Assembly (NCBI RefSeq): GCF_903893715.1
Contig: NZ_CAITNG010000039.1
Location: 1 to 64,000 of the forward strand
From: an uncultured Mucilaginibacter sp.
GTDB taxonomy: Bacteria > Bacteroidota > Bacteroidia > Sphingobacteriales > Sphingobacteriaceae
Length of the DNA: 64,000 nt
Reading direction: 5' to 3'
The notes beneath the pieces are model-generated. The model saw only the letters and a list, made by a program, of their open reading frames with translations, had not been told where the DNA came from and made no database searches. Shown here one piece after another: positions 1-64,000 of this stretch. Made by a program: the position numbers and the translations under genes. The stretch's first letter is position 1. Each line of letters starts with the position of its first letter.

Positions 1-97
1 ATTCGGGCTCGTGTTGCCACCTTAATCCTTCCAGATATCCAATACAGGCTTCCTGAGTTGAAAATCTCGTAAATACTTCACTTACATTCATTTGCAT
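1..97 (-). mobile_element. IS1595-type transposase, N-terminal fragment running off the left edge
   Basis: The minus strand opens an ORF at 97 (a second ATG lies at 91) that reads through the window edge. Its first 30 residues contain FSTQEACIGYLEGLRWQ, matching the usual start of IS1595-family transposases, where this helix precedes a zinc ribbon. Only about 32 codons are visible, so whether the gene or its terminal repeats are intact cannot be seen. The family call is recognition from a short stretch. Confidence 0.5.
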
Positions 98-135
98 AAA
101 TATACAAAAATTAAATGTCTATTCATGGGCTATTA

Positions 136-163
136 CTCTCTTGAGAGGGGTCGGGGGTGTGTC
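136..163. repeat. Short CTCTC-TT-GAGAG hairpin, possible dispersed intergenic repeat
   Basis: A 5-bp inverted repeat with a 2-base loop (136-147) is followed by a G-rich tail. It lies between the transposase fragment and the end of the membrane-protein gene at 172. A similar C/G-rich hairpin lies at 6564-6582. Such elements are scattered between genes in this group; that these two belong to one family is inference. Confidence 0.3.
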
Positions 164-171
164 ATTTAAAA

Positions 172-1956
172 CTACACCGCCCAAAACTTTGCTTCGGCCC
201 ATAAAAAAGAACAAGCGGTTAAAAAGAGCAGGAAAAACCAAATTTTTGGTACGGGTTGTGTTATTGCCTGTTCTTTTTGTTGTACGTGGGTGTAATTTAG
301 CAAATTTTTGTTCGCGTAACTGTTTGTAACAAAAATCTTATGGAGGTTTTTGATGTTTTTCCAATCATTTTCGCCATAAACATAAACATCGTTCATTTTG
401 GCATCGCCGTTGGCCACTTTTTGCCACCCGGATCTGCCCGGCCAAAACTTTGCCTGCCATAAAAAAGGTATCTCAGCGTTTTGAGCAAAGGCCGGTTGCA
501 GGTCATTCAGTTTTACAGAATCGGGGGCTGATGCGCTTAAAACCTGCAGCGTGGTTTCATGGTTGGTCTGTGGGATGTCCGTTATCAAGCTCAATGACTT
601 TTGAACAGCCGCCTTCCGTGCCGCTTTGTTGATGAGTAAACTCCAGTATGCTGTATAATCGTTTTCATCCCCGCCCAGCATCCAGTTATATGTATTACCA
701 AGCGCACTGAAAACCAATTTCCCGGCACCCGAAAGCGTGCTGCTCACCAATGCTTTACTTTGCCCATCGCTTACCAAAACCTGTGTGCCTTGCTTGTATA
801 CAATGCCAACGGGGTCGATCTTCAATTTTTCGGTGGCCGCGGTTTGCCCGGATATTTGCAATGCCGCCGCGTTTTGGGTTTGCCCCGATGTTTTAACCAG
901 CGGGAAACTGCTTTGAAACCAGGAGGTGGTCTTAGCCGCGCTATCCGCCCGCACAATAAGCCCTAAACCCGATTGCGTAACCTGCTGTTTTAAAGCCAAT
1001 GCCTCGGGAACTAATAATGCCTGTAAGGCCGATGCATCGCTCACCACCACATCAAAGTTTTGCAGCGTGCCTGTGCCGAGGTTAGTTAATGGGATTTGTT
1101 TGGCATTAACCGCCTCCGTACTGAACTTATCTTTACTGATGGCCGTGCGGGTATAAACCGTATAACCATTCGCACTAAGCCAGTTCTTTAAAAAACGGTT
1201 CTCAAAATCGGGCGAGGAGGAAAGTATCAAAACTCTGACCGGCTTAACCGCTTCAATATGCAAAGGCAAAGCGTTGTTTTCAATGGTGTCTTTCCCATCG
1301 GTTACTATCAAATTATAAACTACATTGCCGGTAGTTTTCGGAATGGTATGCAATTCAAAATCGCCGTTTGTTTTTTGGGTGATGGAATCGAGCGTTACGT
1401 TCAAACCTTTTAACAGGATGGTGTAGGTTTTACCATCTGGGTTGTTAAACTTGCCCTGTACTTTTAAGCTTTCACCCGCTTTCAGATCGCCGTTCCAGCT
1501 GACTGAACTTAGCCCTGCGGGTTTTGCAGGTCGATTGAAAAGCACCGGCATATTTAACCGTTTCAATCCATCCTCATCCAATCCATAACCCAAAACCTGT
1601 ATTTGCGTTAACTGCGGGTAGCCTGTTTTTATCAGCGAAAGCGTTTGGAGCAATATTGCTTTTGGATACTCCTTTTTCATCGCTGCCGAAGCCGTAAATA
1701 CGGGCACATCGGGATATTTTTTTAAGCTATCCGTACTAAAACCATCCGTAAGCAAAATACCGCGATGGTTGTCGGCCACGGTTTGGTTAGTTTTATACAT
1801 CAACGGCAGTATGATACAAGCCAGTGCCGAAACAGCAACCACCACGGCAATTACCCGTAACAGCATGTGCGTTTTGTTCTCGCGCTGGTACTCTTTCCAA
1901 GCCGAAAAGAGGAGCAACAAAACACAAATACCTATCACCAAAATATTCCAACTCAT
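172..1956 (-). CDS. Membrane protein of the MoxR/BatA cluster, large periplasmic domain
   Basis: This 594-residue protein has two N-terminal membrane helices (about 5-20 and 31-55), a long soluble region and one C-terminal helix (about 572-590), so most of it should face the periplasm. It is the last gene of a minus-strand operon and overlaps the DUF4175 gene by four bases (ATGA, 1953-1956). The soluble part includes segments reading VRVLILSSSPDFENRFL and VVVSDASAL, which look like an alpha/beta fold as in glutamine-amidotransferase-like domains found in BatA-related proteins. No catalytic residues can be assigned. By association it belongs to a MoxR ATPase-driven membrane complex. Confidence 0.75.
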   Translation of the reverse strand: MSWNILVIGICVLLLLFSAWKEYQRENKTHMLLRVIAVVVAVSALACIILPLMYKTNQTVADNHRGILLTDGFSTDSLKKYPDVPVFTASAAMKKEYPKAILLQTLSLIKTGYPQLTQIQVLGYGLDEDGLKRLNMPVLFNRPAKPAGLSSVSWNGDLKAGESLKVQGKFNNPDGKTYTILLKGLNVTLDSITQKTNGDFELHTIPKTTGNVVYNLIVTDGKDTIENNALPLHIEAVKPVRVLILSSSPDFENRFLKNWLSANGYTVYTRTAISKDKFSTEAVNAKQIPLTNLGTGTLQNFDVVVSDASALQALLVPEALALKQQVTQSGLGLIVRADSAAKTTSWFQSSFPLVKTSGQTQNAAALQISGQTAATEKLKIDPVGIVYKQGTQVLVSDGQSKALVSSTLSGAGKLVFSALGNTYNWMLGGDENDYTAYWSLLINKAARKAAVQKSLSLITDIPQTNHETTLQVLSASAPDSVKLNDLQPAFAQNAEIPFLWQAKFWPGRSGWQKVANGDAKMNDVYVYGENDWKNIKNLHKIFVTNSYANKNLLNYTHVQQKEQAITQPVPKIWFFLLFLTACSFLWAEAKFWAV

Positions 1957-4046
1957 TTGTTCAGGTTTTTGTAATACTGTTGCGCCAGGCCCATATCGGC
2001 TTGTGTTGCGTTGGCCTTAGGCATGGGTTTAGCGGCTTGCAGGGTAAATTGTATGGCTTTCTCTACACGACCGATATCGGCGGCCTGTACCTGCTTTGGC
2101 GATGCCAGTATACGCCGCATCGCGCTTACCGAACTGATATACTCAGCCGGTTGCGCCGTGGCACGACTGCTCAATTGCTGCTCAGCCAGTTGAAGCGCAT
2201 GCAATGAAGCGCCGTTCATTATTGCCCCGCTTTTTAACTGCTCCAAAACGGGCACGGCGTTTTGCATGGCCTGGTAGGGGTTATCGGCACCCTTCATGGT
2301 ATAGTGCACGTCCGGCTCAACAATTTTTTTCAGCTCGCCGCTTAAGCGTTTTTCCATTTTCAGGGGCGGCGGGTTATAGCTGGTCTTGGCCACATACGAG
2401 CGCGATTTTTGTTGCAGGTCTTTCAACAAGCGCAAGGCCTTGTACTCAAACGGTAGGGCATCCTGTGGCTTGTACATGCGCAGGTGCAATTCGGCGTTCC
2501 ACATTTCGGTGAGGGTAGCCTTGAGCTGGGCTTTTATCGCCGGTTCGAACAAGCCCGCGTCTTCCGCATTATCGTGCTTGTCGGTGTACTCGTCCATGAT
2601 CTTGTTGATATTGCTGAAATCCTTCGGGTCCGACACGCCGTTTTGCTCCGGTCCGCCGATGTTCGATTCCGATTCCTCGCCCAAAAACTTGCCGTAACGC
2701 AGGCGCAACAGTTTCTGGTCCACCCCCAGGTCATTGCTCAGCCCGTTAAACTTTTCAGCGCTGATGGTATCTTTTTCTTTCAGTAAATGCTCCGAATCGA
2801 TAATAATTTGCCGCTCGCTGCGGAAGAACTCGGGCTTCAGATCGGTACCGGCTACAATGCCGTTCATGCTCAGCAGGGCGGCGGTATCCTGTATGGTAAC
2901 GGTATAAGCGTCGGTACGGCTTTGCTGGTTATGGTTATCGGTAGCTAAAATATAGAAGTACAGTTCATCGCCCGGCTCCATATCCAAAGCTTTCAGGTCG
3001 ACCAATTTTTGCAGATCGTATTTGGGCTTGCGCTCGTTAAACGAATTGGAGAATTGCAGCTTATACTCTTTAAACTTCACCGCTTCGCCGCTGCCTTTGG
3101 CTACGGTGGCCATCAGCAAGGCATTGCTCACACCATAATCGTCGCTAACCTGCGTGGTAATGTTTACCTGTGGCTTTTCGCCTGCATCAATAAAAGTATA
3201 AGGTTTGGGTGTGATGATGCGGATGACCGGCGGCGCGTCCTTAATCACCTCCACCTGGTACAAATCAGATAGTTTGCCATCGATAGCCACCTGGTAAAAG
3301 CCGGGTTTGCTGATGGTTTCCCGACCTGTAAAACCGGTATGGTCGCCGTTTGGTGATAAACGGATATTTTCCGTCTCGTTAAATAATAACGAAACCTGCT
3401 TTACCGCGATATTGGTTTTGATATCCCATTTTACCTCGCTGCCTTCTTCCACATTCAGGGTGAACTGGCTTTGTTCCCTTTTTGCCTTGCCTGTATAGGC
3501 AGGAGGGGTAATGCTGATGCGCTGCGATTCAATTTCCGGCAGTACCTTTTCGGGAATGGTTTTAACAGTGCTATCAGTCCGATGTGTAGCTATTTTTGAT
3601 GGGAAATCCAATGATATCCCGCTTTTCGCGATGGCAAAACTTACTCCCAGCAGCAGTACCAGTATAATGCCCGACTGCCGCAAATGTTTGCTGATTTGTT
3701 TGGGCTGTTCGTTCAAATGTAATAGTGCCGTTTCAACTTTGGCTACCTGAAAGCGTTCCAACAAGTTGAGTTCATCGTAAGGTTTTAAAACCAGGTCGCA
3801 GCTTTCTTCCAGTTGCGGGTAGTAAAGGTTAAGTAGTGAAGATACCTTGTTATCGGTAATTTTCCAGGGTTTGCGGATATAGAGCAATGCGGCGAGGCTT
3901 ATCACAAACAACACCATCGCGCAAAGCAAATTAATGATGCTGAATGCCAACGACGCAATGGCGAGCGCAAGTAAGATACATGCCGCTACCTCATAGGCCA
4001 TCCAGCGTCTGCGCAATATCCGGAGTTGTGTGATGCCGCTATCCAT
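1953..4046 (-). CDS. DUF4175 family membrane protein
   Basis: The 697-residue protein starts with two membrane helices (about 17-56), followed by a third near 127-147, then a large extracytoplasmic region. A predominantly beta part (about 175-385) is followed by a helical, Gln/Lys-rich C-terminal half. This matches the size and layout of DUF4175 proteins. It overlaps the BatA-type gene upstream by eight bases and the 594-residue gene downstream by four, which points to translational coupling. Its biochemical role is unknown; the family recurs beside MoxR, DUF58 and BatA genes in Bacteroidota and is thought to help assemble or monitor the cell envelope. Confidence 0.8.
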   Translation of the reverse strand: MDSGITQLRILRRRWMAYEVAACILLALAIASLAFSIINLLCAMVLFVISLAALLYIRKPWKITDNKVSSLLNLYYPQLEESCDLVLKPYDELNLLERFQVAKVETALLHLNEQPKQISKHLRQSGIILVLLLGVSFAIAKSGISLDFPSKIATHRTDSTVKTIPEKVLPEIESQRISITPPAYTGKAKREQSQFTLNVEEGSEVKWDIKTNIAVKQVSLLFNETENIRLSPNGDHTGFTGRETISKPGFYQVAIDGKLSDLYQVEVIKDAPPVIRIITPKPYTFIDAGEKPQVNITTQVSDDYGVSNALLMATVAKGSGEAVKFKEYKLQFSNSFNERKPKYDLQKLVDLKALDMEPGDELYFYILATDNHNQQSRTDAYTVTIQDTAALLSMNGIVAGTDLKPEFFRSERQIIIDSEHLLKEKDTISAEKFNGLSNDLGVDQKLLRLRYGKFLGEESESNIGGPEQNGVSDPKDFSNINKIMDEYTDKHDNAEDAGLFEPAIKAQLKATLTEMWNAELHLRMYKPQDALPFEYKALRLLKDLQQKSRSYVAKTSYNPPPLKMEKRLSGELKKIVEPDVHYTMKGADNPYQAMQNAVPVLEQLKSGAIMNGASLHALQLAEQQLSSRATAQPAEYISSVSAMRRILASPKQVQAADIGRVEKAIQFTLQAAKPMPKANATQADMGLAQQYYKNLNK

Positions 4047-5550
4047 TCGCCAAAATAGTTTTCCGATGGGCCAGCCACCGTTCTGTTAAAAACACCAATA
4101 CCAAAACCATCCATATATAACGCGACAAGTCCACCTCATCTGATAAGCCTGACAAATTTGCCTCATTGGTCTTCGCCATCAAAGGCATTATCTGCGCCAC
4201 ATCCATTACACGTTTATCGTTACGGATGCTTATCGCTGATGGCTCGTGATCGGTCATCAAACCTAACAGCATTCGCGGAAAATTATCGTTCCAAACCAAA
4301 TCGCCCCATTGCGGGTCGAAGCGGGTGTAAAAACGGTAAAGCGTAAAATCTTTATCTTTTTCGGCACTCAAAACCGCATGTCCGTAACCATCGCGCCAAA
4401 CCAGGCCGGCATCGCTTTTTGGCGAAGTTATTAATAGGTGCAGGGGTACCTGCCCGTCTTGCCGGCCAATGTCAAATCCATCGCCAACGCTCATCCAGGT
4501 GGCTACGTTTTGCGCTTTCCCGGTTTGGTAAATGAACAGGTTTTTAGCGATATCCGTTGCCGCTTTGATGACCGGCCTCCGGGCCAGCCAAAACATCCAA
4601 TCCTGTTTTTGTTTTAGCCGGATAACATCGTTGTAATTGAGCAGTTGCACTTTTGCATGCAGCATAGGTGCTATCGCTTTTAAAGCCGCGTTCAAATACG
4701 CTGCATCGGGCTGGCCGGCATCGGCTATCATCGCTATCCGTAAAACAGAAGTGTCGGCAGTAACCACACGTTCGGGATCGCTTTTTAAATGGGCAACCAC
4801 ATCGCCACCCCGCACGATAAGGGTATTAACCATTCCAAAACCCGAGCCCGGTTGCATAGTCAGTACCGAATACGCTGTACCACGCTCATTGCTCGTGCCT
4901 TTCAATACTTTGATGTTATCATCATTGGCTATCCAGGCCTTTTCAAGCCATTCGCTGTCGAAGTCGCCGGGGGTATAGGTTTGCCAGTTGAGGTTAAGGG
5001 CCACCATTGGTTTGCTTCCGCTGAAATGCGTCAGGGTGTTTTCGGTAAATAAGCTGACAGGCAGCTTTGACGGCACCTTGCCATTGAGTTGTGATAACAG
5101 ATCCCAATAATTCGTGATGGTGGTATCGGTAACTTTAGCAGTGTCCTTTACAACATCCATCCATTCCGCCTTTGCAAAACCCTTGTCAAAATAATGGAAC
5201 TCATAACCTGCGGCGGTTAACGAGTCGACAGGCTTTTTATAAATCTTATAAGCCTCTTTAAAACTTTGTTTAGGAATAAGTACCCAACCTTTTACTTTGC
5301 CATCGGCAGGTTTTGTCCAAAAGGGCATGGCCAACAAAGCGGCCAATACTATCAATATCAAACAACGCAAAGCCAGTAACAACAGATCCAACAACCTAAA
5401 ACTACGACTGCTTTGCCGCGATGCCTCACCCATGAGCGCGATACTCCCCACCTTCAGGGTTTTCCCCTGTTTAATGTTCCACAGGTGTATCACCACCGGT
5501 ATCAATACCGCGGCAATTGCTGTGAGCCATATGGGGGTGAGGAAGTGCAT
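4039..5550 (-). CDS. BatA N-terminal domain membrane protein
   Basis: The 503-residue protein begins with the BatA-type double membrane segment: MHFLTPIWL, then a helix to about residue 25, the motif HLWNIKQGKTLKVGS, and a second helix at about 57-80. A C-terminal helix lies at about 478-493. The middle does not show an obvious MIDAS (DxSxS) motif, so it is a BatA-like protein without a clear metal-binding VWA domain. It follows the DUF58 gene by 82 bases and overlaps the DUF4175 gene by eight. Known Bat proteins sit in the inner membrane and work with MoxR ATPases in envelope or oxygen-stress physiology. Confidence 0.8.
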   Translation of the reverse strand: MHFLTPIWLTAIAAVLIPVVIHLWNIKQGKTLKVGSIALMGEASRQSSRSFRLLDLLLLALRCLILIVLAALLAMPFWTKPADGKVKGWVLIPKQSFKEAYKIYKKPVDSLTAAGYEFHYFDKGFAKAEWMDVVKDTAKVTDTTITNYWDLLSQLNGKVPSKLPVSLFTENTLTHFSGSKPMVALNLNWQTYTPGDFDSEWLEKAWIANDDNIKVLKGTSNERGTAYSVLTMQPGSGFGMVNTLIVRGGDVVAHLKSDPERVVTADTSVLRIAMIADAGQPDAAYLNAALKAIAPMLHAKVQLLNYNDVIRLKQKQDWMFWLARRPVIKAATDIAKNLFIYQTGKAQNVATWMSVGDGFDIGRQDGQVPLHLLITSPKSDAGLVWRDGYGHAVLSAEKDKDFTLYRFYTRFDPQWGDLVWNDNFPRMLLGLMTDHEPSAISIRNDKRVMDVAQIMPLMAKTNEANLSGLSDEVDLSRYIWMVLVLVFLTERWLAHRKTILANG

Positions 5551-5632
5551 TTAGTATTGCGATTTGAGTATTGCGTATTGCGGTTTTTTCATGTGTTTTC
5601 TTGATTCTCGGATCTTGATTCTTGACTCTTTC

Positions 5633-6505
5633 TTAAAATCCTTTATTCCGTTGCACCAAAAACTCGCGCAAAACTTCGTCCAATGGTTGGGCGGTACTCA
5701 GCATTTTGTAAACGATGTGTTTGCCCAACAAAGCCATGCGCAGGCCTGCGATGTGCTGCTCCAATGTTTCCTGGTATTGTTTTTTTGCCTGCGGGCTGAT
5801 GGGAATGGTTTGCCCGGTCTCCAGATCTTCCAAAGTAGAGTAGCCCTTAAAATCAAAATCCAACTCGTTTTGTCCCATTAAATGGAAAACAATCACCTCG
5901 TGTTTTAAAGCCGCCAGCGTGTCCAACAGTTTTACAATCTCGCCGCCGTTCTGGTACATATCGGTAATAAATATCAACAGCTCCTTGCGCCCGTTACCGG
6001 CGAACAGTTCTTTATAATGTATGGGCTTGGTAAACGTACCAGCAGGTTCAATTTGCTGCAGGTTATAATACAGCCGCTGCAAATGCTGCGGGTCGAGCCT
6101 TGAGGGCAACGAGAACAAACCCCCGTCCTGGAACACGTTCAAGGCTATCGCATCGCCCTGCAAATTGGCCAAATAAGCTAACGACGCCGTTAAAAACCGC
6201 GCGTAATCAATCTTTTTTACCCCGCCGTCGTCATGGTTCATGGATGCGCTGGCATCTACCAAAAAGCGCACGGATATACTGGTCTCAATTTCCGATTCGC
6301 GGATATAATACCGGTCGCTACGGGCAAACATGCGCCAGTCGAGCCAGCGCAGGTCGTCGCCGGGCTGGTAGCTGCGGTACTGGCTAAACTCGAGGCCGGG
6401 CCCCTTTACCGTACTTTTGTTATACCCGTTCATAAAGCCATCAATAACCGTTTTCGCCACCAGGGGCAAATCTTTAATGGTCATTAAAACTTTAGGATCA
6501 AGCAC
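5633..6505 (-). CDS. DUF58 domain protein
   Basis: This 290-residue soluble protein has the DUF58 signature YQPGDDLRWLDWRMFAR (about 46-62) followed by a VWA-like MIDAS motif DASAS at residues 84-88. The start is GTG at 6505; the sequence after it (LDPKVLM) fits the usual N-terminus of the family, so GTG is preferred over an internal ATG. It lies 89 bases downstream of the MoxR ATPase gene. DUF58 proteins are the usual partners of MoxR AAA+ ATPases and are thought to link the ATPase to membrane-bound Bat proteins. Confidence 0.88.
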   Translation of the reverse strand: MLDPKVLMTIKDLPLVAKTVIDGFMNGYNKSTVKGPGLEFSQYRSYQPGDDLRWLDWRMFARSDRYYIRESEIETSISVRFLVDASASMNHDDGGVKKIDYARFLTASLAYLANLQGDAIALNVFQDGGLFSLPSRLDPQHLQRLYYNLQQIEPAGTFTKPIHYKELFAGNGRKELLIFITDMYQNGGEIVKLLDTLAALKHEVIVFHLMGQNELDFDFKGYSTLEDLETGQTIPISPQAKKQYQETLEQHIAGLRMALLGKHIVYKMLSTAQPLDEVLREFLVQRNKGF

Positions 6506-6563
6506 TTCGTTTAGATTTGAGATGTTAGATGTGAGTATTTAGATTTAAATTATCCATTAAAAG

Positions 6564-6582
6564 TCTCCCCTTCCGGGGGAGA
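6564..6582. repeat. TCTCCCC/GGGGAGA hairpin between moxR and DUF58 genes
   Basis: A perfect 7-bp inverted repeat with a 5-base loop lies in the 89-base gap between two genes of one operon. There is no T-run directly after it on the minus strand, so a strong terminator is unlikely. It may be an mRNA stability hairpin or a dispersed intergenic repeat. Confidence 0.35.
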
Positions 6583-6594
6583 TTTAGAGGGGGC

Positions 6595-7599
6595 TTATAT
6601 TTTCGGTCGCTCAATTACCTTAACCAACTCCGCCGTCACCTTATCCGATGTTATCCCTTCGGCCTCGGCTTTAAAGTTGGTGAGTATACGGTGCCTTAAT
6701 ACAGGCGTAGCCATGGCGTGTATATCTTCCATCAAAACAGCATACCTGCCTTTTAGCAAAGCACGTGCCTTGGCGGTGAGTATCAATGCCTGCCCCGCGC
6801 GCGGACCGGCACCCCAGCGCACCCATTCCTTTACGTACGATACGGTAGTGGTATCGGGACGTGTGGCGCGTATCATGCTGCTCACATATTTGATCAGGTC
6901 TTCGCTGATGCTTACCTGCCGTACCAGGGCCTGCGCCTGCTGTATCTCTTCGCCATTGATGATGGCATTGATGGCCGCCTTTTTTGTACCTGTGGTGCGG
7001 TTCAATACTTCAAATTCCTCGGCCTCGGTAGGGTAGCCTATTTTTATCAGGAGTAAAAAACGGTCTAACTGCGCTTCGGGCAAGGGGTATGTGCCGGCCT
7101 GCTCTATCGGGTTTTGGGTCGCGAGGATAAAGAAGGGCTTATCCAACGGGTACGTTTGCCCGCCGTAAGTTACCTCGAACTCCTGCATAGCCTCCAGCAA
7201 TGCCGACTGTGTTTTTGGCGGTGTACGGTTAATCTCGTCGGCCAAAATAATATTCGCGAAAAGCGGGCCCTTGTTGAACTTGAAAAAACGCTTGCCGGTG
7301 ACATGGTCTTCCTCCAATATCTCGGTACCTACAATGTCGGTCGGCATCAAATCGGGCGTAAATTGTATGCGCCTGAAAGCCAGGTGCAGCGCCTGCGACA
7401 TGGTTTTAACGATCAACGTTTTGGCCAAACCCGGTACACCTTCCAACAGGCAATGGCCACCGGCTAAAAAGGCTACCAGTAATTCGTCGAGTATCTCGTC
7501 CTGCCCCACAATTACTTTTTGTATCTCGGTTTTGAGCGAGGGTAGTTTGGCGAGGAGTGTTTTTATATCGGTTTCGGTGAGTTCGGTAGTAGTAGCCAT
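6595..7599 (-). CDS. MoxR family AAA+ ATPase
   Basis: The 334-residue protein has a Walker A motif GVPGLAKT at 54-61, a Walker B IILADE ending at D121-E122, and the MoxR-typical stretch NRTPPKTQSALLEAMQE just after it. Length and motif order are those of full-length MoxR proteins. It is the first gene of a five-gene minus-strand operon (MoxR, DUF58, BatA, DUF4175, membrane protein). MoxR ATPases act as chaperone-like machines that remodel or activate VWA-domain partners, here most likely the DUF58 and BatA-type products. A DUF4159 gene that normally belongs to the same cluster is transcribed divergently, 167 bases away. Confidence 0.93.
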   Translation of the reverse strand: MATTTELTETDIKTLLAKLPSLKTEIQKVIVGQDEILDELLVAFLAGGHCLLEGVPGLAKTLIVKTMSQALHLAFRRIQFTPDLMPTDIVGTEILEEDHVTGKRFFKFNKGPLFANIILADEINRTPPKTQSALLEAMQEFEVTYGGQTYPLDKPFFILATQNPIEQAGTYPLPEAQLDRFLLLIKIGYPTEAEEFEVLNRTTGTKKAAINAIINGEEIQQAQALVRQVSISEDLIKYVSSMIRATRPDTTTVSYVKEWVRWGAGPRAGQALILTAKARALLKGRYAVLMEDIHAMATPVLRHRILTNFKAEAEGITSDKVTAELVKVIERPKI

Positions 7600-7766
7600 T
7601 AATTTTGTTTTGTGATAGTAACGTTTCAGAACACAATATATAGCGGTTTAGCGTAACACGCAATATTTTCGCAATATTTGCAGTAAAGTATCCAAATCTT
7701 TACAAGATAGATACAATTTCCCGCATTTGGCTTAAAATTTTGTACTACTTTAGGAGTTTACAACAC

Positions 7767-8393
7767 ATGGCACAAGGCGCAAAATTCACTTTTACCAGGT
7801 TAAGCTACCACAGCGGCGATTGGGATACCGACCAACGTATGCCCGCCAATATGCTCAACTCACTGCTCGAATACACCACCATCCCTTTCGACCCGCACGA
7901 AAAGGTGGTCGCCCTGAGCAGCAACGATATTTTTTCGGCCCCGTTTTGTTACCTGAGCGGGCATAAATTAGTTCAGTTTGATACTGTGGAACGCGCCAAC
8001 TTTAAAAAGTACGTGCAAAACGGCGGTTTTGTTTTTGTGGACGATTGCAACCATGATATCGACGGGCTGTTCGCCAAATCGTTCGAGGCGCAGATGGATG
8101 CTTTGTTCGGTACCAACTCGCTAAAAAAGATACCCAATAATCACCCGATATATAATTGCTTCTTTAAATTTGATAAAGGTCCGCCGAATACGGTATTCGA
8201 ACTGAACGGCTGGGGCGACGACCTGATACACGATTACCTGAAAGCTTACGAAGTAAACGGCCGCATTGCCGTGCTGTATAGCAACAAAGATTACGGCTGC
8301 GAGTGGGACTACGATTTTAGGAACAAGCGCTTTTTAGCCGAAGACAATACCAAATTCGCGGTGAACATTGTGGTGTACGCTATGGGGAGTTAA
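7767..8393 (+). CDS. DUF4159 family protein
   Basis: The reading frame is open from 7740, but the ATG at 7767 has an AGGAG about ten bases upstream and gives the usual start MAQGAKFTFTRL, so I choose it (208 residues). The sequence contains YHSGDWDTD, a conserved GGFVFVDDCNHD segment and NHPIYNCFF, all typical of DUF4159, a glutamine-amidotransferase-like fold of unknown activity. No membrane segment is seen. In this phylum the family is usually encoded with MoxR and BatA genes; here it is divergent from that operon, which supports a shared role. Confidence 0.8.
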   Translation: MAQGAKFTFTRLSYHSGDWDTDQRMPANMLNSLLEYTTIPFDPHEKVVALSSNDIFSAPFCYLSGHKLVQFDTVERANFKKYVQNGGFVFVDDCNHDIDGLFAKSFEAQMDALFGTNSLKKIPNNHPIYNCFFKFDKGPPNTVFELNGWGDDLIHDYLKAYEVNGRIAVLYSNKDYGCEWDYDFRNKRFLAEDNTKFAVNIVVYAMGS

Positions 8394-8411
8394 AATTTAA
8401 ACACACTCGAT

Positions 8412-9881
8412 ATGAAAAGAACACTGACCTTGTTTTTATCAGGCATAATTGCGCTGAACACATTAGGCCAAACCAAATCTTCCACCTTACCACCCGCCCT
8501 GGCATCCATCAAAGATGCCGACCTGAAAAAAGACATTTTTGAACTGGCCAGCGATGCCTTTCGCGGCCGTCGTGCCGGAACCATTGACGAGATGCGTGCC
8601 GCCGTTTGGGTGGCCCAAAAAGCACAGGAAGCGGGATTGAAACCTGCCGGTGCCGATGGTACTTATTTCCAGTTTTATAATATTCGTCGCACGGTTACTT
8701 CGGCAAAAAGTTATTTCAGCATTGGTAACCAGTCCCTGGTACTATGGAAACAGTTTTGGCTCACCCAACCTATGGATGCGCACCTTGACGGCCCTGTGCA
8801 ATGGCTCACATCAATGGCCGATACCACAATGGATTTGAAAGGTAAAATAGTAGCCGTAAAAATTACCGCGCCAAAACCATTGCCCGCCGCCGGAATGAGT
8901 TTGTGGGGTTTCAGGTACACGTCTTCGGCCATACGCCAGCAAAGCGCCGCCTTGCGCCGCAGAGGTGTTACCGCCATTATTTTTGTCGCCGACGATGTGG
9001 TCGAAAGCTCGCTGGCCTTTATCGGGCATAATTATGAGTCGGGTTTATATGTATTGGATGGTACCCCTGCAGCAAATAACGCCCGCTTTCAACCTTTGCC
9101 GGTTATTATGGTAAAGGGCGATATGGCAGCTGCCCTGCAACAAGCGGGCGCGAGCATTAAAGCCGACTTTAGGGCCGAAACTTTTCTATACCCATCGGTT
9201 AATGTAATTGCAAAAGCCGTTGGCACCGACCCTAAACTGAAAGATGAATATGTGCTGTACAGCGGCCACCACGACCATGATGGCGTGGGCAACCCCGTAG
9301 CGCAGGATTCGATATGGAACGGTGCCGATGATAATGCTTCGGTAACAGTAGGCATGTTGGCTATCGGGCGGGCATGGACAGCTAAGCCCGGCAAACGCTC
9401 GGCCCTGTTTGTTTGGCATGGTGCAGAAGAGCGCGGCTTGTTAGGCTCGCGCTGGTATGCAGCTCACCCAACGGTCGGCAAGCAAAGCATTGTCGCCGTT
9501 TTAAACGGCGATATGATAGGGCGCAACAGTGTCGATTCGGCAGCATTGCTGGGTACCACGGCGCATAAAAACTCAACTGCGCTCGTTGATATGGCGATGA
9601 AAGCCAATGCTGATCTGACAAAATTCAAGGTCGATTTTTCGTGGGATGACCCTAAACAGCCCGAAGGATGGTATTTCCGCAGCGACCACCTGCCTTATGC
9701 GCAGGCAGGCATCCCTGCTATATTTTTTACCTCGCTGCTGCACCCCGATTACCATACCCCTAAGGATGAACCCGACCGTATCAACATCGCCAAACTGGCA
9801 AAAATGACGAAGTGGATGTATGTTACCGGCTGGCTGGTATCGCAAACCGAAACACGGCCGGCTTTGGATACGAAGCCATAA
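8412..9881 (+). CDS. Secreted M28 family zinc aminopeptidase
   Basis: The 489-residue protein has an N-terminal signal peptide (about 1-20). M28 metal-binding residues are visible in order: SGHHDHDG (around 284), GADDNAS (around 304), EERGLLGS (around 338, carrying the catalytic Glu), and the late His in HPDYHTPKDEPD (around 443). A protease-associated-type insert probably occupies about residues 110-250. It should act in the periplasm or outside the cell to release N-terminal amino acids from peptides. It starts 18 bases after the DUF4159 gene, so the two may be cotranscribed. A hairpin terminator follows directly. Confidence 0.9.
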   Translation: MKRTLTLFLSGIIALNTLGQTKSSTLPPALASIKDADLKKDIFELASDAFRGRRAGTIDEMRAAVWVAQKAQEAGLKPAGADGTYFQFYNIRRTVTSAKSYFSIGNQSLVLWKQFWLTQPMDAHLDGPVQWLTSMADTTMDLKGKIVAVKITAPKPLPAAGMSLWGFRYTSSAIRQQSAALRRRGVTAIIFVADDVVESSLAFIGHNYESGLYVLDGTPAANNARFQPLPVIMVKGDMAAALQQAGASIKADFRAETFLYPSVNVIAKAVGTDPKLKDEYVLYSGHHDHDGVGNPVAQDSIWNGADDNASVTVGMLAIGRAWTAKPGKRSALFVWHGAEERGLLGSRWYAAHPTVGKQSIVAVLNGDMIGRNSVDSAALLGTTAHKNSTALVDMAMKANADLTKFKVDFSWDDPKQPEGWYFRSDHLPYAQAGIPAIFFTSLLHPDYHTPKDEPDRINIAKLAKMTKWMYVTGWLVSQTETRPALDTKP

Positions 9882-9922
9882 AAACGAAGAAGCCCTGATA
9901 AACATCGGGGCTTTTTCGTTTT
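9880..9922. terminator. Bidirectional terminator
   Basis: A long inverted repeat (AAAACGAA..AAGCCC / GGGGCTT..TTCGTTTT) lies between the convergent peptidase and YCII genes. The A-tract on one side and T-tract on the other suit termination on both strands. Confidence 0.8.
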
Positions 9923-9929
9923 AGTTAAA

Positions 9930-10277
9930 TTACATGCTCATCGGGATAATGCTGCGCACCTCAACACTTCCGCCAACTTTTAATACCGGGCAACCTTTGG
10001 CCAGTTCAGCAGCCTCTTCAATGGTATCGGTTTTAACAATAATATAACCGCTTACCATTTCTTTCATTTCAACATAAGGGCCGTCGGTTATCACATCGTT
10101 GGGTTTTAACACTTTGGCATCAAACCCTAAGCGGTTGCCGGGGCTGGCCAGTTTGTTTTGCGCGGCAATGCTGCCCATCCAATCGCGCCATTGGGTTAAA
10201 ATGCTTTGCATTTGCTCGGGCGAAAACTGCACATCAGGGTCGTTGGCGTTTCTGAAGATAAAGGTGAATTCGTTCAT
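9930..10277 (-). CDS. YCII-related domain protein
   Basis: The 115-residue protein matches small YCII/DGPF family proteins: N-terminal FTFIFRNAN, an internal DGPYVEMKEMVSGY segment and a C-terminal EVRSI strand. These ferredoxin-like-fold proteins are often encoded near ECF sigma factors, but none is seen here. It stands alone, convergent with the M28 peptidase gene and divergent from the DUF885 gene. Its function is not established. Confidence 0.85.
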   Translation of the reverse strand: MNEFTFIFRNANDPDVQFSPEQMQSILTQWRDWMGSIAAQNKLASPGNRLGFDAKVLKPNDVITDGPYVEMKEMVSGYIIVKTDTIEEAAELAKGCPVLKVGGSVEVRSIIPMSM

Positions 10278-10481
10278 GGTTCCTAAATTTAAATGGTTTT
10301 TTCCTTAATAATGGGCGGGGTATTGATAATTGGACAAGTGGTATAAAAATATTTAAAATAACGTGTAAATGTGCAGGTGTGCGAATGAGAAAAAGTTTGG
10401 GCGGCCACAGATTGTAACATTCTGCTACGGCTATCGTCAAACCCATATCCGCAAAAAAAGTATTGACCAACCGAATTTTAT

Positions 10482-11773
10482 ATGATGCGACACTTAGCCC
10501 TGTTTGTTTTCCTGCTTTGTCTTAACACGAACAAAACCCGGCCGCAAACTGATTTTGATGCTTTCAGCAACCGGTTTGTATCGGGCTACAAGAAGTTGCA
10601 TTTACCTGCTTTTAGTTTGGGGTATGTGCAAAACCTGCAAAGCATACAGTCTATCGATAGTGTGCGATTACAGCAGGCTTTTTTTGAGCAGGTACAACAG
10701 CAGTTGAAAGGTTTCAATCCTGCACAATTAACTGCCCAGCAACAGCAGGATTACCAGCAAATTGCTTACGAGACCGGCCTTAACCTGGAGCGGATAACAT
10801 TAGAAAAGGAATGGCTGATACAAGCCAATCATCAACCCGGCGACGGGGTTTATACACCATCCCGAACGGAAAACAATGGTACGCATACTTCCTAAAAAAA
10901 TGGCTGGGTGCCGATGTAACGCCAGACGAGGCATACCAATTCGGCTTGAAGGAAGTAGAACGGGTTAAAGGACATATCGAACAAATACGCATGGGCACCG
11001 GCATGGGCAAAACCGCCTTTTACAAGCATTTGAACGATCCGGTATTTTTCACCAATAACCGCGACAGCATACAACAGGCTTTTGAACACACCAAATCGGT
11101 TATTTACGCGCACCTGGACAGGCTGTTCAGCCTCCAAAGCATACCCGAATTGACCATCAAACCGGGCGAGAACAAAAACCTGGCACAAACGCCGGGCTAT
11201 TATGATGGCAAAACCTTTTATTATAACCTGTTCGACCATCCGTACAATAAGCGGCAGTTCGACTGGCTCTTCATCCACGAAGGTGTGCCCGGCCATCATT
11301 ATATGGAAACACTAAACGAGCGGCACAACAACTCGGAAGTACAAAAACAGTTTTACTATTTAGGATTGAGCGAGGGTTGGGCGGCCTACACAGAGGAACT
11401 CGGCAAACAGCTTGGCGTTTATAAAACCCCTTACGACGAGCTGGGCAAATGGGAATGGGATATTGTCCGTTCGGTGCGCGTGCCCATGGAGGTTGGCATC
11501 AACTACTATGGCTGGACGGATGAACAAGCCCTTGCCTTTTGGAAAAATAACATCACCGGTCAGGATGATATCGCCATGCGCGAAATAGCGAGGGTAAAAC
11601 GCTGGCCGGCGCAATCCATCACCTATAAATATGGCGCATTACAAATTATGCAATGGAAAGCCATTTTGCAAAAACGCGAAGGCAGCCTTTTTGATATCAA
11701 ACACTTTCACGACAGCATATTGCAGCATGGTTCTCTGCCCATATTTATGGTGAAAAAGAATGTATTAGGCTGA
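10482..11773 (+). pseudogene. DUF885 peptidase gene split by a frameshift
   Basis: Two reading frames, 10482-10895 and one entered at about 10843-10850 and ending at 11773, together give one DUF885 protein of about 430 residues. The first part ends in a foreign tail after QANHQPGDG; the second resumes with LYTIPNGKQWYAYFLKKW, a conserved DUF885 segment, and holds the family motif HEGVPGHH. Restoring one G in the GGGG run at 10842-10845 would join them. DUF885 proteins are predicted secreted metallopeptidase-like enzymes, and an N-terminal signal-like segment is present. Either the gene is inactivated or the base was lost in sequencing; the sequence alone cannot tell. Confidence 0.8.
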
Positions 11774-11789
11774 CGGAAAACCGCCGCGG

Positions 11790-12866
11790 CTATTTTTTTA
11801 ACGCCCCTGTATTTGAAGTTGAGTTTATTGTTCCAACCGATATGGTGCCATTTGAATTGGCAGGCAATTTTTTGGCCGAGAACGGATTAGACCCAAACCT
11901 GAAAATGATAGAAAAGAAAGGGTTAAAACGGGTAACCTGTTCGTTAAGATCATTTCCTTGCAAACCGGAGTATAACAATTGGCCATTGGTAAACTCACCT
12001 TTCAGGTTGGTTACCTGATGTGCCGCCACACCGAAGTTGATACCAATATTTTGGTTGTACAACAGCGAATAACCTGCAATTACTACCGGCGAAATACCTG
12101 TAGCGTTACTGCTCAAACTAACACCCAAACCGGCAGTAAAACTGCTGCTCAGCACACCCGAGCTTTTGGTGATATAATGGAAAGCAACCGTAGGTGCATA
12201 TTGCGCCTGCGATTCGCTCGATCCCGGGGCCACCGTGTAAGTACCCAGCGGTGCACCTTTACTGTCTAAATTTTGCTGAGCGTAATAGGTATGCGGTTTA
12301 CCAAATACAAAAGGGATATAGGTAAAGCCGTAAACGGTAACAAACTGTCCTTTTTCTTCGGTTTGGATATTGATGGTCCAATCCCTTTTTGTATCAAGGT
12401 TTGTTATTGTTAGGGTAAACACCTCATTGTTTAATTTCGAAATGGTGATCGGGTCGGATGTTGTAGCGGTAAGATACTTACCATAAAAATCGCAGTTATT
12501 GGTGCGCGCAATGGTCATCAACTGGCCAATTTCAGCTTCTGTTTTGGCATCGTGCAAAGCCTGTTCCAGGCCGGTGCAGGGGTCAATACCTGTAGCCGCA
12601 AGGGCTGCCGGTACCGGTAAAGAGCCCGAAAGCTTCAAACTACGGGTTTGGTTTACAGCGTAATGACCGGAAGGTAATAAGTTGTGGATAACGATAACTA
12701 CAGGTTTATTATTGGGTACCTGATAGGTTGGCGAAATATTGGTGGCCAGATCCAGATAAATGGTATCGACGTTAGAAAGCATTGCCTTTGTCCCTTTTTG
12801 GGCATAAGCATTACATGCAAACAGTACAATTAATAAGGTTATAATTTTAGTAAATATTCTTTTCAT
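11790..12866 (-). CDS. Secreted protein of unknown function, possible C-terminal beta-barrel
   Basis: The frame is open from 12965, but the ATG at 12866 begins a clean signal peptide (MKRIFTKIITLLIVLFACNA, cleavage near YAQ), so I choose that start (358 residues). The mature part begins with a beta-rich region. The second half alternates polar and hydrophobic residues and has repeated glycine-rich segments (SFTAGLGVSLS, VVIAGYSLLY, IGINFGVAAHQ), as in outer-membrane beta-barrels. I do not recognise a family. It is convergent with the DUF885 gene, 16 bases away. Confidence 0.7.
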   Translation of the reverse strand: MKRIFTKIITLLIVLFACNAYAQKGTKAMLSNVDTIYLDLATNISPTYQVPNNKPVVIVIHNLLPSGHYAVNQTRSLKLSGSLPVPAALAATGIDPCTGLEQALHDAKTEAEIGQLMTIARTNNCDFYGKYLTATTSDPITISKLNNEVFTLTITNLDTKRDWTINIQTEEKGQFVTVYGFTYIPFVFGKPHTYYAQQNLDSKGAPLGTYTVAPGSSESQAQYAPTVAFHYITKSSGVLSSSFTAGLGVSLSSNATGISPVVIAGYSLLYNQNIGINFGVAAHQVTNLKGEFTNGQLLYSGLQGNDLNEQVTRFNPFFSIIFRFGSNPFSAKKLPANSNGTISVGTINSTSNTGALKK

Positions 12867-13128
12867 TTGTAACAGCTTAAGGTTTAAGTATAAACACAAA
12901 GTGGTAAAATTAAACTTTTTTACGTATGGTTTCCATTTTCGGTTATAAATATTTTCGATAAGCAACCTTTTTTTTATCGATGCTTACCGTTTTCAATATC
13001 ATGGGCTATTCCCCTCAGCTGTTCGCGCTCATAATGTCTGGTAAAAAAATTAGTGTTTATAATCAATCATTTATGCTAATTTTAAAATTGCAAAATAAAT
13101 AGTTCAAACCTTATCGTCTAATAACAGA

Positions 13129-16128
13129 ATGTTTAATACCCTAATAAAATTTGCGCTGAGCTTTCTTTTATTATTCCTGCCCTTTAAGCTGTTATCGCAG
13201 ATGTTTAGGCCAGACGCCGATTGGCGTTTCGAGAACTTTAACGTGCAAAACCATTTCATCAACAGGGAAATATCCGACATGGCATTTGACAAATATGGAT
13301 ATGTCTGGACCTGCGGCCGGGGCATTCAAAGGTTCGATGGTAACAAAACAAGCTATTTTTACAAGTTCGATATTGCACCCGGGGCGCTGCGAGATAACTA
13401 CGATGATGTTATTGCCGATAACACAGGGCGCATTTGGGCCTGCGCTGCTGGCTTATGCTATTATGATGATGCAAGCAATAAATTTGTTTACCTGGATGGA
13501 GATTCAAAGCACAAAATAGAAAACGCCAATGCATGTCTTGTCCAAAAAAACACGCTGTGGTTTGTCAGCGATTTAGGCTTGGCAAAAGTAGATACACGTA
13601 CTTTAAAAATAACATTCACCTCCCTGGCAAATATTACCGACCCCTTGGGCACTTATTTGCTCGACGAAAACACGCTGCTTGTTTCAAGTCGCGAAAAGGT
13701 TTATATCTATAACATAAAAACAAATACTTACTCAACACGGATCTTAACGTATAAGGGTGGGCTGGTTAAAATATTCGCCGTCAAAAAAAATGCCGACGGT
13801 TTTTATTTGGGTACAAATCTGGGGCTGCTCATCAGCAAAAACCTGTCCGATTTTTCTTTGGTAGCGAAAGAAACAGCCGGCGTCGAAATAGACGATTTGA
13901 CGTTTTTACCGTCCGATAAAAAGGAACAATACCTTTTTATCGCCACAGGCGGAAAAGGTGTATTGGTGTATGATACCGCGCTCAAAAAAATCGAAATCAG
14001 TTACACCCATGATGATAACAACCTGTACAGCCTGCCCAGCAACCTCGTCAACAAATTTGTTATCGATAAAGAAAGCCGGTTGTGGATTGCTACGGGTTTA
14101 GGTATAAGTATGCTCGATAAGGGGAACCAGCAGTGGAAAATCAGGGCTATTGCCAAAACAAGTACCGATGAGGTAGCTATCAACAAAATTGTAAGGGATA
14201 AGTACGACAGCGTAAAAGTTTGGATGGCCACAAACAGCCATAAAATGATGTGTTTTAACTGGGAAACCAAAAAGGTTGACAATATGTTTGCCATTGATAA
14301 AAGCCCCGATGTACAACAGATTTATGATTTTGTGCAGACCGATAAAAACAAATGGCTCATTATAACACAAAAAAAGATAGTAGAGTGGAGCGCCACTACG
14401 GGTATTTTGCACCAGATGTGGCTGCCTTTGCCCGATTCGACGATATTGAATTATTATATCCACCGAATAATCATGGTGGATGCCGACACCTATTTTATTA
14501 CAACCAATTTAGGGCTTTTTAAATATCAACTTAGCACCCATAAAGTTGAAGCGGCTTCCGTAAACCGCAGTTCGCCAAAGCCGACCGACCCGCTTAAGTA
14601 TAATTTGTTAAATGGCTATTATGATAATGGCTCACTTTGGATAGCATCGCGGAATGGCCTCTTTAATTATAACATCGCTGCAAAAAAAACCACATTCTAT
14701 CGGGATACTGGGGAGTTGCCCCATTACTTCTTTTTTAGTATTGCGCCGGCTGTCAACAATCAAATTGTTTGCGGCGCGGGCAATGGCCTCACCATTTTCA
14801 ATAAGCAGACCAAAAAATTTACTTTCGTTAACACCATCGCTAATTTATACCGACCCCTTTGCGAAAGCGTTATCACTGTCGATAACATGGTTTGGGCAAA
14901 TACGGATGCCGGGATACTTACCTATAACCTTGATACACATATATCGTCAAAAGCCGAATATGAAGACCCGCTGATACAAATTTTCCCGGGATCGCCCTTG
15001 GCAAAGATTGGAAACGACATTGTATTGGGTTTTAGAAACGGCTTTGCCTATTTTAAGCCGTCAGCAAAAAACACGGCCCTCCCCTCCGATCCGGTAATCG
15101 AAAAAGTGAGTATAAACAACCAGCCCGCTCTTCCTTACTATCCCGGCAAAACCGGCAGCAATAAACTGGTTTTAAGCCCTAATAACAATTCGGTGAACAT
15201 TGCCTTTACCGCGTTTTTATATACCGACCCGGCGCATATTAAATTCAGATATAAGCTAAATACTGCCAATGCAGCATGGCAGTATACCGATCAGGAACGT
15301 AACGCCAATTATGCGCAATTGCCACCCGGCGACTATACTTTTTATGTTCAAAGCGGCAATAAAAACGGCCTTTGGAACAATCACATGGCCTCGTTTAGCT
15401 TTTTGATTGAACCGCCATACTGGGCTGCGTGGTGGTTTAGGCTGCTGGTAATAGTGGCTATCGGGCTTATTTTATACCAGTTATATAGCTACCGTATAAG
15501 GCACCTTTTAGCTATCGAAAGGATAAGGGAAAGGATAGCATCCGATTTTCATGATGATATTGGTTCTGCATTGAGCAGCATTTCTATTTTTAGCGAAGTG
15601 GCCGATAAGCAGTTGAGAGAACAAGCGCCGGCCGAAAAAACACGCGAAATCATCAGCCACATCTCGCATTACTCGCGTAGCATGCTGGATGCAATGGACG
15701 ATATTATTTGGGCGGTAAATCCACAAAACGACCATTTTAACGATTTGGCGGTACGCATGCGCGAGTTTGCCATCCCCTTGCTCGAAGCCGGCAATATCAA
15801 TTTCGAGATCAATATTCCGGAGGATATCCTCAATACCCGGGTAAAAATGGAGGCCAGAAAAAACATCTTCCTGATCTTTAAGGAATCTATCAACAACATA
15901 CTTAAACACTCAGGTTGTTCATCTATGAAAGTTAGTGTCAATAAATTGGGCAATAAAATAGAACTTGCCATAAGCGATAACGGAAAAGGCTTTGAAGTTG
16001 AAACCCCCAACACCCGCAACGGTTTAAAAAACATGCACAAACGTGTGGCCGAACTTAAGGGTACGCTGAGCATAAAATCGGCACCGGGCGAAGGTACAGA
16101 GGTAAGGTTGGTATTCAATATCATATAA
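13129..16128 (+). CDS. Reg_prop/Y_Y_Y sensor histidine kinase
   Basis: The 999-residue protein has a signal peptide (about 1-24), a long periplasmic beta-propeller sensor region built of Reg_prop-like repeats (about 30-660), a Y_Y_Y domain (about 680-755), one membrane helix (about 765-785) and a cytoplasmic kinase. The phosphoacceptor is H808 in DFHDDIGS, typical of HisKA_3 (NarL-partner) kinases. The N-box is KESINNILKHSG and the G-box DNGKGFE. It lacks the fused receiver and AraC domains of full hybrid systems, and instead precedes a separate LuxR-type regulator by 59 bases. The ligand is unknown; in this phylum such sensors often respond to polysaccharide breakdown products. Confidence 0.93.
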   Translation: MFNTLIKFALSFLLLFLPFKLLSQMFRPDADWRFENFNVQNHFINREISDMAFDKYGYVWTCGRGIQRFDGNKTSYFYKFDIAPGALRDNYDDVIADNTGRIWACAAGLCYYDDASNKFVYLDGDSKHKIENANACLVQKNTLWFVSDLGLAKVDTRTLKITFTSLANITDPLGTYLLDENTLLVSSREKVYIYNIKTNTYSTRILTYKGGLVKIFAVKKNADGFYLGTNLGLLISKNLSDFSLVAKETAGVEIDDLTFLPSDKKEQYLFIATGGKGVLVYDTALKKIEISYTHDDNNLYSLPSNLVNKFVIDKESRLWIATGLGISMLDKGNQQWKIRAIAKTSTDEVAINKIVRDKYDSVKVWMATNSHKMMCFNWETKKVDNMFAIDKSPDVQQIYDFVQTDKNKWLIITQKKIVEWSATTGILHQMWLPLPDSTILNYYIHRIIMVDADTYFITTNLGLFKYQLSTHKVEAASVNRSSPKPTDPLKYNLLNGYYDNGSLWIASRNGLFNYNIAAKKTTFYRDTGELPHYFFFSIAPAVNNQIVCGAGNGLTIFNKQTKKFTFVNTIANLYRPLCESVITVDNMVWANTDAGILTYNLDTHISSKAEYEDPLIQIFPGSPLAKIGNDIVLGFRNGFAYFKPSAKNTALPSDPVIEKVSINNQPALPYYPGKTGSNKLVLSPNNNSVNIAFTAFLYTDPAHIKFRYKLNTANAAWQYTDQERNANYAQLPPGDYTFYVQSGNKNGLWNNHMASFSFLIEPPYWAAWWFRLLVIVAIGLILYQLYSYRIRHLLAIERIRERIASDFHDDIGSALSSISIFSEVADKQLREQAPAEKTREIISHISHYSRSMLDAMDDIIWAVNPQNDHFNDLAVRMREFAIPLLEAGNINFEINIPEDILNTRVKMEARKNIFLIFKESINNILKHSGCSSMKVSVNKLGNKIELAISDNGKGFEVETPNTRNGLKNMHKRVAELKGTLSIKSAPGEGTEVRLVFNII

Positions 16129-16187
16129 ACATATTATAGGATAGGCTGATGCACCGCACTATCTTTACAAGCTAAACACACACCAAT

Positions 16188-16835
16188 TTGAGCATCCGGG
16201 TTTCCGTATTTGACGATAACAGCGCCTTGCGCGAAAGCTTATACTACCTTATTTCGGGTACGCCGGGTTTTACCATAGCGGGCATTTATCCGGATTGCAA
16301 CAATGTGTTGGTCAATTTACGAAAAGACCCTGTCGATGTCATCATGATGGATATCGATATGCCCGGTTTAGACGGCATTGAGGCCACAGCGCTCATCAAA
16401 AGCCATTTTCCGGACATCAATGTGTTGATCCTCACATCATACGACGACAGCGAAAAAATCTTTGGCGCCCTCCAATCGGGCGCATCAGGCTATTTGCTCA
16501 AAAAAACCACGCCTGCCAAGATAATGGAGGCCATTACCGAGGTAAGCCAGGGTGGTGCGCCCATGAACGCCAGTATTGCACGCAAGGTGCTCGATTTTTT
16601 CAGCGAAAAGAAAAACATCGCTCAAAACGAATACGACCTCTCGCTGCGCGAAAAAGACGTATTAAAATGCCTTGTACGCGGCGACAGCTATAAAATGATA
16701 GCCAGCCACTGCTTTATCAGTATGGGCACGGTTTGTACACATATCAATAGTATTTATAAAAAATTGCACGTCAACTCCAAGTCCGAAGCTGTTGCAAAAG
16801 CCATTCACGAGCGTTTGATAAACGACCGGTCTTAA
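16188..16835 (+). CDS. NarL/LuxR-type response regulator
   Basis: The 215-residue protein has a receiver domain (about 1-120) with acidic pair DD near residue 9, phosphoacceptor in VIMMDIDMPG, and the conserved Lys in LLKKTTP. A LuxR-type helix-turn-helix follows (about 148-210: LSLREKDVLKCL, GTVCTHINSIYKKL). The start is TTG at 16188, chosen because the next in-frame ATG lies inside the receiver domain. It directly follows the HisKA_3 kinase gene and is almost certainly its cognate regulator. Confidence 0.92.
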   Translation: MSIRVSVFDDNSALRESLYYLISGTPGFTIAGIYPDCNNVLVNLRKDPVDVIMMDIDMPGLDGIEATALIKSHFPDINVLILTSYDDSEKIFGALQSGASGYLLKKTTPAKIMEAITEVSQGGAPMNASIARKVLDFFSEKKNIAQNEYDLSLREKDVLKCLVRGDSYKMIASHCFISMGTVCTHINSIYKKLHVNSKSEAVAKAIHERLINDRS

Positions 16836-17290
16836 AAAAGCGCTGTCTCAAAAACCATAGACTTCTATTATTGAGTTGCGTTGGATTAATACGCAATTTA
16901 GCATCACCGAAAAACGTAAAGTTTATAAGGGCCATCAATTCGGCAAAAAAAGATTAGGCATGAAATCGAACCGTATAAAACTTTTAACAAAACCCGTTCT
17001 ATCCAATAACCTGCAATTGGCTTTGCAGATTTTGGCTTTGTTCGTGGCTGTTTTATCCACCCTCGTCTACAATATGATCATTATGTTCAACATCATCTTT
17101 ACCGGTAGATGATATAAAAGCTTTACAACAGGTCCGGCCCAAGCCACGCTGCCATTGGGGAGTGGCAGCGGCGGCACGGCTGACCTGATTGTAATATCTT
17201 AAGATGCCGCTGGTTTAGATAGACGCGCGTGTCATTTAAGAATTTTAACGACAAAGCCCCGTAAATTTCTTTACAGGGCTTTTCTATTTT
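16836..17290. other. Mostly non-coding stretch; possible 50-residue membrane peptide at 16960-17112
   Basis: A CTGTCTCAAAA sequence at about 16847 resembles ends of some IS elements in this phylum and may be a transposon scar. A plus-strand frame from ATG 16960 to 17112 encodes 50 residues with one hydrophobic helix (LQLALQILALFVAVLSTLVY). It has no recognisable family and no clear ribosome binding site, so I do not call it a gene. A 7-bp hairpin (GCTGCCA/TGGCAGC, 17148-17169) follows. Confidence 0.35.
17253..17283 (-). terminator. Terminator downstream of the tRNA-like gene
   Basis: An inverted repeat AAAGCCCCGTAAA / TTTACAGGGCTTT lies a few bases beyond the 3' end of the tRNA-like sequence on the minus strand, where a tRNA transcript would stop. 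Confidence 0.65.
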
Positions 17291-17377
17291 TGCGGAATGG
17301 ATGGGACTCGAACCCGTCCCCACCATAGTGGGGATGACAGGCATGTATACTAACCAGCTGAACTACCGAAAAACGCT
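17291..17377 (-). pseudogene. tRNA-Asp-like sequence (GTC anticodon loop), structurally degenerate
   Basis: On the minus strand the D-arm (GTAGTTCAGCTGGTTAG), an anticodon loop CTGTCAT, a T-arm (GGGTTCGAGTCCC) and a 3' end CCATTCCGCA resemble tRNA-Asp. The 5' acceptor strand (TTTTCGG) cannot pair with the 3' strand beyond two bases. The 3' half of the anticodon stem is replaced by a 7-bp self-complementary hairpin, TCCCCAC-TATG-GTGGGGA. It therefore looks like a remnant rather than a working tRNA. It overlaps the end of the GIY-YIG gene, whose last codons (FFGSSAG) are tRNA sequence. Confidence 0.6.
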
Positions 17378-17631
17378 ACACAATTTCTATTCGAGAGAAT
17401 AAGCTTTTCAATTTGAGCATGTGCATACTTCTTCAAGGACCGCTCTCGTATCAAAGCTTCTCGTTTTGTCGGCAATTCTTCAATATAAACAAAAGCCCAT
17501 GGCATTTTCCTCAACGTGTAAACACACTCCCCGTTGTTGTGCTGCGACAGCCTGTTTATCGGGTTTTCGGAGAAGCCTTTGTAATAGCTGTTGTCAACCT
17601 CGCTCTGAATGACATAAACGTAAAACGCCAT
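17350..17631 (-). CDS. GIY-YIG (URI family) endonuclease next to a tRNA remnant
   Basis: The 93-residue product carries the GIY-YIG motif as FYVYVIQS...YYKGFS, with RLSQHNNG and a conserved Glu in the RREALIRE-like segment (KREALIRERSLKK), as in single-domain URI-type nucleases. The frame is open from 17691, but those extra residues translate a tRNA 3' end and its terminator, so ATG 17631 is the start. The C-terminus runs into the tRNA-Asp-like sequence. With a second tRNA 3' end at 17663-17681, the layout suggests a small mobile unit that inserted at a tRNA gene and rebuilt its end. Confidence 0.85.
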   Translation of the reverse strand: MAFYVYVIQSEVDNSYYKGFSENPINRLSQHNNGECVYTLRKMPWAFVYIEELPTKREALIRERSLKKYAHAQIEKLILSNRNCVAFFGSSAG

Positions 17632-17640
17632 AATCGAAAA

Positions 17641-17670
17641 AAGCCTCACTATTGTGAAGCTTTTTTTGCG
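17641..17670 (-). terminator. Terminator behind the second tRNA 3'-end copy
   Basis: On the minus strand, AAGCTTCAC-AATA-GTGAGGCTT (one mismatch) is preceded by A residues and followed by T residues, directly after the tRNA-3'-like sequence at 17663-17681. It looks like the original tRNA terminator, left upstream of the GIY-YIG gene. Confidence 0.6.
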
Positions 17671-17681
17671 GAATGGACGGG
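17663..17681 (-). repeat. Second copy of the tRNA-Asp-like 3' end
   Basis: TTTTTGCGGAATGGACGGG matches 17287-17305 at 18 of 19 positions, in the same orientation. The two copies flank the GIY-YIG gene as direct repeats about 375 bases apart, as expected for insertion at a tRNA 3' end. It could equally be the edge of a larger integrated element. Confidence 0.65.
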
Positions 17682-17691
17682 TCATGAACAT

Positions 17692-18107
17692 CGTTCATAA
17701 CTGTCTATATTTCACGTATTTATATATTCAAAAAATCAACTACTTTACGAATCACGCAATGGATAAATGATTCTAAATCGTTGAATAAAAATACATAAAT
17801 TAATAATAATATCAATAATTTTAATTGTAATGTAGTTGTAAACTCACAGTCGTTTCCATAGGCGACGTAGGAAACATCATGGGACCATCTTTTAATTAAT
17901 AAAAAAGGCGGACTAAGTCTTCATTCTTGAGGAAAATGGTTTATAGGGTTACTTGCTATTAAACTTCCTCAAAGCAATTAAATCTGCTATTTAAGTTATT
18001 GATTTAAAACATTTTTCAACAAAAAACACTTATCCATACAGCGTTTACATATTTCAGTAACCTACGCATGTTGCTTATTTATTAAAGGTTGATAATGATT
18101 AGGGGGC
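17692..18107. other. AT-rich stretch without a recognisable gene
   Basis: No reading frame here resembles a protein and no tRNA is seen. The sequence is clearly more AT-rich than the genes on the left. It may hold the promoter of the broken response-regulator gene that follows. Confidence 0.5.
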
Positions 18108-18493
18108 ATGAAAAAAAGCATACTAATAATCGAAGATGATGAAGTGATCAGGGATAGCCTTGCTGAATGCTGGTCCTTGAACGATTTCGCGTGATTACGG
18201 CGGATTGGGGTCTGGCGGCAGTGTTACTTGTTCGGGGGCAACTGCCGGACCTGATTATTTGTGATACACAGATGCCGGGCATGAATGGATATGAAGTTTT
18301 AAGTTCCTTAAGAGAAAATCTGTTTATCTGTCACATCCCCTTTTTCTCAACTGCAAATTCAGAAAACAGGGAGGCGCAAAAAGCGAAATCCCTTGGTATT
18401 CAAAATTACCTGGTCAAGCCATTTGATGGGTTTGAGTTGATGAACTGCGTAGAGAAATGCCTATTAGAGAGCAACCGGAGAGGCCTGTTTTGA
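18108..18493 (+). pseudogene. Single-domain response regulator broken by a frameshift
   Basis: ATG 18108 starts a receiver domain (MKKSILIIEDDEVIRDSLAEC, acidic pair present) that hits TGA after NDFA. One base earlier in phase, the same domain continues with FRVITADWGLAAVL, the phosphoacceptor region LIICDTQMPGMNGYE and the conserved Lys in YLVKPFD, ending at 18493. Adding one base near 18187-18190 would restore a 128-residue CheY-like protein. There is no output domain. The gene precedes the proton ATPase gene by about 180 bases. Inactivation or a sequencing slip are both possible. Confidence 0.8.
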
Positions 18494-18672
18494 TGATTAA
18501 CCCGATAGAAAGTAAACGCATCTGCAAAGCCGCAGGCTTCGCTCTTGATTTTCACCTTTTTACGTGATCATCAACAATCATGATGACAAAATATGAGTGG
18601 AAAGTATATCAGGTAAGGGTTTTACTTTTCACTTCAGTTTAATACTTTCCGAAAAATTATAATCGATCAACT

Positions 18673-21084
18673 ATGGAACTTTCTCCGGGTGCACCTCATA
18701 TCTCTGACCCGAAGTCGGGTGATGGGCAAGGTTCGAAATCTACCTCCTCTGTAGAAACAGTTCAAAAACCGAAAATATCGTCGAATGGGCTTACAACTGC
18801 GGAAGCCATTACGCTGCTAAAGAAATATGGCCTAAATGCCATGCCGGATACCAGCGTGCATCCGCTGCGAATGGTACTCCAGAAGTTCTGGGCGCCTGTT
18901 CCCTGGATGCTCGAAGCGGCCATCATCCTTGAAATGGTCCTCGGTAAATATGTAGAGGCTTCGATCATAGCCACGCTCCTACTGTTCAATGCTGTCCTTG
19001 GCTGGTTCCAGGAAAGCCGTGCACAAGCTACGCTCACGGCATTAAAATCCCGTCTTGCTCTTACTGCATCCGTCAGGCGTGACGGTATTTGGAAAACGTT
19101 GGCCGCAACGGAATTGGTTCCGGGCGATGTGGTTAAACTCTCGCTCGGCGGTGTTGTGGCAGCAGATGTAACCCTAACCGGCGGTGAAATATTACTTGAC
19201 CAATCTATGCTTACCGGCGAATCCGTACCTATCGAAGCAAGCAAAGGCTTTCAGACGTATGCCGGGGCGCTGGTTCGGCGCGGTGAAGCCGAGGCAGAAG
19301 TTACGGCAACAGGCGCTAATACTAAATTTGGCCGGACGGCTGAACTTGTCCAAACAGCCCATGTTGAAAGTACCCAACAGAAGGCTGTACTAATTGTGGT
19401 GCGTAATCTGGCGTTCTTTAATGGCTTCATGATCGTTGTTTTGATAACCTATTCATGGTTTCTCAAAATGCCGGCGGCAGGGATCGTACCCCTTGTTTTA
19501 ACGGCTATACTGGCGTCAATCCCTGTTGCCCTGCCAGCCACTTTCACCCTGGCCGCCGCGATAGGCGGAAGCGCACTTGGAAAGCTGGGTGTTCTGCCGA
19601 CCCGACTTTCCGCAGTGGATGAAGCAGCATCCATAGTGGTTTTATGCGTCGACAAGACCGGTACCTTAACCCAAAATGCGCTGACGGTGACAGTGGTTCG
19701 CCCAATGTCCGGTTTCGATGAAGCGCATGTTCTGGCATTGGCTGCCTTGGCGAGTTCTGATAGCGGGCAGGACCCGGTGGAGGTCGCTATCCGTGCAGCA
19801 GCAGTAAGTGAAAAGGTGACAGATCCGCCGAAACTGGTGGCATTCACCCCATTTGATCCGGCAAAAAAAATGGCGGAGGCGACCGCTACAGATTTAACAG
19901 GGACACTGCAACATATTCTGAAAGGTGCCTATGACACCATTGCCGCGCTTGCCAAGCCTTCACCGGACGCGACAAAGGCAGCAAAGGAACTGGAGGCACA
20001 AGGTTATCGTGTAATGGCTGTAGCCACCGGTGTTCCGGCGGAGATAAGACTAGCCGGACTCATCGCCCTTAGTGATCCGCCGCGCAAGGACTCAGCAGCG
20101 CTTGTTATTGAACTTGACAGACTTTGTATTCGCACCGTGATGGTAACGGGCGATGCACCGGCTACAGCGGCCATAGTGGCAAAGGCCGTCGGTCTTCATG
20201 GCTCGGTATGTCCGCCCGGACCAATTCCTGATCGGGTTACCCCGGACCAATATGCAGTTTTCGCCGGGGTACTGCCGGAGGATAAATACAAACTCGTTAA
20301 GGCTTTTCAAAAAGGCGGCCACATCGTAGGTATGTGCGGTGACGGGGCAAATGACGCTCCTGCCTTACGCCAGGCGCAAATGGGTATTGCTGTTTCTACT
20401 GCAACCGACGTTGCCAAATCAGCTGCAGGCATGGTACTGACCGAACCGGGCCTTTCGGGCATCGTTGCCGCAGTCAAAGAGGGGCGAACTACGTTTCAAC
20501 GGATATTAAGCTACACCTTAAACTCCATTACCAAAAAGACGGTGCAGGTACTTTTCCTGACCATAGGGCTGGTTATGACCGGCCATGCGATTTTGACACC
20601 GCTACTAATGGTTATTATAATGATCACAGGTGACTTCCTTGGTATGTCATTAACCACAGACCATGTGCAGCCTTCCCCCGCCCCGAATGCCTGGCGTATT
20701 AGCAACCTTACTATCGCTGGCGTTACGATGGGGTTAGGGGAACTAGTGTTTAGTCTATCTGTTTTAGCTTTTGGGATCTACGGGATGAAGTTCAGCACCG
20801 GGGAGCTTCAGACACTGGCTTTCGTGATTATCGTGTCCGGCAACCAGGCCACAACTTATACCAACCGTGAGCGTCGGCATCTTTGGTCTTCACGACCAAG
20901 CAACTGGCTGATTTTTTCGTCTATAACGGATTTGGTGATCGCGTCGGCACTGGCCATCGGAGGCTTTGCAATGCAGCCTTTATCAGGACTGATGGTAGCC
21001 GGCACATTCGCCGCTGCAGTAATATTTGCATTCTTACTGGACTTGGTGAAGGTTCCGGTTTTTCGACGGCTTAGTATTACCTGA
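18673..21084 (+). CDS. Plasma-membrane-type P-type H+-ATPase (P3A)
   Basis: The 803-residue protein has an actuator domain with TGES, the phosphorylation motif DKTGTLTQN with D327, and the hinge motif GDGANDAPAL at about 556. The helix before the phosphorylation domain carries IPVALPATF, as in proton pumps of the fungal and plant type rather than calcium or metal pumps. About ten membrane helices are expected. A Ser/Thr/Pro-rich N-terminal tail of about 40 residues precedes the first domain, and there is no long C-terminal regulatory domain. It should export protons at the cost of ATP. A frameshifted response regulator lies upstream and an exporter operon downstream. Confidence 0.93.
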   Translation: MELSPGAPHISDPKSGDGQGSKSTSSVETVQKPKISSNGLTTAEAITLLKKYGLNAMPDTSVHPLRMVLQKFWAPVPWMLEAAIILEMVLGKYVEASIIATLLLFNAVLGWFQESRAQATLTALKSRLALTASVRRDGIWKTLAATELVPGDVVKLSLGGVVAADVTLTGGEILLDQSMLTGESVPIEASKGFQTYAGALVRRGEAEAEVTATGANTKFGRTAELVQTAHVESTQQKAVLIVVRNLAFFNGFMIVVLITYSWFLKMPAAGIVPLVLTAILASIPVALPATFTLAAAIGGSALGKLGVLPTRLSAVDEAASIVVLCVDKTGTLTQNALTVTVVRPMSGFDEAHVLALAALASSDSGQDPVEVAIRAAAVSEKVTDPPKLVAFTPFDPAKKMAEATATDLTGTLQHILKGAYDTIAALAKPSPDATKAAKELEAQGYRVMAVATGVPAEIRLAGLIALSDPPRKDSAALVIELDRLCIRTVMVTGDAPATAAIVAKAVGLHGSVCPPGPIPDRVTPDQYAVFAGVLPEDKYKLVKAFQKGGHIVGMCGDGANDAPALRQAQMGIAVSTATDVAKSAAGMVLTEPGLSGIVAAVKEGRTTFQRILSYTLNSITKKTVQVLFLTIGLVMTGHAILTPLLMVIIMITGDFLGMSLTTDHVQPSPAPNAWRISNLTIAGVTMGLGELVFSLSVLAFGIYGMKFSTGELQTLAFVIIVSGNQATTYTNRERRHLWSSRPSNWLIFSSITDLVIASALAIGGFAMQPLSGLMVAGTFAAAVIFAFLLDLVKVPVFRRLSIT

Positions 21085-21244
21085 TGATGTTTGTTTGAAC
21101 ATCCACATGTTTTCAACCTAAATATACAATGGAGTTGCATCTATTCATAATAAAACTGTTTAATAGCCTGATTTTCAATCGATGCAGGTTTATATGATGA
21201 TATGCGTAACTTTAGAGACTCAATTGCCAATTACGTAATATATC

Positions 21245-21958
21245 ATGCCCGGAGATCATAAAATTGTCGCAAGACTGGTAAAAGCCGGAAAGGAATACAA
21301 AATGGGTGATACAATCATCACGGCGTTACAGGCTTCCTCTGTCGATTTAAGGTCAGGTGAACTTACGCTCATTATTGGGCCTTCTGGTTCGGGAAAAACG
21401 ACATTACTCTCCTTGTTTGGCTGTGTTATCTATCCAAGTTTTGGGGAAGTGTGGATCAACGACATCAATGTCAGTCAGCTTAGTGAAAATAAGCTGGCAA
21501 AGATCCGGCTGGAAAAGATCGGTTTTGTTTTTCAAAAATTCAACTTAATCGCTCCGCTAACCGCCCTTGAAAATGTAATGATGCCTTTGCAATTGCAAGG
21601 CGTTGCTGACAAGGTAGCAAAACAAAAAGCAACCGACGCACTTGTCAAAGTAGGTATGGGCGACCGCTTGAAAAATCTCTCCAATGATCTAAGTGGTGGT
21701 CAGCAGCAACGGGTTGCCATAGCCAGAGCTTTAGTAACTAATCCCGAAATAATGCTGTGTGATGAGCCTACTGCATCTCTTGACATCAAAAGCGTAAGTA
21801 TTGTGATGGACGAACTGAGAACGCTGGCGAAACAAGGTAAGGCGGTTGCCGTGGTAACCCATGATACCCGCCTCAGACCATTCGCAGACCGTATTGTTTA
21901 TGTTACCGATGGTGCAGTAAGCGATAAACCTATAGAAGAAGAAATAGAACCCCACTAA
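21245..21958 (+). CDS. ABC transporter ATPase (DevA/LolD/MacB type)
   Basis: The 237-residue protein has Walker A GPSGSGKT (45-52), Q-loop FQKFNLI, signature LSGGQQQR (about 148-155) and Walker B IMLCDEPTAS (about 167-176). It is first in a four-gene operon followed by an adaptor, a permease and a TolC-type channel. Together they form a DevABC-like tripartite exporter in which this subunit powers MacB-like mechanical transport. The gap to the adaptor gene is nine bases. Confidence 0.93.
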   Translation: MPGDHKIVARLVKAGKEYKMGDTIITALQASSVDLRSGELTLIIGPSGSGKTTLLSLFGCVIYPSFGEVWINDINVSQLSENKLAKIRLEKIGFVFQKFNLIAPLTALENVMMPLQLQGVADKVAKQKATDALVKVGMGDRLKNLSNDLSGGQQQRVAIARALVTNPEIMLCDEPTASLDIKSVSIVMDELRTLAKQGKAVAVVTHDTRLRPFADRIVYVTDGAVSDKPIEEEIEPH

Positions 21959-21967
21959 AATCAGGAT

Positions 21968-22921
21968 ATGAAACAGCTTTTTTATTGTTTTACGGTGTTA
22001 CTTGCGTTGGCCGGATGTTCGGGTAGTCCGAATGACAAAACAACTACTAACGCACCGCCTAAAGCTAGCGTGGCCATAACCCAGGTAGTTGGTATTGGCA
22101 AGATCGTTCCGGAACGTGACATCATTCAGCTTTCATCACCAGTAAATGGCATTGTTGAACATATTTATAAAAATGAAAATGACTCTGTTAGTGCCGGGGA
22201 GACTGTATTGGAGTTGCAGCATGCGGTTGAAAGCGCGCAGGTAAATCAGCTTTCAAGCGAGGTGAATACGCAGTATGACCAGATAAAAGCAGACAATGCT
22301 GCTGTTGAAGAATACCAAGCAAAGTACAATAACAGTGTATTGGAATTACAGCGGCTGCAAAGGTTGCTAGCTAAAGGTGCAGAAACACAACAAGCGGTAG
22401 ATGACGCTAACACCAGCGTAAAGGGCTTTCAGTCGAACCTTAGCCGTTTGCAGGCTAATGCCCAGGTTTCCAAGAGTAAATTAACAGAGACAAAAGCAGC
22501 CCTTGAAGTGTCCAGACAGCAATTGGACCAGAAGATCATTAAATCTCCCGTGAAGGGGAAAATACTTGAAATAAGCACCCTCGTCGGCAGTGCTGTGAAT
22601 ACGCAAACCCCATTCGTCCAAATTAGCCCGCAGGGCAAAACCATAGCCGACTGCGAGATCGATGAATTATTTGCTGATAAGATCAGCAACGGCCTAAGGG
22701 CATGGGTGCGGAACACCGGATCATTGGACACTTTAGCAACAGGGACCGTTTATTTTACTTCGGGTTTCCTGAAAAAGAAATCACTTTTTACCGACCAGGC
22801 CGGCGAAAAGGAAGACAGGCGGGTTAGGGAAATAAAAATAGTGCTGGATAAGCCTGAAAAGCTATTGCTTAATGCAAGGGTTGAATGTGTGATTGATATT
22901 TCGACTAACCAAAAGAGATAA
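21968..22921 (+). CDS. HlyD/DevB-type membrane-fusion lipoprotein
   Basis: The 317-residue protein has a lipoprotein signal with lipobox LAGC at Cys17, a biotinyl-lipoyl-like half (VGIGKIVPERDIIQLSSPVNG), a long coiled-coil hairpin (about 75-185, rich in Gln/Glu/Leu) and a beta-barrel domain. This is the layout of adaptors that link an inner-membrane pump to TolC. The stop lies four bases before the permease start. Confidence 0.9.
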   Translation: MKQLFYCFTVLLALAGCSGSPNDKTTTNAPPKASVAITQVVGIGKIVPERDIIQLSSPVNGIVEHIYKNENDSVSAGETVLELQHAVESAQVNQLSSEVNTQYDQIKADNAAVEEYQAKYNNSVLELQRLQRLLAKGAETQQAVDDANTSVKGFQSNLSRLQANAQVSKSKLTETKAALEVSRQQLDQKIIKSPVKGKILEISTLVGSAVNTQTPFVQISPQGKTIADCEIDELFADKISNGLRAWVRNTGSLDTLATGTVYFTSGFLKKKSLFTDQAGEKEDRRVREIKIVLDKPEKLLLNARVECVIDISTNQKR

Positions 22922-22925
22922 TAAA

Positions 22926-24053
22926 ATGCTTAAGACCGCCTGGGAGTTTATCAGATTTGACAAAGCGAAGAGTATCGGCGTGATCGTTGGTATTTTGATC
23001 AGCACTTTTTTGATCGGGCAGCAACTGGGCGTATTCTTTTTTTTAACCGGCTTAATGGGATCGCTTGCCACTAACGTTAAGGCGGATATTTGGGTGGTTG
23101 ACAGCAAAACGGACGATGTGAACCAGTTGGGCAAGTTGGATATCCGTACCCTAAGGGCGGTGCAGGGACTCAGCGGAGTGAAGGAAGCTTTCCCCATATT
23201 AATCACCGGGGCATCGTGTAACTATAATAATGGCACCAGTGGTGCTATCACGTTGATTGGCGTTGACATATCCAAATTAAACACCGTATTAGATTCCAGT
23301 AAGATCATTGCCGGTAAACCTGCCGACCTGCAAATGGATGGTGCCGTAAGTGCTGAATTTTTTGAGAAGAAAAATATCGGCGATAACATCAATCTCGGAA
23401 CCGATTTTGAGATCAACGGCAAACGCGCCTTTTTTGCGCTGCAGACTAAAGGATTCCGTGGGTTTGGCAGCAGTATTTCCGTTACTACCATTGAACGCGC
23501 CCGGTTTTATTCCAACCAATCGGTTAATAGCGTTAGCGCCGTTTTAGTCAAGCTGCTACCGGGTGCCAATGCCGATGACGTTGTTGCCAGGATAAATAGT
23601 ACCATTAGCGGCGTGCGTGCCTGGCCTTCGCAAGCGTTAGCTAAATCAACCATCGAAAAAATTCTAGGCTCAAGCGGTATCGCGTTAAGCACCGGCACCC
23701 TGATTGTTTTCGCGCTGATAGCCGGGTTTTTTATCATCGGATTAACTATGTATTCTTCTGCGCTTGACCGCCTCAAAGATTACGGCACATTAAAAGCTAT
23801 TGGTGCAGGTAACGGGTATATCAGGCGGCTGATATTAACGCAGGCTATGTTTTTTGCTATTGCCGGGTTTGTTATCGGTATGCTTTTGCTCGAAGGGTTT
23901 CGTATGGGCGTCGCGAAATCCGGCCTAATATTCAGTTTTTCACCGTTGGTCATATCAGGCATGTTTTTAACAATTGCTTTAATTGCTTTGGGCGGAGCAT
24001 CATTTGCATTACGAAGGATTAGCAGTGTTGAACCGGCGTCTGTTTTTAATTGA
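22926..24053 (+). CDS. DevC-type ABC permease (FtsX/MacB fold)
   Basis: The frame is open from 22893, overlapping the adaptor gene, but ATG 22926 gives the normal N-terminus MLKTAWEFIRFDKAKSIG, so it is preferred (375 residues). The first helix (about 16-40) is followed by a periplasmic domain of about 200 residues and then three helices (about 255-280, 305-330, 340-365), the four-helix FtsX/MacB arrangement. It is the membrane part of the tripartite exporter encoded by this operon. Confidence 0.9.
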   Translation: MLKTAWEFIRFDKAKSIGVIVGILISTFLIGQQLGVFFFLTGLMGSLATNVKADIWVVDSKTDDVNQLGKLDIRTLRAVQGLSGVKEAFPILITGASCNYNNGTSGAITLIGVDISKLNTVLDSSKIIAGKPADLQMDGAVSAEFFEKKNIGDNINLGTDFEINGKRAFFALQTKGFRGFGSSISVTTIERARFYSNQSVNSVSAVLVKLLPGANADDVVARINSTISGVRAWPSQALAKSTIEKILGSSGIALSTGTLIVFALIAGFFIIGLTMYSSALDRLKDYGTLKAIGAGNGYIRRLILTQAMFFAIAGFVIGMLLLEGFRMGVAKSGLIFSFSPLVISGMFLTIALIALGGASFALRRISSVEPASVFN

Positions 24054-24069
24054 TCAATAAAAAACTAAT

Positions 24070-25464
24070 ATGATCCGTTCAACCAAATTTCTGCTAAAAG
24101 TGGTAAGTAATCTAAAAAAACAATTAACAGGTTTTGCTATTATCCTGCTATTGTTGCGTTCCACTATTCCCGCGTTTGCGCAAACTACCGTTTCGTTGCG
24201 GCAGGCTATTTCCAGCGCCCTAGCCAACAGAAAAAACATCCAGGCAGGTAAAATGGACCTGACGATTCGGAAACTGCAAACAGAAGCCCTGCTCAAAAAG
24301 TACTGGCCGCAAGTATCGGTTGAATATAATTATCTGTACAATCCCATTTTACAGACATCGATTTTACCGATTGGTATTTTCAATCCTGCTTACCCTGTTG
24401 ATGCAACGAAAAGCATACAGTTTGGTACAAAATGGTCGCAGGCCGCTGGTGTTACCGTAGTACAGCCTTTGCTGGATGTTTCCATATCCAGGCAAAAAAG
24501 TGAATCAGAACTTCAGGAACGAATCGCAGTAGCATCACAGTTGCAATCAGAATATGAATTGGTTTACGATGTGGCCCAGGCCTATGCCAATATTGGTTTG
24601 CAGCAGGAACAGATTGGAGTAGCCATTGCAGATACCGCCAGAACATGGATAAGTTATCAGTTGCAGAAAAACAAATTTTTAGCAAAACGACTGCTAAAAT
24701 CGGACCTCAATACCGCCCTGATTAATCATCACAATACCCTGCAAAAGTTAGCAGATGCCGTATCGCAGTTGGTTGAAAATAAAGTGTACCTCTTGTTCCT
24801 GATCGGGCAAGATGATGTTGCCCATGCGGACATCGCTATCGACATGAGTTTATTCAAAAACAATAACGCGGAACGATTAGCCCTCGTCCCCATGAACGAC
24901 TCTATACCTGAATTACAGCAACTGGCTTTACAGAGCAAACTTGCCGCTTTGCAGGCAGAGACAGAAAAAGCTAAATATTTACCAACCATCAGCATGAAAG
25001 GATTTTTAGGTGCTAATCAATATACCAACCAGTTTAGCCCAATAGCGGCAAATTCGTGGTTTGGTTTGAGTTATGTGGGCCTGGATGTGAAACTGCCGCT
25101 GCTTATTGGCGAAGACAAACAAAATAAATTACAGCAACTAAAATTACAATCGTACCAGTACAATGACCAGCGCGATGATAAATATGCCGGGTACGTTAAA
25201 GATGCTGTAACGGCAAAAATAAAAACCGACCGTTTGCTGGCACAACTAAAAACGCTGAATGAAAATATATCGCTGTCAAAGGAAACCATTCAAATCATGC
25301 AGGACAGGTTTGATGAAGGCCAGGAGACGGCATCAACTTTAAATACGGAGGAAGTAAGCCTCGAAAGTATTTTGGCAAACTACGCGCTCGGGGAAAAACA
25401 ATTGTGGATTTTTCAACTGGATTACCTGAAGGCGACAGGCAGATTGAATAAATTATGGCAATAA
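24070..25464 (+). CDS. TolC-family outer membrane channel protein (exporter operon)
   Basis: The 464-residue protein has an N-terminal signal region ending near AFAQ and two OEP-type repeats with long helices (TVSLRQAISSALANRKNIQ at the start, STLNTEEVSLESILANY late). It follows the permease by 16 bases and supplies the outer-membrane exit duct of the DevABC-like pump. The exported substrate is unknown. Confidence 0.9.
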   Translation: MIRSTKFLLKVVSNLKKQLTGFAIILLLLRSTIPAFAQTTVSLRQAISSALANRKNIQAGKMDLTIRKLQTEALLKKYWPQVSVEYNYLYNPILQTSILPIGIFNPAYPVDATKSIQFGTKWSQAAGVTVVQPLLDVSISRQKSESELQERIAVASQLQSEYELVYDVAQAYANIGLQQEQIGVAIADTARTWISYQLQKNKFLAKRLLKSDLNTALINHHNTLQKLADAVSQLVENKVYLLFLIGQDDVAHADIAIDMSLFKNNNAERLALVPMNDSIPELQQLALQSKLAALQAETEKAKYLPTISMKGFLGANQYTNQFSPIAANSWFGLSYVGLDVKLPLLIGEDKQNKLQQLKLQSYQYNDQRDDKYAGYVKDAVTAKIKTDRLLAQLKTLNENISLSKETIQIMQDRFDEGQETASTLNTEEVSLESILANYALGEKQLWIFQLDYLKATGRLNKLWQ

Positions 25465-25807
25465 CGTAAAAAAACCTACGAAGCAAACCTCTCAACGGGA
25501 GTTATCTTTAATTCTTTCTTTACATTGTGGCGAGGTATACGAACAATGAAATATGCCAGTTTTATCCTGGTTCAGTTGTTTAAATAATTGATCAGCAGTT
25601 TTCAGTCTTATTATGCGCAACCCGGGAAATTGATAAGTTTTCTGGCAATTTATTTGTGAAATAACATAACGTTGTTTTAGCGAAAAAGCAACAATATTGA
25701 ATTAGCACAAGCGTCCATAAGTAGACCTGGTAATTATAACAATCATCATTGATAGCCCATTAGGTGAACATTCTTGGAGATAACTGCGGCGAAAGGCAAC
25801 AATGCCA
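25465..25807. other. Intergenic stretch between convergent operons
   Basis: No gene or RNA was recognised. It lies between the ends of the exporter operon (plus) and the DUF202 gene (minus). No strong terminator hairpin was found. Confidence 0.4.
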
Positions 25808-26212
25808 TTAAATACTTGGCAATAAATAGTAGATAAGTAGCGCACTTATAATCAGGATACCAAGTGTGAGCAATAGTAACAACAAGAAAGATGGGTGATA
25901 GTTGTGATCCTGCAACTGCCGCTCTGTCCGCTTGTATCGGAAGAAGGCAAGAAGTGCCATTATTGCGCCTGTCGCCACTAAAAATATGCCGATCTCTGCG
26001 GAATAGCCCTTTCCTGGTAAAATAGCTTTCCCTGCTAAAACGATGGAAATTTGTTTGATGAACAAGGCGAACTTAACCACGACAAAGCCGAATGCCATTA
26101 ACGCAATGCTGGTTCTTATCCAGGCTAAAAAAGTTCTTTCGTTGGCTAAATGATCACTTGGATTATTTAATAGCTTATTTAGTTTGTCGGGATGCATGAT
26201 TTTTATAAACAA
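25808..26212 (-). CDS. DUF202 (YidH-type) membrane protein
   Basis: The product is at most 134 residues; ATG at 26197 (MHPDKLNKLL) may be the true start. The DUF202 signature LANERTFLAWIRTSIALMAFG is followed by three membrane helices in all. The family is found in inner membranes with unknown function. It lies 74 bases downstream of the cytochrome c gene, so it may be read through from the oxidase operon. Confidence 0.85.
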   Translation of the reverse strand: MFIKIMHPDKLNKLLNNPSDHLANERTFLAWIRTSIALMAFGFVVVKFALFIKQISIVLAGKAILPGKGYSAEIGIFLVATGAIMALLAFFRYKRTERQLQDHNYHPSFLLLLLLTLGILIISALLIYYLLPSI

Positions 26213-26286
26213 ACTACGTTTTTACAATTTTTTTCTATTTGCTGACTAGTGCTTTCAAAACACGCTATGGTTTAGTTCTCTAAATG

Positions 26287-26904
26287 CTATTGCACAATCC
26301 GATGACTTGTTTTACTGAATTTCGTTTTAAGTAAATCAATTAAAGTCTTCATTTTGATGGCGAAGAAGAACGTCAACAGTGATAGAAAGATCAGACCTCC
26401 AAGTACGAACCATGTTCTATAGTCCCCAGGTAATATGGGTGTATGCGCGCCCGGAAGATCAATGTAAACAACTTGTCTTACAAAGCCGGATTCGCCTTTA
26501 TAAGGGTCGTTATCTTCCACCGCCGCCGTTGTTACCGGCAGCTGTGCCACGGCGTTTTTACTTTCCGATCGGATATAGCCGATGATATTTCTGATGTCCT
26601 GATCGCTCAGATTCGGGTGGTTTGGCATCACCGTTTGGTTGAATTGGTTAAACAGGCGTACAGCGGATGTGTCGCCGCTTTTGATCACCGTTTGCGAAGC
26701 ATGAACAAAGCTGATAATCCAGGCTTCGCTGTGACGGTCGAAAACATTGCGCAGTGCGGGCCCAACAACTTGCGTTTGAATAGCATGGCAGGAAGTACAA
26801 TTCTGCTGAAATACCGCTTTCCCTTCAATATTATCAGGATCGGCAGCATGGCTAACCCTGGCTAACGAAACCAGGATAATTACACTTAAAATGGTTTTTT
26901 TCAT
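26287..26904 (-). CDS. Membrane-anchored class I cytochrome c
   Basis: The 205-residue protein has a signal peptide (1-20), a haem-binding CTSCH (C36, C39, H40), a probable axial Met93 in TVMPNHPNLS, and one C-terminal membrane helix (about 162-182). It should carry electrons on the periplasmic side, most likely to the ba3-type oxidase encoded in the same operon. It is the last gene of that operon, nine bases after the SCO gene. Confidence 0.92.
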   Translation of the reverse strand: MKKTILSVIILVSLARVSHAADPDNIEGKAVFQQNCTSCHAIQTQVVGPALRNVFDRHSEAWIISFVHASQTVIKSGDTSAVRLFNQFNQTVMPNHPNLSDQDIRNIIGYIRSESKNAVAQLPVTTAAVEDNDPYKGESGFVRQVVYIDLPGAHTPILPGDYRTWFVLGGLIFLSLLTFFFAIKMKTLIDLLKTKFSKTSHRIVQ

Positions 26905-26913
26905 GTGGGTGTT

Positions 26914-27573
26914 TTATTTGTTTGGAGGGCTCACTTTTAACCTGCTGATATCCGTTATCAACCTGCTTATTTCATCTTCGTCCGTACCGTCGTAGTAGCC
27001 CCTTATATGGTTTTGACGATCTACCAGTACAATTTTATCACTATGGATGAAATCACCCTCGCCGCCATCGCCATCAGTAGCAGTAATAAATAACCCGTTA
27101 CGTGCAAACCTGTAAAGTTCAGGTTTACTTCCGGTGCCCAGTTGCCACTGCTGCAAATCAATGCTATGCTTTACAGCATATTTTTTCAGCTTAGTGGGTG
27201 TGTCGTGGTAGGGATCTACGGTAAACGACAACAGGCGTACTTGTTTATCATTCGGAAAAGCTTGCTGGATAAGCCGCATACCGGCCATCATTTTAGGACA
27301 TATGGTCGGGCAGGAAGTAAAGAAGTAATTCACCACCCAAACCTTTTCCTTTACAAAGCTTCCTTTAAGCGCACTGCTATCCGTATTCAGAAAGGCAAAG
27401 TCCGGCACAGTAAGGTGCGGCACATCAGCATCTTCGATTGAAGTTCCGCTGTGATAATAAGGTAGTCCTTCAATATTGTTCTCGTACCACCGCATCGCTG
27501 TGAATACGAGAAGGGGCACAATAATTATCAAAGAAAAAAATAAAATGATTGCCTTTCGGTTTACCTGTTTCAT
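26914..27573 (-). CDS. SCO-family copper chaperone
   Basis: The 219-residue protein has one N-terminal membrane anchor (about 9-27) and a thioredoxin-like domain with the copper-binding CPTIC motif (C88, C92) and a later His in DFIHSDK. SCO proteins deliver copper to, or reduce, the CuA site of oxidase subunit II. It lies 21 bases after the subunit I gene, which supports that role here. Confidence 0.93.
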   Translation of the reverse strand: MKQVNRKAIILFFSLIIIVPLLVFTAMRWYENNIEGLPYYHSGTSIEDADVPHLTVPDFAFLNTDSSALKGSFVKEKVWVVNYFFTSCPTICPKMMAGMRLIQQAFPNDKQVRLLSFTVDPYHDTPTKLKKYAVKHSIDLQQWQLGTGSKPELYRFARNGLFITATDGDGGEGDFIHSDKIVLVDRQNHIRGYYDGTDEDEISRLITDISRLKVSPPNK

Positions 27574-27594
27574 AACAGCTATATTGTGGTCATA

Positions 27595-29283
27595 TTAATG
27601 GTCGTCGCCTGATTTGAGCAAATTTTGCGGACTATCCGGCTGAAATTTATTAGGGACTGCTTTTGAGTATTTGAAAACACTGATCAGTGCTGGCACATAG
27701 GTGGTCATTACCAGTACCACCATTAAAATAAGCCAGGGCTTCATGGTCAATAACAGTGGCATATCTTTTTCCTCATGCAATTCCTCCGATTCAGGTAAAA
27801 TCAGCTGAGGTTCGTTCACACGTTTTCCTATGGCTGTCGCAAAAAATACGATGAAGTAAATAATTGCAGCAGCACCCATGATGATGCCGCCAACCAGGGT
27901 CGTCGTGGTAGTCGGTACAAAATGCTGGTTGAACTGCGGGCTAGCCGGATTAGTGTAAGATAATCCTAGGTTCGTCCTGCGGGGTTCGCCCATTAAGCCA
28001 CCAGACATCAATCCATGGGACAGGAATGCGATCCCCACCATCCAGATATAAGGTACCATCACCGCAAACGTTTTAAACTTCAATGCCTTTCCGGAAACGG
28101 AACTGTACATGTACAAACTCATACCCAGGATCACCAGGATCACGGGGCCTGCAACGGTCATGTGAAAATGACCGGGTACCCAGTCTGTATTGTGAACCAG
28201 CTGATTTAATGTATAGGAGGCATTTACGATGCCGGATAATCCACCGAAAATGAATAGGATAAGGCCACATATAAAGTAACCGAAAAGGTAGTTATCAACT
28301 TCAAAATAAGGTTGTTTCCACATCCAGCTAAAAACACCTTTCGCGCCCCGTTTCCTTGCGCCATATTCTAAAGAGGCCGCAACGGTAAAGGCTGTCATAA
28401 AGCTGGGAATAGCGACGGCATAAGTTAAAAGGCTTGCCCAAAGCTTTGTACCCGGTGTAAAAACCGGTTCGCTGAACTGGTGATGAACACCTACGGGCAT
28501 CGATAAGATCAGGAACAGTAAAAAAGCGAGCCTTCCCGCATTACCGGAATAAAGTTTGCTGCCTGCTACTTTGGGTAATATGGTGTAATAAGCTACGTAA
28601 GCGGGCAACAGCCAGAAATAGACCAATGGGTGCCCGAACATCCAGAACAGCATACGGGTGAGGGGAACATTGATGCTGTCTGTCCAGCCTAACGACCAGG
28701 GGGTTAGAATAACCAGGGTTTCGTAGGCAACAGGCAGCGTGCTGATCAGCCAGATGGAAAAATTAACAAAAGTTCCAAGAACTGCCAATGGCATTTTGGA
28801 CTTCGGATTTTCCTTTTTCCAGTCATACCATATTTTGGTCCAGCCGAAAAAGGCAATCCAGCTACCGACAATAAGCAAGGCGGTACCCACGTAAAAAAAA
28901 GGGGAGGCTTTTAAAGGGGCGTAAAAAGTATATAATGCCTGGGCTTTCCCGGTTGCCATAGCAACCAGATCCAATAAGGTACCGGTCACCATCAATCCCA
29001 TCGAAATCTGGTAAGACAATTTCGGCGGTTCCCGTTTTAAATAGTAGGCAATGGTGACGTGCCCGAAAACAACGGCAAAAAACGTGGTCAGCACGATAGC
29101 ATTTATAACACCATGCATGGTTAAACCCTGGTAATAATTGATACCTGCAACCGATGACTGGTGAATAACGCCTGCCCTGTAAATCGTTTGCATTACGCCA
29201 TTGTAGCACCCCAGTATAAAGAGTGTCATGGGCATTAGTAAGCCGGTCAATATCACCGTCCTGTATGGTTTGCTAATGTTCAT
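27595..29283 (-). CDS. cbaA: ba3-type cytochrome c oxidase subunit I
   Basis: The 562-residue multi-helix protein has all metal ligands of B-family haem-copper oxidases: low-spin haem H57 and H374, CuB ligands H218, H267 and H268, the cross-linked Tyr222 (H-x3-Y as in the ba3 type), and high-spin haem ligand H372 in PGHFHM. It reduces oxygen to water at the inner membrane and pumps protons. The B-family assignment rests on the closely spaced H218/Y222 and the partner genes. The subunit II gene lies one base upstream. Confidence 0.93.
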   Translation of the reverse strand: MNISKPYRTVILTGLLMPMTLFILGCYNGVMQTIYRAGVIHQSSVAGINYYQGLTMHGVINAIVLTTFFAVVFGHVTIAYYLKREPPKLSYQISMGLMVTGTLLDLVAMATGKAQALYTFYAPLKASPFFYVGTALLIVGSWIAFFGWTKIWYDWKKENPKSKMPLAVLGTFVNFSIWLISTLPVAYETLVILTPWSLGWTDSINVPLTRMLFWMFGHPLVYFWLLPAYVAYYTILPKVAGSKLYSGNAGRLAFLLFLILSMPVGVHHQFSEPVFTPGTKLWASLLTYAVAIPSFMTAFTVAASLEYGARKRGAKGVFSWMWKQPYFEVDNYLFGYFICGLILFIFGGLSGIVNASYTLNQLVHNTDWVPGHFHMTVAGPVILVILGMSLYMYSSVSGKALKFKTFAVMVPYIWMVGIAFLSHGLMSGGLMGEPRRTNLGLSYTNPASPQFNQHFVPTTTTTLVGGIIMGAAAIIYFIVFFATAIGKRVNEPQLILPESEELHEEKDMPLLLTMKPWLILMVVLVMTTYVPALISVFKYSKAVPNKFQPDSPQNLLKSGDDH

Positions 29284-29284
29284 C

Positions 29285-29737
29285 TTAATAATATTTTTTA
29301 GGCGTAATGATAATCTTGCCCATCATGTACTGATGTCCGGCACCGCAATATTCATGACAGACTACGCGGTAAACACCGGCATCTTCAAAAGTGACGGAGG
29401 TCTTCGTGATCGCCCCGGGTACGGCCATCAGATTGACACCTTTTTTTACGATATTGAACCCATGAACTACGTCGTCCGAAGTAAGGTACAGGTCGATGGT
29501 GGATCCTTCGGGAAACGTTAAGTCCTGCGGCATAAATCCCCACATTTTCGCTACAGCATAAACTTCATAGGTTTTGTCATCCAGCTTTTTCACATGTGGA
29601 ACCTTATAAGTGCCTGAATAGGTCACACAGGCAGGCACATCAATATTCCGGCTGAAGTCGTTATAAAGAATTGCGAAGAAAAAAACGGATAGTAAAAGGC
29701 CCGCAAGCACGATTACCCTGATCTCATATTTATTCAT
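29285..29737 (-). CDS. cbaB: Cytochrome c oxidase subunit II (CuA)
   Basis: The 150-residue protein has one N-terminal membrane helix (about 7-25) and a cupredoxin domain with complete CuA ligands: H92, C127, C131, H135 and M138 (CHEYCGAGHQYMM). Its short form with a single helix matches ba3-type subunit II. It accepts electrons from cytochrome c and passes them to subunit I. Confidence 0.93.
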   Translation of the reverse strand: MNKYEIRVIVLAGLLLSVFFFAILYNDFSRNIDVPACVTYSGTYKVPHVKKLDDKTYEVYAVAKMWGFMPQDLTFPEGSTIDLYLTSDDVVHGFNIVKKGVNLMAVPGAITKTSVTFEDAGVYRVVCHEYCGAGHQYMMGKIIITPKKYY

Positions 29738-29746
29738 TGCGATAGA

Positions 29747-29884
29747 TTAATAGTGTCTTTCTAACTGAAGATTATAAAGACTAAACCAGATCAGTGCGGT
29801 AAGCGCCAGTAAGAGTGTGATAAAAACAATGGTACCAACAGGCACGAAATGTTCTTCTTTTTCCTTGAGCTGTTCTTCGTCCAT
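29747..29884 (-). CDS. Cytochrome oxidase subunit IIa-like mini-protein, 45 residues
   Basis: A 45-residue frame starts with ATG 29884. An acidic head (MDEEQLKEKEEHFVPVG) is followed by a single membrane helix (TIVFITLLLALTALIWFSLYN). Size, head and helix match the IIa subunit of ba3-type oxidases. It begins the oxidase operon, nine bases before the subunit II gene. A TACTTTTG sequence (29901-29908, minus strand), a -7-like box, lies just upstream. Confidence 0.8.
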   Translation of the reverse strand: MDEEQLKEKEEHFVPVGTIVFITLLLALTALIWFSLYNLQLERHY

Positions 29885-30251
29885 AGTTATAATTATAAGG
29901 CAAAAGTAAAATGCCTCATTTATGAAGAGTATTGTTAGTAAGTAAAGCTATACTGCCACAGGGCTTTAGCGCATAATGCTTATCATAGTAATTTCATATA
30001 CGTCGTAAATTAAATTGGAACACAGAATGAAATAATGAGTCTAATAATCGCAGAAATACTTGACGCGTTCAAAGTTCACCGTATAAGAGTATTTAATGTT
30101 ACATTATATTAGTTAAAGCTTACATAATTCACACCCTGCAAAGGGTATTTCAGTTTTTTATACAACACCAAATAGTAGCTTTGATAACGTTTGTATGCCA
30201 GCTATAACTAAGGAATGCGTCAGATATGAAACTTAGTTATCAAAATCCAGT
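29885..30251. other. Intergenic stretch upstream of the oxidase operon
   Basis: Apart from the -7-like box at 29901-29908 no gene, RNA or palindrome was recognised. The region separates the oxidase operon from the redox/sulfur block. It lacks the GTAACA palindrome found at five promoters further right. Confidence 0.4.
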
Positions 30252-30464
30252 TTAGTGATTATTATCTGGTTTCCTAGTACTAATCCTAAAAGGATAGTAT
30301 AAAGGGCAAAAGCTTATGAAGCTGGTTAAAATAAAGATAGCGGCGAAGACAAAGAGAATTATCGCTAATGTGCCCGACACCACGCCAGTATAATACAAAA
30401 CCGCAATTAAGATAGCCGCGAGGATTCGTAATGAACGGTCAAGAGTACCCATATTCTTTTTCAT
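30252..30464 (-). CDS. DUF2892 membrane protein
   Basis: The 70-residue product has two membrane helices and a C-terminal SFCPLYYP segment with a conserved Cys, typical of DUF2892 (the membrane part of YgaP, a rhodanese-linked family). A palindrome GTAACAAATGTTAC lies 46 bases upstream with a -7-like box between, so it is a likely member of the Crp/Fnr regulon here. Two other DUF2892-type genes occur at 32.2 and 40.6 kb. Confidence 0.82.
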   Translation of the reverse strand: MKKNMGTLDRSLRILAAILIAVLYYTGVVSGTLAIILFVFAAIFILTSFISFCPLYYPFRISTRKPDNNH

Positions 30465-30480
30465 ATCGTTAATTTTTTAT

Positions 30481-30524
30481 TAAAATTACCAGATATAAAA
30501 GAGCTTTTCGGTAACAAATGTTAC
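30481..30524 (-). promoter_or_regulatory. Crp/Fnr-type operator and promoter, DUF2892 gene
   Basis: A perfect palindrome GTAACA-AA-TGTTAC (30511-30524, centre 30517.5) is followed on the minus strand by TAATTTTA (30488-30481), one change from the TAnnTTTG -7 box. The distance from centre to box end is 36.5 bases, the same as at the four other sites. Confidence 0.75.
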
Positions 30525-30593
30525 ATACAGAAGTAATGTACCTTTTTAAGAATGCTTAGTGCGCATTATTAGATCGATTACTATCTAAAACAT

Positions 30594-31229
30594 TCAAGAA
30601 TCGAAATCACGCAGTAATTTGATTTCATTGCGGTACAATAAAATCTTACCATTATTTTCTAAGATTTTCAGTAGTCTTGATACCACAACTCTTGAAGTCG
30701 CCAGTTCATCAGCAATCTGATAATGTGAAGCCTTGATAACGCTTGAGCCGGAAAGACGTTGTTTTTCTTTCAGGTAAGCAATCAGCCGGTCATCCAGTTT
30801 ATGGAAAGCTATGCTTTCAATTGATTTCAACAGTTCGGAAAAACGCTCCGCAAAACTGCGCATAATGTAATTTTTCCAGCTTGGGAATTTATGCAGCCAT
30901 TCGTCCAGTTTATTGTGCGGAATAGCGATGATGTCTACGTCCCCCTCCGCAATCGCTCTCACATCGCTTTTCTTTTCTTCCAGGCAGCAGCTGTAAGCCA
31001 TGGAACAGGTCTCGTTATTTGAAAGGTAATAGAGAAGGATTTCTTTTCCATTTTCTTCCTTTTTCAGTACTTTCAAGGTTCCCTTGATCACCAATGGCAT
31101 CATTCGGATATATTTGCCGTAATCCATGATGATGTCGCCTTCTTTAAAATGCTTTAGCTCACCAAAATGTTTAATCTCTTCGATCAATGCAGGCTCAAAA
31201 TCAAAACCGAGATTAACTAAGTTATCCAT
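30594..31229 (-). CDS. Crp/Fnr family transcription regulator
   Basis: The 211-residue protein has an N-terminal cyclic-nucleotide-type effector domain (about 15-125) and a C-terminal winged helix-turn-helix (about 150-205: HYQIADELATSRVVVSRLLKILE). It has three cysteines close together, C75-x5-C81-C82, in the beta-roll region; there is no N-terminal FNR iron-sulfur cluster motif. It lies amid sulfide, persulfide and oxygen metabolism genes whose promoters share a GTAACAnnTGTTAC palindrome, so it is the best candidate for the protein binding those sites. Redox or sulfur sensing by the cysteines is inference. No copy of the palindrome was seen before its own start. Confidence 0.9.
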   Translation of the reverse strand: MDNLVNLGFDFEPALIEEIKHFGELKHFKEGDIIMDYGKYIRMMPLVIKGTLKVLKKEENGKEILLYYLSNNETCSMAYSCCLEEKKSDVRAIAEGDVDIIAIPHNKLDEWLHKFPSWKNYIMRSFAERFSELLKSIESIAFHKLDDRLIAYLKEKQRLSGSSVIKASHYQIADELATSRVVVSRLLKILENNGKILLYRNEIKLLRDFDS

Positions 31230-31300
31230 AACGCTAAGTTAACAGTATTTCAGGTAATAGTAATGATTAGTGTCAAACGTTATGTACTGTGGCGCGGTAA

Positions 31301-31771
31301 TTAGATTAATTGCCTTAAAGATGGCAAAAACCTTCCGGTATGCTTAATGTAATCGCTGTAGCCTGCAAAGCGCTTTTTCAATAGCTTTTCCTCATAATTC
31401 GATTTAAAATAGAATAACAGGAACAATGCCAGCGTCACCAGTAACCGGAAAGCATCCGCAGAATTGAGGCTATATCCTGCAGCCGCGAGCAAAATTCCGC
31501 CATAAATAGGATGACGCATATACCTGTAAACACCGTTAGTGATTAAGTGACTATCTTGAGATGGGGTAGGAAACGGGGATAAGTTCACGTTTAACTGAAG
31601 CGTGGCAAGGATTAGGATTATAAATCCTGTTATCTTAAGGGATAAACCGACCCCACGCCAAAATGTATTGAGATCTATCTTTATCGCTAACGGGGAAAGG
31701 ATATAAATAAGAAATAGAAGTAGTTGTATCCCTACAAATACCAAGTCTTTAGATTTGATGGACTTAAACAT
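31301..31771 (-). CDS. Isoprenylcysteine carboxyl methyltransferase-like membrane protein
   Basis: The 156-residue protein has about four membrane helices and the family motif RYMRHPIYGGILLAAAG (about 84-100), with a C-terminal Glu-rich loop (NYEEKLLKKRF). This is the phospholipid/isoprenylcysteine methyltransferase-like fold common in bacteria. The substrate is unknown. It lies 71 bases upstream of the Crp/Fnr gene on the same strand. Confidence 0.85.
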   Translation of the reverse strand: MFKSIKSKDLVFVGIQLLLFLIYILSPLAIKIDLNTFWRGVGLSLKITGFIILILATLQLNVNLSPFPTPSQDSHLITNGVYRYMRHPIYGGILLAAAGYSLNSADAFRLLVTLALFLLFYFKSNYEEKLLKKRFAGYSDYIKHTGRFLPSLRQLI

Positions 31772-31868
31772 GCTTACTTCTAATATTACAGATATTTTAA
31801 AGCACCCGTGAAAATTTTAAATCTGTCACCGACTTTTATCAATGACAGATATACGCAGAACTCAAGGA

Positions 31869-32180
31869 CTATTTTACAAACTGGCTGACATTGTTCCAGG
31901 TCCCACCATTGATCACATTGGCAAACCCATTTTGTTCAAGGATCGTTTTTGCCTGGCTGCTTCTGCCGCCACTTTGACAGAAAACAATGATATTTTTCTT
32001 GTTTTTGAATTTAGAAAGTTGTGAACTGACTTTATCCAATGGAATATTTACCGAGCCTTTTACGTTCCCGCCAGCGAATTCACCGGGTGAGCGTACATCC
32101 ACTAAAAATGCTCCTTGTTTAATGATGTCTGTTAAATCGACTTTTGGCGTACTGCCAAATAATTTTTCAAAAATGCTCAT
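31869..32180 (-). CDS. Single-domain rhodanese
   Basis: The 103-residue protein has the rhodanese DVRSPGEFAGGNVKGSVNIPL segment (from about 28) and the active-site loop VFCQSGGRSSQ with Cys68. It should carry a sulfane sulfur as a persulfide and transfer it to thiols. It lies 53 bases after a DUF2892-like gene and shares its operator, so it is probably in the redox/sulfur regulon. Confidence 0.92.
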   Translation of the reverse strand: MSIFEKLFGSTPKVDLTDIIKQGAFLVDVRSPGEFAGGNVKGSVNIPLDKVSSQLSKFKNKKNIIVFCQSGGRSSQAKTILEQNGFANVINGGTWNNVSQFVK

Positions 32181-32233
32181 TTTATGTTATTTTAAATCTT
32201 TTTAAAGGCGGCAGAAAGCCGCATAAAGTGTAA

Positions 32234-32470
32234 TTATTTGATCTCTTCGTAACTGATATCCTCGCTGACTACAGCAGTCTTTTTTAAAGGAATATAACAC
32301 CCGCCAGCACCGCAGCAGCCAACATTGAAAAGGGCCATCCCGATAAAAAACAGGCCACCCAAGCCTATCAAAGGATCTCCTGAATTAACCGCTTCGAAAA
32401 CAATTACAGCTCCAATAATTAGTCGTACTATTCGCGAAAAGTTCCAGTTACTCAATATGTTCGTTTTCAT
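32234..32470 (-). CDS. DUF2892-like membrane protein with Cys-rich turn
   Basis: The 78-residue product has two hydrophobic segments (about 14-30 and 34-52) and a Cys-rich stretch NVGCCGAGGC before a charged tail. It resembles the DUF2892-type proteins found next to rhodanese genes in Bacteroidota. It is first in a two-gene unit with a rhodanese and has a GTAACA-type operator 80 bases upstream. The cysteines could handle sulfane sulfur; that is inference. Confidence 0.75.
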   Translation of the reverse strand: MKTNILSNWNFSRIVRLIIGAVIVFEAVNSGDPLIGLGGLFFIGMALFNVGCCGAGGCYIPLKKTAVVSEDISYEEIK

Positions 32471-32519
32471 TTTGCTGAGATTATATTACCAGGCTTGATT
32501 GAAGATCTGCCTGCTGAAA

Positions 32520-32563
32520 CAAATATAAATCCTATTATCTGCGACTTTGGTAACAAAGGTTAC
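32520..32563 (-). promoter_or_regulatory. Crp/Fnr-type operator and promoter, DUF2892-rhodanese operon
   Basis: GTAACA-AA-GGTTAC (32550-32563, one mismatch, centre 32556.5) is followed on the minus strand by a perfect -7 box TATATTTG (32527-32520). The centre-to-box distance is 36.5 bases. Confidence 0.78.
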
Positions 32564-32571
32564 ATATGAAA

Positions 32572-32592
32572 AGAGCAGCCATCGGCTGCTCT
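32572..32592 (-). terminator. Terminator of the peroxiredoxin gene
   Basis: A perfect 9-bp stem AGAGCAGCC / GGCTGCTCT with a 3-base loop is followed on the minus strand by TTTC. It lies 40 bases after the peroxiredoxin stop and just before the next operator. Confidence 0.75.
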
Positions 32593-32631
32593 GGTTTAAA
32601 TAGCGTCTGAATGGTCTAACACCGATTTATT

Positions 32632-33333
32632 TCATGATTGAGGTAATACTTTTTCAATAGCCAATGACTTGGTACAGAAAAACCAATCGTAACACGTCAT
32701 CTCTTCCGTGTGATCCATCCGCTCCTTTGCTGCACCACAGGAACCTGCGGTCGGAACGATGACATCATCTCCGGGCCGCCAGTCTGCCGGTGTCGCGATG
32801 TTATGACTGTCCGCAGTTTGCATGGCGATCAGCGCCCTCTTTAATTCATCGAAGTTCCTGCCCATGGATAGGGGATAATAAATCATCGCTCTGATCAAGC
32901 CTTTCGGATCAATAAAGAAAACAGCTCGTACCGCTTTAGTCGAACTTTCACCGGGTTGGATCATTTCGTATTTATGCGCTATTTCCATAGTAATGTCTTC
33001 AATAAGAGGAAATTTGACCTCCATGTTTTTCATTCCTTTAAATTCGATCTTGTCTTTGATCGTTCGCAGCCAGGCGATATGACTATAAAGCCCATCGATT
33101 GATAGTCCCACCAGCTGACAATTCAGCGCGTTAAACTCCGGTTCCATCTTCGCGAATGTCATGAACTCCGAGGTGCACACCGGTGTGAAATCAGCCGGGT
33201 GGCTAAACAGGATCACCCATTTGCCTTTATAATCGGATGGGAAATTTATGTCACCCTGGGTCGTTACCGCCTAAAATTCGGGTGCCTGATCGCCAATTCT
33301 CGGCATTGATATTACTTGTTCTGCTGTTTCCAT
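32632..33333 (-). pseudogene. Peroxiredoxin (Prx6/AhpC type) interrupted by an in-frame TAG
   Basis: ATG 33333 gives METAEQVISMPRIGDQAPEF, then TAG at 33273-33271, then the same frame continues with AVTTQGDINFPSDYKGKWVILF and the peroxidatic Cys motif PADFTPVCTSEF, to a stop at 32632. Apart from the stop, about 233 codons form a complete Prx6-type thiol peroxidase with a Cys-rich tail. A single base change at the TAG would restore it. A GTG at 33216 could start a truncated form lacking the first 39 residues, including the first beta strands, which is unlikely to work. The gene lies in the redox/sulfur block. Confidence 0.85.
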
Positions 33334-33506
33334 TTTATGTTATCCGTGTATTATTAAATTACTACCCTTTTAGGCATTTAACAATGATGTTGAATCATGT
33401 TATATATGATTTGGGTCACAGCCGTCGCCGTTTATAAACCCGTGCACCGTCACGCAGAGTTACCGATTAAGGACAACTTTAAATTACGGCCTGTTTATGC
33501 GATGCA

Positions 33507-34106
33507 CTAAATTTTAACACCAGCAAACCGAATGATATCAGCTTTCCCTTCGTGGTATTTTCCCTCGTTCAAACTGGTTTGCAAAAGCTCCGCAAATTCT
33601 ATTCTCAGACCCTTGAAATCTTCCCGAAGCATCTTTTCCGTATAAAGCATCCCGATGTCCTTCGGCCCGCCAGAGCTATTATGGAGTTGAGTCGGGTTGA
33701 AAGCTTCAAGGATCAACCTCCCGCCCGGTTTCAGCCAAGCCACAGACTGTTGATGCAACGGCTTGCGCACATCCGGCGGCAAATGCGCATAAATCAATGC
33801 CACAACGTCTGCACTATCATTGGCATAGCTTACTGAAACCGCATCTTCGATGATATAATTAATCTCAACACCGCTTTTTTCTGCCAGTTTCATCGCCTTT
33901 GTCTTACCTTTTTCGCTGGAGTCAAACGCATAAACGTTCCATCCGCTTTTCGCGGCAAATACTCCATTTCTGCCCTCTCCGTCACAAGGCAGAATGATTG
34001 TTCCGGCTTTAAGTGAGTTGAGCTGTTCAGCGAAGAAAACATTAGGCTCTTCCCCATACGCATAATCGCTGTCTACATATCGCTTGTTCCAATATTCGCT
34101 CATCAT
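33507..34106 (-). CDS. SAM-dependent methyltransferase (TehB-like)
   Basis: The 199-residue protein has a class I methyltransferase fold: YWNKRYVDSDYAYGEEPN at the start, the SAM-binding loop LPCDGEGRNGVFAA (about 40-53) and the acidic residue in VYAFDSSEKG. This pattern fits TehB/thiopurine-type methyltransferases that methylate tellurite, selenium or thiol compounds. It follows cydB by eight bases and is the last gene of the SQR-cytochrome bd operon; a role in handling toxic chalcogen compounds is inference. Confidence 0.85.
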   Translation of the reverse strand: MMSEYWNKRYVDSDYAYGEEPNVFFAEQLNSLKAGTIILPCDGEGRNGVFAAKSGWNVYAFDSSEKGKTKAMKLAEKSGVEINYIIEDAVSVSYANDSADVVALIYAHLPPDVRKPLHQQSVAWLKPGGRLILEAFNPTQLHNSSGGPKDIGMLYTEKMLREDFKGLRIEFAELLQTSLNEGKYHEGKADIIRFAGVKI

Positions 34107-34114
34107 TGTTAAAT

Positions 34115-35149
34115 TTAATAACTAGTTTCATCCATTTTTACCTTGCCACGAAATGTCCAGAATACAAAGATCGTATAGGCCGCAACCAGCGGCACGCCTA
34201 TCGCCGCGATAATCAGCATAATGCCTAATGATTTTTGTGACGAAGCGCCATTGTAGATCGTAATGTTGTATGCAGGGTTAATCGTAGAAAGTACAATATT
34301 TGGAAATAGATTAATCGTTACAGTGATCAGCAATAAAGCGGATGTTAAAGCAGAAGAAAGAAACGCCCGGAAAAAAACGCCCTTTTCCAATAACCTCCGT
34401 GTATTAATGATCGTCAGAATCGTCAGCAAAGGAATTAAAAACAGGTATGGATGCGTACGGAACTTTTCAGCCGTATGAGGCAGGTAGATCAGTGTCGCCA
34501 TGGTTAAGGCAACATAGGAGATCACAAAAAAGCGGCTGGTATTCTTCGCCAATACCCTTAACTTAGTGTGTAACCTTTTTTCTGTTTTCATGATCAGGTA
34601 GGTTGCGCCGTGCATCATAAATAAGGCAACAACGGTAACCCCGGTGATCAAAGCATAGGGGTTCAGCAAGTTGAAAAACCCGCCTACGTATTCAAAATCT
34701 TTGTTGATGGGAATACCCTGCATGACATTGCCTAAAACAACGCCGAGTAACAGAGCTATCGTAATGCTGGCAACAGAATAAATGATATCCCAGGTCTTTC
34801 GCCACCAAAGCATCGTTTCCTTGCTCCGGAACTCTATCGCAATCGCCCGAAGGATCAGCACGGTCAGGAACAGCATAAAAGGAATGTAGAATGCTGAAAA
34901 TATAGTGGCATATACTTCCGGAAACCCGGCAAATAACGCCCCGCCGCCGATCACCAGCCACACTTCATTGCCATCCCATACCGGCCCGATGGCATTTAAC
35001 GCGATCCTCCGGCTTTCGTCTTTTTTAAAAAATAAATGCAGTGCCCCTGCACCTAAATCAAACCCATCCAATATCGCATAGCCTGTAAAAACTGCGCCGA
35101 CTACCAAAAACCACCAGGTTGGGTAATCAATTCCTAAAAATGTCTGCAT
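34115..35149 (-). CDS. cydB: Cytochrome bd quinol oxidase subunit II
   Basis: The 344-residue protein has eight or more membrane helices and the CydB features YAILDGFDLGAGAL (about 24-37) and GPVWDGNEVWLVIGGGALFAG (about 50-70). It is one base after cydA. With CydA it forms a high-affinity quinol oxidase resistant to sulfide and nitric oxide, which fits its operon with an SQR-like gene. Confidence 0.95.
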   Translation of the reverse strand: MQTFLGIDYPTWWFLVVGAVFTGYAILDGFDLGAGALHLFFKKDESRRIALNAIGPVWDGNEVWLVIGGGALFAGFPEVYATIFSAFYIPFMLFLTVLILRAIAIEFRSKETMLWWRKTWDIIYSVASITIALLLGVVLGNVMQGIPINKDFEYVGGFFNLLNPYALITGVTVVALFMMHGATYLIMKTEKRLHTKLRVLAKNTSRFFVISYVALTMATLIYLPHTAEKFRTHPYLFLIPLLTILTIINTRRLLEKGVFFRAFLSSALTSALLLITVTINLFPNIVLSTINPAYNITIYNGASSQKSLGIMLIIAAIGVPLVAAYTIFVFWTFRGKVKMDETSY

Positions 35150-35150
35150 G

Positions 35151-36518
35151 TTAGTTCAGGGTTTGGTCGTGAATAGTTTCAATTATTGGAACAGGTTCCG
35201 CTTCGCTGAAACCATATTTGATCTTTTTGTTCAGCAGGTAAATAAACAGCGCAAAAAGCAGGACATAAACAGTAGTGAACAGGATCAGGGAAAATAATAC
35301 CTGATCGGCCCTTACCGCTTTGGATAAGGCATCACTGGTTCTGAGCAATCCGTATACCACCCAGGGCTGCCTGCCCATTTCGGCAGAGAACCAGCCCATC
35401 TGGTTGCCAAGCTGTGGCAATAATACGGAGTAGGAAAATATGGCCATCAGCCATTTATACTGAAAAAGCTTACCACGCCACCACAGAAAAACCGCGAAGA
35501 GCGTTAATCCAATTATGGTTACTCCAATAGCGATCATTAAATGGTAAACCTGGAAAATGGCATTGATCTGCTTAGGCCGGTCATTAACCGCAAAAGCATT
35601 TAAGCCTTTAACCGGTGTCGTGAAATTCTGATAAAGTAAAAAAGTCAGCCCGCCCGGAATTTTCAAACCGCTTACTGTCTTCTTATCCTGGTTAACAACC
35701 CCGAATAAATACATATCGGCAACTTTAAGGCTGTCATAATGCCCTTCAAACGCCGCCAATTTTGCGGGCTGATTTTTGGAGACACCATCTGCCGAATTAT
35801 GCCCGGTTACCAACTGCAGCAGTCCGGAAATGGTAGCAACAATAAGTGCCAGCTTAAAAGCTTTCTTTGAAATTTCTTCGTGCCTGTTTTTAAGCAGGTA
35901 ATAAGCGTGAACGCTCAGCACGAGGAATGACCCGGCCAGAAATGCGCCAACCAAAACATGAGAGAGCCTGTCCATGGAGGAAGGATTGAAAACCATCGCC
36001 CAGAAATCGGTGACTTCTGCTCTCACCTTCATGCCATGTCCGACCAGATGAAAACCTGCCGGGGTTTGCTGCCAGGAGTTAGCCACTACGATCCAGATCG
36101 CGGAAAACATAGATCCCAGGGCTACCATGATCGTGGAGAAAAAATGCACTTTAGGAGATACCCTGTTCCAACCGAATAATAATAATCCGAGGAACCCGCT
36201 TTCCAGTGCAAAAGCGAATATGCCCTCGGCAGCAAGCGCGCTACCGAAGATATCTCCGACATACCTGGAGTAGGTTGCCCAGTTGGTACCAAACTCAAAT
36301 TCCATTACGATACCTGTGGCCACACCGATCCCAAATATCAGGGCGAATATTTTGATCCAGAACTTGGTCATCGTTTCATAGATCTTCTTCCCCGTTTTCA
36401 GGTACATACCCTCCATGACCACGAGCATTACGCCAAGGCCGATGCTCAGGGGCGGATAGATATAGTGAAAGCTCACAGTAAAAGCGAACTGTATGCGGCT
36501 TAAAATTTCGACATCCAT
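35151..36518 (-). CDS. cydA: Cytochrome bd quinol oxidase subunit I
   Basis: The 455-residue protein has the haem-ligand region FHYIYPPLSIGLG (H18), the EFGTNWATYSRYVGD and FALESGFLGLLLFGW segments, and the late GRQPWVVYGLLRTSDA motif. The length and short loop after the sixth helix indicate a short-Q-loop form. It oxidises quinol and reduces oxygen at the inner membrane. Confidence 0.95.
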   Translation of the reverse strand: MDVEILSRIQFAFTVSFHYIYPPLSIGLGVMLVVMEGMYLKTGKKIYETMTKFWIKIFALIFGIGVATGIVMEFEFGTNWATYSRYVGDIFGSALAAEGIFAFALESGFLGLLLFGWNRVSPKVHFFSTIMVALGSMFSAIWIVVANSWQQTPAGFHLVGHGMKVRAEVTDFWAMVFNPSSMDRLSHVLVGAFLAGSFLVLSVHAYYLLKNRHEEISKKAFKLALIVATISGLLQLVTGHNSADGVSKNQPAKLAAFEGHYDSLKVADMYLFGVVNQDKKTVSGLKIPGGLTFLLYQNFTTPVKGLNAFAVNDRPKQINAIFQVYHLMIAIGVTIIGLTLFAVFLWWRGKLFQYKWLMAIFSYSVLLPQLGNQMGWFSAEMGRQPWVVYGLLRTSDALSKAVRADQVLFSLILFTTVYVLLFALFIYLLNKKIKYGFSEAEPVPIIETIHDQTLN

Positions 36519-36549
36519 ATCAATTGTTATTAATTAGCATTTTTAATAT

Positions 36550-36711
36550 TCAGGAATGGCCTTTAGCCACGATCCTGATAATTTTCCAGTTCAGGATCAT
36601 AAACCTGATTAGCTGAAAAGGTATAAACCTGCGCCAGAAAAGAGTCGTGTTAGTTGGTGTAGGCGGATAATACTGTTCAGAGTATTTATCAATTACAAGG
36701 CGGTTTTCCAT
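36550..36711 (-). CDS. Small basic membrane-associated protein upstream of cydA, 53 residues
   Basis: A 53-codon frame from ATG 36711 lies between the SQR-like gene (25 bases upstream) and cydA (31 bases downstream), all on one strand. It has a polar Tyr/Pro-rich head (DKYSEQYYPPTPTNTT) and a hydrophobic, Arg/Lys-rich rest (LFWRRFIPFQLIRFMILNWKIIRI). Small proteins encoded with bd oxidases in other bacteria are accessory subunits, but this one does not resemble CydX to my eye. Function unknown. Confidence 0.6.
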   Translation of the reverse strand: MENRLVIDKYSEQYYPPTPTNTTLFWRRFIPFQLIRFMILNWKIIRIVAKGHS

Positions 36712-36736
36712 GATTGATTTTTCTAAAGTTAACTAT

Positions 36737-38197
36737 TTATTCGGGTATCATCCACCAGAAGGGCTTTCCTTTGGCTTTGTATAAAAACATATAATGCATC
36801 AGCCATTTCAGCCAGTGTCCGGCCAGGCCGGGTTCTCCCATGGTGGTATTGATATCTCTTCCCCATTCCGGAAACTTGTCCCAGTCAGGCACAACCGGGC
36901 TCACCGTCATCGTAGCCGCAGTTCCCTTACTCATACCGTAGCCTGCCGAGACGATACAGGCCGCGCCCATTTTCCCCATGGAAGCTTTGTGTTTGATTTC
37001 TGGATTCCCGGTTTTTATCCAGTTAACAATATTTTCAGCCGTAACCTTACCCATCACACCCGAAGGCATACCCGTGCGGGGAGCTGTTGCATAAATAGCG
37101 GTCCCATTCTTATTGGTCATCGGTTTAGAAATAGAATGCGGCGGCGCAAAAGCGATACCCGGCGCAAAAATATTAGGGTAGGAAGGATTCTGATAAGTTT
37201 GCGGCCAGTCCGCTACAGACCATTCTTCAAATGGCCTCGGGGTATAGTCAGCATCTACTTTCATTAACCCGTTCGGTGCGAATAATTTCGCGGAGATGTC
37301 CGTCCCTTGTTTGTCAAATGCCTGAAATCCATGCCCTGCGAATCCCGGGATGAGCATGGCAAAGTCGTAGGCTTGTTCTAAATATTCGCCGTCGAGGTTT
37401 TCATAGTAGATCTTTTGGGCATCTATCTTTTTAACGCCCGCCCTTTTGATCCATTTAATATTCCTTTCCACGAAGTAGGATTCCGCAAATAATTTGGTAT
37501 TGGAAATGAAGCCTCCTTTTTTGATAAAAGCCCCGCCCATACCGAAATCACCCAGTTCATATTCATTGGTGATCCAGACGACTTCTGCAAGGTCCTGCAG
37601 CCCCCTTCTTTTGATCTCGAAATCGACATTTAAAATATATTCAAAAGCGGCTCCCTGGCAGGTGGCGGTAGGGTGGCCGGTGCCGATCACAAACGTTTGT
37701 TTCTGGCCGTTTTGCATCTTTTCCAGTTTCTCCTTAAATAATTCCCAGGCCTCCGTTGCGTGAGAGAATGTACAAACTGATGCGATATTTCCTTCGCCCG
37801 GATGAAGCCCCTCCGTAGCCTCGAAATTAAGCTTCGGCCCCGTTGCATTGATCAGGAAATCATACGGAACTTTTTGGGTCTGCCCCGATCTATCCGGCGT
37901 GGTAAAACTGACCTCTACATAGCCTGAATTTATTTCAGCATCTCCCTCAGGATAAAACCGCTGTGCTTTTGCCTGCAAAAATTCAACGCCCCATTTTTTA
38001 TACAATGGTTTCAGATCAAATTTGATCTCGTCGGCGGTCATTCTGCCGACACCCACCCATATATTAGAGGGTATCCACTGATAGATGCTTGAAGGTGATA
38101 TGACGGTCACCTGGTGTTCCTTCGTTAAATACCTTTGCAGATATGACGCGGCAGTATGCCCTGCGACACCTGCTCCTAAAACGACTATTCGTGCCAT
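36737..38197 (-). CDS. Sulfide:quinone oxidoreductase-like flavoprotein
   Basis: The 486-residue protein has an N-terminal FAD-binding GAGVAGHTAASYL, a second dinucleotide site NATGPK and cysteines C142, C180 (GHPTATCQG) and one near 418 (GAACIVSAGYG). A C-terminal amphipathic region (LKWLMHYMFLYKAKGKPFW) suits membrane attachment. This is the layout of sulfide:quinone oxidoreductases and close relatives. It begins an operon with a 53-residue protein, cydA, cydB and a methyltransferase, so electrons from sulfide could pass via quinone to cytochrome bd. The exact substrate is inference. Confidence 0.82.
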   Translation of the reverse strand: MARIVVLGAGVAGHTAASYLQRYLTKEHQVTVISPSSIYQWIPSNIWVGVGRMTADEIKFDLKPLYKKWGVEFLQAKAQRFYPEGDAEINSGYVEVSFTTPDRSGQTQKVPYDFLINATGPKLNFEATEGLHPGEGNIASVCTFSHATEAWELFKEKLEKMQNGQKQTFVIGTGHPTATCQGAAFEYILNVDFEIKRRGLQDLAEVVWITNEYELGDFGMGGAFIKKGGFISNTKLFAESYFVERNIKWIKRAGVKKIDAQKIYYENLDGEYLEQAYDFAMLIPGFAGHGFQAFDKQGTDISAKLFAPNGLMKVDADYTPRPFEEWSVADWPQTYQNPSYPNIFAPGIAFAPPHSISKPMTNKNGTAIYATAPRTGMPSGVMGKVTAENIVNWIKTGNPEIKHKASMGKMGAACIVSAGYGMSKGTAATMTVSPVVPDWDKFPEWGRDINTTMGEPGLAGHWLKWLMHYMFLYKAKGKPFWWMIPE

Positions 38198-38251
38198 GAT
38201 TGAATTAAAATAAGGTTGTGCTTATGTTTTCGATAAGCGTTTTTTACAATG

Positions 38252-38295
38252 TAAAGTTAAAGGTGTCCGACAACTTACTTCGTTACATTTGTTAC
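38252..38295 (-). promoter_or_regulatory. Crp/Fnr-type operator and promoter, SQR-cydAB operon
   Basis: GTTACA-TT-TGTTAC (38282-38295, one mismatch, centre 38288.5) is followed on the minus strand by TAACTTTA (38259-38252), one change from TAnnTTTG. The centre-to-box distance is 36.5 bases. Confidence 0.72.
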
Positions 38296-38365
38296 ATTCA
38301 AAAGCCCCTTTTGATAAAAGAAAGCACATTTGCTTGGTTGATGCATCGATTAATAATTCATTTTA

Positions 38366-38794
38366 CTAGCGCAGGTTAGAAATTATAGTTTCAGAACCCT
38401 TGCTTAGTTCAGGATGATAATGCAGTCCTGGTGTCAGCCAGTGCAGCAAGATAACCCTGGAATACCTTAAATTGAACGGTGCCAGTATGCCGACAACGCC
38501 TAATAAGACAGCCGTATAAACCCAGGGGTTGTCACTGCCGGTTAGTATTGATGTTCCGATTGCTAAAGTGACCAGTTCTGCCACAATGAATGCGTAACTC
38601 ACATACATCGCTCCGTAAAAATAGCCGGGCTCCCTTTCATAGGTCATGCCGCAATGCGGGCAGTTCGTCAGCATTTTTTGTCCGCTTAGGCTATACATCG
38701 GGTTTGCATAAATATTCCCAACCCAGCACTTCGGACATTTGGCATTAACTATCGCCGGCCACATGGTTAATTCTTTTTTTACTACTTTTTTCAT
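38366..38794 (-). CDS. DUF983 zinc-ribbon membrane protein
   Basis: The 142-residue protein has a Cys4 zinc-ribbon-like start (CPKCWVGNIY...CPHCGMTYEREPGYFYGAMYVSYAF) and two or three membrane helices, as in DUF983. It lies 21 bases after the flavoprotein-rhodanese gene and is likely in its operon. Function unknown. Confidence 0.88.
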   Translation of the reverse strand: MKKVVKKELTMWPAIVNAKCPKCWVGNIYANPMYSLSGQKMLTNCPHCGMTYEREPGYFYGAMYVSYAFIVAELVTLAIGTSILTGSDNPWVYTAVLLGVVGILAPFNLRYSRVILLHWLTPGLHYHPELSKGSETIISNLR

Positions 38795-38815
38795 CTTTAT
38801 TGAGTTTCCCTGTAA

Positions 38816-40480
38816 TTAGATAGTTATACCTTTTTCATCGTTACAGGTATGCCACAAGCTATACCCACCGGAAAGATTGTAAACATGGTCGTATCCCCGC
38901 TGTTTCAGTATCCTTTGCGCGAGGTATCCCCGAAGACCCGCCTCGCAATAAATAAAAAGCGTTCCTGTTGTAGGTATTTCATCCAGTCGCCCCCTGATCT
39001 CATCTATAGGGATATTTATCGCGTTCCCTATTCTCCCTTCCTGATATTCTGCGGCACTCCGCACGTCGATCAGCAAATCACCATCGCCGATCTTAGCCAG
39101 CTCATCCCAGTAAAATACATTTAGCTTTTCTGTCAGGATATTTTCCGCAACAAAACCAGCCATATTAACCGGATCTTTTGCGGACGAATAGGGCGGCGCA
39201 TAAGCGTGTTCGAATTCTGCCATGTCCTCAATAGTTCCATTATGTTTGATAATGCCCGCCAGGATATCCAGGCGTTTGTCCGCCCCATCGTAGCCCGCTA
39301 CCTGTGCGCTTAATAATTGCCCGTTATCCGGGGAAAAGGCGATCTGTATGGTCATTTTTTCTACATTGGGATAATACCCGGCATGTGATCCGCCACTGGT
39401 TGTGGAAACGATATGTGGAATGCCCGCTGCTTTCAAATTTTTGGAGGCGACACCGGAGGTGCCTACAGTCATATCAAAGACCTTTACAATTGCGGTGTTA
39501 ATAGCGCCTTTATAGGTTTGTTTATTTCCGAAAACGATATTATTAGCGCAGATACGCCCCTGCTTATTAGCAGGCCCTGCCAGGTAAGTGATCATCGGAA
39601 GGCCTGTTACCGGGTTGTTGAATTCGATGGCATCACCCACCGCGTAAATATGCGGATCTGAAGTTTGCAGGAATTCGTTAACTTTTATTCCACGTGTATC
39701 CCCGATTTTCAGTCCGGCCATAACCGCCAGCCGCGTATCCGGCTTAACGCCAATTGATAAAATAACGATATCCGCCTCCAGAGCGGCTCCCGTATTTAAG
39801 AGTACGGCGAGGCCGGTGCCCTCGCTTTCGAATCCCGAAACAGCCGTGTTAAGAACGAGGTTTACACCTTTAGCGCGTATATGCTGCTGAATCAGTGCAG
39901 CAATTGGGAAATCTAAAGGAGTCAGTATTTGCGGGGCCATTTCGACAACAGCAACCTCCATACCAATGGCATGAAGGTTCTCTGCCATTTCCAGCCCAAT
40001 GAACCCGGCACCGATAATCACGGCTCTTTTTGTTCGTTTTTCGATGATGTAGGCCTTAATATAATCTGTATCCGTTACATTTCGCAGTGTAAAGATACCG
40101 GCGGTCGTAATGCCAGGAAGCGGCGGCCGTAAAGGTTCAGCCCCCGGAGAAAGCACCAGCTTATCGTAATGTTCGTCATAAACTTCTCCTGTAACCAGGT
40201 TTTTAGCCGTTACGGTTTTATATGCCGAATTGATTGCAGTAACCTCCGAAAGAACCCTAACATCGATTTGAAAGCGCTGACGAAACGAGGCTGCCGTTTG
40301 AACGAGTAACTTGTTCCTATCCTTGATCACCTGTCCAATATAGTAAGGCAATCCGCAGTTCGCATAAGAAATATGTTCTCCCTTTTCAAAAATGATAATC
40401 TCTGCATGTTCGTCAAGCCTTCTTAGTCTTGCTGCTGTACTTGCGCCGCCGGCAACTCCGCCTATAATGATGTATTTCAT
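38816..40480 (-). CDS. CoA-disulfide reductase-like flavoprotein with C-terminal rhodanese
   Basis: The 554-residue protein has FAD-binding GGVAGGASTAARLR, an active-site Cys42 in SYANCGLPYYIG, an NAD(P)-binding region (RAVIIGAGFIGLEMAENL, about 153-170), a dimerisation domain, and a C-terminal rhodanese domain (about 460-554) with its catalytic Cys512 in YCEAGLRGY. This is the CoADR-RHD (Npsr-type) fusion that reduces CoA persulfides or polysulfides with NAD(P)H. It has its own GTAACA-type operator, and a DUF983 gene follows. Confidence 0.92.
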   Translation of the reverse strand: MKYIIIGGVAGGASTAARLRRLDEHAEIIIFEKGEHISYANCGLPYYIGQVIKDRNKLLVQTAASFRQRFQIDVRVLSEVTAINSAYKTVTAKNLVTGEVYDEHYDKLVLSPGAEPLRPPLPGITTAGIFTLRNVTDTDYIKAYIIEKRTKRAVIIGAGFIGLEMAENLHAIGMEVAVVEMAPQILTPLDFPIAALIQQHIRAKGVNLVLNTAVSGFESEGTGLAVLLNTGAALEADIVILSIGVKPDTRLAVMAGLKIGDTRGIKVNEFLQTSDPHIYAVGDAIEFNNPVTGLPMITYLAGPANKQGRICANNIVFGNKQTYKGAINTAIVKVFDMTVGTSGVASKNLKAAGIPHIVSTTSGGSHAGYYPNVEKMTIQIAFSPDNGQLLSAQVAGYDGADKRLDILAGIIKHNGTIEDMAEFEHAYAPPYSSAKDPVNMAGFVAENILTEKLNVFYWDELAKIGDGDLLIDVRSAAEYQEGRIGNAINIPIDEIRGRLDEIPTTGTLFIYCEAGLRGYLAQRILKQRGYDHVYNLSGGYSLWHTCNDEKGITI

Positions 40481-40530
40481 CTCTTATTTCCTTTGGTTTA
40501 ATCTGCTTCGTGCAGGTTAAATTCATGAAA

Positions 40531-40574
40531 CAAAAGTCCTTTTTTTTAAAAGCCGGAACGGTTACAAAAGTTAC
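40531..40574 (-). promoter_or_regulatory. Crp/Fnr-type operator and promoter, CoADR-rhodanese gene
   Basis: GTTACA-AA-AGTTAC (40561-40574, centre 40567.5) has mismatches to the GTAACA half in each arm. On the minus strand it is followed by GACTTTTG (40538-40531), one change from TAnnTTTG. The centre-to-box distance is 36.5 bases. Confidence 0.68.
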
Positions 40575-40623
40575 ATTCAGTTAAATTTCAGGAGTATTCA
40601 AATCAATGATATCAGAATAACTG

Positions 40624-40809
40624 TCAATTTTTTACACCTGCTGCTTTTAGGATAAGTTCAAGAGGACAAAATCTGGTAAAAGCAGATTGCAGCAGATTAA
40701 CACCTACAAATACACCCAGCCAAAGCCAGTTGATATTTATGGTGTAAGCCAAAACTAAACTGGTTAAAACGATTGTGCCTGCAACGGCACGAACTATTCT
40801 TTCTTTCAT
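40624..40809 (-). CDS. DUF2892 membrane protein (YgaP membrane-domain type)
   Basis: The 61-residue product (MKERIVRAVAGTIVL, then WLWLGVFVGVNLLQSAFTRFCPLELILKAAGV) is a textbook DUF2892, with two helices and the FCPLE motif. It is the last gene of the RND efflux operon, nine bases after the PII-like gene. In other bacteria this domain is joined to rhodanese in YgaP; here the rhodaneses are separate but nearby. Confidence 0.88.
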   Translation of the reverse strand: MKERIVRAVAGTIVLTSLVLAYTININWLWLGVFVGVNLLQSAFTRFCPLELILKAAGVKN

Positions 40810-40818
40810 GTTCTTAGT

Positions 40819-41124
40819 TTAAATAGCCTGTTCGACAGGCATAATGAATGCTCTTACCGGAAAATCTTTCTTAATAGATATATTATTAGCCTTTATAAGT
40901 TCTAAACCGTGAACGGCGTTTTCAGAGGGAGTAAATGTGAAAATCATCATCGATTCCGCAAGCTCTCCGCCGCTGGCAAACCAGTCCTCCAGATGATTTG
41001 ATTGATTACCGGTGCGATGACCTGTAATTTCATTGGTGCTGAATACGTCGATATTAGCTTGCTTAAATATCCGGGCAACATCAGCAAGGTGTTCTTTCAG
41101 GCAGGTTACGATCAGTAATTTCAT
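40819..41124 (-). CDS. PII-like small protein coupled to an RND pump
   Basis: The 101-residue protein has a ferredoxin-like beta-alpha-beta pattern: MKLLIVTCLKEHLADVARIFKQANIDVFST, then a T-loop-like stretch, then MMIFTFTPSENAVHGLELI. This resembles PII-like proteins found beside metal or bicarbonate transporters. Its start overlaps the RND pump stop (ATGA), so the two are probably translated together. It lacks obvious metal ligands at the C-terminus. A regulatory role on the pump is inference. Confidence 0.6.
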   Translation of the reverse strand: MKLLIVTCLKEHLADVARIFKQANIDVFSTNEITGHRTGNQSNHLEDWFASGGELAESMMIFTFTPSENAVHGLELIKANNISIKKDFPVRAFIMPVEQAI

Positions 41125-44100
41125 ATTTCTGATTTTTTAGGATTAATATTTGTTTTGCACATCATTTTAAAGTAAAGCAAAGGCACTACTATCAGCGTCA
41201 GGAAAGTGGAGGTGATGGTACCGCCCATTAGCGAGATAGCAAGCCCCTGGAATATCGGGTCGAACAAAATGATCACTGCCCCTAAAGCAACAGCGCCCGC
41301 AGTCAATAAGATGGGCGTAGTTCTTACTGCTCCGGCCTCAATAATGGCTTGTTTTAACGGGATACCTTCATCCAGCCTGATATTAATAAAGTCAATGAGC
41401 AAGATAGAGTTACGCACCATTACCCCGGCCAGCGCAATAAAGCCGATCATGGACGTAGCTGTAAAGTAGGCATGCAGCATCCAGTGGCCCAACACGATAC
41501 CTATAAGGGAAAGCGGTATGGCAGCCAGCATTACCAGCGGCACGGTAAAATTCTGGAACCAGCCCACGATCAGGATATAGATCATAATGATCACCACAGC
41601 GAAAGCGATACCCAAATCGCGGAATACCTCAAAAGTGATCTGCCATTCCCCATCCCATTTCAGGCTGTAATTGTCTTCCAGTTCCGGTTGATGCGTGTAT
41701 TCTTCTTTCAGCGAAAACCCTTTTGGAACTGTTACCACACCTAAGTGATCTGAAACATCAGATATAGCATAAGACGGGCTTTCCAGGTTACCGGCCATAT
41801 CGCCCAGCACGTACACTACTTCTTTTTGATTTTTACGGTAAATACTTTGGGGCTTGATCCGGCGCGTTACTGTTACCAGATCCTTAATAGGTACTGCGTT
41901 ACCCGACATCCCGATCACTTTTAAATTCAGCACATCGTCAATACTGCTTTTATCCGCATCGCTCAATTGTAGTTTAATCGCCGTTTGATTATAGGCGGCG
42001 GGTTGTGAAATATTACCAACAGGCATCCCAGATAATGCTGCGTTTATGGTTGCTGCGATTTGCACCGTAGCGATACCATAGCGCATCGCTTTTTCCTTAT
42101 TTACTTCTATATGGTATTCCGGCTGGTCGTCTTCCACCATCCAGTCCACGTCCACAACGTTGGATGTTTTGTTCATCAGGTTTTTTACCTGCCGTGCCAC
42201 TTTGATCTGCTCCTGGTAATCCGGGCCGTAAATTTCTGCTACTAAAGTGGAGAGTACCGGCGGGCCAGGCGGGACTTCCACAATCTTCACATTGGCATTA
42301 TACTTTCTGGCAATTTCCTGGATCGGGCCGCGCATATCTTTGGCGATGCCGTGGCTTTGGATACTCCGGTCTTTTTTGTCTAACAGGTTAACCTGTATAT
42401 CGGCTACATTATCTCCGCGGCGCAAATCGTAATGACGAACCAACCCGTTAAAACTGATAGGGGCCGAAGTACCGATATAGGTTTCATAATTCCTTACGAG
42501 TGCCTGGCCGGATATATACGAACCGATATCTTTAGCCACCGCCTGGGTCTTTTCCAGCGTGGTGCCTTCAGGCATATCAATCACCACCTGGAACTCGTTC
42601 TTGTTATCAAAAGGCAGCATTTTAACGGCCACAGTTTTAGTATAAAACATGGAAAGTGAAGCAAACAGAATAGCCACGATGCTCAGGATAAATGTCCAGC
42701 GTTTCCACCGGCTTTCCAGTAAGGGCTGGATGGACGAACGGTATATTTTATAGATCCGTGTTTCTTCCAGCAGTTTCGGTTTGGTTTCGTCGTGATCGAC
42801 ACCATGATTTTCTTTTTCACGTAGGAAAATATAGCCAAGGTAAGGCGTTAATGTTAAGGCTACGATAAGCGACAGGATCATGGCGATAGATGCGCCTATA
42901 GGCATCGGGCTCATATAAGGCCCCATCATACCGGACACAAATGCCATCGGTAATACAGCTGCAATTACCGTGAATGTCGCCAGGATGGTTGGGTTACCTA
43001 CCTCGTTAATGGCATAGATCGCGGCTTGTAATGGTGGCAGCTTTTTCATTTTAAAATGCCGGTGCATGTTCTCAGCAATGATAATCGAATCATCCACCAC
43101 TATACCGGTAATAAACACCAGTGCAAACAGCGTAATCCGATTAAGGGTGTAGTCCATGAAATAGTAGGCAAACAAGGTAAGTGCAAACGTCACCGGCACC
43201 GATAAAAACACCACCAGGCCACCTCGCCAGCCCATGGCTAGCATCACGAATACCGTTACGACCACAATGGCGATGAACAAGTGGAACAATAATTCGCCCA
43301 CTTTGTCCGACGCACTTTCACCATAATTACGGGTAACAGTTAAATGAACGTCGTTTGGTAAAAGCCCATTCTTCAAGTGCTCCACTTTATTTAGAATCTG
43401 CTCCGATAACTTCATCGCATCCGCACCTTTCTTTTTAGCAATGGAAAGGGTTATTGCCGGGTAGTTCGATTTGAAGTTGTGCGCATTTGCTGCGTCAGCT
43501 TTTCCGTAACCAAATAACACGTATTGGTTCGGCGTTTCGGCACCTTCATCCACTTTCGCGATCTGTTTCAGATAAACAGGCTGCTGCTGATTAATGCCCA
43601 CCACCAAGTTGCCGACATCGTCTGCAGAGGTGAGGAAGTTCCCGGTCTCTACGGAAAATGCTGTATCTTTCTGTAGTAAGGTCCCGCCAGGCAATTGCAT
43701 ATTACTGCCCTGAATCTGTTTACTGAGCGATAAAAAGTCTACATGGTTTTCAGCCATCTTATTTTTATCCAGCAATACTTTTACCTCGCGGTTACGGCCA
43801 CCAATGATGTTGACATCCGATACATCATTTATCTTTTTTACTTCGTTAGCCAGTTCCTGGCCTATCTGTTTTAGTTGGTAATCATCGTATTTATCGCTCC
43901 AAAGGGTTAAGCCCAATACCGGCACATCATCGATGGCGCGGGTTTTGATCAATGGCAGCGTAATGCCCTGCGGCATTTTATCCATATTTTTCATCAGCTC
44001 ACTGTATAGCTTCACCAACGACCGTTCTACGTCTTCACCTACCTTAAACTGTACGATCACCATAGCCTGCCCCTGCATAGAGGTGGAGTACACATATTCC

Positions 44101-44345
44101 ACTCCCTTTATATTGGAGATCATTTTTTCGATCGGTGCAGAAACCTTGGTTTCTACATCCTTAGGCGACGCGCCGGGATACCCGATAAAAATATCGGCCA
44201 TGGGTACCTTTATCTGTGGTTCTTCCTCGCGCGGAATTAAAAAAGTGCTGTAACCACCGATAAGTAAAAAGGCGATCATCAACAGTATCGTTAATTTCGA
44301 TTGTATAAATGCCTTGGCTATATTTCCTGCAAATCCGTCTTTCAT
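41121..44345 (-). CDS. RND efflux pump (AcrB/HAE type)
   Basis: The 1074-residue protein has the RND fold: helix one near residue 15-30, a large periplasmic part, a helix-four proton-relay motif VVDDSII (two Asp near residue 417), a second repeat, and a C-terminal GTITSTFLTLIVVPLLYF. The acidic pair indicates a proton-driven pump. The operon order is TolC-type channel, adaptor, pump, PII-like protein, DUF2892. The operator upstream of the channel gene places the pump in the Crp/Fnr regulon. Substrate not predictable from sequence. Confidence 0.92.
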   Translation of the reverse strand: MKDGFAGNIAKAFIQSKLTILLMIAFLLIGGYSTFLIPREEEPQIKVPMADIFIGYPGASPKDVETKVSAPIEKMISNIKGVEYVYSTSMQGQAMVIVQFKVGEDVERSLVKLYSELMKNMDKMPQGITLPLIKTRAIDDVPVLGLTLWSDKYDDYQLKQIGQELANEVKKINDVSDVNIIGGRNREVKVLLDKNKMAENHVDFLSLSKQIQGSNMQLPGGTLLQKDTAFSVETGNFLTSADDVGNLVVGINQQQPVYLKQIAKVDEGAETPNQYVLFGYGKADAANAHNFKSNYPAITLSIAKKKGADAMKLSEQILNKVEHLKNGLLPNDVHLTVTRNYGESASDKVGELLFHLFIAIVVVTVFVMLAMGWRGGLVVFLSVPVTFALTLFAYYFMDYTLNRITLFALVFITGIVVDDSIIIAENMHRHFKMKKLPPLQAAIYAINEVGNPTILATFTVIAAVLPMAFVSGMMGPYMSPMPIGASIAMILSLIVALTLTPYLGYIFLREKENHGVDHDETKPKLLEETRIYKIYRSSIQPLLESRWKRWTFILSIVAILFASLSMFYTKTVAVKMLPFDNKNEFQVVIDMPEGTTLEKTQAVAKDIGSYISGQALVRNYETYIGTSAPISFNGLVRHYDLRRGDNVADIQVNLLDKKDRSIQSHGIAKDMRGPIQEIARKYNANVKIVEVPPGPPVLSTLVAEIYGPDYQEQIKVARQVKNLMNKTSNVVDVDWMVEDDQPEYHIEVNKEKAMRYGIATVQIAATINAALSGMPVGNISQPAAYNQTAIKLQLSDADKSSIDDVLNLKVIGMSGNAVPIKDLVTVTRRIKPQSIYRKNQKEVVYVLGDMAGNLESPSYAISDVSDHLGVVTVPKGFSLKEEYTHQPELEDNYSLKWDGEWQITFEVFRDLGIAFAVVIIMIYILIVGWFQNFTVPLVMLAAIPLSLIGIVLGHWMLHAYFTATSMIGFIALAGVMVRNSILLIDFINIRLDEGIPLKQAIIEAGAVRTTPILLTAGAVALGAVIILFDPIFQGLAISLMGGTITSTFLTLIVVPLLYFKMMCKTNINPKKSEI

Positions 44346-44350
44346 GTCAA

Positions 44351-45466
44351 TTATTTTATTTTAACAGCTACGCCGTTGTATAATCTGCCTTCTGCGCTCA
44401 AAATAAACTGTTCATTTGCGGCGAGGCCGCTCAATACTTCTACGTGGTTGCCCTGAATTCTGCCCAGCCTTACCCAGCGAAGTAAAGCGGTATGGTTACT
44501 GCCGATGGTGTACAGACCGGTTAACTGGTCCTTATATTCAATTGCCGATATTGGCACCATTACTTGTGCATTATCCGTATTGGTTTGCTTTTGCTGTTTT
44601 AGAGGAATCATTACATTCGCGTACATTCCGGCGAATAGCCCCCGCTTTTCGTCATCCGGGACATGAACTTTGATCAGATATTGTCCGCCGCTCTGCGCCG
44701 AGGAGGGATCGATCTGTGCTATTTGGCCACTGATCGTTTTATGGATTGCATCGATATTTATAATCACGGGTGAACCTTCTTGAATTAAGCTGATCTCGCT
44801 TTCCGGAACGGATGCGCTTACCTGATAGCTACCACTCTGTTCAATGGTGAGTAGCGGCATTCCGGGATTCGCCATGCTACCTGCATCCATCATTTTTTGG
44901 GTAACGGTACCAGCAAATGGCGCAGTCAAATTAGTATAACTGAGCATCGCGTTTACTTCGTTCCGTTGTTGTTTGGCAGCTTCGAGGCCGGATTTGGCGG
45001 ATTGGTATTGCAGGGTTATATTATCCAGTTCTTTGGCAGAGGCGCTTTGCTGCTTGTATAAAACTGTGAAACGATCATAGTCCTTTTGAGCACTCTTTAA
45101 AGCAGCTTCCGCTTGGGCGATCATCGCGTCTGTTTGCGCTCTTTTCGCAAGGATATCATCATTGCTGATTGTTGCCAGTAATTGTCCTTTGTTTACCCGG
45201 TCGCCCACTTTAACGTTGATCTTGGTGATATACCCCATTACACGTGTGCTTATGTTAGCGGTCTGGCTAGCTTCTACCTGTCCGCTTACGGTTAAACCTT
45301 GTTTACCATCAGTGCCTGGCTGGCTGACCGTAACCAATACCGCGGTATTAATACCGGTTTGCGTTTCTTTTTTTTCATTGGAAGAACAGGAACTGATGAT
45401 CAGTATCCCTAAAACGGAAAGTATTAGTAAAGTCCTCTTATTGTGAATATATTGTCTCATTTTCAA
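44351..45466 (-). CDS. RND efflux adaptor lipoprotein
   Basis: The 371-residue protein has a lipoprotein signal ending ISSC (Cys27), a lipoyl half-motif (SGQVEASQTANISTRVMGYI), an alpha-helical hairpin (about 100-175), and beta-barrel and membrane-proximal domains. It links the RND pump to the TolC channel. It lies five bases from each neighbour. Confidence 0.92.
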   Translation of the reverse strand: MKMRQYIHNKRTLLILSVLGILIISSCSSNEKKETQTGINTAVLVTVSQPGTDGKQGLTVSGQVEASQTANISTRVMGYITKINVKVGDRVNKGQLLATISNDDILAKRAQTDAMIAQAEAALKSAQKDYDRFTVLYKQQSASAKELDNITLQYQSAKSGLEAAKQQRNEVNAMLSYTNLTAPFAGTVTQKMMDAGSMANPGMPLLTIEQSGSYQVSASVPESEISLIQEGSPVIINIDAIHKTISGQIAQIDPSSAQSGGQYLIKVHVPDDEKRGLFAGMYANVMIPLKQQKQTNTDNAQVMVPISAIEYKDQLTGLYTIGSNHTALLRWVRLGRIQGNHVEVLSGLAANEQFILSAEGRLYNGVAVKIK

Positions 45467-45471
45467 ATCTT

Positions 45472-46815
45472 TTATTTGGTTGTTGTTGCGGTTAATAATT
45501 GAATATAGGCCCTCGTTACATTGGCTGTAAACTGTGCCTGGGCAAGCGAAAATTTCAGTTGGGATAGCTGCGTATCAGCTGTTAACACATCTGTTGTATT
45601 GACAAGGCCTTGCTGGTAACGGTTTTGTAATATCCGTAGCGCTTCGCTAGCCTGATCAATGGCCGCTTCGTCCTGACTAATCTCGAATCGGGCATCGGAA
45701 AGGTCGCGATAGGCTTTATCCAGTTCCATTTGGCACTGCTCTTTTTGCTGGGCTAACTGAACAGTCAACTTGTCCCGCTCCAACTTTTGCGAAGCGATCA
45801 CGTGTTTGGTTTTGTTTCCGTTAAACACGTTCCATGACAATTGTACGCCGATCAGATAAGCATTAGCACCAAACCCTGTTAAATGGCCGTCGTTATATTG
45901 AAAATTCCCGAATGCATTCAGCTTAGGCAGGTAGCCCATCTGGCTCGATTTGATCATCAAACTAGACGCGTCAATTGCCTTTTGCATAGCCATAAAATCT
46001 GAACGGTTAGCGTAAACCTTATATGTGCTGTCGGTTACGGTTAAGTCTTTTGGGATTAAATCACTGGGCTTGTATATGGTGCCCGTCGGTTGCCCCATCA
46101 ACACACCGAGGTAATCTGATGCGTTACGGATGCTGCTCTTGGCTTTAGCAAGGTTACTTTCTACCAATGTAACATGCACCTGGGCATTCAATAAATCTGA
46201 CTTTTGAATTAAGCCCTGTTTAAAATGGTTATCAGTGAAAGTATAAACTGCCTTAGCGGTTTGGTCCGCCTCCGATAAAACCTTTACCGCGTCGTAAGCC
46301 AACTGCAACTGCAGGTAGGCCTTTTTGACTTCAAAGTTCATGTATTCTTGTGTACGCTGCATTTTATACTGGTAAACTTCGGTTTGCTTCTCCGCGCCTT
46401 TACGCATATACAACATATCGATATTAAGTAAAGGCTGCTTCACCTCAAGTTGTGCCATGTAATCAGGCGTTGCCGAAGGATGATTTAATAAGGCAGGATT
46501 AAAGTCATTTTGCGTGATGGTCCCTTGTTGCAATTTAAAGCCGAAAGCGTTAAGCGGGTTATTGGTACTCATCGCTATATAGGACAGATCGGCCTGGGGG
46601 AGGAAGATAGCATCCGTTTGCCTGTAATTGGCCGCAGCGATACCTCCGTCCAACTTGGCCAACTGGATATTCTTATTGTTGGCTAAAACAGCCGATAGTG
46701 CGTCACTAAGACTTAAGTTTTTCGTGTTTTCCTGCGCATGAGCTGTCGATAGCGCAACGACGCTTGCTATTACAGGTAACAACAATAATTTAAAAAAACG
46801 CTTTGTGATTTTCAT
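45472..46815 (-). CDS. TolC-family outer membrane channel (RND operon)
   Basis: The 447-residue protein has a signal peptide (about 1-27, ending AHAQ) and two OEP domains (NLSLSDALSAVLANNKNIQLAKLD early, TTDVLTADTQLSQLKFSLAQAQ late). It is first in the RND operon and has a perfect GTAACATTTGTTAC palindrome and -7 box upstream. Confidence 0.92.
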   Translation of the reverse strand: MKITKRFFKLLLLPVIASVVALSTAHAQENTKNLSLSDALSAVLANNKNIQLAKLDGGIAAANYRQTDAIFLPQADLSYIAMSTNNPLNAFGFKLQQGTITQNDFNPALLNHPSATPDYMAQLEVKQPLLNIDMLYMRKGAEKQTEVYQYKMQRTQEYMNFEVKKAYLQLQLAYDAVKVLSEADQTAKAVYTFTDNHFKQGLIQKSDLLNAQVHVTLVESNLAKAKSSIRNASDYLGVLMGQPTGTIYKPSDLIPKDLTVTDSTYKVYANRSDFMAMQKAIDASSLMIKSSQMGYLPKLNAFGNFQYNDGHLTGFGANAYLIGVQLSWNVFNGNKTKHVIASQKLERDKLTVQLAQQKEQCQMELDKAYRDLSDARFEISQDEAAIDQASEALRILQNRYQQGLVNTTDVLTADTQLSQLKFSLAQAQFTANVTRAYIQLLTATTTK

Positions 46816-46832
46816 TTAATTTTTATTTGAAA

Positions 46833-46877
46833 CAAAAGTAGTCTCAGCAAAAAAGTTAAACGGTAACATTTGTTACC
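46833..46877 (-). promoter_or_regulatory. Crp/Fnr-type operator and promoter, RND efflux operon
   Basis: A perfect palindrome GGTAACATTTGTTACC (46862-46877, centre 46869.5) is followed on the minus strand by a perfect -7 box TACTTTTG (46840-46833). The centre-to-box distance is 36.5 bases. It is the strongest of the five sites. Confidence 0.82.
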
Positions 46878-47068
46878 TAGGGAGCGGCCTCGGTAAACTT
46901 TAAAAATGAAAAATCCTACGCACTCGCCGCCCAGAAACTTCAACCTAAATATTCAAAATGTGTATTTGGAAGAAAATATAAAATGATCCTATATGAAGAT
47001 GAAAAATTCGCCGATACTCATGTTTGCAATAACTCGAAAAGGCGGTCAATGACAAGGACACCTCTTAA

Positions 47069-47239
47069 ATTTTTGGTATTGAAAATATCTACTGTAAGAT
47101 TAGTGAGTATTACGAGGCTAATAATCATCTTGATAAAGCGATTGAATTTTGGGAAAAGGCGGTCGTCCTTAATCCTAAAGTCGGTATCTCGCGTAAGCTG
47201 GAAAACCTAAAAAAGAAGGCCGTTTATAAAGATAAATGA
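47069..47239 (+). pseudogene. TPR-protein C-terminal remnant
   Basis: A plus-strand frame without a start codon reads CKISEYYEANNHLDKAIEFW, continues EKAVVLNPKVG and ends at 47239. It looks like the last tetratricopeptide repeat of a longer protein, such as the tail of a serine hydrolase with a TPR end. Upstream frames are broken. It sits between the RND and Wadjet operons and marks a boundary where a gene was lost. Confidence 0.5.
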
Positions 47240-47262
47240 TAACCAATTCGGTTTGAAGGGCA

Positions 47263-48117
47263 TTATTTTATCAGTATTTCCTGCTCTAAGCCTTTTTTAT
47301 ATTGATGTATAAAACTAATCAATTCATGAATTTTTGGCTCCGTAACGAGCTTCAGGTCAAAATTGATCTTCTGACCGTCGTATAATTTTCGGTTTCCCCA
47401 TGTCTTGATCGACAATTCAATATGATCAGGTACGAAGAATGTTGATCGTGATCCCAAATGACGCTTATATTCATTTAGATAAATACCAATTCCAGCAAAG
47501 TCAAAATCACCGTAGTGCAAATAAGGGTTTTCAATAGCTTGCAGCCATTTTATCAGGTCTTTACTTTGATTTAGGGGATACCGGCAAACAAATAATGGAC
47601 GGATATTTTCAAATAAATGCCTTTGCTTAGCTATTTGGCTAAAATTTTCAGAATTTTCAACACCCACTATGGTTAAGCCGGGATGTGGCACAAAATGCTT
47701 GGTATCATGTATAAATTGAAATGTTCCGGCAGGGGGATTAATTTTGATGTTCTCTCCGTTCAGTGTTGCTCCGACAGGTTCATAACAATTTACAAGAAAC
47801 CCTGTAAAAGTCCTTACTTTTTTTGCTTTTGAATTAGTAGCAGCCTGAATTAAATCTGCCCTTGTGATAATGTCCTGGCTTAATGTGTTGACATAATGCT
47901 CCAGGTTTGTTATTGAAAAACGATTTGATAAAAATGCGTTCAGCGATTCGACCTTCGGAACATAAAGCAGACTTCTTGTACGGCCAGACCTTATGTCAGC
48001 AAGGATACCTTCCATCAATAATTCAGCTACCAGCGAGCCTTTTAATTTGCTTGCAGGTATTTTTTCACCTTTAGACAATTGTAAAAATATATTGGCTAAT
48101 GATTTGCTTAAAACCAT
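47263..48117 (-). CDS. jetD: Wadjet-like JetD, toprim-type nuclease subunit
   Basis: The 284-residue protein has a toprim-like metal site: E154 in VGVENSENF, D204 and D206 in YGDFDFAGIGIY, and a late Glu (E278 or E280) in KGLEQE. N-terminal helices (about 1-90) probably form winged-helix arms. In Wadjet systems JetD is the topoisomerase-VI-like subunit that cuts plasmid DNA after the SMC complex extrudes it. This protein is shorter than typical JetD proteins of about 380-400 residues. It lies three bases after the JetC-like gene and ends the operon. Confidence 0.8.
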   Translation of the reverse strand: MVLSKSLANIFLQLSKGEKIPASKLKGSLVAELLMEGILADIRSGRTRSLLYVPKVESLNAFLSNRFSITNLEHYVNTLSQDIITRADLIQAATNSKAKKVRTFTGFLVNCYEPVGATLNGENIKINPPAGTFQFIHDTKHFVPHPGLTIVGVENSENFSQIAKQRHLFENIRPLFVCRYPLNQSKDLIKWLQAIENPYLHYGDFDFAGIGIYLNEYKRHLGSRSTFFVPDHIELSIKTWGNRKLYDGQKINFDLKLVTEPKIHELISFIHQYKKGLEQEILIK

Positions 48118-48120
48118 GTT

Positions 48121-51100
48121 TTAATTGTTAGTGATTAGCTTTTTCACAGTAGTCACATTTTTATTGTTTTTAGCCAATAAATAGGTATGCCTGTAATCGA
48201 CAGCATTATACGATGTTGGCGAACTGTTAATTAACAAAATATTTCGGTCATTGGCGAATTTCAATATGCCCTTCACATTGTTCGGATGAAGTTTACCAAT
48301 TTCATCCATCATGCAATGCAGGCGAAAATCTTTAAATCTTTTTGATGCACTTTCTTTGAAAACATTTAAAAGCATAATGTTGATCATTGCCTTGACCAAT
48401 ATATCTGTCCCCTCAGATCCAACGTTTGTCAGCTTTTCAACCCACCCGCTATCATTGTCATTTTCTACGACTTTAAATTGCAATTCAAACGTATCGGACA
48501 AATTGATCTCCTTTAGTTTGGATGAGGCAATCTCACTTGCGAAGTTCTTGAGGTACCCTACTGCTTTTTTATTGATTTGTTCTGTTTCGTTTCCGCTGAA
48601 AAGGTTTGACTTACCTAAAGACAGCGCGTGTTCATCATTGAACTTTCTGATTTCGCTCAAGAGCATCACAATTTTATTTGCACTTGGCGATAAACGCAGA
48701 TTAATGCTTTTAATGACTCCGGCAAAATTGCGCTCCTCAAAATCCTTATTGATGTCCGAAATAACTTTTTGTATCGTTGCCTCCTTTGAAACAAGATCCG
48801 TGGTTTCTTTGCCAATCTGGAAGATTAAACTGGCAAAACGTTCATTAGTCCGTTTTTCAAATTCCGATATTTTGTCTTCCTCCAGAAACTCCTTTAAATT
48901 TTCGGCAAAAAGGAAAAAGTCGTTGGTCTCAATAAGATTGGTTTTAAACCCAAAGATATTTGCCAACGAAAAATGGCTCAAAAATTTTTGTATGGATGTG
49001 CGCAAGTCGTCAAGTTTGTCCCTTACTGAAAAGCTCTTGTCATTAATTTCATCGATCAAATCCTTAAGCCGCCTTGTGGTTCTAACGGATTCAGATACAA
49101 TAAGAGCAGCAGGATCAAGTTTTGAAAAAACTTCCGTTTGGCTGAAATGGTCAAATGCAAGGATATCTTCTTCAATTTTTCTTTGAGAAGCATCCAGTTC
49201 TGCGATGATATGGTTCAATTTGATCACCAACTCCTGAAGCTTGCCTTTAGCGATTTCGTGACGTTGCCTTTCTGTGGCCAACTGGTTCTCATAAATCTTT
49301 TTATCTGACTTAAATTTGTCAATCAGGTCAAACAACTCACGTTTATCCTTGCCATATTCAGAAACCGTTTGCCTGTTATTTTCGATAAACTGCAGCTCCT
49401 CAACTATCGCGACAAATTCTGTGTCAATTGCGTTGAGCCGCATGGTGTCTGCGCCGGCATGTTCCAGGGCTTTACTGGCCTGCAGATGAAGGTCATTAAT
49501 GCGGGATTGCACCTGTATATCTTCGGATTTAATGTCTTCAGATAGCTTATTCAAAGTCTCTTGCAAGCTGGTATTCTCTTTGGAAATTTTGTTATCCCGC
49601 TCTTTCTTTTTTACTTCCACCTGGTTCCTAACCTGATTTGTTAGAACCCTTAGCTGCTCATCGGCCGCTTGCTTCTCTTCTTTTGCAACCTCAATTTCCA
49701 GTTTTATCGATCTTATTGCCGCATTTTTTTCTTCTATGGCTTTACGGTGATTATCATCAAGCTGCACTGTCTTTTGATCCTTTGCGGAAATGGCCTTCTG
49801 CGAATCATATTCTTTAAGTGCAATTAAGTCCTTTAACGATTTTATTTGAGGCTGGTATTTCTTTTTACACCTATCCTGTTCCTTTACCCTATCTTCTCCT
49901 AAAGTTCTAACCGTTGCTTCCGATTTCTTTATCTGGTCCTCATACTTCCGTACTTCCTTTTCATAATCAGCGATTGTTTTAACAGAGGTGCTTATTTCTT
50001 TCAGGTCAATTTCGAGACCATAGAAATTAGTCGATCCGCCCGTTGTATTTTGCGGAGATAAACCAGTATGGAATAACACCTGTTCCTGGTTAATCACCTT
50101 TCCTATAGTTTTTTCCCACCCAGGCTTATTTTCATTGAGCCAATCAAAAAGCGAATTTTTTCGGTTATTAATCAGTGTGTTTATTTGCTCAATGCTTTTT
50201 TTAGCACTTAAAATCGCTTCCTCAAGTCGTGCGCAGGTATGATTATATTCGTTGTCAAACTTTGCAAGATCAAAATCCCATTGCTTTTGTATCGATTCTA
50301 ATTGTTTTTTAGATCCTGCTATTTCGATACCAGCAGCGTGTATCACCCGGTTAGCTTCGCTTATACTATTTTTACACTCTTCTATTTCCCTTTCATACCA
50401 GCGTTCTAATTCAACTTCACGTTTCCTGATTTCCAACTTATGGAGATTTGATGTCTTGATTGAAATAAGCTCCTGCGCGTTTGCTTTCGTGTCTGTGTTT
50501 TCCTTTTCAATCTCCGCGATCAATTCGTCACACTGGAGACCAATCACTTCTTTACTTTTATAAAAAACTTCCCTGCTGTTATTTTTTTCAGCATTTTTTA
50601 AATTAGTAAAGTCGTTCAAATGATTTTTATTTTGACCAATTAAGGCATCAAACTTGGCCGTTATCTCTGTAAAACGGGCGGTTAGCAGCGCCTGCTCTTT
50701 TTGTAATTTCTCTTTCCTGCTTTCCCATTCTGATCGCTTATTGACCCGTTCTATTAGTTGATGGATATTTATACGTTCGTATCCTTCGGATTTTTGCTTT
50801 GCCTCATTCAATTTTCCAGTCAGTAGGGTAATTTCTTTTACGATTTTTTCCTTTTTGTCTTCAAACCGCTGATCTGCTTCTGACACCTTTTTATTGGCTG
50901 CGCTTAACTTTTCATTTTCGTTTTCAAGTTGCTTCATTATTCCTGGCAATGCCTTTTCGAAGAACGCGTGGTTGGTGATCAGTTGTGTTGCAACAATTGA
51001 CTTTTCTTTTTCCAAAAAGCAAATTTCCGTGTACGATTTGGAGATAGCATCTGCGATCAGCCGAACTACGACTTCGCCAGAGCGATTCTTATTGCTCCAT

Positions 51101-51780
51101 TTGCTTATATCATCCAGTTGGACTTCAAAGTCTTTAAGGTGAAGTTCATATTGGTCCAGGTCAATTTTTACGTCCTCTTCATTCAGGGACATGATGATTG
51201 TCTGTTTAATAAATTCTGCTTCCAGCTTTGAATTCAAAAATACATTCTGGATAGTTCTGGGCAGGTTTTGATACTGCCTGCTTTCAATCAAAGCATACTT
51301 ACGAAATTCCGCATTAAGGCCTTTGTTATTGCCATATAGAATGTCCCGGTATTCTTCATACCGTTCAATTTTCCGTGTGTAGATATTTGTCCCGGAAAAA
51401 GTCCCCCTGATTTGCTCCCAGGACATTGCTTTGTTCTCGGGATTGATATAATTTTCTTTCTTGTATGGACCCTCTATAAAACGAAAAGCAACGCGGCCCT
51501 GGGACTTAAATGCCAGGACACAAAAGGGGCCGGATTCTCTTGCGACTTCATAAACGATGAAAGAGTTTCCGTAGGGGAAGTAATACTCGTCGAACGTACG
51601 CTTGCCTTTTTCAATTCCCAATTTAAGTTTATCGGCATTATAGAAAAATAGTATCGCCCGAAGTGTAGTGCTTTTGCCCACCCCCTGGGTTCCAATAAAA
51701 TGAACGTTGCCATCTATGCTTATATCGGCATAAGAGATACCCGCACTGTTTATAAAAACGATCTTATTCAGGTATCTCAT
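48121..51780 (-). CDS. jetC: Wadjet-like JetC, SMC/MukB-type ATPase
   Basis: The 1219-residue protein has a Walker A GTQGVGKST at 30-38, a very long coiled-coil middle (about 230-1000, rich in Lys/Glu/Gln) with a probable hinge, an ABC-type signature GSEGTDILVKAM (from about 1121) and Walker B HCMMDE with D1159-E1160. This is the SMC/MukB architecture of Wadjet motors that extrude DNA loops. It overlaps the JetB-like gene by 17 bases. Neighbours on both sides complete a JetABCD set. Confidence 0.88.
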   Translation of the reverse strand: MRYLNKIVFINSAGISYADISIDGNVHFIGTQGVGKSTTLRAILFFYNADKLKLGIEKGKRTFDEYYFPYGNSFIVYEVARESGPFCVLAFKSQGRVAFRFIEGPYKKENYINPENKAMSWEQIRGTFSGTNIYTRKIERYEEYRDILYGNNKGLNAEFRKYALIESRQYQNLPRTIQNVFLNSKLEAEFIKQTIIMSLNEEDVKIDLDQYELHLKDFEVQLDDISKWSNKNRSGEVVVRLIADAISKSYTEICFLEKEKSIVATQLITNHAFFEKALPGIMKQLENENEKLSAANKKVSEADQRFEDKKEKIVKEITLLTGKLNEAKQKSEGYERINIHQLIERVNKRSEWESRKEKLQKEQALLTARFTEITAKFDALIGQNKNHLNDFTNLKNAEKNNSREVFYKSKEVIGLQCDELIAEIEKENTDTKANAQELISIKTSNLHKLEIRKREVELERWYEREIEECKNSISEANRVIHAAGIEIAGSKKQLESIQKQWDFDLAKFDNEYNHTCARLEEAILSAKKSIEQINTLINNRKNSLFDWLNENKPGWEKTIGKVINQEQVLFHTGLSPQNTTGGSTNFYGLEIDLKEISTSVKTIADYEKEVRKYEDQIKKSEATVRTLGEDRVKEQDRCKKKYQPQIKSLKDLIALKEYDSQKAISAKDQKTVQLDDNHRKAIEEKNAAIRSIKLEIEVAKEEKQAADEQLRVLTNQVRNQVEVKKKERDNKISKENTSLQETLNKLSEDIKSEDIQVQSRINDLHLQASKALEHAGADTMRLNAIDTEFVAIVEELQFIENNRQTVSEYGKDKRELFDLIDKFKSDKKIYENQLATERQRHEIAKGKLQELVIKLNHIIAELDASQRKIEEDILAFDHFSQTEVFSKLDPAALIVSESVRTTRRLKDLIDEINDKSFSVRDKLDDLRTSIQKFLSHFSLANIFGFKTNLIETNDFFLFAENLKEFLEEDKISEFEKRTNERFASLIFQIGKETTDLVSKEATIQKVISDINKDFEERNFAGVIKSINLRLSPSANKIVMLLSEIRKFNDEHALSLGKSNLFSGNETEQINKKAVGYLKNFASEIASSKLKEINLSDTFELQFKVVENDNDSGWVEKLTNVGSEGTDILVKAMINIMLLNVFKESASKRFKDFRLHCMMDEIGKLHPNNVKGILKFANDRNILLINSSPTSYNAVDYRHTYLLAKNNKNVTTVKKLITNN

Positions 51781-52336
51781 GCTGTATATCTTCAGGTATG
51801 TCTATGTTCAGTATCAACTTTTCCAGGTACGTAAATGAAGCCAGGGTTTTATATTCATGTACGATGATATTTTCTAATTCGATAAAGTTATCCTTCTCCA
51901 AAATATCTAACACCTTGTCGATAATTTCTGAATGCTTTTCCTTTCCAGGCGTGTACTTTTTTAGACCTTCTAACTTATTTTTCAAATCTGCGTCAACGCT
52001 TAACCTTACCAACAAGTCAGAAGGCTTGAATCGAAATCCTGACCCGAAACTATTTTCAAACGTTTTTAGAAAATCAACAATATCAATCCATTTCATGGCA
52101 ATTTCCAGTTTACGTTCCATTTCCGCGCGGCTTTCGGACCGCGCAAAGTAGTAGTATTCATCACCTTCTTCCAGGATCAGGTTAATACCCATGAAATAAT
52201 CACAATAAGAATCATAATCCTGGCTGATTGCCGAGTAAAGTTTGCGCACGGATTCTCTACTGCTGTTGGAACAAATAAATTGGCCCTTATTCAGTATTTC
52301 AAAAACCTCTGCTGACTGTTTGGGTATTTCCTGCAT
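51764..52336 (-). CDS. jetB: Wadjet-like JetB, MukE-type subunit
   Basis: The 190-residue protein is mostly helical with a KLYSAISQDYDSYCDYF / YYYFARSESRAEMERKLE pattern, consistent with tandem winged-helix MukE/JetB subunits. I assign it by size, position and overlap with the ATPase gene rather than by strong motifs. It lies one base after the JetA-like gene. Confidence 0.72.
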   Translation of the reverse strand: MQEIPKQSAEVFEILNKGQFICSNSSRESVRKLYSAISQDYDSYCDYFMGINLILEEGDEYYYFARSESRAEMERKLEIAMKWIDIVDFLKTFENSFGSGFRFKPSDLLVRLSVDADLKNKLEGLKKYTPGKEKHSEIIDKVLDILEKDNFIELENIIVHEYKTLASFTYLEKLILNIDIPEDIQHEIPE

Positions 52337-52337
52337 G

Positions 52338-53537
52338 TTATAACGGATAAATCAATAAATATTCTGTGTTCTGCCGGGTTTGATAGTCCCCGGTCAACCT
52401 GAACTGCAGGTCATATTGCGAAATAAGCTGGCAATAAATGGTAAGGCATTCCTCAAAGGATACCGGTTTGCCAAAATCGTAGGTCTGTAGAAAATCGAAC
52501 AGGTTGTTACTTCCGGCAAGGAAACTATTTTTAACCGCCTCAAGATTTATTTGTTCCACCTCTTCAATATCAAGTTGCAAATAGTCTGATAAATTATTAT
52601 CAGAAAGCTGAATGACAGAACGGTTGCCGGTCTTGTTTCTGCTCACAACTTTTTTTATGGCATCGAGTGCTTCATCATCGCTTTGCAACTGATCTAAAGA
52701 AAGCTTCAGGGGGTAGGCTGGATTAGGCTCATAAACCAGTGCATGGTCTGTCAACAAAAGTTTGACGATGTTCGTCTTGCTTTTTAATTCGAATTGGTCT
52801 TTTAAATATTTTAATTGCCTGATTTTTTCCAATAGCCCGCTTTGATATTTTAAGCGGTTCAAAAACTCTATAATTTGCTTTTGTATATCAATTAAATTAT
52901 GGCGGCAAAAATTAAGCTGCCCCCGCAACGCGTTAATGATCCTTTGCAATTCTTCATCTGAAGCGGTTTTGAAAAAAGTCTGCTCCTCATCACCAGCTAC
53001 CAGATTATCCGTTAGTGAGACGAGGGTTGTAATGTCATTTCGCTTGAGGTCAAGGTGCTCCAGCTTGGCCTTCTTTATTTTATAATTTGGTTCATTCTTA
53101 AACGTATTATCGATGTTACGTTTAAGGTCAACGACATTTCTTATGGCAATAATCCCCGTTTTTCTTAAGGCACTTTTAACCTGTCTCAGATAATTATACT
53201 TCCGGCTTTCACTATTTTCCTTCAGGTAATAAATGATATTTTGCTTTATGGTTTGGAGATTCTCCGAGATGTAGGAAACATTTATTTCTTCATTTACTTC
53301 TAATATCTGTTCAAAAAATTGAAGGAACTGATCGTCAAGCTCCAAATAGGCCCCATTTTCCCTAAGCACCGCGAATTCAAGCAATAGCCGAAGTTTATCC
53401 TCATTGTAATCCAAGACTTCTAAGGCATCGTCATATTTATAGGACAAGACTTTGCGCTTCTCAAATATTTCCGTGATGAGCTTTTGTTCCCGGCTTAGCA
53501 CCAATAGTAATTCACGTATAGATGAAAATGTTTTCAA
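52338..53537 (-). CDS. jetA: Wadjet-like JetA, MukF-type kleisin
   Basis: The 399-residue protein has a helical N-terminal winged-helix-like part (about 1-95), a long helical middle (about 100-270) and a C-terminal part (about 290-399), as in MukF/JetA kleisins. The start is TTG at 53537, with AAGGAAA nearby and no good ATG close, so I accept it. It is first in the jetABCD operon and diverges from the XRE-ImmA gene, 225 bases away. Confidence 0.72.
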   Translation of the reverse strand: MKTFSSIRELLLVLSREQKLITEIFEKRKVLSYKYDDALEVLDYNEDKLRLLLEFAVLRENGAYLELDDQFLQFFEQILEVNEEINVSYISENLQTIKQNIIYYLKENSESRKYNYLRQVKSALRKTGIIAIRNVVDLKRNIDNTFKNEPNYKIKKAKLEHLDLKRNDITTLVSLTDNLVAGDEEQTFFKTASDEELQRIINALRGQLNFCRHNLIDIQKQIIEFLNRLKYQSGLLEKIRQLKYLKDQFELKSKTNIVKLLLTDHALVYEPNPAYPLKLSLDQLQSDDEALDAIKKVVSRNKTGNRSVIQLSDNNLSDYLQLDIEEVEQINLEAVKNSFLAGSNNLFDFLQTYDFGKPVSFEECLTIYCQLISQYDLQFRLTGDYQTRQNTEYLLIYPL

Positions 53538-53705
53538 ATTGCTATTTCCTTATATTACAATTGATTACTTTATAGAGGTTTTAAAAGAAGGCTAATTTAT
53601 TTAGTTTTCGGTTCCTTTTATAATATTTTATCTGTTAGTGTTAAGTCTTTTTCATTTTAGCGTAAACTACTTATCCGAGTAAGGAAAATAAATTTATGAA
53701 AATAG

Positions 53706-53736
53706 TTGTTTACAAAAAACAGTTTTTGTATATTTG
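53706..53736 (+). promoter_or_regulatory. Promoter with embedded operator, XRE-ImmA gene
   Basis: A TTGTTT -33-like element (53706-53711) and a perfect -7 box TATATTTG (53729-53736) are about 17 bases apart. A perfect 8-bp palindrome TACAAAAA-ACAG-TTTTTGTA (53711-53730) fills the space between them. A repressor bound there would block the promoter. The XRE-domain protein encoded downstream is the obvious candidate, giving autoregulation. Confidence 0.7.
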
Positions 53737-53762
53737 TCTACACCGAAACAGAAAGAAAACCA

Positions 53763-54821
53763 ATGGAACAAACATTTGCCACCAACCTCACGCGCGCAAG
53801 ACTGCTAAGAGGTCTATCAATGGAAGAACTGGCATCTATGGCAAATTGCTCTAAGCAGGCGATCAGTCACTACGAAAGTGGATTGAGGAGGCCCGACAGC
53901 AGTATGCAATTATCCATAGCCGATGCCTTAGAAAAAGACATTGACTATTTTTACAATGATGCGAACGTAGCATTTAACCTGCACAATGTTAATTACAGGG
54001 AGGGTATGCTGTTAAGCCCTGCTCAAAGAAGTAAAGTTGAAGAACTTGCCAGCGCCCGATTGAATGATTATCTGGAATTGGAACGTATCGCCAAAGAACT
54101 GGTTGCGTTTCAAAATCCGCTGGAAGACATCATTATCAACAATACGTTTGAAGCGGAAAAAGCCGCGAAGCAGCTACGGAAAAAATGGAAACTTGGAGAG
54201 GAACCGATCTATAATATTTCCGGCTTTCTGGAGAAAAAAGGAATCAGGATCTTAAAAATTGATTTTGGTTTCCACTACAGCCATGAGGGCTTGTCCGGGT
54301 GGGCAGAAGAAAAAAGAGTGCCTGTTATTATTCTTAATGCCAGGCAGCAAGATTTGGCAAGGGTTAGATTTACGATCCTGCATGAACTCGGGCATTTACT
54401 GTTAGAAATTCAAGAGAGCCTGGATATGGATGATATTGAACGTATTTGCGATGCTTTTGCTGGTGCTGTATTATTACCTGCTGAAATATTGGAACAGGAG
54501 TTTGGCAAAAATAGGACGGCTATCTCCATGCCGGAATTACGACGGATAAAGGAAATCTATGGTATTTCTATTAAAGCGATAATGGTCAGAGCCAGGGTAA
54601 CAAAATTAATTACTTACGAATCCTATCAAAAATGGCTTACCGCGGATTATCCTGACGCTGCATATGGGCAGTATAATGGTACGGAAGAACCTCAGAAATT
54701 CCTGCAAATGCTTTACCGTTGCCTAAGTGAAAAGAAAATAGGATTTGATAAGGCCGCTAAACTTTCAGGCTGGGATGAAGCTGAATTTAGGCAAATTTAT
54801 AAACAACAAGTAGAGTTTTAA
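53763..54821 (+). CDS. XRE regulator fused to ImmA/IrrE metallopeptidase
   Basis: The frame is open from 53706, but ATG 53763 lies just after the promoter and gives MEQTFATNLTRARLLRG, a normal XRE start (352 residues). Residues about 5-60 form a helix-turn-helix (MEELASMANCSKQAISHYESG). A zinc peptidase with HELGH at 207-211 and a later Glu-containing segment (DAFAGAVLLP) follows. Such proteins cleave or sense a partner in toxin-antitoxin and mobile-element switches. A PIN-like gene starts two bases after its stop. The gene diverges from the jet operon. Confidence 0.9.
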   Translation: MEQTFATNLTRARLLRGLSMEELASMANCSKQAISHYESGLRRPDSSMQLSIADALEKDIDYFYNDANVAFNLHNVNYREGMLLSPAQRSKVEELASARLNDYLELERIAKELVAFQNPLEDIIINNTFEAEKAAKQLRKKWKLGEEPIYNISGFLEKKGIRILKIDFGFHYSHEGLSGWAEEKRVPVIILNARQQDLARVRFTILHELGHLLLEIQESLDMDDIERICDAFAGAVLLPAEILEQEFGKNRTAISMPELRRIKEIYGISIKAIMVRARVTKLITYESYQKWLTADYPDAAYGQYNGTEEPQKFLQMLYRCLSEKKIGFDKAAKLSGWDEAEFRQIYKQQVEF

Positions 54822-54822
54822 G

Positions 54823-55281
54823 ATGAACAATATCGTTATAACAGAGATTCAACTGGCCGCAACTTTTTACAGGTCAGGGCTACTTAAATATTTTAACAGT
54901 GATGAATTAGCATTTCACATTACGGACATCTGTTATAAGCATAAGATATTAGCAATCAATAACGATAGGTTGACGGCGCAAAAGATGGTTGACGCCGGCT
55001 TGCTTAAAGTTGTGACCCTGGATGAAAGCCAGATGGGCGAAGTAGACCGGCTTCATCATTTTTACAAACCGCAGTTTATTGTTAAAACAGTAACTGCACT
55101 TGTATTAGCGCAGCAAACTGGCTACAAGCTGTTAAGCCAGGATGATCTGCTCAGGGAGACGGCAGCACACGATTTTAAAATCAGGGCTATTAATAAAGGA
55201 TGGCTTATTGAAATTTTAGTAAACGAAATCAGTATGATGGGAGAAACGATAGATGTAGACTTAGTAAAGCAAATTATATAA
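54823..55281 (+). CDS. PIN-like protein paired with XRE-ImmA
   Basis: The 152-residue protein resembles the C-terminal half of PIN nucleases (TALVLAQQTGYKLLSQDDLLRETA). The first Asp of a classic PIN site is not obvious: the start reads NIVITEIQLAATFY. It could be a degenerate or atypical PIN. The tight spacing after the XRE-ImmA gene suggests a two-gene unit in which one product controls the other. A toxin role is inference. Confidence 0.65.
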   Translation: MNNIVITEIQLAATFYRSGLLKYFNSDELAFHITDICYKHKILAINNDRLTAQKMVDAGLLKVVTLDESQMGEVDRLHHFYKPQFIVKTVTALVLAQQTGYKLLSQDDLLRETAAHDFKIRAINKGWLIEILVNEISMMGETIDVDLVKQII

Positions 55282-55583
55282 AAAAAAGCCACGGCAGAAA
55301 TTACCATGACTTTGTTAATTCGATTAAGACCAAAGCTTTACAGGCTCTTGACTTAGGTAAGAATGTTCTTGCACTTCAAACTTACCTTCTTTTTCGCAAT
55401 TCTGCAAATCCTCTGAGTGTTTTCAACCGAATAAGGCATAAAAATGCCTATTTGAGCGTGTATGGTTGAATTTAAAATTAAAAAAAAGTAAAAAAGCAAT
55501 TTTCATTTCCTGGTAATACCAGCCTGCGCTACAAAAATGATATGTAGGGCCTTATTCACTTTTTAAATTTTAATAATATTATC
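55282..55583. other. Intergenic stretch with a nested hairpin
   Basis: The main feature is a nested inverted repeat: outer TCAACC/GGTTGA (55423-55469) around AGGCAT-AAAA-ATGCCT (55434-55449). It could be a structured leader or a terminator of the PIN-like gene. No open frame of interest is seen. Confidence 0.45.
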
Positions 55584-56282
55584 ATGTCAAATGAAAATAA
55601 AGGGGGAGCGCTTACCCCAAAATTAGCGCAAGCTTTGCAATTTTTTATAGAGGGTAAACAGTTTGAAACCTTCCATCAGTACCTGACAGGGGCTCAGTTA
55701 AAAGAGCTGGCCAGTATCCCACTGGCAGTTAATTTGTACTTAGCAGTGCAAGCGGGTTATGAGCCTGAATTGATCGGTAATGAAAAAGAAGTTGATCTTG
55801 CCCGTAAGGATATAGAGCAATTCTTTGTCAAAGACAAGCTTAAATTTACCATCAATAGCGAACCCTTTACCTGGTACGAACAATATATTTCCGGCAAGCA
55901 AATTCGCGTCTTGGGTAAAATTGCAGCGGCGGATGAGATATTTTTGCAAGTTCCGCCGCCTTATCATAATGAACTCATCACTGACGATAGGGAGGTCGAT
56001 TTGGCGCTGCCGGGCAAAGAGAGTTTTATATCAAAAGCGCAACCGTTCGAGGTTACGCTGATTGTTAATGGGCAACCTAAAAAATGGAAAGAGAAAACCA
56101 TCTCTTATGACCAGGTGGTGATTTTGGCTAAGCAGGATGACCCCTCCACCGGGGAAAAGGCCTATACTATTACGTACTTTGATGGGCCACCGCAAAACCC
56201 TAAAGGGGAATTAGCTAAGAGTCAGATTGTTTTTGTAATTAATGAAATGATATTCAATGCAACAGCAACTGATAAGTCTTAA
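55584..56282 (+). CDS. Multiubiquitin protein, three beta-grasp repeats
   Basis: The 232-residue protein holds three tandem ubiquitin-like repeats (about 13-81, 82-150, 151-232). Repeats 1 and 2 share ELIGNEKEVDLA and ELITDDREVDLA. The C-terminus is NATATDKS, with no Gly-Gly. This matches the multiubiquitin family. It overlaps the E1-like gene by 26 bases and starts a four-gene unit. It is probably processed or recognised by the E1-like and DUF6527 proteins; direct conjugation through a di-glycine end is not supported by the sequence. Confidence 0.88.
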   Translation: MSNENKGGALTPKLAQALQFFIEGKQFETFHQYLTGAQLKELASIPLAVNLYLAVQAGYEPELIGNEKEVDLARKDIEQFFVKDKLKFTINSEPFTWYEQYISGKQIRVLGKIAAADEIFLQVPPPYHNELITDDREVDLALPGKESFISKAQPFEVTLIVNGQPKKWKEKTISYDQVVILAKQDDPSTGEKAYTITYFDGPPQNPKGELAKSQIVFVINEMIFNATATDKS

Positions 56283-57441
56283 CCCTGATTTGAAGCAACT
56301 CAGGGATGAGGGGTATGAAATTGAAATAATTGGTGGATACGTATGTATCCACCACATACCTTATGTAAATAGCAAGAAGGAAGTGAAATATGGTAAACTG
56401 ATCACGGATATTACCTTAATTACACCAACTCTTGCAGATAAGCCGAAAGACCACACGGCTTTTTTTGTAGGTGAACAGCCTTGCCATCTAACGGGTGAAT
56501 CGATGTCCGAAATAATTAATCTTGCGATACAGAATAAACCCTTGACAGAAAAAATCATCGGGAACTTTTACCTGTCAAGCAAGCCCAAAAGTGGCAATTA
56601 CGCTAACTTTTATGATAAGTTCTCGCGTTACATCTCGTTAATCTCCGTAGCGGCCAGGGCCATTGAGCCGATAGCTACAGCGCGTACTTACAAACCGATG
56701 AGCGATGATGAGGAGAATAGTGTCTTTCAGTATTATGATACCAACTCAAGCCGGGCAAACATCATGCAGTTAAACGCTAAGTTTAAAACACAAAAGATCG
56801 GGATTATAGGCCTCGGTGGCACCGGTTCGTACATTCTGGATTTTATGGCGAAGACCTGTGTGGCAGAGATACATCCGTTTGATGGCGATGACCTAAAGGT
56901 GCATAATGCTTTTCGAATGCCGGGCGCGGCATCGGCAGATGATTTGCAGGCCAGAATGAAAAAAGTCGATTATTTCGAAGCTTTATATTCAAAAATGCAC
57001 AAGGGAATTAAGCCGCACGCCGTTTACATTACGGAGGAGAATAAACACCTGCTCATAGGCTTGTCGTTTGTATTCATTTGCGTTGACAAAAATAGTGTGA
57101 GAAATGCGATCATTCAAATCCTGCTGGCGATGAATATTCCGTTTATTGATGTGGGCATGGGTGTAAGGGTGATCGGTGATAAATTGACAGGTATGACAAG
57201 GACGACTGTAGGAACACCTGAAAAAAATGAACATTTAGCCAACAGAATCTCAACCGAAGATACGGACGATAACGATTACACGACCAATGTGCAAATTGCA
57301 GAATTAAACGCATTTAATGCCATTTCAGCAGTGATCAAGTGGAAGAAAATGGTTGGGTTTTACCAGGATTTGCGCCATGAATACCATTCAACTTATTCTT
57401 TAAATGTAGGAGAGATCATCAATGAAGAAACTAAGGCATGA
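56257..57441 (+). CDS. E1-like ThiF adenylyltransferase with N-terminal extra domain
   Basis: The 394-residue protein has an E1/ThiF core from about 178: GLGGTG (185-190), acidic FDGDD around 208-212, R220 in NAFRMPG, and D277 in VFICVDKN. An extra N-terminal domain (1-170), of the DUF6791 type by its position before ThiF, may be E2-like, with C76 in GEQPCHLTG. No cysteine occurs after C275, so a classic E1 catalytic Cys is missing; C76 is the main candidate for carrying a ubiquitin-like thioester. It overlaps both neighbours, so translation is likely coupled. Confidence 0.88.
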   Translation: MQQQLISLNPDLKQLRDEGYEIEIIGGYVCIHHIPYVNSKKEVKYGKLITDITLITPTLADKPKDHTAFFVGEQPCHLTGESMSEIINLAIQNKPLTEKIIGNFYLSSKPKSGNYANFYDKFSRYISLISVAARAIEPIATARTYKPMSDDEENSVFQYYDTNSSRANIMQLNAKFKTQKIGIIGLGGTGSYILDFMAKTCVAEIHPFDGDDLKVHNAFRMPGAASADDLQARMKKVDYFEALYSKMHKGIKPHAVYITEENKHLLIGLSFVFICVDKNSVRNAIIQILLAMNIPFIDVGMGVRVIGDKLTGMTRTTVGTPEKNEHLANRISTEDTDDNDYTTNVQIAELNAFNAISAVIKWKKMVGFYQDLRHEYHSTYSLNVGEIINEETKA

Positions 57442-57859
57442 GTTTGTGCAGTATATGCCTGAACAACCGGAGGAAGGTGTTATTTATATCTCCATGAAAT
57501 ACCGACTGGCCGTACACCAATGTGTGTGCGGCTGCGGTAATAAAGTGATCACGCCTTTTTCTCCTACGGATTGGGAATTGCGCTTTTATGGCGATAGCAT
57601 ATCATTAAAGCCCTCTATCGGAAATTGGAATTTCGACTGCAAATCACATTACTGGATAGTAAAAAATCAGATCAGATTTGCAGGGCGCTGGAGTGAACAG
57701 CAAATCAATGATGGTAGAAAACGGGACAAAAAACGCAAGGGCAATTTTTACGCCGATGATACAGCAATAAAACCAGTGGAGGTGATTGTAACACAGCCTG
57801 TTGTTAAATCCGGATGGAAGTTGAAAAGGCTGAAATCATTCTTTAGCTTTTTATCATAA
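57422..57859 (+). CDS. DUF6527 metal-binding protein
   Basis: The 145-residue protein has H32 and C34-x-C36-x-C38 (HQCVCGCGNKV) with C73 and H76 in FDCKSHYWI, a likely zinc site, and a basic tail (about 95-140). This is the DUF6527 family that goes with multiubiquitin and ThiF genes. It may be a ubiquitin-like ligase or adaptor; no activity is established. It overlaps the E1-like gene by 20 bases. Confidence 0.88.
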   Translation: MKKLRHEFVQYMPEQPEEGVIYISMKYRLAVHQCVCGCGNKVITPFSPTDWELRFYGDSISLKPSIGNWNFDCKSHYWIVKNQIRFAGRWSEQQINDGRKRDKKRKGNFYADDTAIKPVEVIVTQPVVKSGWKLKRLKSFFSFLS

Positions 57860-57892
57860 AGTAATTAAAAATACGGAAAGGAGGTATATAAG

Positions 57893-58012
57893 ATGAGCAA
57901 AATAACAGTGAAAGTAAATAAAAGTGCCGTTACCGGTAAATTTGTTTCTAATCAACAGGTCAAAAGTAGTCCTAAAACGACCTACGTGCAAACCGTTAAC
58001 AAATCCAGGTAA
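57893..58012 (+). CDS. 39-residue basic peptide at the end of the ubiquitin-like operon
   Basis: A short frame (MSKITVKVNKSAVTGKFVSN, then QQVKSSPKTTYVQTVNKSR) follows the DUF6527 gene by 33 bases. A GGAAAGGAGG Shine-Dalgarno lies eight bases before the ATG, stronger than at most genes here. It is Lys/Thr/Val-rich with no membrane segment. Short proteins of this KxxxxGKFVxxxxxxxxPKTT kind appear next to multiubiquitin/DUF6527 genes and are sometimes misnamed. A bidirectional terminator follows. Confidence 0.72.
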   Translation: MSKITVKVNKSAVTGKFVSNQQVKSSPKTTYVQTVNKSR

Positions 58013-58032
58013 TTGAATTATTAACAATTCTT

Positions 58033-58065
58033 AAATAGCTATAGCGCCATGCTATGGCTATTTTT
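58033..58065. terminator. Bidirectional terminator between convergent operons
   Basis: AATAGCTATAGC-GCCAT-GCTATGGCTATT is a 12-bp stem with one G-T wobble and a T-run. It ends the ubiquitin-like operon and the opposing nuclease gene. Confidence 0.8.
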
Positions 58066-59305
58066 ATATATTATAAAATAGGTGGTGTAATTCCACAAAC
58101 TTAAACTCATCTGATGGCAAAACATGATGGGACAGGAAATGACTGGCAGAAATTTTTTGAAAGCCTTTACGATAAGATGGATGTGCATTGATGGCAGTAT
58201 CCGCTTCTGTTAATACGTTAGTCAGGCTTTTGTTTTTTACAAAAGTAATCATGATGCCGTAGTTCTCCCGCCAGGTTAGGTAGCCTAATAACTGATCAAT
58301 AGTTTCTCCGTATAATTTCTGCCCGCCCCATATTTTGCATTCGCACACCAGGATATTCCCTTTGGCAATATTTAGATAAATATCAGATTTGCCTTTGGCG
58401 TTAAACGTCTCACCTGTTGCTTTACCTTGAAAGACGGTGTTCAGTCCGACCAGTAAGATATTACGAAAATCATTTTCACCGCTATTCTCAAACGATGCGG
58501 GCGTTTTCTCAAACTGGCTTCCCTGGTTGTCGAGGATGTGTATAATGGCCAGTACATCCTCTCTTTTTATGCTATAATTTTCGGGCTGGGTGGGGTTCGG
58601 TTTTACTTTCTGCACGAGGGGTTGCGTATCCAATTGAATACGTTTAACAACGTCGTCGTCTTTCTTTTTTATCGGGATGCCTATTTGTTTAAACAGCGAA
58701 TTATATTTTTCTTTATCGGCCGTTAACTTGGTTTTTCGGCCCTCTATTAACGCCTTGATTTTCTGCAATAACATCGCATTTTCAGTTGTAACTTCAGTTT
58801 CAATGATATGGATGTGATTGTAAACATATTGCTTTAACCTTTGCACCTCGTTAATAACCCAAGTGTCGTCCCGGTTAAAGGCATATCCTTTTATGTCGAT
58901 AGTAAACTCAGCGGTATTTCGTTTCCAATTTACTGCTTTTGTACTTCCACCCAATGAAAACGTTGATGGCCGCATATTTAACAAAGCAGAAAGATGGGCA
59001 TTATGCACTATAGGAATGGTAACATGGATCGATTCATATTCGTAAGGCAGGTCACCTTCATCCCGGTAAGAGTCTTCGCGCTGGTCAGCCCGTATAATCC
59101 TTACCTCATTTTTTTGTTCAAGTGTTTCAGTTCTTTCCAGATCTATTTTTACGGGATCGTAGTGTTTATTTGAATAGTAGTAATCCGCTAATTCTTCTGT
59201 AGTCGTTCCGATAATGGTGGAATCAGGCTCTTTTAAAATTTGAAGCTTTATGTCTTCAAGAATCTTATTGTATGCATCGGAAAATGATGCTCTTATTGTA
59301 TACAT
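58064..59305 (-). CDS. PD-(D/E)XK nuclease-type protein
   Basis: The frame is open from 59407, overlapping the Fic gene by 47 bases, but those codons translate a 37-base DNA repeat. ATG 59305 after that repeat is the better start (413 residues). The C-terminal third has a restriction-type site: D308 in GKSDIYL and E322-x-K324 in VCECKIWGG, followed by QLLGYLTWREN. A Gly-rich N-terminal part and a Lys-rich middle helix region are unassigned. It is downstream of Fic and should cut DNA; which DNA is unknown. Confidence 0.75.
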   Translation of the reverse strand: MYTIRASFSDAYNKILEDIKLQILKEPDSTIIGTTTEELADYYYSNKHYDPVKIDLERTETLEQKNEVRIIRADQREDSYRDEGDLPYEYESIHVTIPIVHNAHLSALLNMRPSTFSLGGSTKAVNWKRNTAEFTIDIKGYAFNRDDTWVINEVQRLKQYVYNHIHIIETEVTTENAMLLQKIKALIEGRKTKLTADKEKYNSLFKQIGIPIKKKDDDVVKRIQLDTQPLVQKVKPNPTQPENYSIKREDVLAIIHILDNQGSQFEKTPASFENSGENDFRNILLVGLNTVFQGKATGETFNAKGKSDIYLNIAKGNILVCECKIWGGQKLYGETIDQLLGYLTWRENYGIMITFVKNKSLTNVLTEADTAINAHPSYRKGFQKISASHFLSHHVLPSDEFKFVELHHLFYNI

Positions 59306-59316
59306 ATCATAGTCAA

Positions 59317-59353
59317 ATGAGCCGGTATGAGCCGATAATACCCGATAATGAGC
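59317..59353 (-). repeat. 37-base operator-like repeat, copy A
   Basis: Begins ATGAGCCGGTATGAGC and is made of GAGCCGATA/CCCGATAA-type units; 34 of 37 bases match 60435-60471 in the same orientation. It lies 11 bases before the nuclease start and just after the Fic stop. Together with copy B before Fic it suggests shared control, probably by the Fic protein's winged helix. Confidence 0.75.
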
Positions 59354-59360
59354 TAATAGT

Positions 59361-60404
59361 TTATAAAATGTTATAATTAGTTCCAGGCCCTGCACCCTGT
59401 TTTTCAATCAATTTCTTTTCAACTAACTCAGCCAATATTCGTTTCATGGTTGGGCTGGAAATATCCAGTTTCTTAGCGATCTCGCTCGATTTAATGCCGG
59501 GATTACTTTCAATAATAACCAATACGGCTGCGTCTCTTTTGGTAATGCTTTTTCCCACCCCATGAGTGCTTAATTTGGTCAACAAGGAAGTCTGTATGTT
59601 TTTTAAGGAATTCAGGAAAAATAGTACCCAAGGCGTTATATCTTCGCCGGGCCGTTGTGCCTGGCAGCTTCTAAGTACACGGTAATATTCTGTTTTTTGG
59701 CTTTCGATCTCGTGTTCTAAACTTACATATTGAATCCACTCGTAGCCATATTTACGCAATAACAATGTTGCCAATAACCGGCTTAAACGCCCGTTGCCAT
59801 CCTGGAAGGGATGTATCGTTACAAACTCGTAGCTGAATAAAGCGCATTTAATTAATGGATGCGCAGTATTATCTTTATCATGCCATTCCACTAATGCACG
59901 CATTGCTTCCTCTGTGGCAAAGCCGGGTTCCGCAGTTTGGAAAATGATTTGCGTTGTTCCATCCGGCATGTTGGCTTGAACCGCATTGCTGGCTTGCTTG
60001 TAATCCCCTTTATGCCATTGATCTTTTTCACTATACCGCATCAATTGATTGTGCAGGTTTTTCAATCCATTTTCTGAAATCTGAATGTCGCTATAATGTT
60101 CACCGATTAAATCCAGCACTTCAAAATAACCCACTACTTCCTGCTGGTCTCTTTCCTGTAGTTTTGATATATCGATATTTTTTAAAAGCACGTCAACCTC
60201 AGCATCGCTTAGTTTAGAGCCTTCGATCCTTGTTGATGCACCCACACTTCTTACCGTTGCGATAGACTTTAATTCTTTTAAACTTTGGCCCTCCCTACGC
60301 TCTATGGCAGTCCAGGCTGCATCGAACCGGTCAATTTCGCTTAATAGGGTGATTAATTCCCAATTTAAATCAAGGTTTAAAGTATGGACGCTTACGTTAC
60401 TCAT
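59361..60404 (-). CDS. Fic family protein with C-terminal winged helix
   Basis: The 347-residue protein has an N-terminal inhibitory motif S57-x3-E61-G62, the Fic active site HPFQDGNGR (198-206), and a C-terminal winged helix (about 282-347: SSEIAKKLDISSPTMKRIL). Fic enzymes usually AMPylate targets; the inhibitory motif keeps such enzymes quiet until released. The DNA-binding domain makes it a candidate autoregulator at the 37-base repeats in front of it and of the nuclease gene. Confidence 0.92.
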   Translation of the reverse strand: MSNVSVHTLNLDLNWELITLLSEIDRFDAAWTAIERREGQSLKELKSIATVRSVGASTRIEGSKLSDAEVDVLLKNIDISKLQERDQQEVVGYFEVLDLIGEHYSDIQISENGLKNLHNQLMRYSEKDQWHKGDYKQASNAVQANMPDGTTQIIFQTAEPGFATEEAMRALVEWHDKDNTAHPLIKCALFSYEFVTIHPFQDGNGRLSRLLATLLLRKYGYEWIQYVSLEHEIESQKTEYYRVLRSCQAQRPGEDITPWVLFFLNSLKNIQTSLLTKLSTHGVGKSITKRDAAVLVIIESNPGIKSSEIAKKLDISSPTMKRILAELVEKKLIEKQGAGPGTNYNIL

Positions 60405-60434
60405 GAATCAAAGGTACAAAATAACTAAAACAAA

Positions 60435-60471
60435 ATGATCCGATATGAGCCGATAATATCCGATAATGAGC
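60435..60471 (-). repeat. 37-base operator-like repeat, copy B
   Basis: Begins ATGATCCGATATGAGC and differs from copy A at three of 37 bases. It lies 30 bases upstream of the Fic start. See copy A. Confidence 0.75.
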
Positions 60472-60651
60472 CGTTACAATAAAGGATTTTAATAGCAGGT
60501 CCGGTTTCACAATCAGTCATGAACTTGGTCATTACAAATTGACGCAGTCGCAATATTCGATTAGAGATTCTTAATGTTAATCCTAAGAAAAATATACCAT
60601 TTAGGATTAAAAGTTCGCAGCTTTCGAATCGGCGTTTACAAGAAGATTCGA

Positions 60652-61092
60652 CTAAAGTTTTTCTATAGTTTTTTGCTCCTCGTCAGAAAACCTAACGTGT
60701 TTCGACAAATCTTTCACCATATTCCTGGCGAAAACAGCACCGGGTGATCCACTTTTCATTACGTCATCATCGCCTAAGGCAACCTGCTCCCCGTAGATTG
60801 CTTTCTTTAAATCCCTCCGGTGATTAACTTCTTCCATTTTACCCTTCAATTTTTCAACCAGAGTAAAGTCAGGTTCGCCATTTTGTACCAGGTCAGCAAA
60901 ATCTTTATAAGGCGCAAGGCTTACATTGATTACCTTTTGCATTACTTCTCCCCATTGCAGTACTTCCCGAACAGAAAACTCCTTATTGTTTTGCGACTGC
61001 ATTTCCATCACCATCGCCAGGAACATTTCCGGTGTTCCGTTCCAACCGGGTTTAAACTTGAATAGCTTCTGAAAAAATGAAAATAATCCCAT
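60652..61092 (-). CDS. Conserved-looking protein of unknown function
   Basis: A 146-residue, mostly helical protein: MGLFSFFQKLFKFKPGWNGT start, then FLAMVMEMQSQNNKEFSVREVLQWGEVM and a charged C-terminus. It has no recognised domain. It lies between the Fic unit and the mobile-element genes, on the same strand as Fic. Coding-like composition supports it as a gene. Confidence 0.55.
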   Translation of the reverse strand: MGLFSFFQKLFKFKPGWNGTPEMFLAMVMEMQSQNNKEFSVREVLQWGEVMQKVINVSLAPYKDFADLVQNGEPDFTLVEKLKGKMEEVNHRRDLKKAIYGEQVALGDDDVMKSGSPGAVFARNMVKDLSKHVRFSDEEQKTIEKL

Positions 61093-61441
61093 CTCTTTTT
61101 ATTTAAGGTAATTATCCTTTGTTATGTAAATATAAGTATTGCAAGTATTGTTTGCTCCCTGTCAACTTCACTTTCCCAAAACAACTATGGCACCCCCTTC
61201 GGGCCGGGCTATTCGCTGTATCTGCTTCGCAGGATGCCGCTGCTATCCCTGTTGCAATTAATGCAAAAGCACTTTTGCTTTGCGCAAGAGCTTTTGCAAC
61301 GGGTTAAATATAAAAAAACGGCAACATGGACAGCATTTGTTGACCACGCTCCATTTCATTCGCCGGGTCAAGCTGCATTTGCCACATCACCGTATTTTAT
61401 GAATTATAAGTTTGAATATAAAGTGCGATAAATGTTGCGGG
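61093..61441. other. Non-coding, hairpin-rich stretch
   Basis: Holds nested inverted repeats: GCAAAAG-CA-CTTTTGC (61263-61278) and GCAAAAGC/GCTTTTGC (61263-61297), with GTTGCA and TGCAAC at the outside. No gene is recognised. It may be a structural or origin-like element of the mobile DNA. Confidence 0.45.
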
Positions 61442-61627
61442 TTACTTCCTGCTATTCTTTTTGAGATAGGATTCCACATCCTTTGGGGAGTTGCCCACCG
61501 CATTAACAGCCGCTTTCAATTTAGCTTTGGTGACATCAAACTTATCAGCCCAGGCCCTTAAATCCTTGTCGTCGTTCATATTGATTACTTCAGTAATACC
61601 GCTGCCGATTGTTTGAGTACGTTCCAT
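61442..61627 (-). CDS. DUF3606 domain protein
   Basis: A 61-residue protein from ATG 61627 (MERTQTIGSGITEVINMNDDKDLRAWADKFDVT) matches DUF3606, a short family common in plasmids and integrated elements. The frame is open further upstream, but those residues have no resemblance to the family. Function unknown. Confidence 0.75.
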   Translation of the reverse strand: MERTQTIGSGITEVINMNDDKDLRAWADKFDVTKAKLKAAVNAVGNSPKDVESYLKKNSRK

Positions 61628-62086
61628 AATCCTAAATCTAATAACCGTGTTTTCGTAAAAATGGAACATTCCCCAACCGCCAGCCTGCCATATTAATTGG
61701 TTCAATTTACAAATATCCGCGTGAATAAAATCTCATTTATTTCTTCCGGCAAAGGTGAGTTTTCTTAACTGACAGAGGTCCTTATCGCCTTTGGCTCCAA
61801 TGGCATTTTATTATTTAATCAATGAATATTTTTAGTCGAAACGGGTAAAAAGCGCAGCTAAAATCAAGCCCGGAAATGTCGTTGGGTTCGCAAAAGACTT
61901 CGGCATAATGAAAAGCTCGTATCCTCGCTTTTCACCCTTCGGGACTTATTCCGATTCCTTTTGCCCGGCTGCCGGGCTTTAAGATTTGCTTTCTTTTTTC
62001 CCTTTTTCTTTTAAAAATAATCAATCAGGGCAAGGCGGCGAAAGGAAAAGCAAACAAATAATTATTCATTAAAAATTTTAAAAATT
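61628..62086. other. Non-coding stretch before ssb with hairpins
   Basis: GAAAAGC/GCTTTTC (61910-61933) and a GC-rich hairpin GCCCGG-CTG-CCGGGC plus TTT (61963-61980), the latter a possible plus-strand terminator or attenuator. No protein frame is recognised. Confidence 0.4.
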
Positions 62087-62485
62087 ATGTTATTCACAGG
62101 AAGACTAACCGCAAAAGCAGAAGTTAAAGCGGTAAAAGGGGACAAACAGGTAATCAATTTTACCGTAGCCATTAACCAAAAATGGAAAAACAAAGCGGGA
62201 GAAAAAAAGGAAAAAACCGCATTCGTTGACTGCGCTTACTGGCGCAATTCAGGTATTGCCGAATACCTCACCAAAGGCGCGGTAGTGGAAATTTCTGGAT
62301 GGATGGAAGCGCAGGGCTACCAAAGCAAAAGCGATGGTATCAAAGCAAGGCTGAATTGTACTTGCGATACTATAAAGCTTTTTTCCCTGACCGCTAAAAG
62401 CGAAAAGGCAACAGATACCAAAACCAAAAAAAAGGTAACAGCAGGCGCAGGCAACCAGCCCGATGAAGACGACCTCCCATTTTAA
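62087..62485 (+). CDS. ssb: Single-stranded DNA-binding protein
   Basis: The 132-residue protein has the OB-fold start LFTGRLTAKAEVKAV, the WKNKAGEKKEKTAFVDCAYW strand pair, and the acidic tip DEDDLPF that binds partner proteins. It is the plasmid/mobile-element type of SSB. It is 40 bases before the DUF932 gene and likely cotranscribed. Confidence 0.9.
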   Translation: MLFTGRLTAKAEVKAVKGDKQVINFTVAINQKWKNKAGEKKEKTAFVDCAYWRNSGIAEYLTKGAVVEISGWMEAQGYQSKSDGIKARLNCTCDTIKLFSLTAKSEKATDTKTKKKVTAGAGNQPDEDDLPF

Positions 62486-62525
62486 TTCCAACCATCCAAA
62501 TTTTTAACCATCAAATTTTAATAAC

Positions 62526-63593
62526 ATGGCACACGACTTAAATTTCAACAACGCAACTCAATCATACAGTTTTTTCAGCGTAAAAGAAAAAGCATGGCAC
62601 GGGTTAGGCAAAATAGTAGAGCAATACCCAACAAGCGCAGAGGCGATAAAATTCGCAGGGCTTGACTACACCGTAGAAAAACGCCCTTTATTTACCTATG
62701 ACAGCGAGAACCATACAGGCGACCCTGAAACGGATTTATTGATACCCGAAATCGAAGTGCCTAACTACTTCGCTACCATCCGCACCGATACCGAACAGGT
62801 GTTAGGGGTAGTCGGCAAAGACTACGAAATCGTACAGAACATCAACGCATTTGAATTTTTCGATGCTATCGTAGGTGGCGGGGATGGTATCCTATACGAA
62901 ACCGCAGGGGCTTTAGGCAAAGGCGAGCGCATTTTTATTACCGCCAAACTGCCCGGCTACATCCGTGTAGGCAAAGACGATTTTATCGAACAATATTTAA
63001 TGCTCACCACTTCGCACGATGGTTTCGGCAGTATCACCGCAGCATTTACCCCCGTGCGTGTGGTTTGTCGCAACACGCTAAATGCAGCTATGCGCAATCA
63101 TAGCAATGCCATTAAAATACGCCATACCGCCTCGGCAAACGACCGCCTTAAACAAGCCCATACCCTAATAGGTATCAGCTCCAATCTTGGCGCAGAACTA
63201 CAAGGCATATTTAACCAATGGTCACAGGTACGCATTACCGACAAAGAGATCAAAAAGCTGATACAAATTGCAATGGCTCCTAACAGCGAAGTACTAAAAA
63301 ACCTTGAAGCTGGCAAAGACGATGAACTGTCAACTACCTATACCAACATGGTAGATAAAGTGTACGAGTACGCTTTAAGCAGTCCGAGCCAACAAATGGA
63401 AACCACCGCAGGAACTGTATTTGGCGCATACAATGCCGTAACTGGCTACTTTCAAAATGTACGCAATTACAAGGACGATGAAGCCAAATTCAAATCCATC
63501 ATCGAGGGTACAGCCAAACAAAGGGCACAGACCGCCTTCGACCTCTGCCGTAATTTTTCAGCCATTGGCGCAAACGCATTAATCCTTAACTAA
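62526..63593 (+). CDS. DUF932 (phage/plasmid-like) protein
   Basis: The 355-residue protein has the DUF932 features: WHGLGKIVEQYPTSAEAIKFAG, RTDTEQVLGVVGKDYEIVQN and a central TSHDGFGSITAAFTPVRVVCRNTLNAAM. The family is encoded in plasmids, phages and integrated elements, with roles suggested in DNA replication or defence. A hairpin (63601-63615) follows. Confidence 0.88.
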   Translation: MAHDLNFNNATQSYSFFSVKEKAWHGLGKIVEQYPTSAEAIKFAGLDYTVEKRPLFTYDSENHTGDPETDLLIPEIEVPNYFATIRTDTEQVLGVVGKDYEIVQNINAFEFFDAIVGGGDGILYETAGALGKGERIFITAKLPGYIRVGKDDFIEQYLMLTTSHDGFGSITAAFTPVRVVCRNTLNAAMRNHSNAIKIRHTASANDRLKQAHTLIGISSNLGAELQGIFNQWSQVRITDKEIKKLIQIAMAPNSEVLKNLEAGKDDELSTTYTNMVDKVYEYALSSPSQQMETTAGTVFGAYNAVTGYFQNVRNYKDDEAKFKSIIEGTAKQRAQTAFDLCRNFSAIGANALILN

Positions 63594-63600
63594 CCAAAAT

Positions 63601-63615
63601 GGGGGAGCAATCCCC
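63601..63615. terminator. Hairpin after the DUF932 gene
   Basis: GGGGGA-GCA-ATCCCCC type stem directly after the DUF932 stop, followed by TTATT. It is a weak terminator candidate; the next gene starts 20 bases later. Confidence 0.45.
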
Positions 63616-63635
63616 CTTATTAAAACTTAGGAAAC

Positions 63636-64000
63636 ATGACACGTTCAAATCTTTATATCACACTCAGCAACGGCGATGCAATAACCTGCGTTGCCGACAG
63701 CAGCAGCGCACCCGAACAGGGTTATATCGTTGAAAACTTAATCATCCCGCTTTTATCATTTTCCAATGCTGAACATGAACTGGCTTTGCTCAAAGAACAT
63801 TGCACCATGAACGACCAACGGATAAATGCCGACTACCGCTATGAAATCGACCTGCAAAAGGAAACGGTAGCATTTTACGATGAACTGTATTTTTTTAAAA
63901 TAGGTGTCTTTCGCAAAGGGGAAAACCTTACCCGCAGGTATATCGCATACCTTGAAAAAATCCAAAATCAAATCGTAAAGGATATGTTCAAAGGCTATTC
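63636..64000 (+). CDS. Hypothetical protein, cut by the window edge
   Basis: A frame from ATG 63636 runs to the window end (about 121 codons): MTRSNLYITLSNGDAITCVA, later KENLTRRYIAYLEKIQNQI-like segments. It follows the DUF932 gene by 42 bases on the same strand and is probably part of the same mobile-element module. I do not recognise a family. Confidence 0.6.
   Translation, partial: MTRSNLYITLSNGDAITCVADSSSAPEQGYIVENLIIPLLSFSNAEHELALLKEHCTMNDQRINADYRYEIDLQKETVAFYDELYFFKIGVFRKGENLTRRYIAYLEKIQNQIVKDMFKGY

Follow-up and report, generated by a model that had tools for sequence, protein, structure and literature searches.

REP sequences and their RAYT transposases tie a small nuclease to palindromes, the RAYT enzyme being a transposase of the Y1 (HUH) type. 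Integrative elements that target tRNA genes keep the tRNA functional and repeat its 3' end at their far side. Free-standing homing endonucleases usually carry a separate DNA-binding region beside the catalytic domain, and the active site of GIY-YIG enzymes is made of conserved tyrosines, a glycine, an arginine and a glutamate. One free-standing homing endonuclease of the GIY-YIG kind is SegB, from T-even phages, with the motif RAWTSGAAC; the available part of the report on it (PMC13096335) also notes that the donor allele is typically a poor substrate for free-standing enzymes.

We compare these systems with a cassette first read in a stretch of 64,000 nucleotides from an uncultured Mucilaginibacter sp.; "the window" denotes this whole stretch. 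The only gene of the cassette is a GIY-YIG gene, flanked by copies of a tRNA gene, one of which, the pseudo-tRNA, bears a hairpin. Going by the available part of PMC13096335, the SegB system shares with it an intron-free GIY-YIG enzyme, a gene beside tRNA genes, a tandem amplification of tRNA and nuclease gene, and a microhomology between the 3' end of the nuclease gene and the 5' end of a tRNA. In our own comparison, the reverse complement of the motif, GTTCSAWTY, fits T-loop sequences such as GTTCGAATC. However, SegB belongs to phages, whereas the cassette is chromosomal and its proteins, of about 80 to 96 amino acids, are apparently the catalytic domain alone; the available text on SegB mentions no hairpin-bearing pseudo-tRNA, while the cassette has one. 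REP/RAYT pairs differ from the cassette in the fold of the enzyme, and its palindromes sit inside tRNA copies. The resemblance to tRNA-targeted integrative elements lies in the preserved functional tRNA and the repeated tRNA 3' end; unlike them, the cassette has no integrase, is about 350 bp long, and contains the hairpin-bearing pseudo-tRNA. By profile, the closest solved relatives of the nuclease are the small GIY-YIG proteins of UPF0213 (1zg2 and 1ywl, entries named hypothetical proteins), followed by SLX1.

The likeness to SegB, including the fit of its motif to the T loop, leads us to favour a homing-type element, in which a DNA break at a tRNA gene would be followed by copying through repair, the hairpin being a destroyed target. 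On balance, then, we take the feature in the window to be what is left of a free-standing element of the homing type, minimal in size at about 350 bp and specialised on tRNA genes. By its apparent working, the cassette seems to be a variant of the free-standing homing-endonuclease kind, rather than a proven member of it. We found no published description of it in the open-access literature, most subscription papers lying outside that scope; in the available part of the 2006 survey of the superfamily (PMC1564403), the string "Bacteroid" is absent, and the three passages with "tRNA" do not concern nucleases beside tRNA genes.

The window locus and its protein

The window comes from genome G000, whose assembly of 4.02 Mb has 161 contigs and 42 tRNA matches. 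Read 5' to 3' on the minus strand (17681-17254), the order is tRNA-Asp 3' end, terminator, GIY-YIG gene, pseudo-tRNA-Asp, terminator. The features, with the evidence for each, are the following.

17668..17681, minus strand: left copy of the tRNA-Asp 3' end, 14 nt, CCCGTCCATTCCGC (match to the intact tRNA-Asp)
17640..17667, minus strand: terminator-like hairpin (about 17663-17640) and T run, directly before the nuclease start codon (sequence)
17350..17631, minus strand: GIY-YIG nuclease gene, open frame of 93 amino acids (Pfam PF01541, frame, conserved columns)
17292..17367, minus strand: pseudo-tRNA-Asp, about positions 6-75 of the intact tRNA (alignment to the intact tRNA-Asp)
17317..17334, no strand assigned: 18-nt perfect palindrome within the pseudo-tRNA-Asp (same site and TCCCCA..TGGGGA type in genome G011)
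17254..17286, minus strand: terminator-like hairpin downstream of the pseudo-tRNA-Asp, about 17286-17254 (sequence)
17682..64000, no strand assigned: probable distal part of an integrative element (its boundary and its link to contig C142 are presumed)

The left terminator-like hairpin is placed as in G011 and in locus L044, and the coordinates bear out the sequence-only reading that both sides of the gene carry a tRNA 3' end and a terminator. That reading also gave the last seven codons of the gene as tRNA sequence: the tail does lie in tRNA sequence, but seven is one or two too many, since the overlap comprises the last five sense codons and the stop (GGT AGT TCA GCT GGT TAG).

The pseudo-tRNA-Asp aligns over 76 columns, at 84% identity, with the intact tRNA-Asp gtc of the same genome (G000:C142:33570). 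From about position 6 to the anticodon it is preserved with one substitution, the anticodon GTC being kept, and on the 3' side of the palindrome the T arm and the acceptor 3' strand follow, again with one substitution. The broken stems and the 7-bp hairpin are thus as first described: the acceptor 5' strand is gone, and the perfect 18-nt hairpin TCCCCAC-TATG-GTGGGGA, with a stem of 7 bp and a loop of 4 nt, stands in place of the 12 nt CGCATGGGGTCG, that is, the 3' half of the anticodon stem and the variable loop. It is the only compact TCC..GGA palindrome of the 64-kb window.

A normal or functional tRNA-Asp at the site is rejected, because its cloverleaf is recognised by neither ARAGORN nor Rfam: in the 64-kb window the former finds no tRNA gene, and the latter no family at the gathering threshold, while an intact matching tRNA-Asp lies on contig C142. 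Simple decay of a tRNA copy is rejected as well, since the palindrome occupies a fixed site and recurs in G011 and elsewhere; the word "decayed", used at first, was misleading for a copy that is patterned. When the 76-nt stretch is shuffled, a perfect 7-bp stem appears somewhere in 86 of 5000 shuffles, so that the single case would be no more than suggestive; chance is excluded by the recurrence of the palindrome at the same site in G011 and across the family.

The protein matches PF01541 with 54.9 bits (curated cut-off 22.6, E=1.1e-14). This is its sole domain match, and no DNA-binding domain was found in it; members of the family, at about 80-96 amino acids, appear to be bare catalytic domains. 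In an alignment of 12 sequences, A3, columns Y6, Y17, G19 and E63 are invariant and R27 nearly so. The window protein has no NCBIfam model, and five of the 12 relatives have weak matches to a group I intron endonuclease model. The gene itself lies outside any intron or intein: it sits between tRNA copies, in a window with no Rfam match at the gathering threshold. Of 192 distinct nuclease genes, 169 are free of stops across the matched part, and dN/dS has a median of 0.17 over 65 pairs; the protein is therefore kept by selection.

Recurrence of the cassette at tRNA genes

Relatives of the window protein occur in 30 of the 61 genomes of the genus. A profile of the 12 aligned proteins, most of which had already been seen beside tRNA genes or pseudo-tRNAs, a choice that may bias the counts, has matches in 62 of the 101 genomes of the family and, at E <= 1e-15, in 173 of the 395 genomes of the phylum, or about four in ten. 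The nearest named matches of one relative's nuclease are in Mucilaginibacter, then in other Bacteroidota. Loci were taken by score, and regions were later fetched for part of the listed matches that had no locus (40 regions). A gene that recurred identically together with its 40-nt flanks entered the count a single time, and matches of fewer than 55 profile positions were dropped; the 192 genes above are what remains, once duplicates are removed, of the nuclease genes scoring 60 bits or more in the fetched loci.

ARAGORN places a tRNA within 300 bp of 141 of these 192 genes, on the same strand in all 141 cases and on the opposite strand in none. The other 51 are mostly inner members of arrays, or have their tRNA farther off in the locus. 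Eighteen genes have no tRNA at all in the fetched stretch, and 15 of them have a downstream tRNA-like match with a score of at least 56, a threshold without a formal null that compares with about 30 to 45 for stretches lacking an obvious tRNA copy. Among genes below 60 bits, 2 of 13 have a tRNA within 300 bp.

The isotypes include Val, Asp, Asn, Met-type CAT, Ala, Ser, Leu, Arg, Gly, Pro and Thr. In named genomes, one Val-type protein query gives 80 loci, with a tRNA within 300 bp on the same strand in 60, on the opposite strand in none, and no such tRNA in 20. They are mostly Val loci in Bacteroidota, with tRNA-Gly in two Fidelibacterota records and single records for Asn in Ignavibacteriota, Glu in Omnitrophota and Ser in Liptoniibacteriota; two loci under actinobacterial names (L290 and L297) may be mislabelled bins. 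Beyond Bacteroidota, at least the Gly, Asn and Ser cases show hairpin-bearing tRNA copies on inspection by eye. In the Fidelibacterota tRNA-Gly loci L302 and L313, repeated pseudo-tRNA-Gly copies with D- and T-loop hairpins lie upstream of the intact tRNA. The Val-type query found no copy in either the phage or the plasmid collection, and a Leu-type query found none in viral contigs.

In the commoner order, an intact tRNA is followed by a terminator and by a nuclease gene that runs into a pseudo-tRNA of the same isotype: among 91 loci of this order with a clear pseudo-tRNA, 82 have the nuclease stop codon at the pseudo-tRNA start or past it. A full cassette closes with a second terminator, and a 5' hairpin-bearing pseudo-tRNA is often found between the promoter and the intact tRNA. 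An alternative order, frequent for Ser and Arg, has the pseudo-tRNA upstream and the intact tRNA after the stop codon. Usually the 3' pseudo-tRNAs have no acceptor 5' strand. Several genomes carry tandem arrays with units of about 350-370 bp. Annotation can mislead here, ARAGORN labelling hairpin-bearing pseudo-tRNAs as tRNA-Stop, Gln or Ile (L046, L064, L072, L077, L059).

A hairpin is present in 105 of 118 rows for 3' pseudo-tRNAs and in 62 of 86 rows for 5' ones, the tally being of perfect stems of at least 6 bp, with array copies counted separately and some 5' pseudo-tRNAs more than once; 13 and 24 rows, respectively, have no such stem. Hairpin positions recur and are specific to the isotype. 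They replace the anticodon arm in Val (28 to 45) and in Leu and Ala (27 to 44); T-arm positions are found in Asp (51 to 59), Leu, Asn and Gly, and D-loop positions in Asn (L004, L069). Most palindromes start with TCC and end with GGA around variable inner pairs, also in other phyla, whereas those of Ser and Arg differ (CCAAAGG.., CCTGCC..). The density of TCC..GGA palindromes is 1.65 per kb in the nuclease zones and 0.149 elsewhere in the fetched sequence, the latter value coming partly from array copies.

The two sides of the stem vary together: in 23 Val-type sequences covariation is 0.260, versus 0.130 when shuffled (0 of 500 shuffles reach it), and three of the seven pairs change on both sides. 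Fourteen of the 23 come from a flank search that was blind to pairing and was given 32 Val genes and 70 other loci; it yielded 20 distinct segments, several of them with the same hairpin. The search missed 20 Val genes, nine of which we included by eye; the other eleven were omitted, three for repeating a hairpin, five for having none at the site, one for a broken hairpin and two for long loops. Because of this choice the share of paired cells is inflated, and since copying errors at near-palindromes can also yield perfect palindromes, covariation is no proof of selection.

On a tree of the nucleases, the isotype changes 26 times, against a shuffled mean of 105.5 and minimum of 96 (150 loci, 11 isotypes), and the host family 42 times, against a mean of 66.0 and minimum of 60 (n=154). 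The nuclease lineage thus carries its isotype along, more tightly than it follows the host lineage. The tree is a quick one, without a mixture model, of 190 of the 192 genes (two with more than one stop were omitted; 184 are labelled). One row was used per locus, some isotype labels were taken from the pseudo-tRNA, and the labels Gln, Lys, Phe, Tyr, Ile, Stop and unknown were excluded as probable misreadings of pseudo-tRNAs.

Occupancy of the sites differs between species. A prfA/tRNA-Asp query gives 30 fetched loci with 19 tRNA-Asp genes, and a full-length nuclease match in one of them; a Gly-Leu query gives such a match in five of 30, and the readable Gly-Leu loci without a cassette mostly have no 5' pseudo-tRNA-Leu either. 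At a tRNA-Ala locus in G320 and its relatives, G320 has the nuclease and the 3' pseudo-tRNA, G584 has both pseudo-tRNAs and a nuclease gene (with an internal stop codon, as judged by eye), and G582 has neither nuclease nor 3' pseudo-tRNA on the downstream side, part of its record reading N. The Ala series displays both flanks of the empty site. We found no homology between the sequence 3' of the G011 cassette and the other fetched prfA/tRNA-Asp loci, so that the Asp empty site is seen on the tRNA side only. All these differences are between species, and no strain-level insertion polymorphism was seen among them.

The intact tRNA-Asp has the same sequence in 16 copies from occupied and unoccupied loci, that of G011 included, and four tRNA-Leu sequences are common to occupied and unoccupied loci. 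A recoded rescue tRNA, as in a natural cleave-and-rescue drive, is therefore unsupported.

Probable history of the window copy

G011 has the complete cassette: prfA, tRNA-Asp, terminator, nuclease and a pseudo-tRNA-Asp with two TCCCCA..TGGGGA hairpins, one of them at the site of the window palindrome. The two nucleases are 59% identical over 87 amino acids. In G000, contig C142 carries the intact tRNA-Asp with a gene that we take from its frame to be prfA, 84% identical to the G011 protein, and then a tyrosine integrase (PF00589, PF13102) and conjugation-type genes. The 14-nt tRNA-Asp 3' end is present both on C142 and at 17668-17681 of the window, on two contigs that are not joined; these 14 nt are all that the window retains of the tRNA ahead of the nuclease. 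Going by these sequences, the copy at 17668..17681 is probably the far, attR-like attachment site of an integrative element that occupies the tRNA-Asp on C142. The likeliest course is that this element entered the 3' end of tRNA-Asp, leaving the nuclease and the pseudo-tRNA at its far end; it would have come after the cassette, parting the latter from its intact tRNA.

The window copy thus looks like a cassette remnant, with an integrative element at tRNA-Asp standing between it and the intact gene. If so, the suggestion that the site is the left attachment site of a larger element is probably also right, given the integrase beside tRNA-Asp and the 14-nt repeat, on contigs that are not joined. 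The left flank of the window has one gene in common with G011, that of an M28 peptidase (74% identity) found near tRNA-Asp in G011, a weak synteny because the relative orientation differs. On the other side, positions 17682..64000 contain oxidases, transporters, DUF932 and defence-like genes. Within this region, a four-gene set at 47263-53537 (399, 190, 1219 and 284 amino acids), with weak matches to JetC and JetD (E ~1e-5), is possibly a divergent Wadjet-like system, and at 55584-57441 a multiubiquitin protein (PF14452) adjoins a DUF6791-ThiF protein, possibly a bacterial ubiquitin-like conjugation set.

Genome G000 has eight matches to PF01541, two in long open frames (608 and 469 amino acids) and six small. 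Three of the small genes are close to intact tRNA genes, one is the window gene, and two are away from tRNA. In L004 the nuclease lies between a 5' pseudo-tRNA-Asn with a D-loop palindrome and the intact tRNA-Asn; in L005 its frame is broken, and it lies between an intact tRNA with a CAT anticodon and a palindrome-bearing pseudo copy; in L006 it is 67 bp downstream of tRNA-Leu. A solo pseudo-tRNA-Pro that contains TCCCGACTTTGGTCGGGA, with a TCCCGA..TCGGGA hairpin, lies at about 880-1048 of L030 (G000:C13), upstream of an intact tRNA-Pro ggg. No nuclease match is reported near it in the fetched stretch, and it is probably the scar of a lost cassette.

How the cassette may spread

Under the homing reading, the nuclease would break DNA at tRNA genes of its own isotype, and repair from a copy that bears the element, with the tRNA and terminator repeats as homology, would copy the cassette in. 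It would land beside a tRNA gene that remains intact, while in the pseudo copies the hairpin would do away with the site of the break; tandem arrays, losses and solo pseudo-tRNA scars would come from recombination of the repeats with one another. The early suggestion of a tiny homing-type insertion at tRNA genes is the best-supported class, the cassette recurring across isotypes, genomes and phyla and having empty sites, with cleavage and transfer as presumed steps. Several observations sit less easily with it. Since the intact tRNAs are unchanged in occupied genomes, an enzyme that cuts plain tRNA genes would threaten its own host, and protection must come from elsewhere. The TCC..GGA ends common across isotypes are better explained by recognition of the hairpin itself, and count against the homing reading. 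So do the single catalytic domain of the window protein, the insertion differences seen between species and not between strains, the lack of phage or plasmid copies in searches with one query each, and the pseudo-tRNA rows in which our criterion detects no stem.

The unchanged intact tRNAs and the common hairpin ends speak for a mobilisation directed by the hairpin, along the logic of REP/RAYT with a GIY-YIG enzyme: the nuclease would recognise and cut palindromes, and the tRNA flanks would merely provide the homology that directs the cassette to tRNA genes of matching isotype. We consider this unlikely, though worth keeping in view. The nuclease has a distant profile similarity to the structure-specific SLX1, and the common ends extend into other phyla. 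There are also sister GIY-YIG genes away from tRNA that are flanked by repeats: among 12 low-scoring genes, 10 have a 14-mer common to both flanks (L001 and L071 do not), versus none of 420 control pairs in either orientation, a result that keeps the hairpin-directed explanation alive. The different palindromes of Ser and Arg tell against it, as does the statement, in the available part of PMC13096335, that a phage enzyme of the same superfamily cuts tRNA genes. As an observation in its own right, loci L002, L060, L061, L065-L068, L070, L128 and L137, mostly small non-tRNA GIY-YIG genes, have the same dispersed palindromic repeat (GTCAT.. types) on both sides, and the repeat-flanked low-scoring genes may represent a REP-like system built around a GIY-YIG gene. 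A bolder proposal, possible though doubtful in our eyes, is that the palindrome is the mark of the enzyme and the tRNA copy both an address label and a guarantee that the host tRNA survives; this one-gene unit of about 350 bp, a bare GIY-YIG catalytic domain plus a palindrome-bearing pseudo-tRNA, would be a new class of mobile DNA, joined with the generic palindrome-flanked GIY-YIG genes into a broad system over many bacterial phyla.

A role at the level of RNA, in which the substrate of the nuclease would be tRNA or the transcript of its own gene, and the pseudo-tRNA would be a decoy, an antitoxin RNA or a 3' UTR regulator, strikes us as quite improbable. The covariation of the stem suits RNA as well as DNA, and the nuclease frame does enter the pseudo-tRNA in most loci; but the usual lack of the acceptor 5' strand in 3' pseudo-tRNAs argues otherwise, the window pseudo-tRNA-Asp folds no better than shuffles (z 0.18), and the arrays, empty sites and patchy distribution resemble an element. 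Ordinary debris, that is, a tRNA end duplicated by an integrative element beside an unrelated nuclease gene and a chance hairpin, can draw on the element that appears to occupy tRNA-Asp here and on the stems found in shuffles, but is hardly credible given the same set of parts at many tRNA genes, with hairpins at fixed positions.

Returning to the homing-type element, its interest lies in its lodging. tRNA genes are essential and conserved, and an element that resides there must leave its host alive; a single, very small enzyme and a marked tRNA copy are apparently how this family manages it. It looks like a widespread and apparently undescribed type of selfish element, one that makes its home at tRNA genes while leaving them unbroken. 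If this is true, it would account for many small GIY-YIG genes beside tRNA genes, for some pseudo-tRNAs and for misread tRNA calls such as "tRNA-Stop", and it would offer a compact, testable model for the spread of a nuclease gene without an integrase.

Follow-up and report, generated by a model that had tools for sequence, protein, structure and literature searches.

A four-gene ubiquitin-like operon on a mobile defence island

We analysed a 64,000-nucleotide stretch of DNA from an uncultured Mucilaginibacter sp. (the window; NZ_CAITNG010000039.1:1-64000) and confirmed four open reading frames in a single operon on its plus strand (55584-58012). The first gene (55584-56282) encodes a multiubiquitin of 232 aa (PF14452, E 1.2e-26) and is present as a single copy in its own genome. 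It is followed by genes for an E1-like protein of 394 aa (56257-57441), which combines DUF6791 (PF20590) with a ThiF domain (PF00899) and belongs to the PRK06153 family, and for a DUF6527 protein (57422-57859; PF20137, 82 bits). The last reading frame (57893-58012) encodes an accessory basic peptide of 39 residues with no Pfam match, and a terminator-like hairpin of the intrinsic type, with 14 pairs (58033-58063, plus strand), closes the operon. The multiubiquitin gene runs 26 nt into the E1 gene (56257-56282), the E1 and DUF6527 genes overlap by 20 nt, and the peptide reading frame begins after a 33-nt gap; the four overlapping or closely spaced genes described in an earlier note on this DNA were thus recovered in full.

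The 26-nt overlap was found in all DUF6791-type loci checked with upstream sequence (about 50), which come from Bacteroidota, Proteobacteria, Cyanobacteria, Bacillota and contigs of viral collections; two truncated loci, L090 and L091, were left out of the overlap and tail reading. Its length is constant across phyla, and the E1 start codon within it is ATG, or TTG in L006. The overlap between the E1 and DUF6527 genes is not of fixed length, ranging from 4 to 32 nt. Since the gene order is kept across phyla, a DUF6527 gene accompanies 51 of 52 DUF6791-type loci and the 26-nt overlap recurs in all the loci checked, the arrangement is not a product of chance. Of 400 genomes of the order, 19 encode a DUF6791-containing E1, as do 14 of 395 genomes of the phylum; among plasmids, 121 records spanning several phyla carry relatives of the Mucilaginibacter E1. 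A search of phage genomes did not find the multiubiquitin. Some operons have a DUF2188 or DUF2188-like gene directly beside them, downstream or upstream, in Bacteroidota and Alphaproteobacteria (L017, 3224-3442; L019, 3225-3446; L030, 4500-4733).

A contiguous stretch of Mucilaginibacter segetis (contig NZ_JAEHFW010000002.1) matches the segment of the window at 46976-61631 with 99% identity, whereas positions 44000-46976 have no match in that genome. We therefore regard the segment as a transferred, recently exchanged defence island. It holds a Wadjet-like MksFEB-JetD set on the minus strand (47263-53537), consisting of a JetD-like gene (47263-48117), DUF3584/JetC (48121-51780), MksE (51764-52336) and a gene for a 399-aa protein in the place of JetA (52338-53537). 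An XRE-ImmA/IrrE fusion resembling RmrA and CapH-CapP follows on the plus strand (53706-54821; PADLOC RmrA 6e-44, capP 4e-15, capH 3e-10) and is possibly a regulator of the ubiquitin-like operon, outside its core set. On the other side, a PDC-S54 phage-defence candidate faces the operon (58064-59407, minus strand; PADLOC E 7e-77), followed by a SoFic-like Fic protein with a C-terminal winged helix (59361-60404, minus strand; PADLOC E 2e-48). This context, by itself, is what suggests an antiphage link for the operon. Separately, a 152-aa protein of no recognized family is encoded 1 nt after the XRE-ImmA/IrrE fusion; the pair, which spans 53706-55281, may represent a toxin-antitoxin pair or a regulator of the operon.

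The operon belongs to the Bub (Iyer type 6e) family

Comparison with described systems identified the locus as a member of an already known operon family, Bub (type 6e of Iyer et al.), in its DUF6791 or 'domain X' subtype, and not as a new system. In 2006, Iyer, Burroughs and Aravind described type 6e operons from Proteobacteria, Actinobacteria and Cyanobacteria that encode a polyUbl with 2-3 repeats, an E1 and a metal-binding protein Y bearing a C-x3-C zinc signature. The E1 carries a fused JAB domain, replaced in a subset of the operons by 'domain X', for which no chemistry was proposed beyond the analogy with JAB (PMC1779556). The Mucilaginibacter locus shares with the domain X subset the polyUbl, the E1 with a non-JAB N-terminal domain and the metal-binding partner, and the equation of domain X with DUF6791 is based on where the domain sits and on its gene neighbourhood rather than on Iyer's sequences. 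The earlier note had the gene set right, but recognized neither that operons of this type were already described in 2006 nor that structures of Bub relatives exist.

The Bub family comprises 544 operons, which often adjoin HTH/peptidase or WYL regulators, and protection against phages has so far not been shown for it (PMC13373217). In Synechocystis, the JAB-type set adjoins an HTH/DUF955 pair, a kind of neighbour reported for 70% of PF14452 loci (PMC4963859). In our analysis, the best structural match of the AlphaFold model of the Mucilaginibacter E1 (pLDDT 77) was the Citrobacter BubCD protein; VIA-align placed residues 167-382 on PDB 9ea4 with a Z of 22.8 over 209 residues (rmsd 2.6), and Foldseek gave an E of 2.3e-12. 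The Citrobacter BubCD homologue consists of Prok-JAB and ThiF, and its gene lies between those for a multiubiquitin-Prok-E2_E fusion and for DUF6527. From this arrangement we conclude that the solved Citrobacter system (BubA-BubB, BubCD and DUF6527; PDB 9ea4, 9eae, 9eav and 9ea8) and the Mucilaginibacter system represent different subtypes within a single operon family.

The two subtypes have in common the multiubiquitin, a ThiF E1 with a corresponding tyrosine at the catalytic-Cys position (Y370 in Citrobacter BubCD, Y341 here), DUF6527, the gene order, an association with mobile elements and, frequently, upstream HTH and ImmA/IrrE genes. They differ in that the JAB-type E1 carries Prok-JAB where the Mucilaginibacter E1 carries DUF6791, and in that JAB-type loci encode Prok-E2_E as a fusion or a separate gene, whereas the Mucilaginibacter operon has no PF14462 match. 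In JAB-type loci, 4 nt are shared between the E1 start and the gene before it, in contrast to the 26 nt of the DUF6791 type. A JAB domain was found neither in the Mucilaginibacter E1 by Pfam nor anywhere in the genome, and Prok-E2_E (PF14462) was likewise absent from the operon and the genome. The Bil (bacterial ISG15-like) system also combines a Ubl and an E1 in one operon, and BilA (8u38) is weakly similar to the multiubiquitin. Bil possesses a Cys E2 and a JAB DUB, both of which are lacking in the Mucilaginibacter operon.

An invariant adenylation site without an invariant cysteine

Pfam places DUF6791 at residues 10-162 of the E1-like protein and ThiF at residues 174-328, and the protein matches the NCBIfam PRK06153 equivalog at 536 bits. 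Residue conservation was counted in 44 non-redundant E1 relatives (<90% identity). In the ThiF adenylation domain (56776-57240, plus strand), the adenylation residues tested, D209, D211, N217, R220, K236 and D277, are each present in 44 of 44 sequences. Because these ATP-site residues are invariant, adenylation by the E1 should be possible. R220, which had been singled out earlier as a residue of interest, falls at the position of the catalytic Arg of adenylating E1s. The model also resembles MccB, ThiF and PaaA. While the adenylation fold is shared with MccB, ThiF and MoeB, the Mucilaginibacter E1 differs from these in having neither a catalytic nor a zinc-binding Cys, in its fused DUF6791 and in its presumed substrate, the multiubiquitin.

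The protein contains four cysteines (30, 76, 201 and 275), in agreement with the earlier statement that none follows C275. Among the 44 E1s, the residues for ATP and adenylate are present and the invariant catalytic cysteine of canonical ubiquitin-type E1s is absent: C76 (codon at 56482-56484, plus strand) is conserved in 42 and C275 in 28, and no cysteine is invariant. C76, near the invariant H66, G72, P75 and G80, was the earlier note's candidate nucleophile. This assignment does not hold for an essential residue, since C76 is replaced by Phe in L006 and by Tyr in L026, a locus from the same genus with a complete operon, including a TDKS tail and DUF6527, whose E1 of 393 residues has no cysteine at all. 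Conserved in so many relatives, C76 may nevertheless matter structurally or in most members of the family. C275 was also rejected as a nucleophile, as it belongs to a 'C-x-D' motif common among E1s and is missing from 16 of 44 sequences, and so was C201, which occurs in the Mucilaginibacter E1 alone among those aligned. The L026 genome carries a second, cysteine-containing copy of the operon a few kb away, on which the cysteine-free E1 could rely. Unless L026 is dependent on this neighbour or inactive, its E1 indicates that an E1-borne thioester is not obligatory for the family.

A conserved tyrosine, overlooked in the earlier note, was found instead by comparing the ThiF profiles of the two subtypes (hhalign, 98.9%, E 2.4e-17), in which Y341-T-T-N-V-Q pairs with Y370-I-T-G-L-Q of BubCD. 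Tyr341 (codon at 57277-57279, plus strand) is a Tyr in 43 of 44 relatives, the exception being L042, in which it is displaced one residue later, and the same Tyr is kept in all nine JAB-type E1s aligned. When eight sequences were aligned with MAFFT alone, Y341 fell beside another nearby BubCD Tyr, so the support for the Y341/Y370 pairing comes from the profile comparison and from conservation. PDB 9eav is a BubCD structure in which the depositors introduced Y370F. The catalytic Cys of ThiF and MoeB lies in a loop matching the Tyr341 region. By alignment, Tyr341 thus occupies the canonical position of the E1 catalytic Cys, and an ester may form between this Tyr and the Ubl. The earlier headline of a non-classical chemistry has comparative support, with Tyr341 as a candidate residue.

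DUF6791 as a putative E2-like domain

The DUF6791 domain (56284-56742, plus strand) is modelled as a helix, six strands and a helix. Structure matches to the E1 model covered the ThiF part only, and no independent fold match was obtained for DUF6791. In three loci, L023-L025, DUF6791 is encoded by a separate gene. Comparison of DUF6791 with Prok-E2_E in hhalign gave a collinear alignment of 126 columns (score 24.5, probability 11.7%, P 0.0025); this score was reached by none of 200 column shuffles and by one of 100 block shuffles, and the control families JAB, ThiF, DUF6527 and multiubiquitin scored 10.6-14.0. Ser107 (codon at 56575-56577, plus strand; 44 of 44, within [FL]-S-x-K) and His66 are invariant in DUF6791, and the [FL]-S-x-K motif may correspond loosely to the W-S-R-H motif in Prok-E2_E. 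A conserved Cys is likewise missing from the Prok-E2_E domains that JAB-type Bub operons encode. On this moderate profile evidence, we read DUF6791 as a probable, divergent and cysteine-less E2-like domain that would act in cis. A relationship of DUF6791 to JAB was considered and rejected (hhalign: global-mode P 0.94, local-mode score 12.0).

A multiubiquitin tail ending in serine

The multiubiquitin consists of three beta-grasp Multi_ubiq repeats (55638-55832, 55842-56033 and 56052-56273), and its closest solved structure is PDB 9cd2 (E 6.7e-17 with the single sequence, 6e-51 with a profile). We presume that the multi-ubiquitin proteins of 9cd2 and 9d59 come from Gong et al. 2025. The match to 9cd2 spans most of the length, and 9cd2 likewise ends in TDKS, yet these proteins are distant in sequence. 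The study behind them reportedly concerns Ca2+-dependent filaments.

The C-terminus reads TATDKS (56262-56279, plus strand), ending in DKS and not in Gly-Gly, as had been noted, so that Ser232 is the candidate terminus for adenylation. Ser is the last residue, and Gly never is, in every DUF6791-type locus read with upstream sequence. The tail has the form T-x-x-S in all of these, including T-G-E-S in L006, except for L081 (S-N-Q-S) and L094 (E-T-R-S). The DUF6791 type differs here from the solved BubA construct 155-229, which ends at Gly229, the junction with the E2 domain on the fusion sequence. In the overlaps of 33 loci, the last Ser codon always begins with TC (positions 20-21), and its third base (position 22), which is the wobble base for the ubiquitin and the second base of an E1 codon, varies (T9/A17/G7). 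As a result, residue 8 of the E1 can be Leu, His or Arg with no change in Ser232, and the codon of Thr229 likewise varies at the ubiquitin wobble base. Judged from this codon pattern, the T-x-x-S tail is under selection in the ubiquitin reading frame, as protein.

DUF6527 and the 39-residue peptide

The model of DUF6527 is confident (pLDDT 88.8), and no convincing match to its fold was found in the PDB (best Foldseek E 0.4, best VIA-align Z 2.1). Residues C34, C36, C38 and H76 are invariant both in the alignment of operon-encoded proteins and in the one that includes phage versions; C73 does not vary in the operon set, but many phage versions carry another residue there, and S65 is nearly invariant, being Cys in L063. 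C34, C36, C38, C73 and H76 are probable zinc ligands, and the zinc site suggested earlier is plausible, as this Cys/His set is invariant or almost so in operon-encoded relatives. DUF6527 accompanies both Bub subtypes. As a stand-in for the missing JAB it was rejected, because it is also present in nine of ten JAB-type loci. It further occurs alone in phages, including jumbo phages: lone genes of about 90 aa lie on phage contigs L051-L075 and in phages LC667451 and MW812339, with unannotated neighbours, and a counter-defence role is possible for them. A search of the literature on DUF6527, oxyester and BubE returned nothing concerning the DUF6791-type system.

The 39-residue peptide was found in 4 of 201 genomes of the order, always linked to the operon and nowhere else in these genomes, and has homologues in L011 (interrupted), L016, L017, L019 and L020. 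This distribution points to a real but accessory gene that is conserved in a minority of operons.

Discussion

Classic ubiquitin-type modification is characterized by Cys thioester intermediates and by a tail of Gly-Gly. In bacteria, a widespread branch apparently does without both, which would mean that the pathway is not tied to this chemistry, and the cysteine-free E1 of L026 makes the idea of non-thioester transfer directly testable. Taken as a whole, the reading we favour, with moderate confidence, is that of a DUF6791-subtype Bub operon on a mobile defence island, in which Ser232 would be adenylated and then transferred by a non-thioester route. The comparative data support a chemistry different from the classic E1-E2 relay, as the earlier note had proposed, in that no E1 cysteine is invariant, JAB and Prok-E2_E genes are lacking and the tail does not end in Gly, even though its choice of C76 did not stand.

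In the favoured mechanism, the ThiF domain would bind ATP and adenylate the multiubiquitin at its C-terminal carboxylate, on Ser232 of the T-x-x-S tail. The tail would be used as translated, because no JAB is present to trim it before adenylation. The acyl-adenylate would then be accepted not by a cysteine but by Tyr341, at the canonical catalytic-Cys site; alternatively, it might pass straight to the fused DUF6791, serving as an E2 in cis with Ser107 and His66 as the candidate centre. Either route would yield an oxyester or amount to direct acyl transfer, and the three-domain ubiquitin-like protein would end up attached to targets that the zinc-binding DUF6527 may select or release. All covalent steps are inferred here, as are the E2-like part assigned to DUF6791, the task of DUF6527 and any function in stress or against phages. 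The most specific form of this proposal, a fully cysteine-free relay in which an E2-like DUF6791 and a Tyr-E1 handle the unprocessed T-x-x-S tail of a three-domain ubiquitin through hydroxyl (oxyester) intermediates, is put forward only tentatively.

Other readings of the same genes deserve consideration. The operon may activate the multiubiquitin with no conjugation to proteins, either by modifying its C-terminus in the manner of MccB or of sulfur carriers, or by controlling the assembly of multiubiquitin filaments. The likeness of the E1 model to MccB, ThiF and PaaA fits such a role, as does the lack of a separate E2 gene in the operon and the genome. MccB adenylates a non-Gly (Asn) terminus. 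However, the nearest kin in structure and operon are BubCD and BubA, whose pathway is called protein conjugation in the title of a cited work, and DUF6791 probably supplies an E2-like domain, so we consider activation alone unlikely. A classical thioester relay through C76, with DUF6791 as an E2 or as the Cys domain of the E1, would account for the strong conservation of this residue and for its invariant surroundings; against it stand the complete L026 operon with its cysteine-free E1, the Phe of L006 and the lack of a conserved cysteine in the Prok-E2_E domains of JAB-type Bub, and we judge it improbable.

The tail, too, could be read differently, as a chemically idle by-product of the overlap with the E1 start. 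The 26-nt overlap in all loci checked does mean that each frame constrains the other, but the constraint sits in the ubiquitin frame, as the variation at the wobble bases of the Ser232 and Thr229 codons indicates. An overlap artefact is disfavoured by this pattern, and we regard it as very improbable.

Additional copies and relatives were also encountered. In L120 (G042:C17:1-11000), two divergent DUF6791-type operons occur within one genome, one of them with a cysteine-free E1 and three more upstream genes, including one for a ParA-like ATPase. On the Mucilaginibacter contig itself, outside the window, a second ThiF-like gene (267 aa; G000:C39:67546-68040) lies next to a macro-domain-like gene and, judging from its context, is probably of the PRTRC type.
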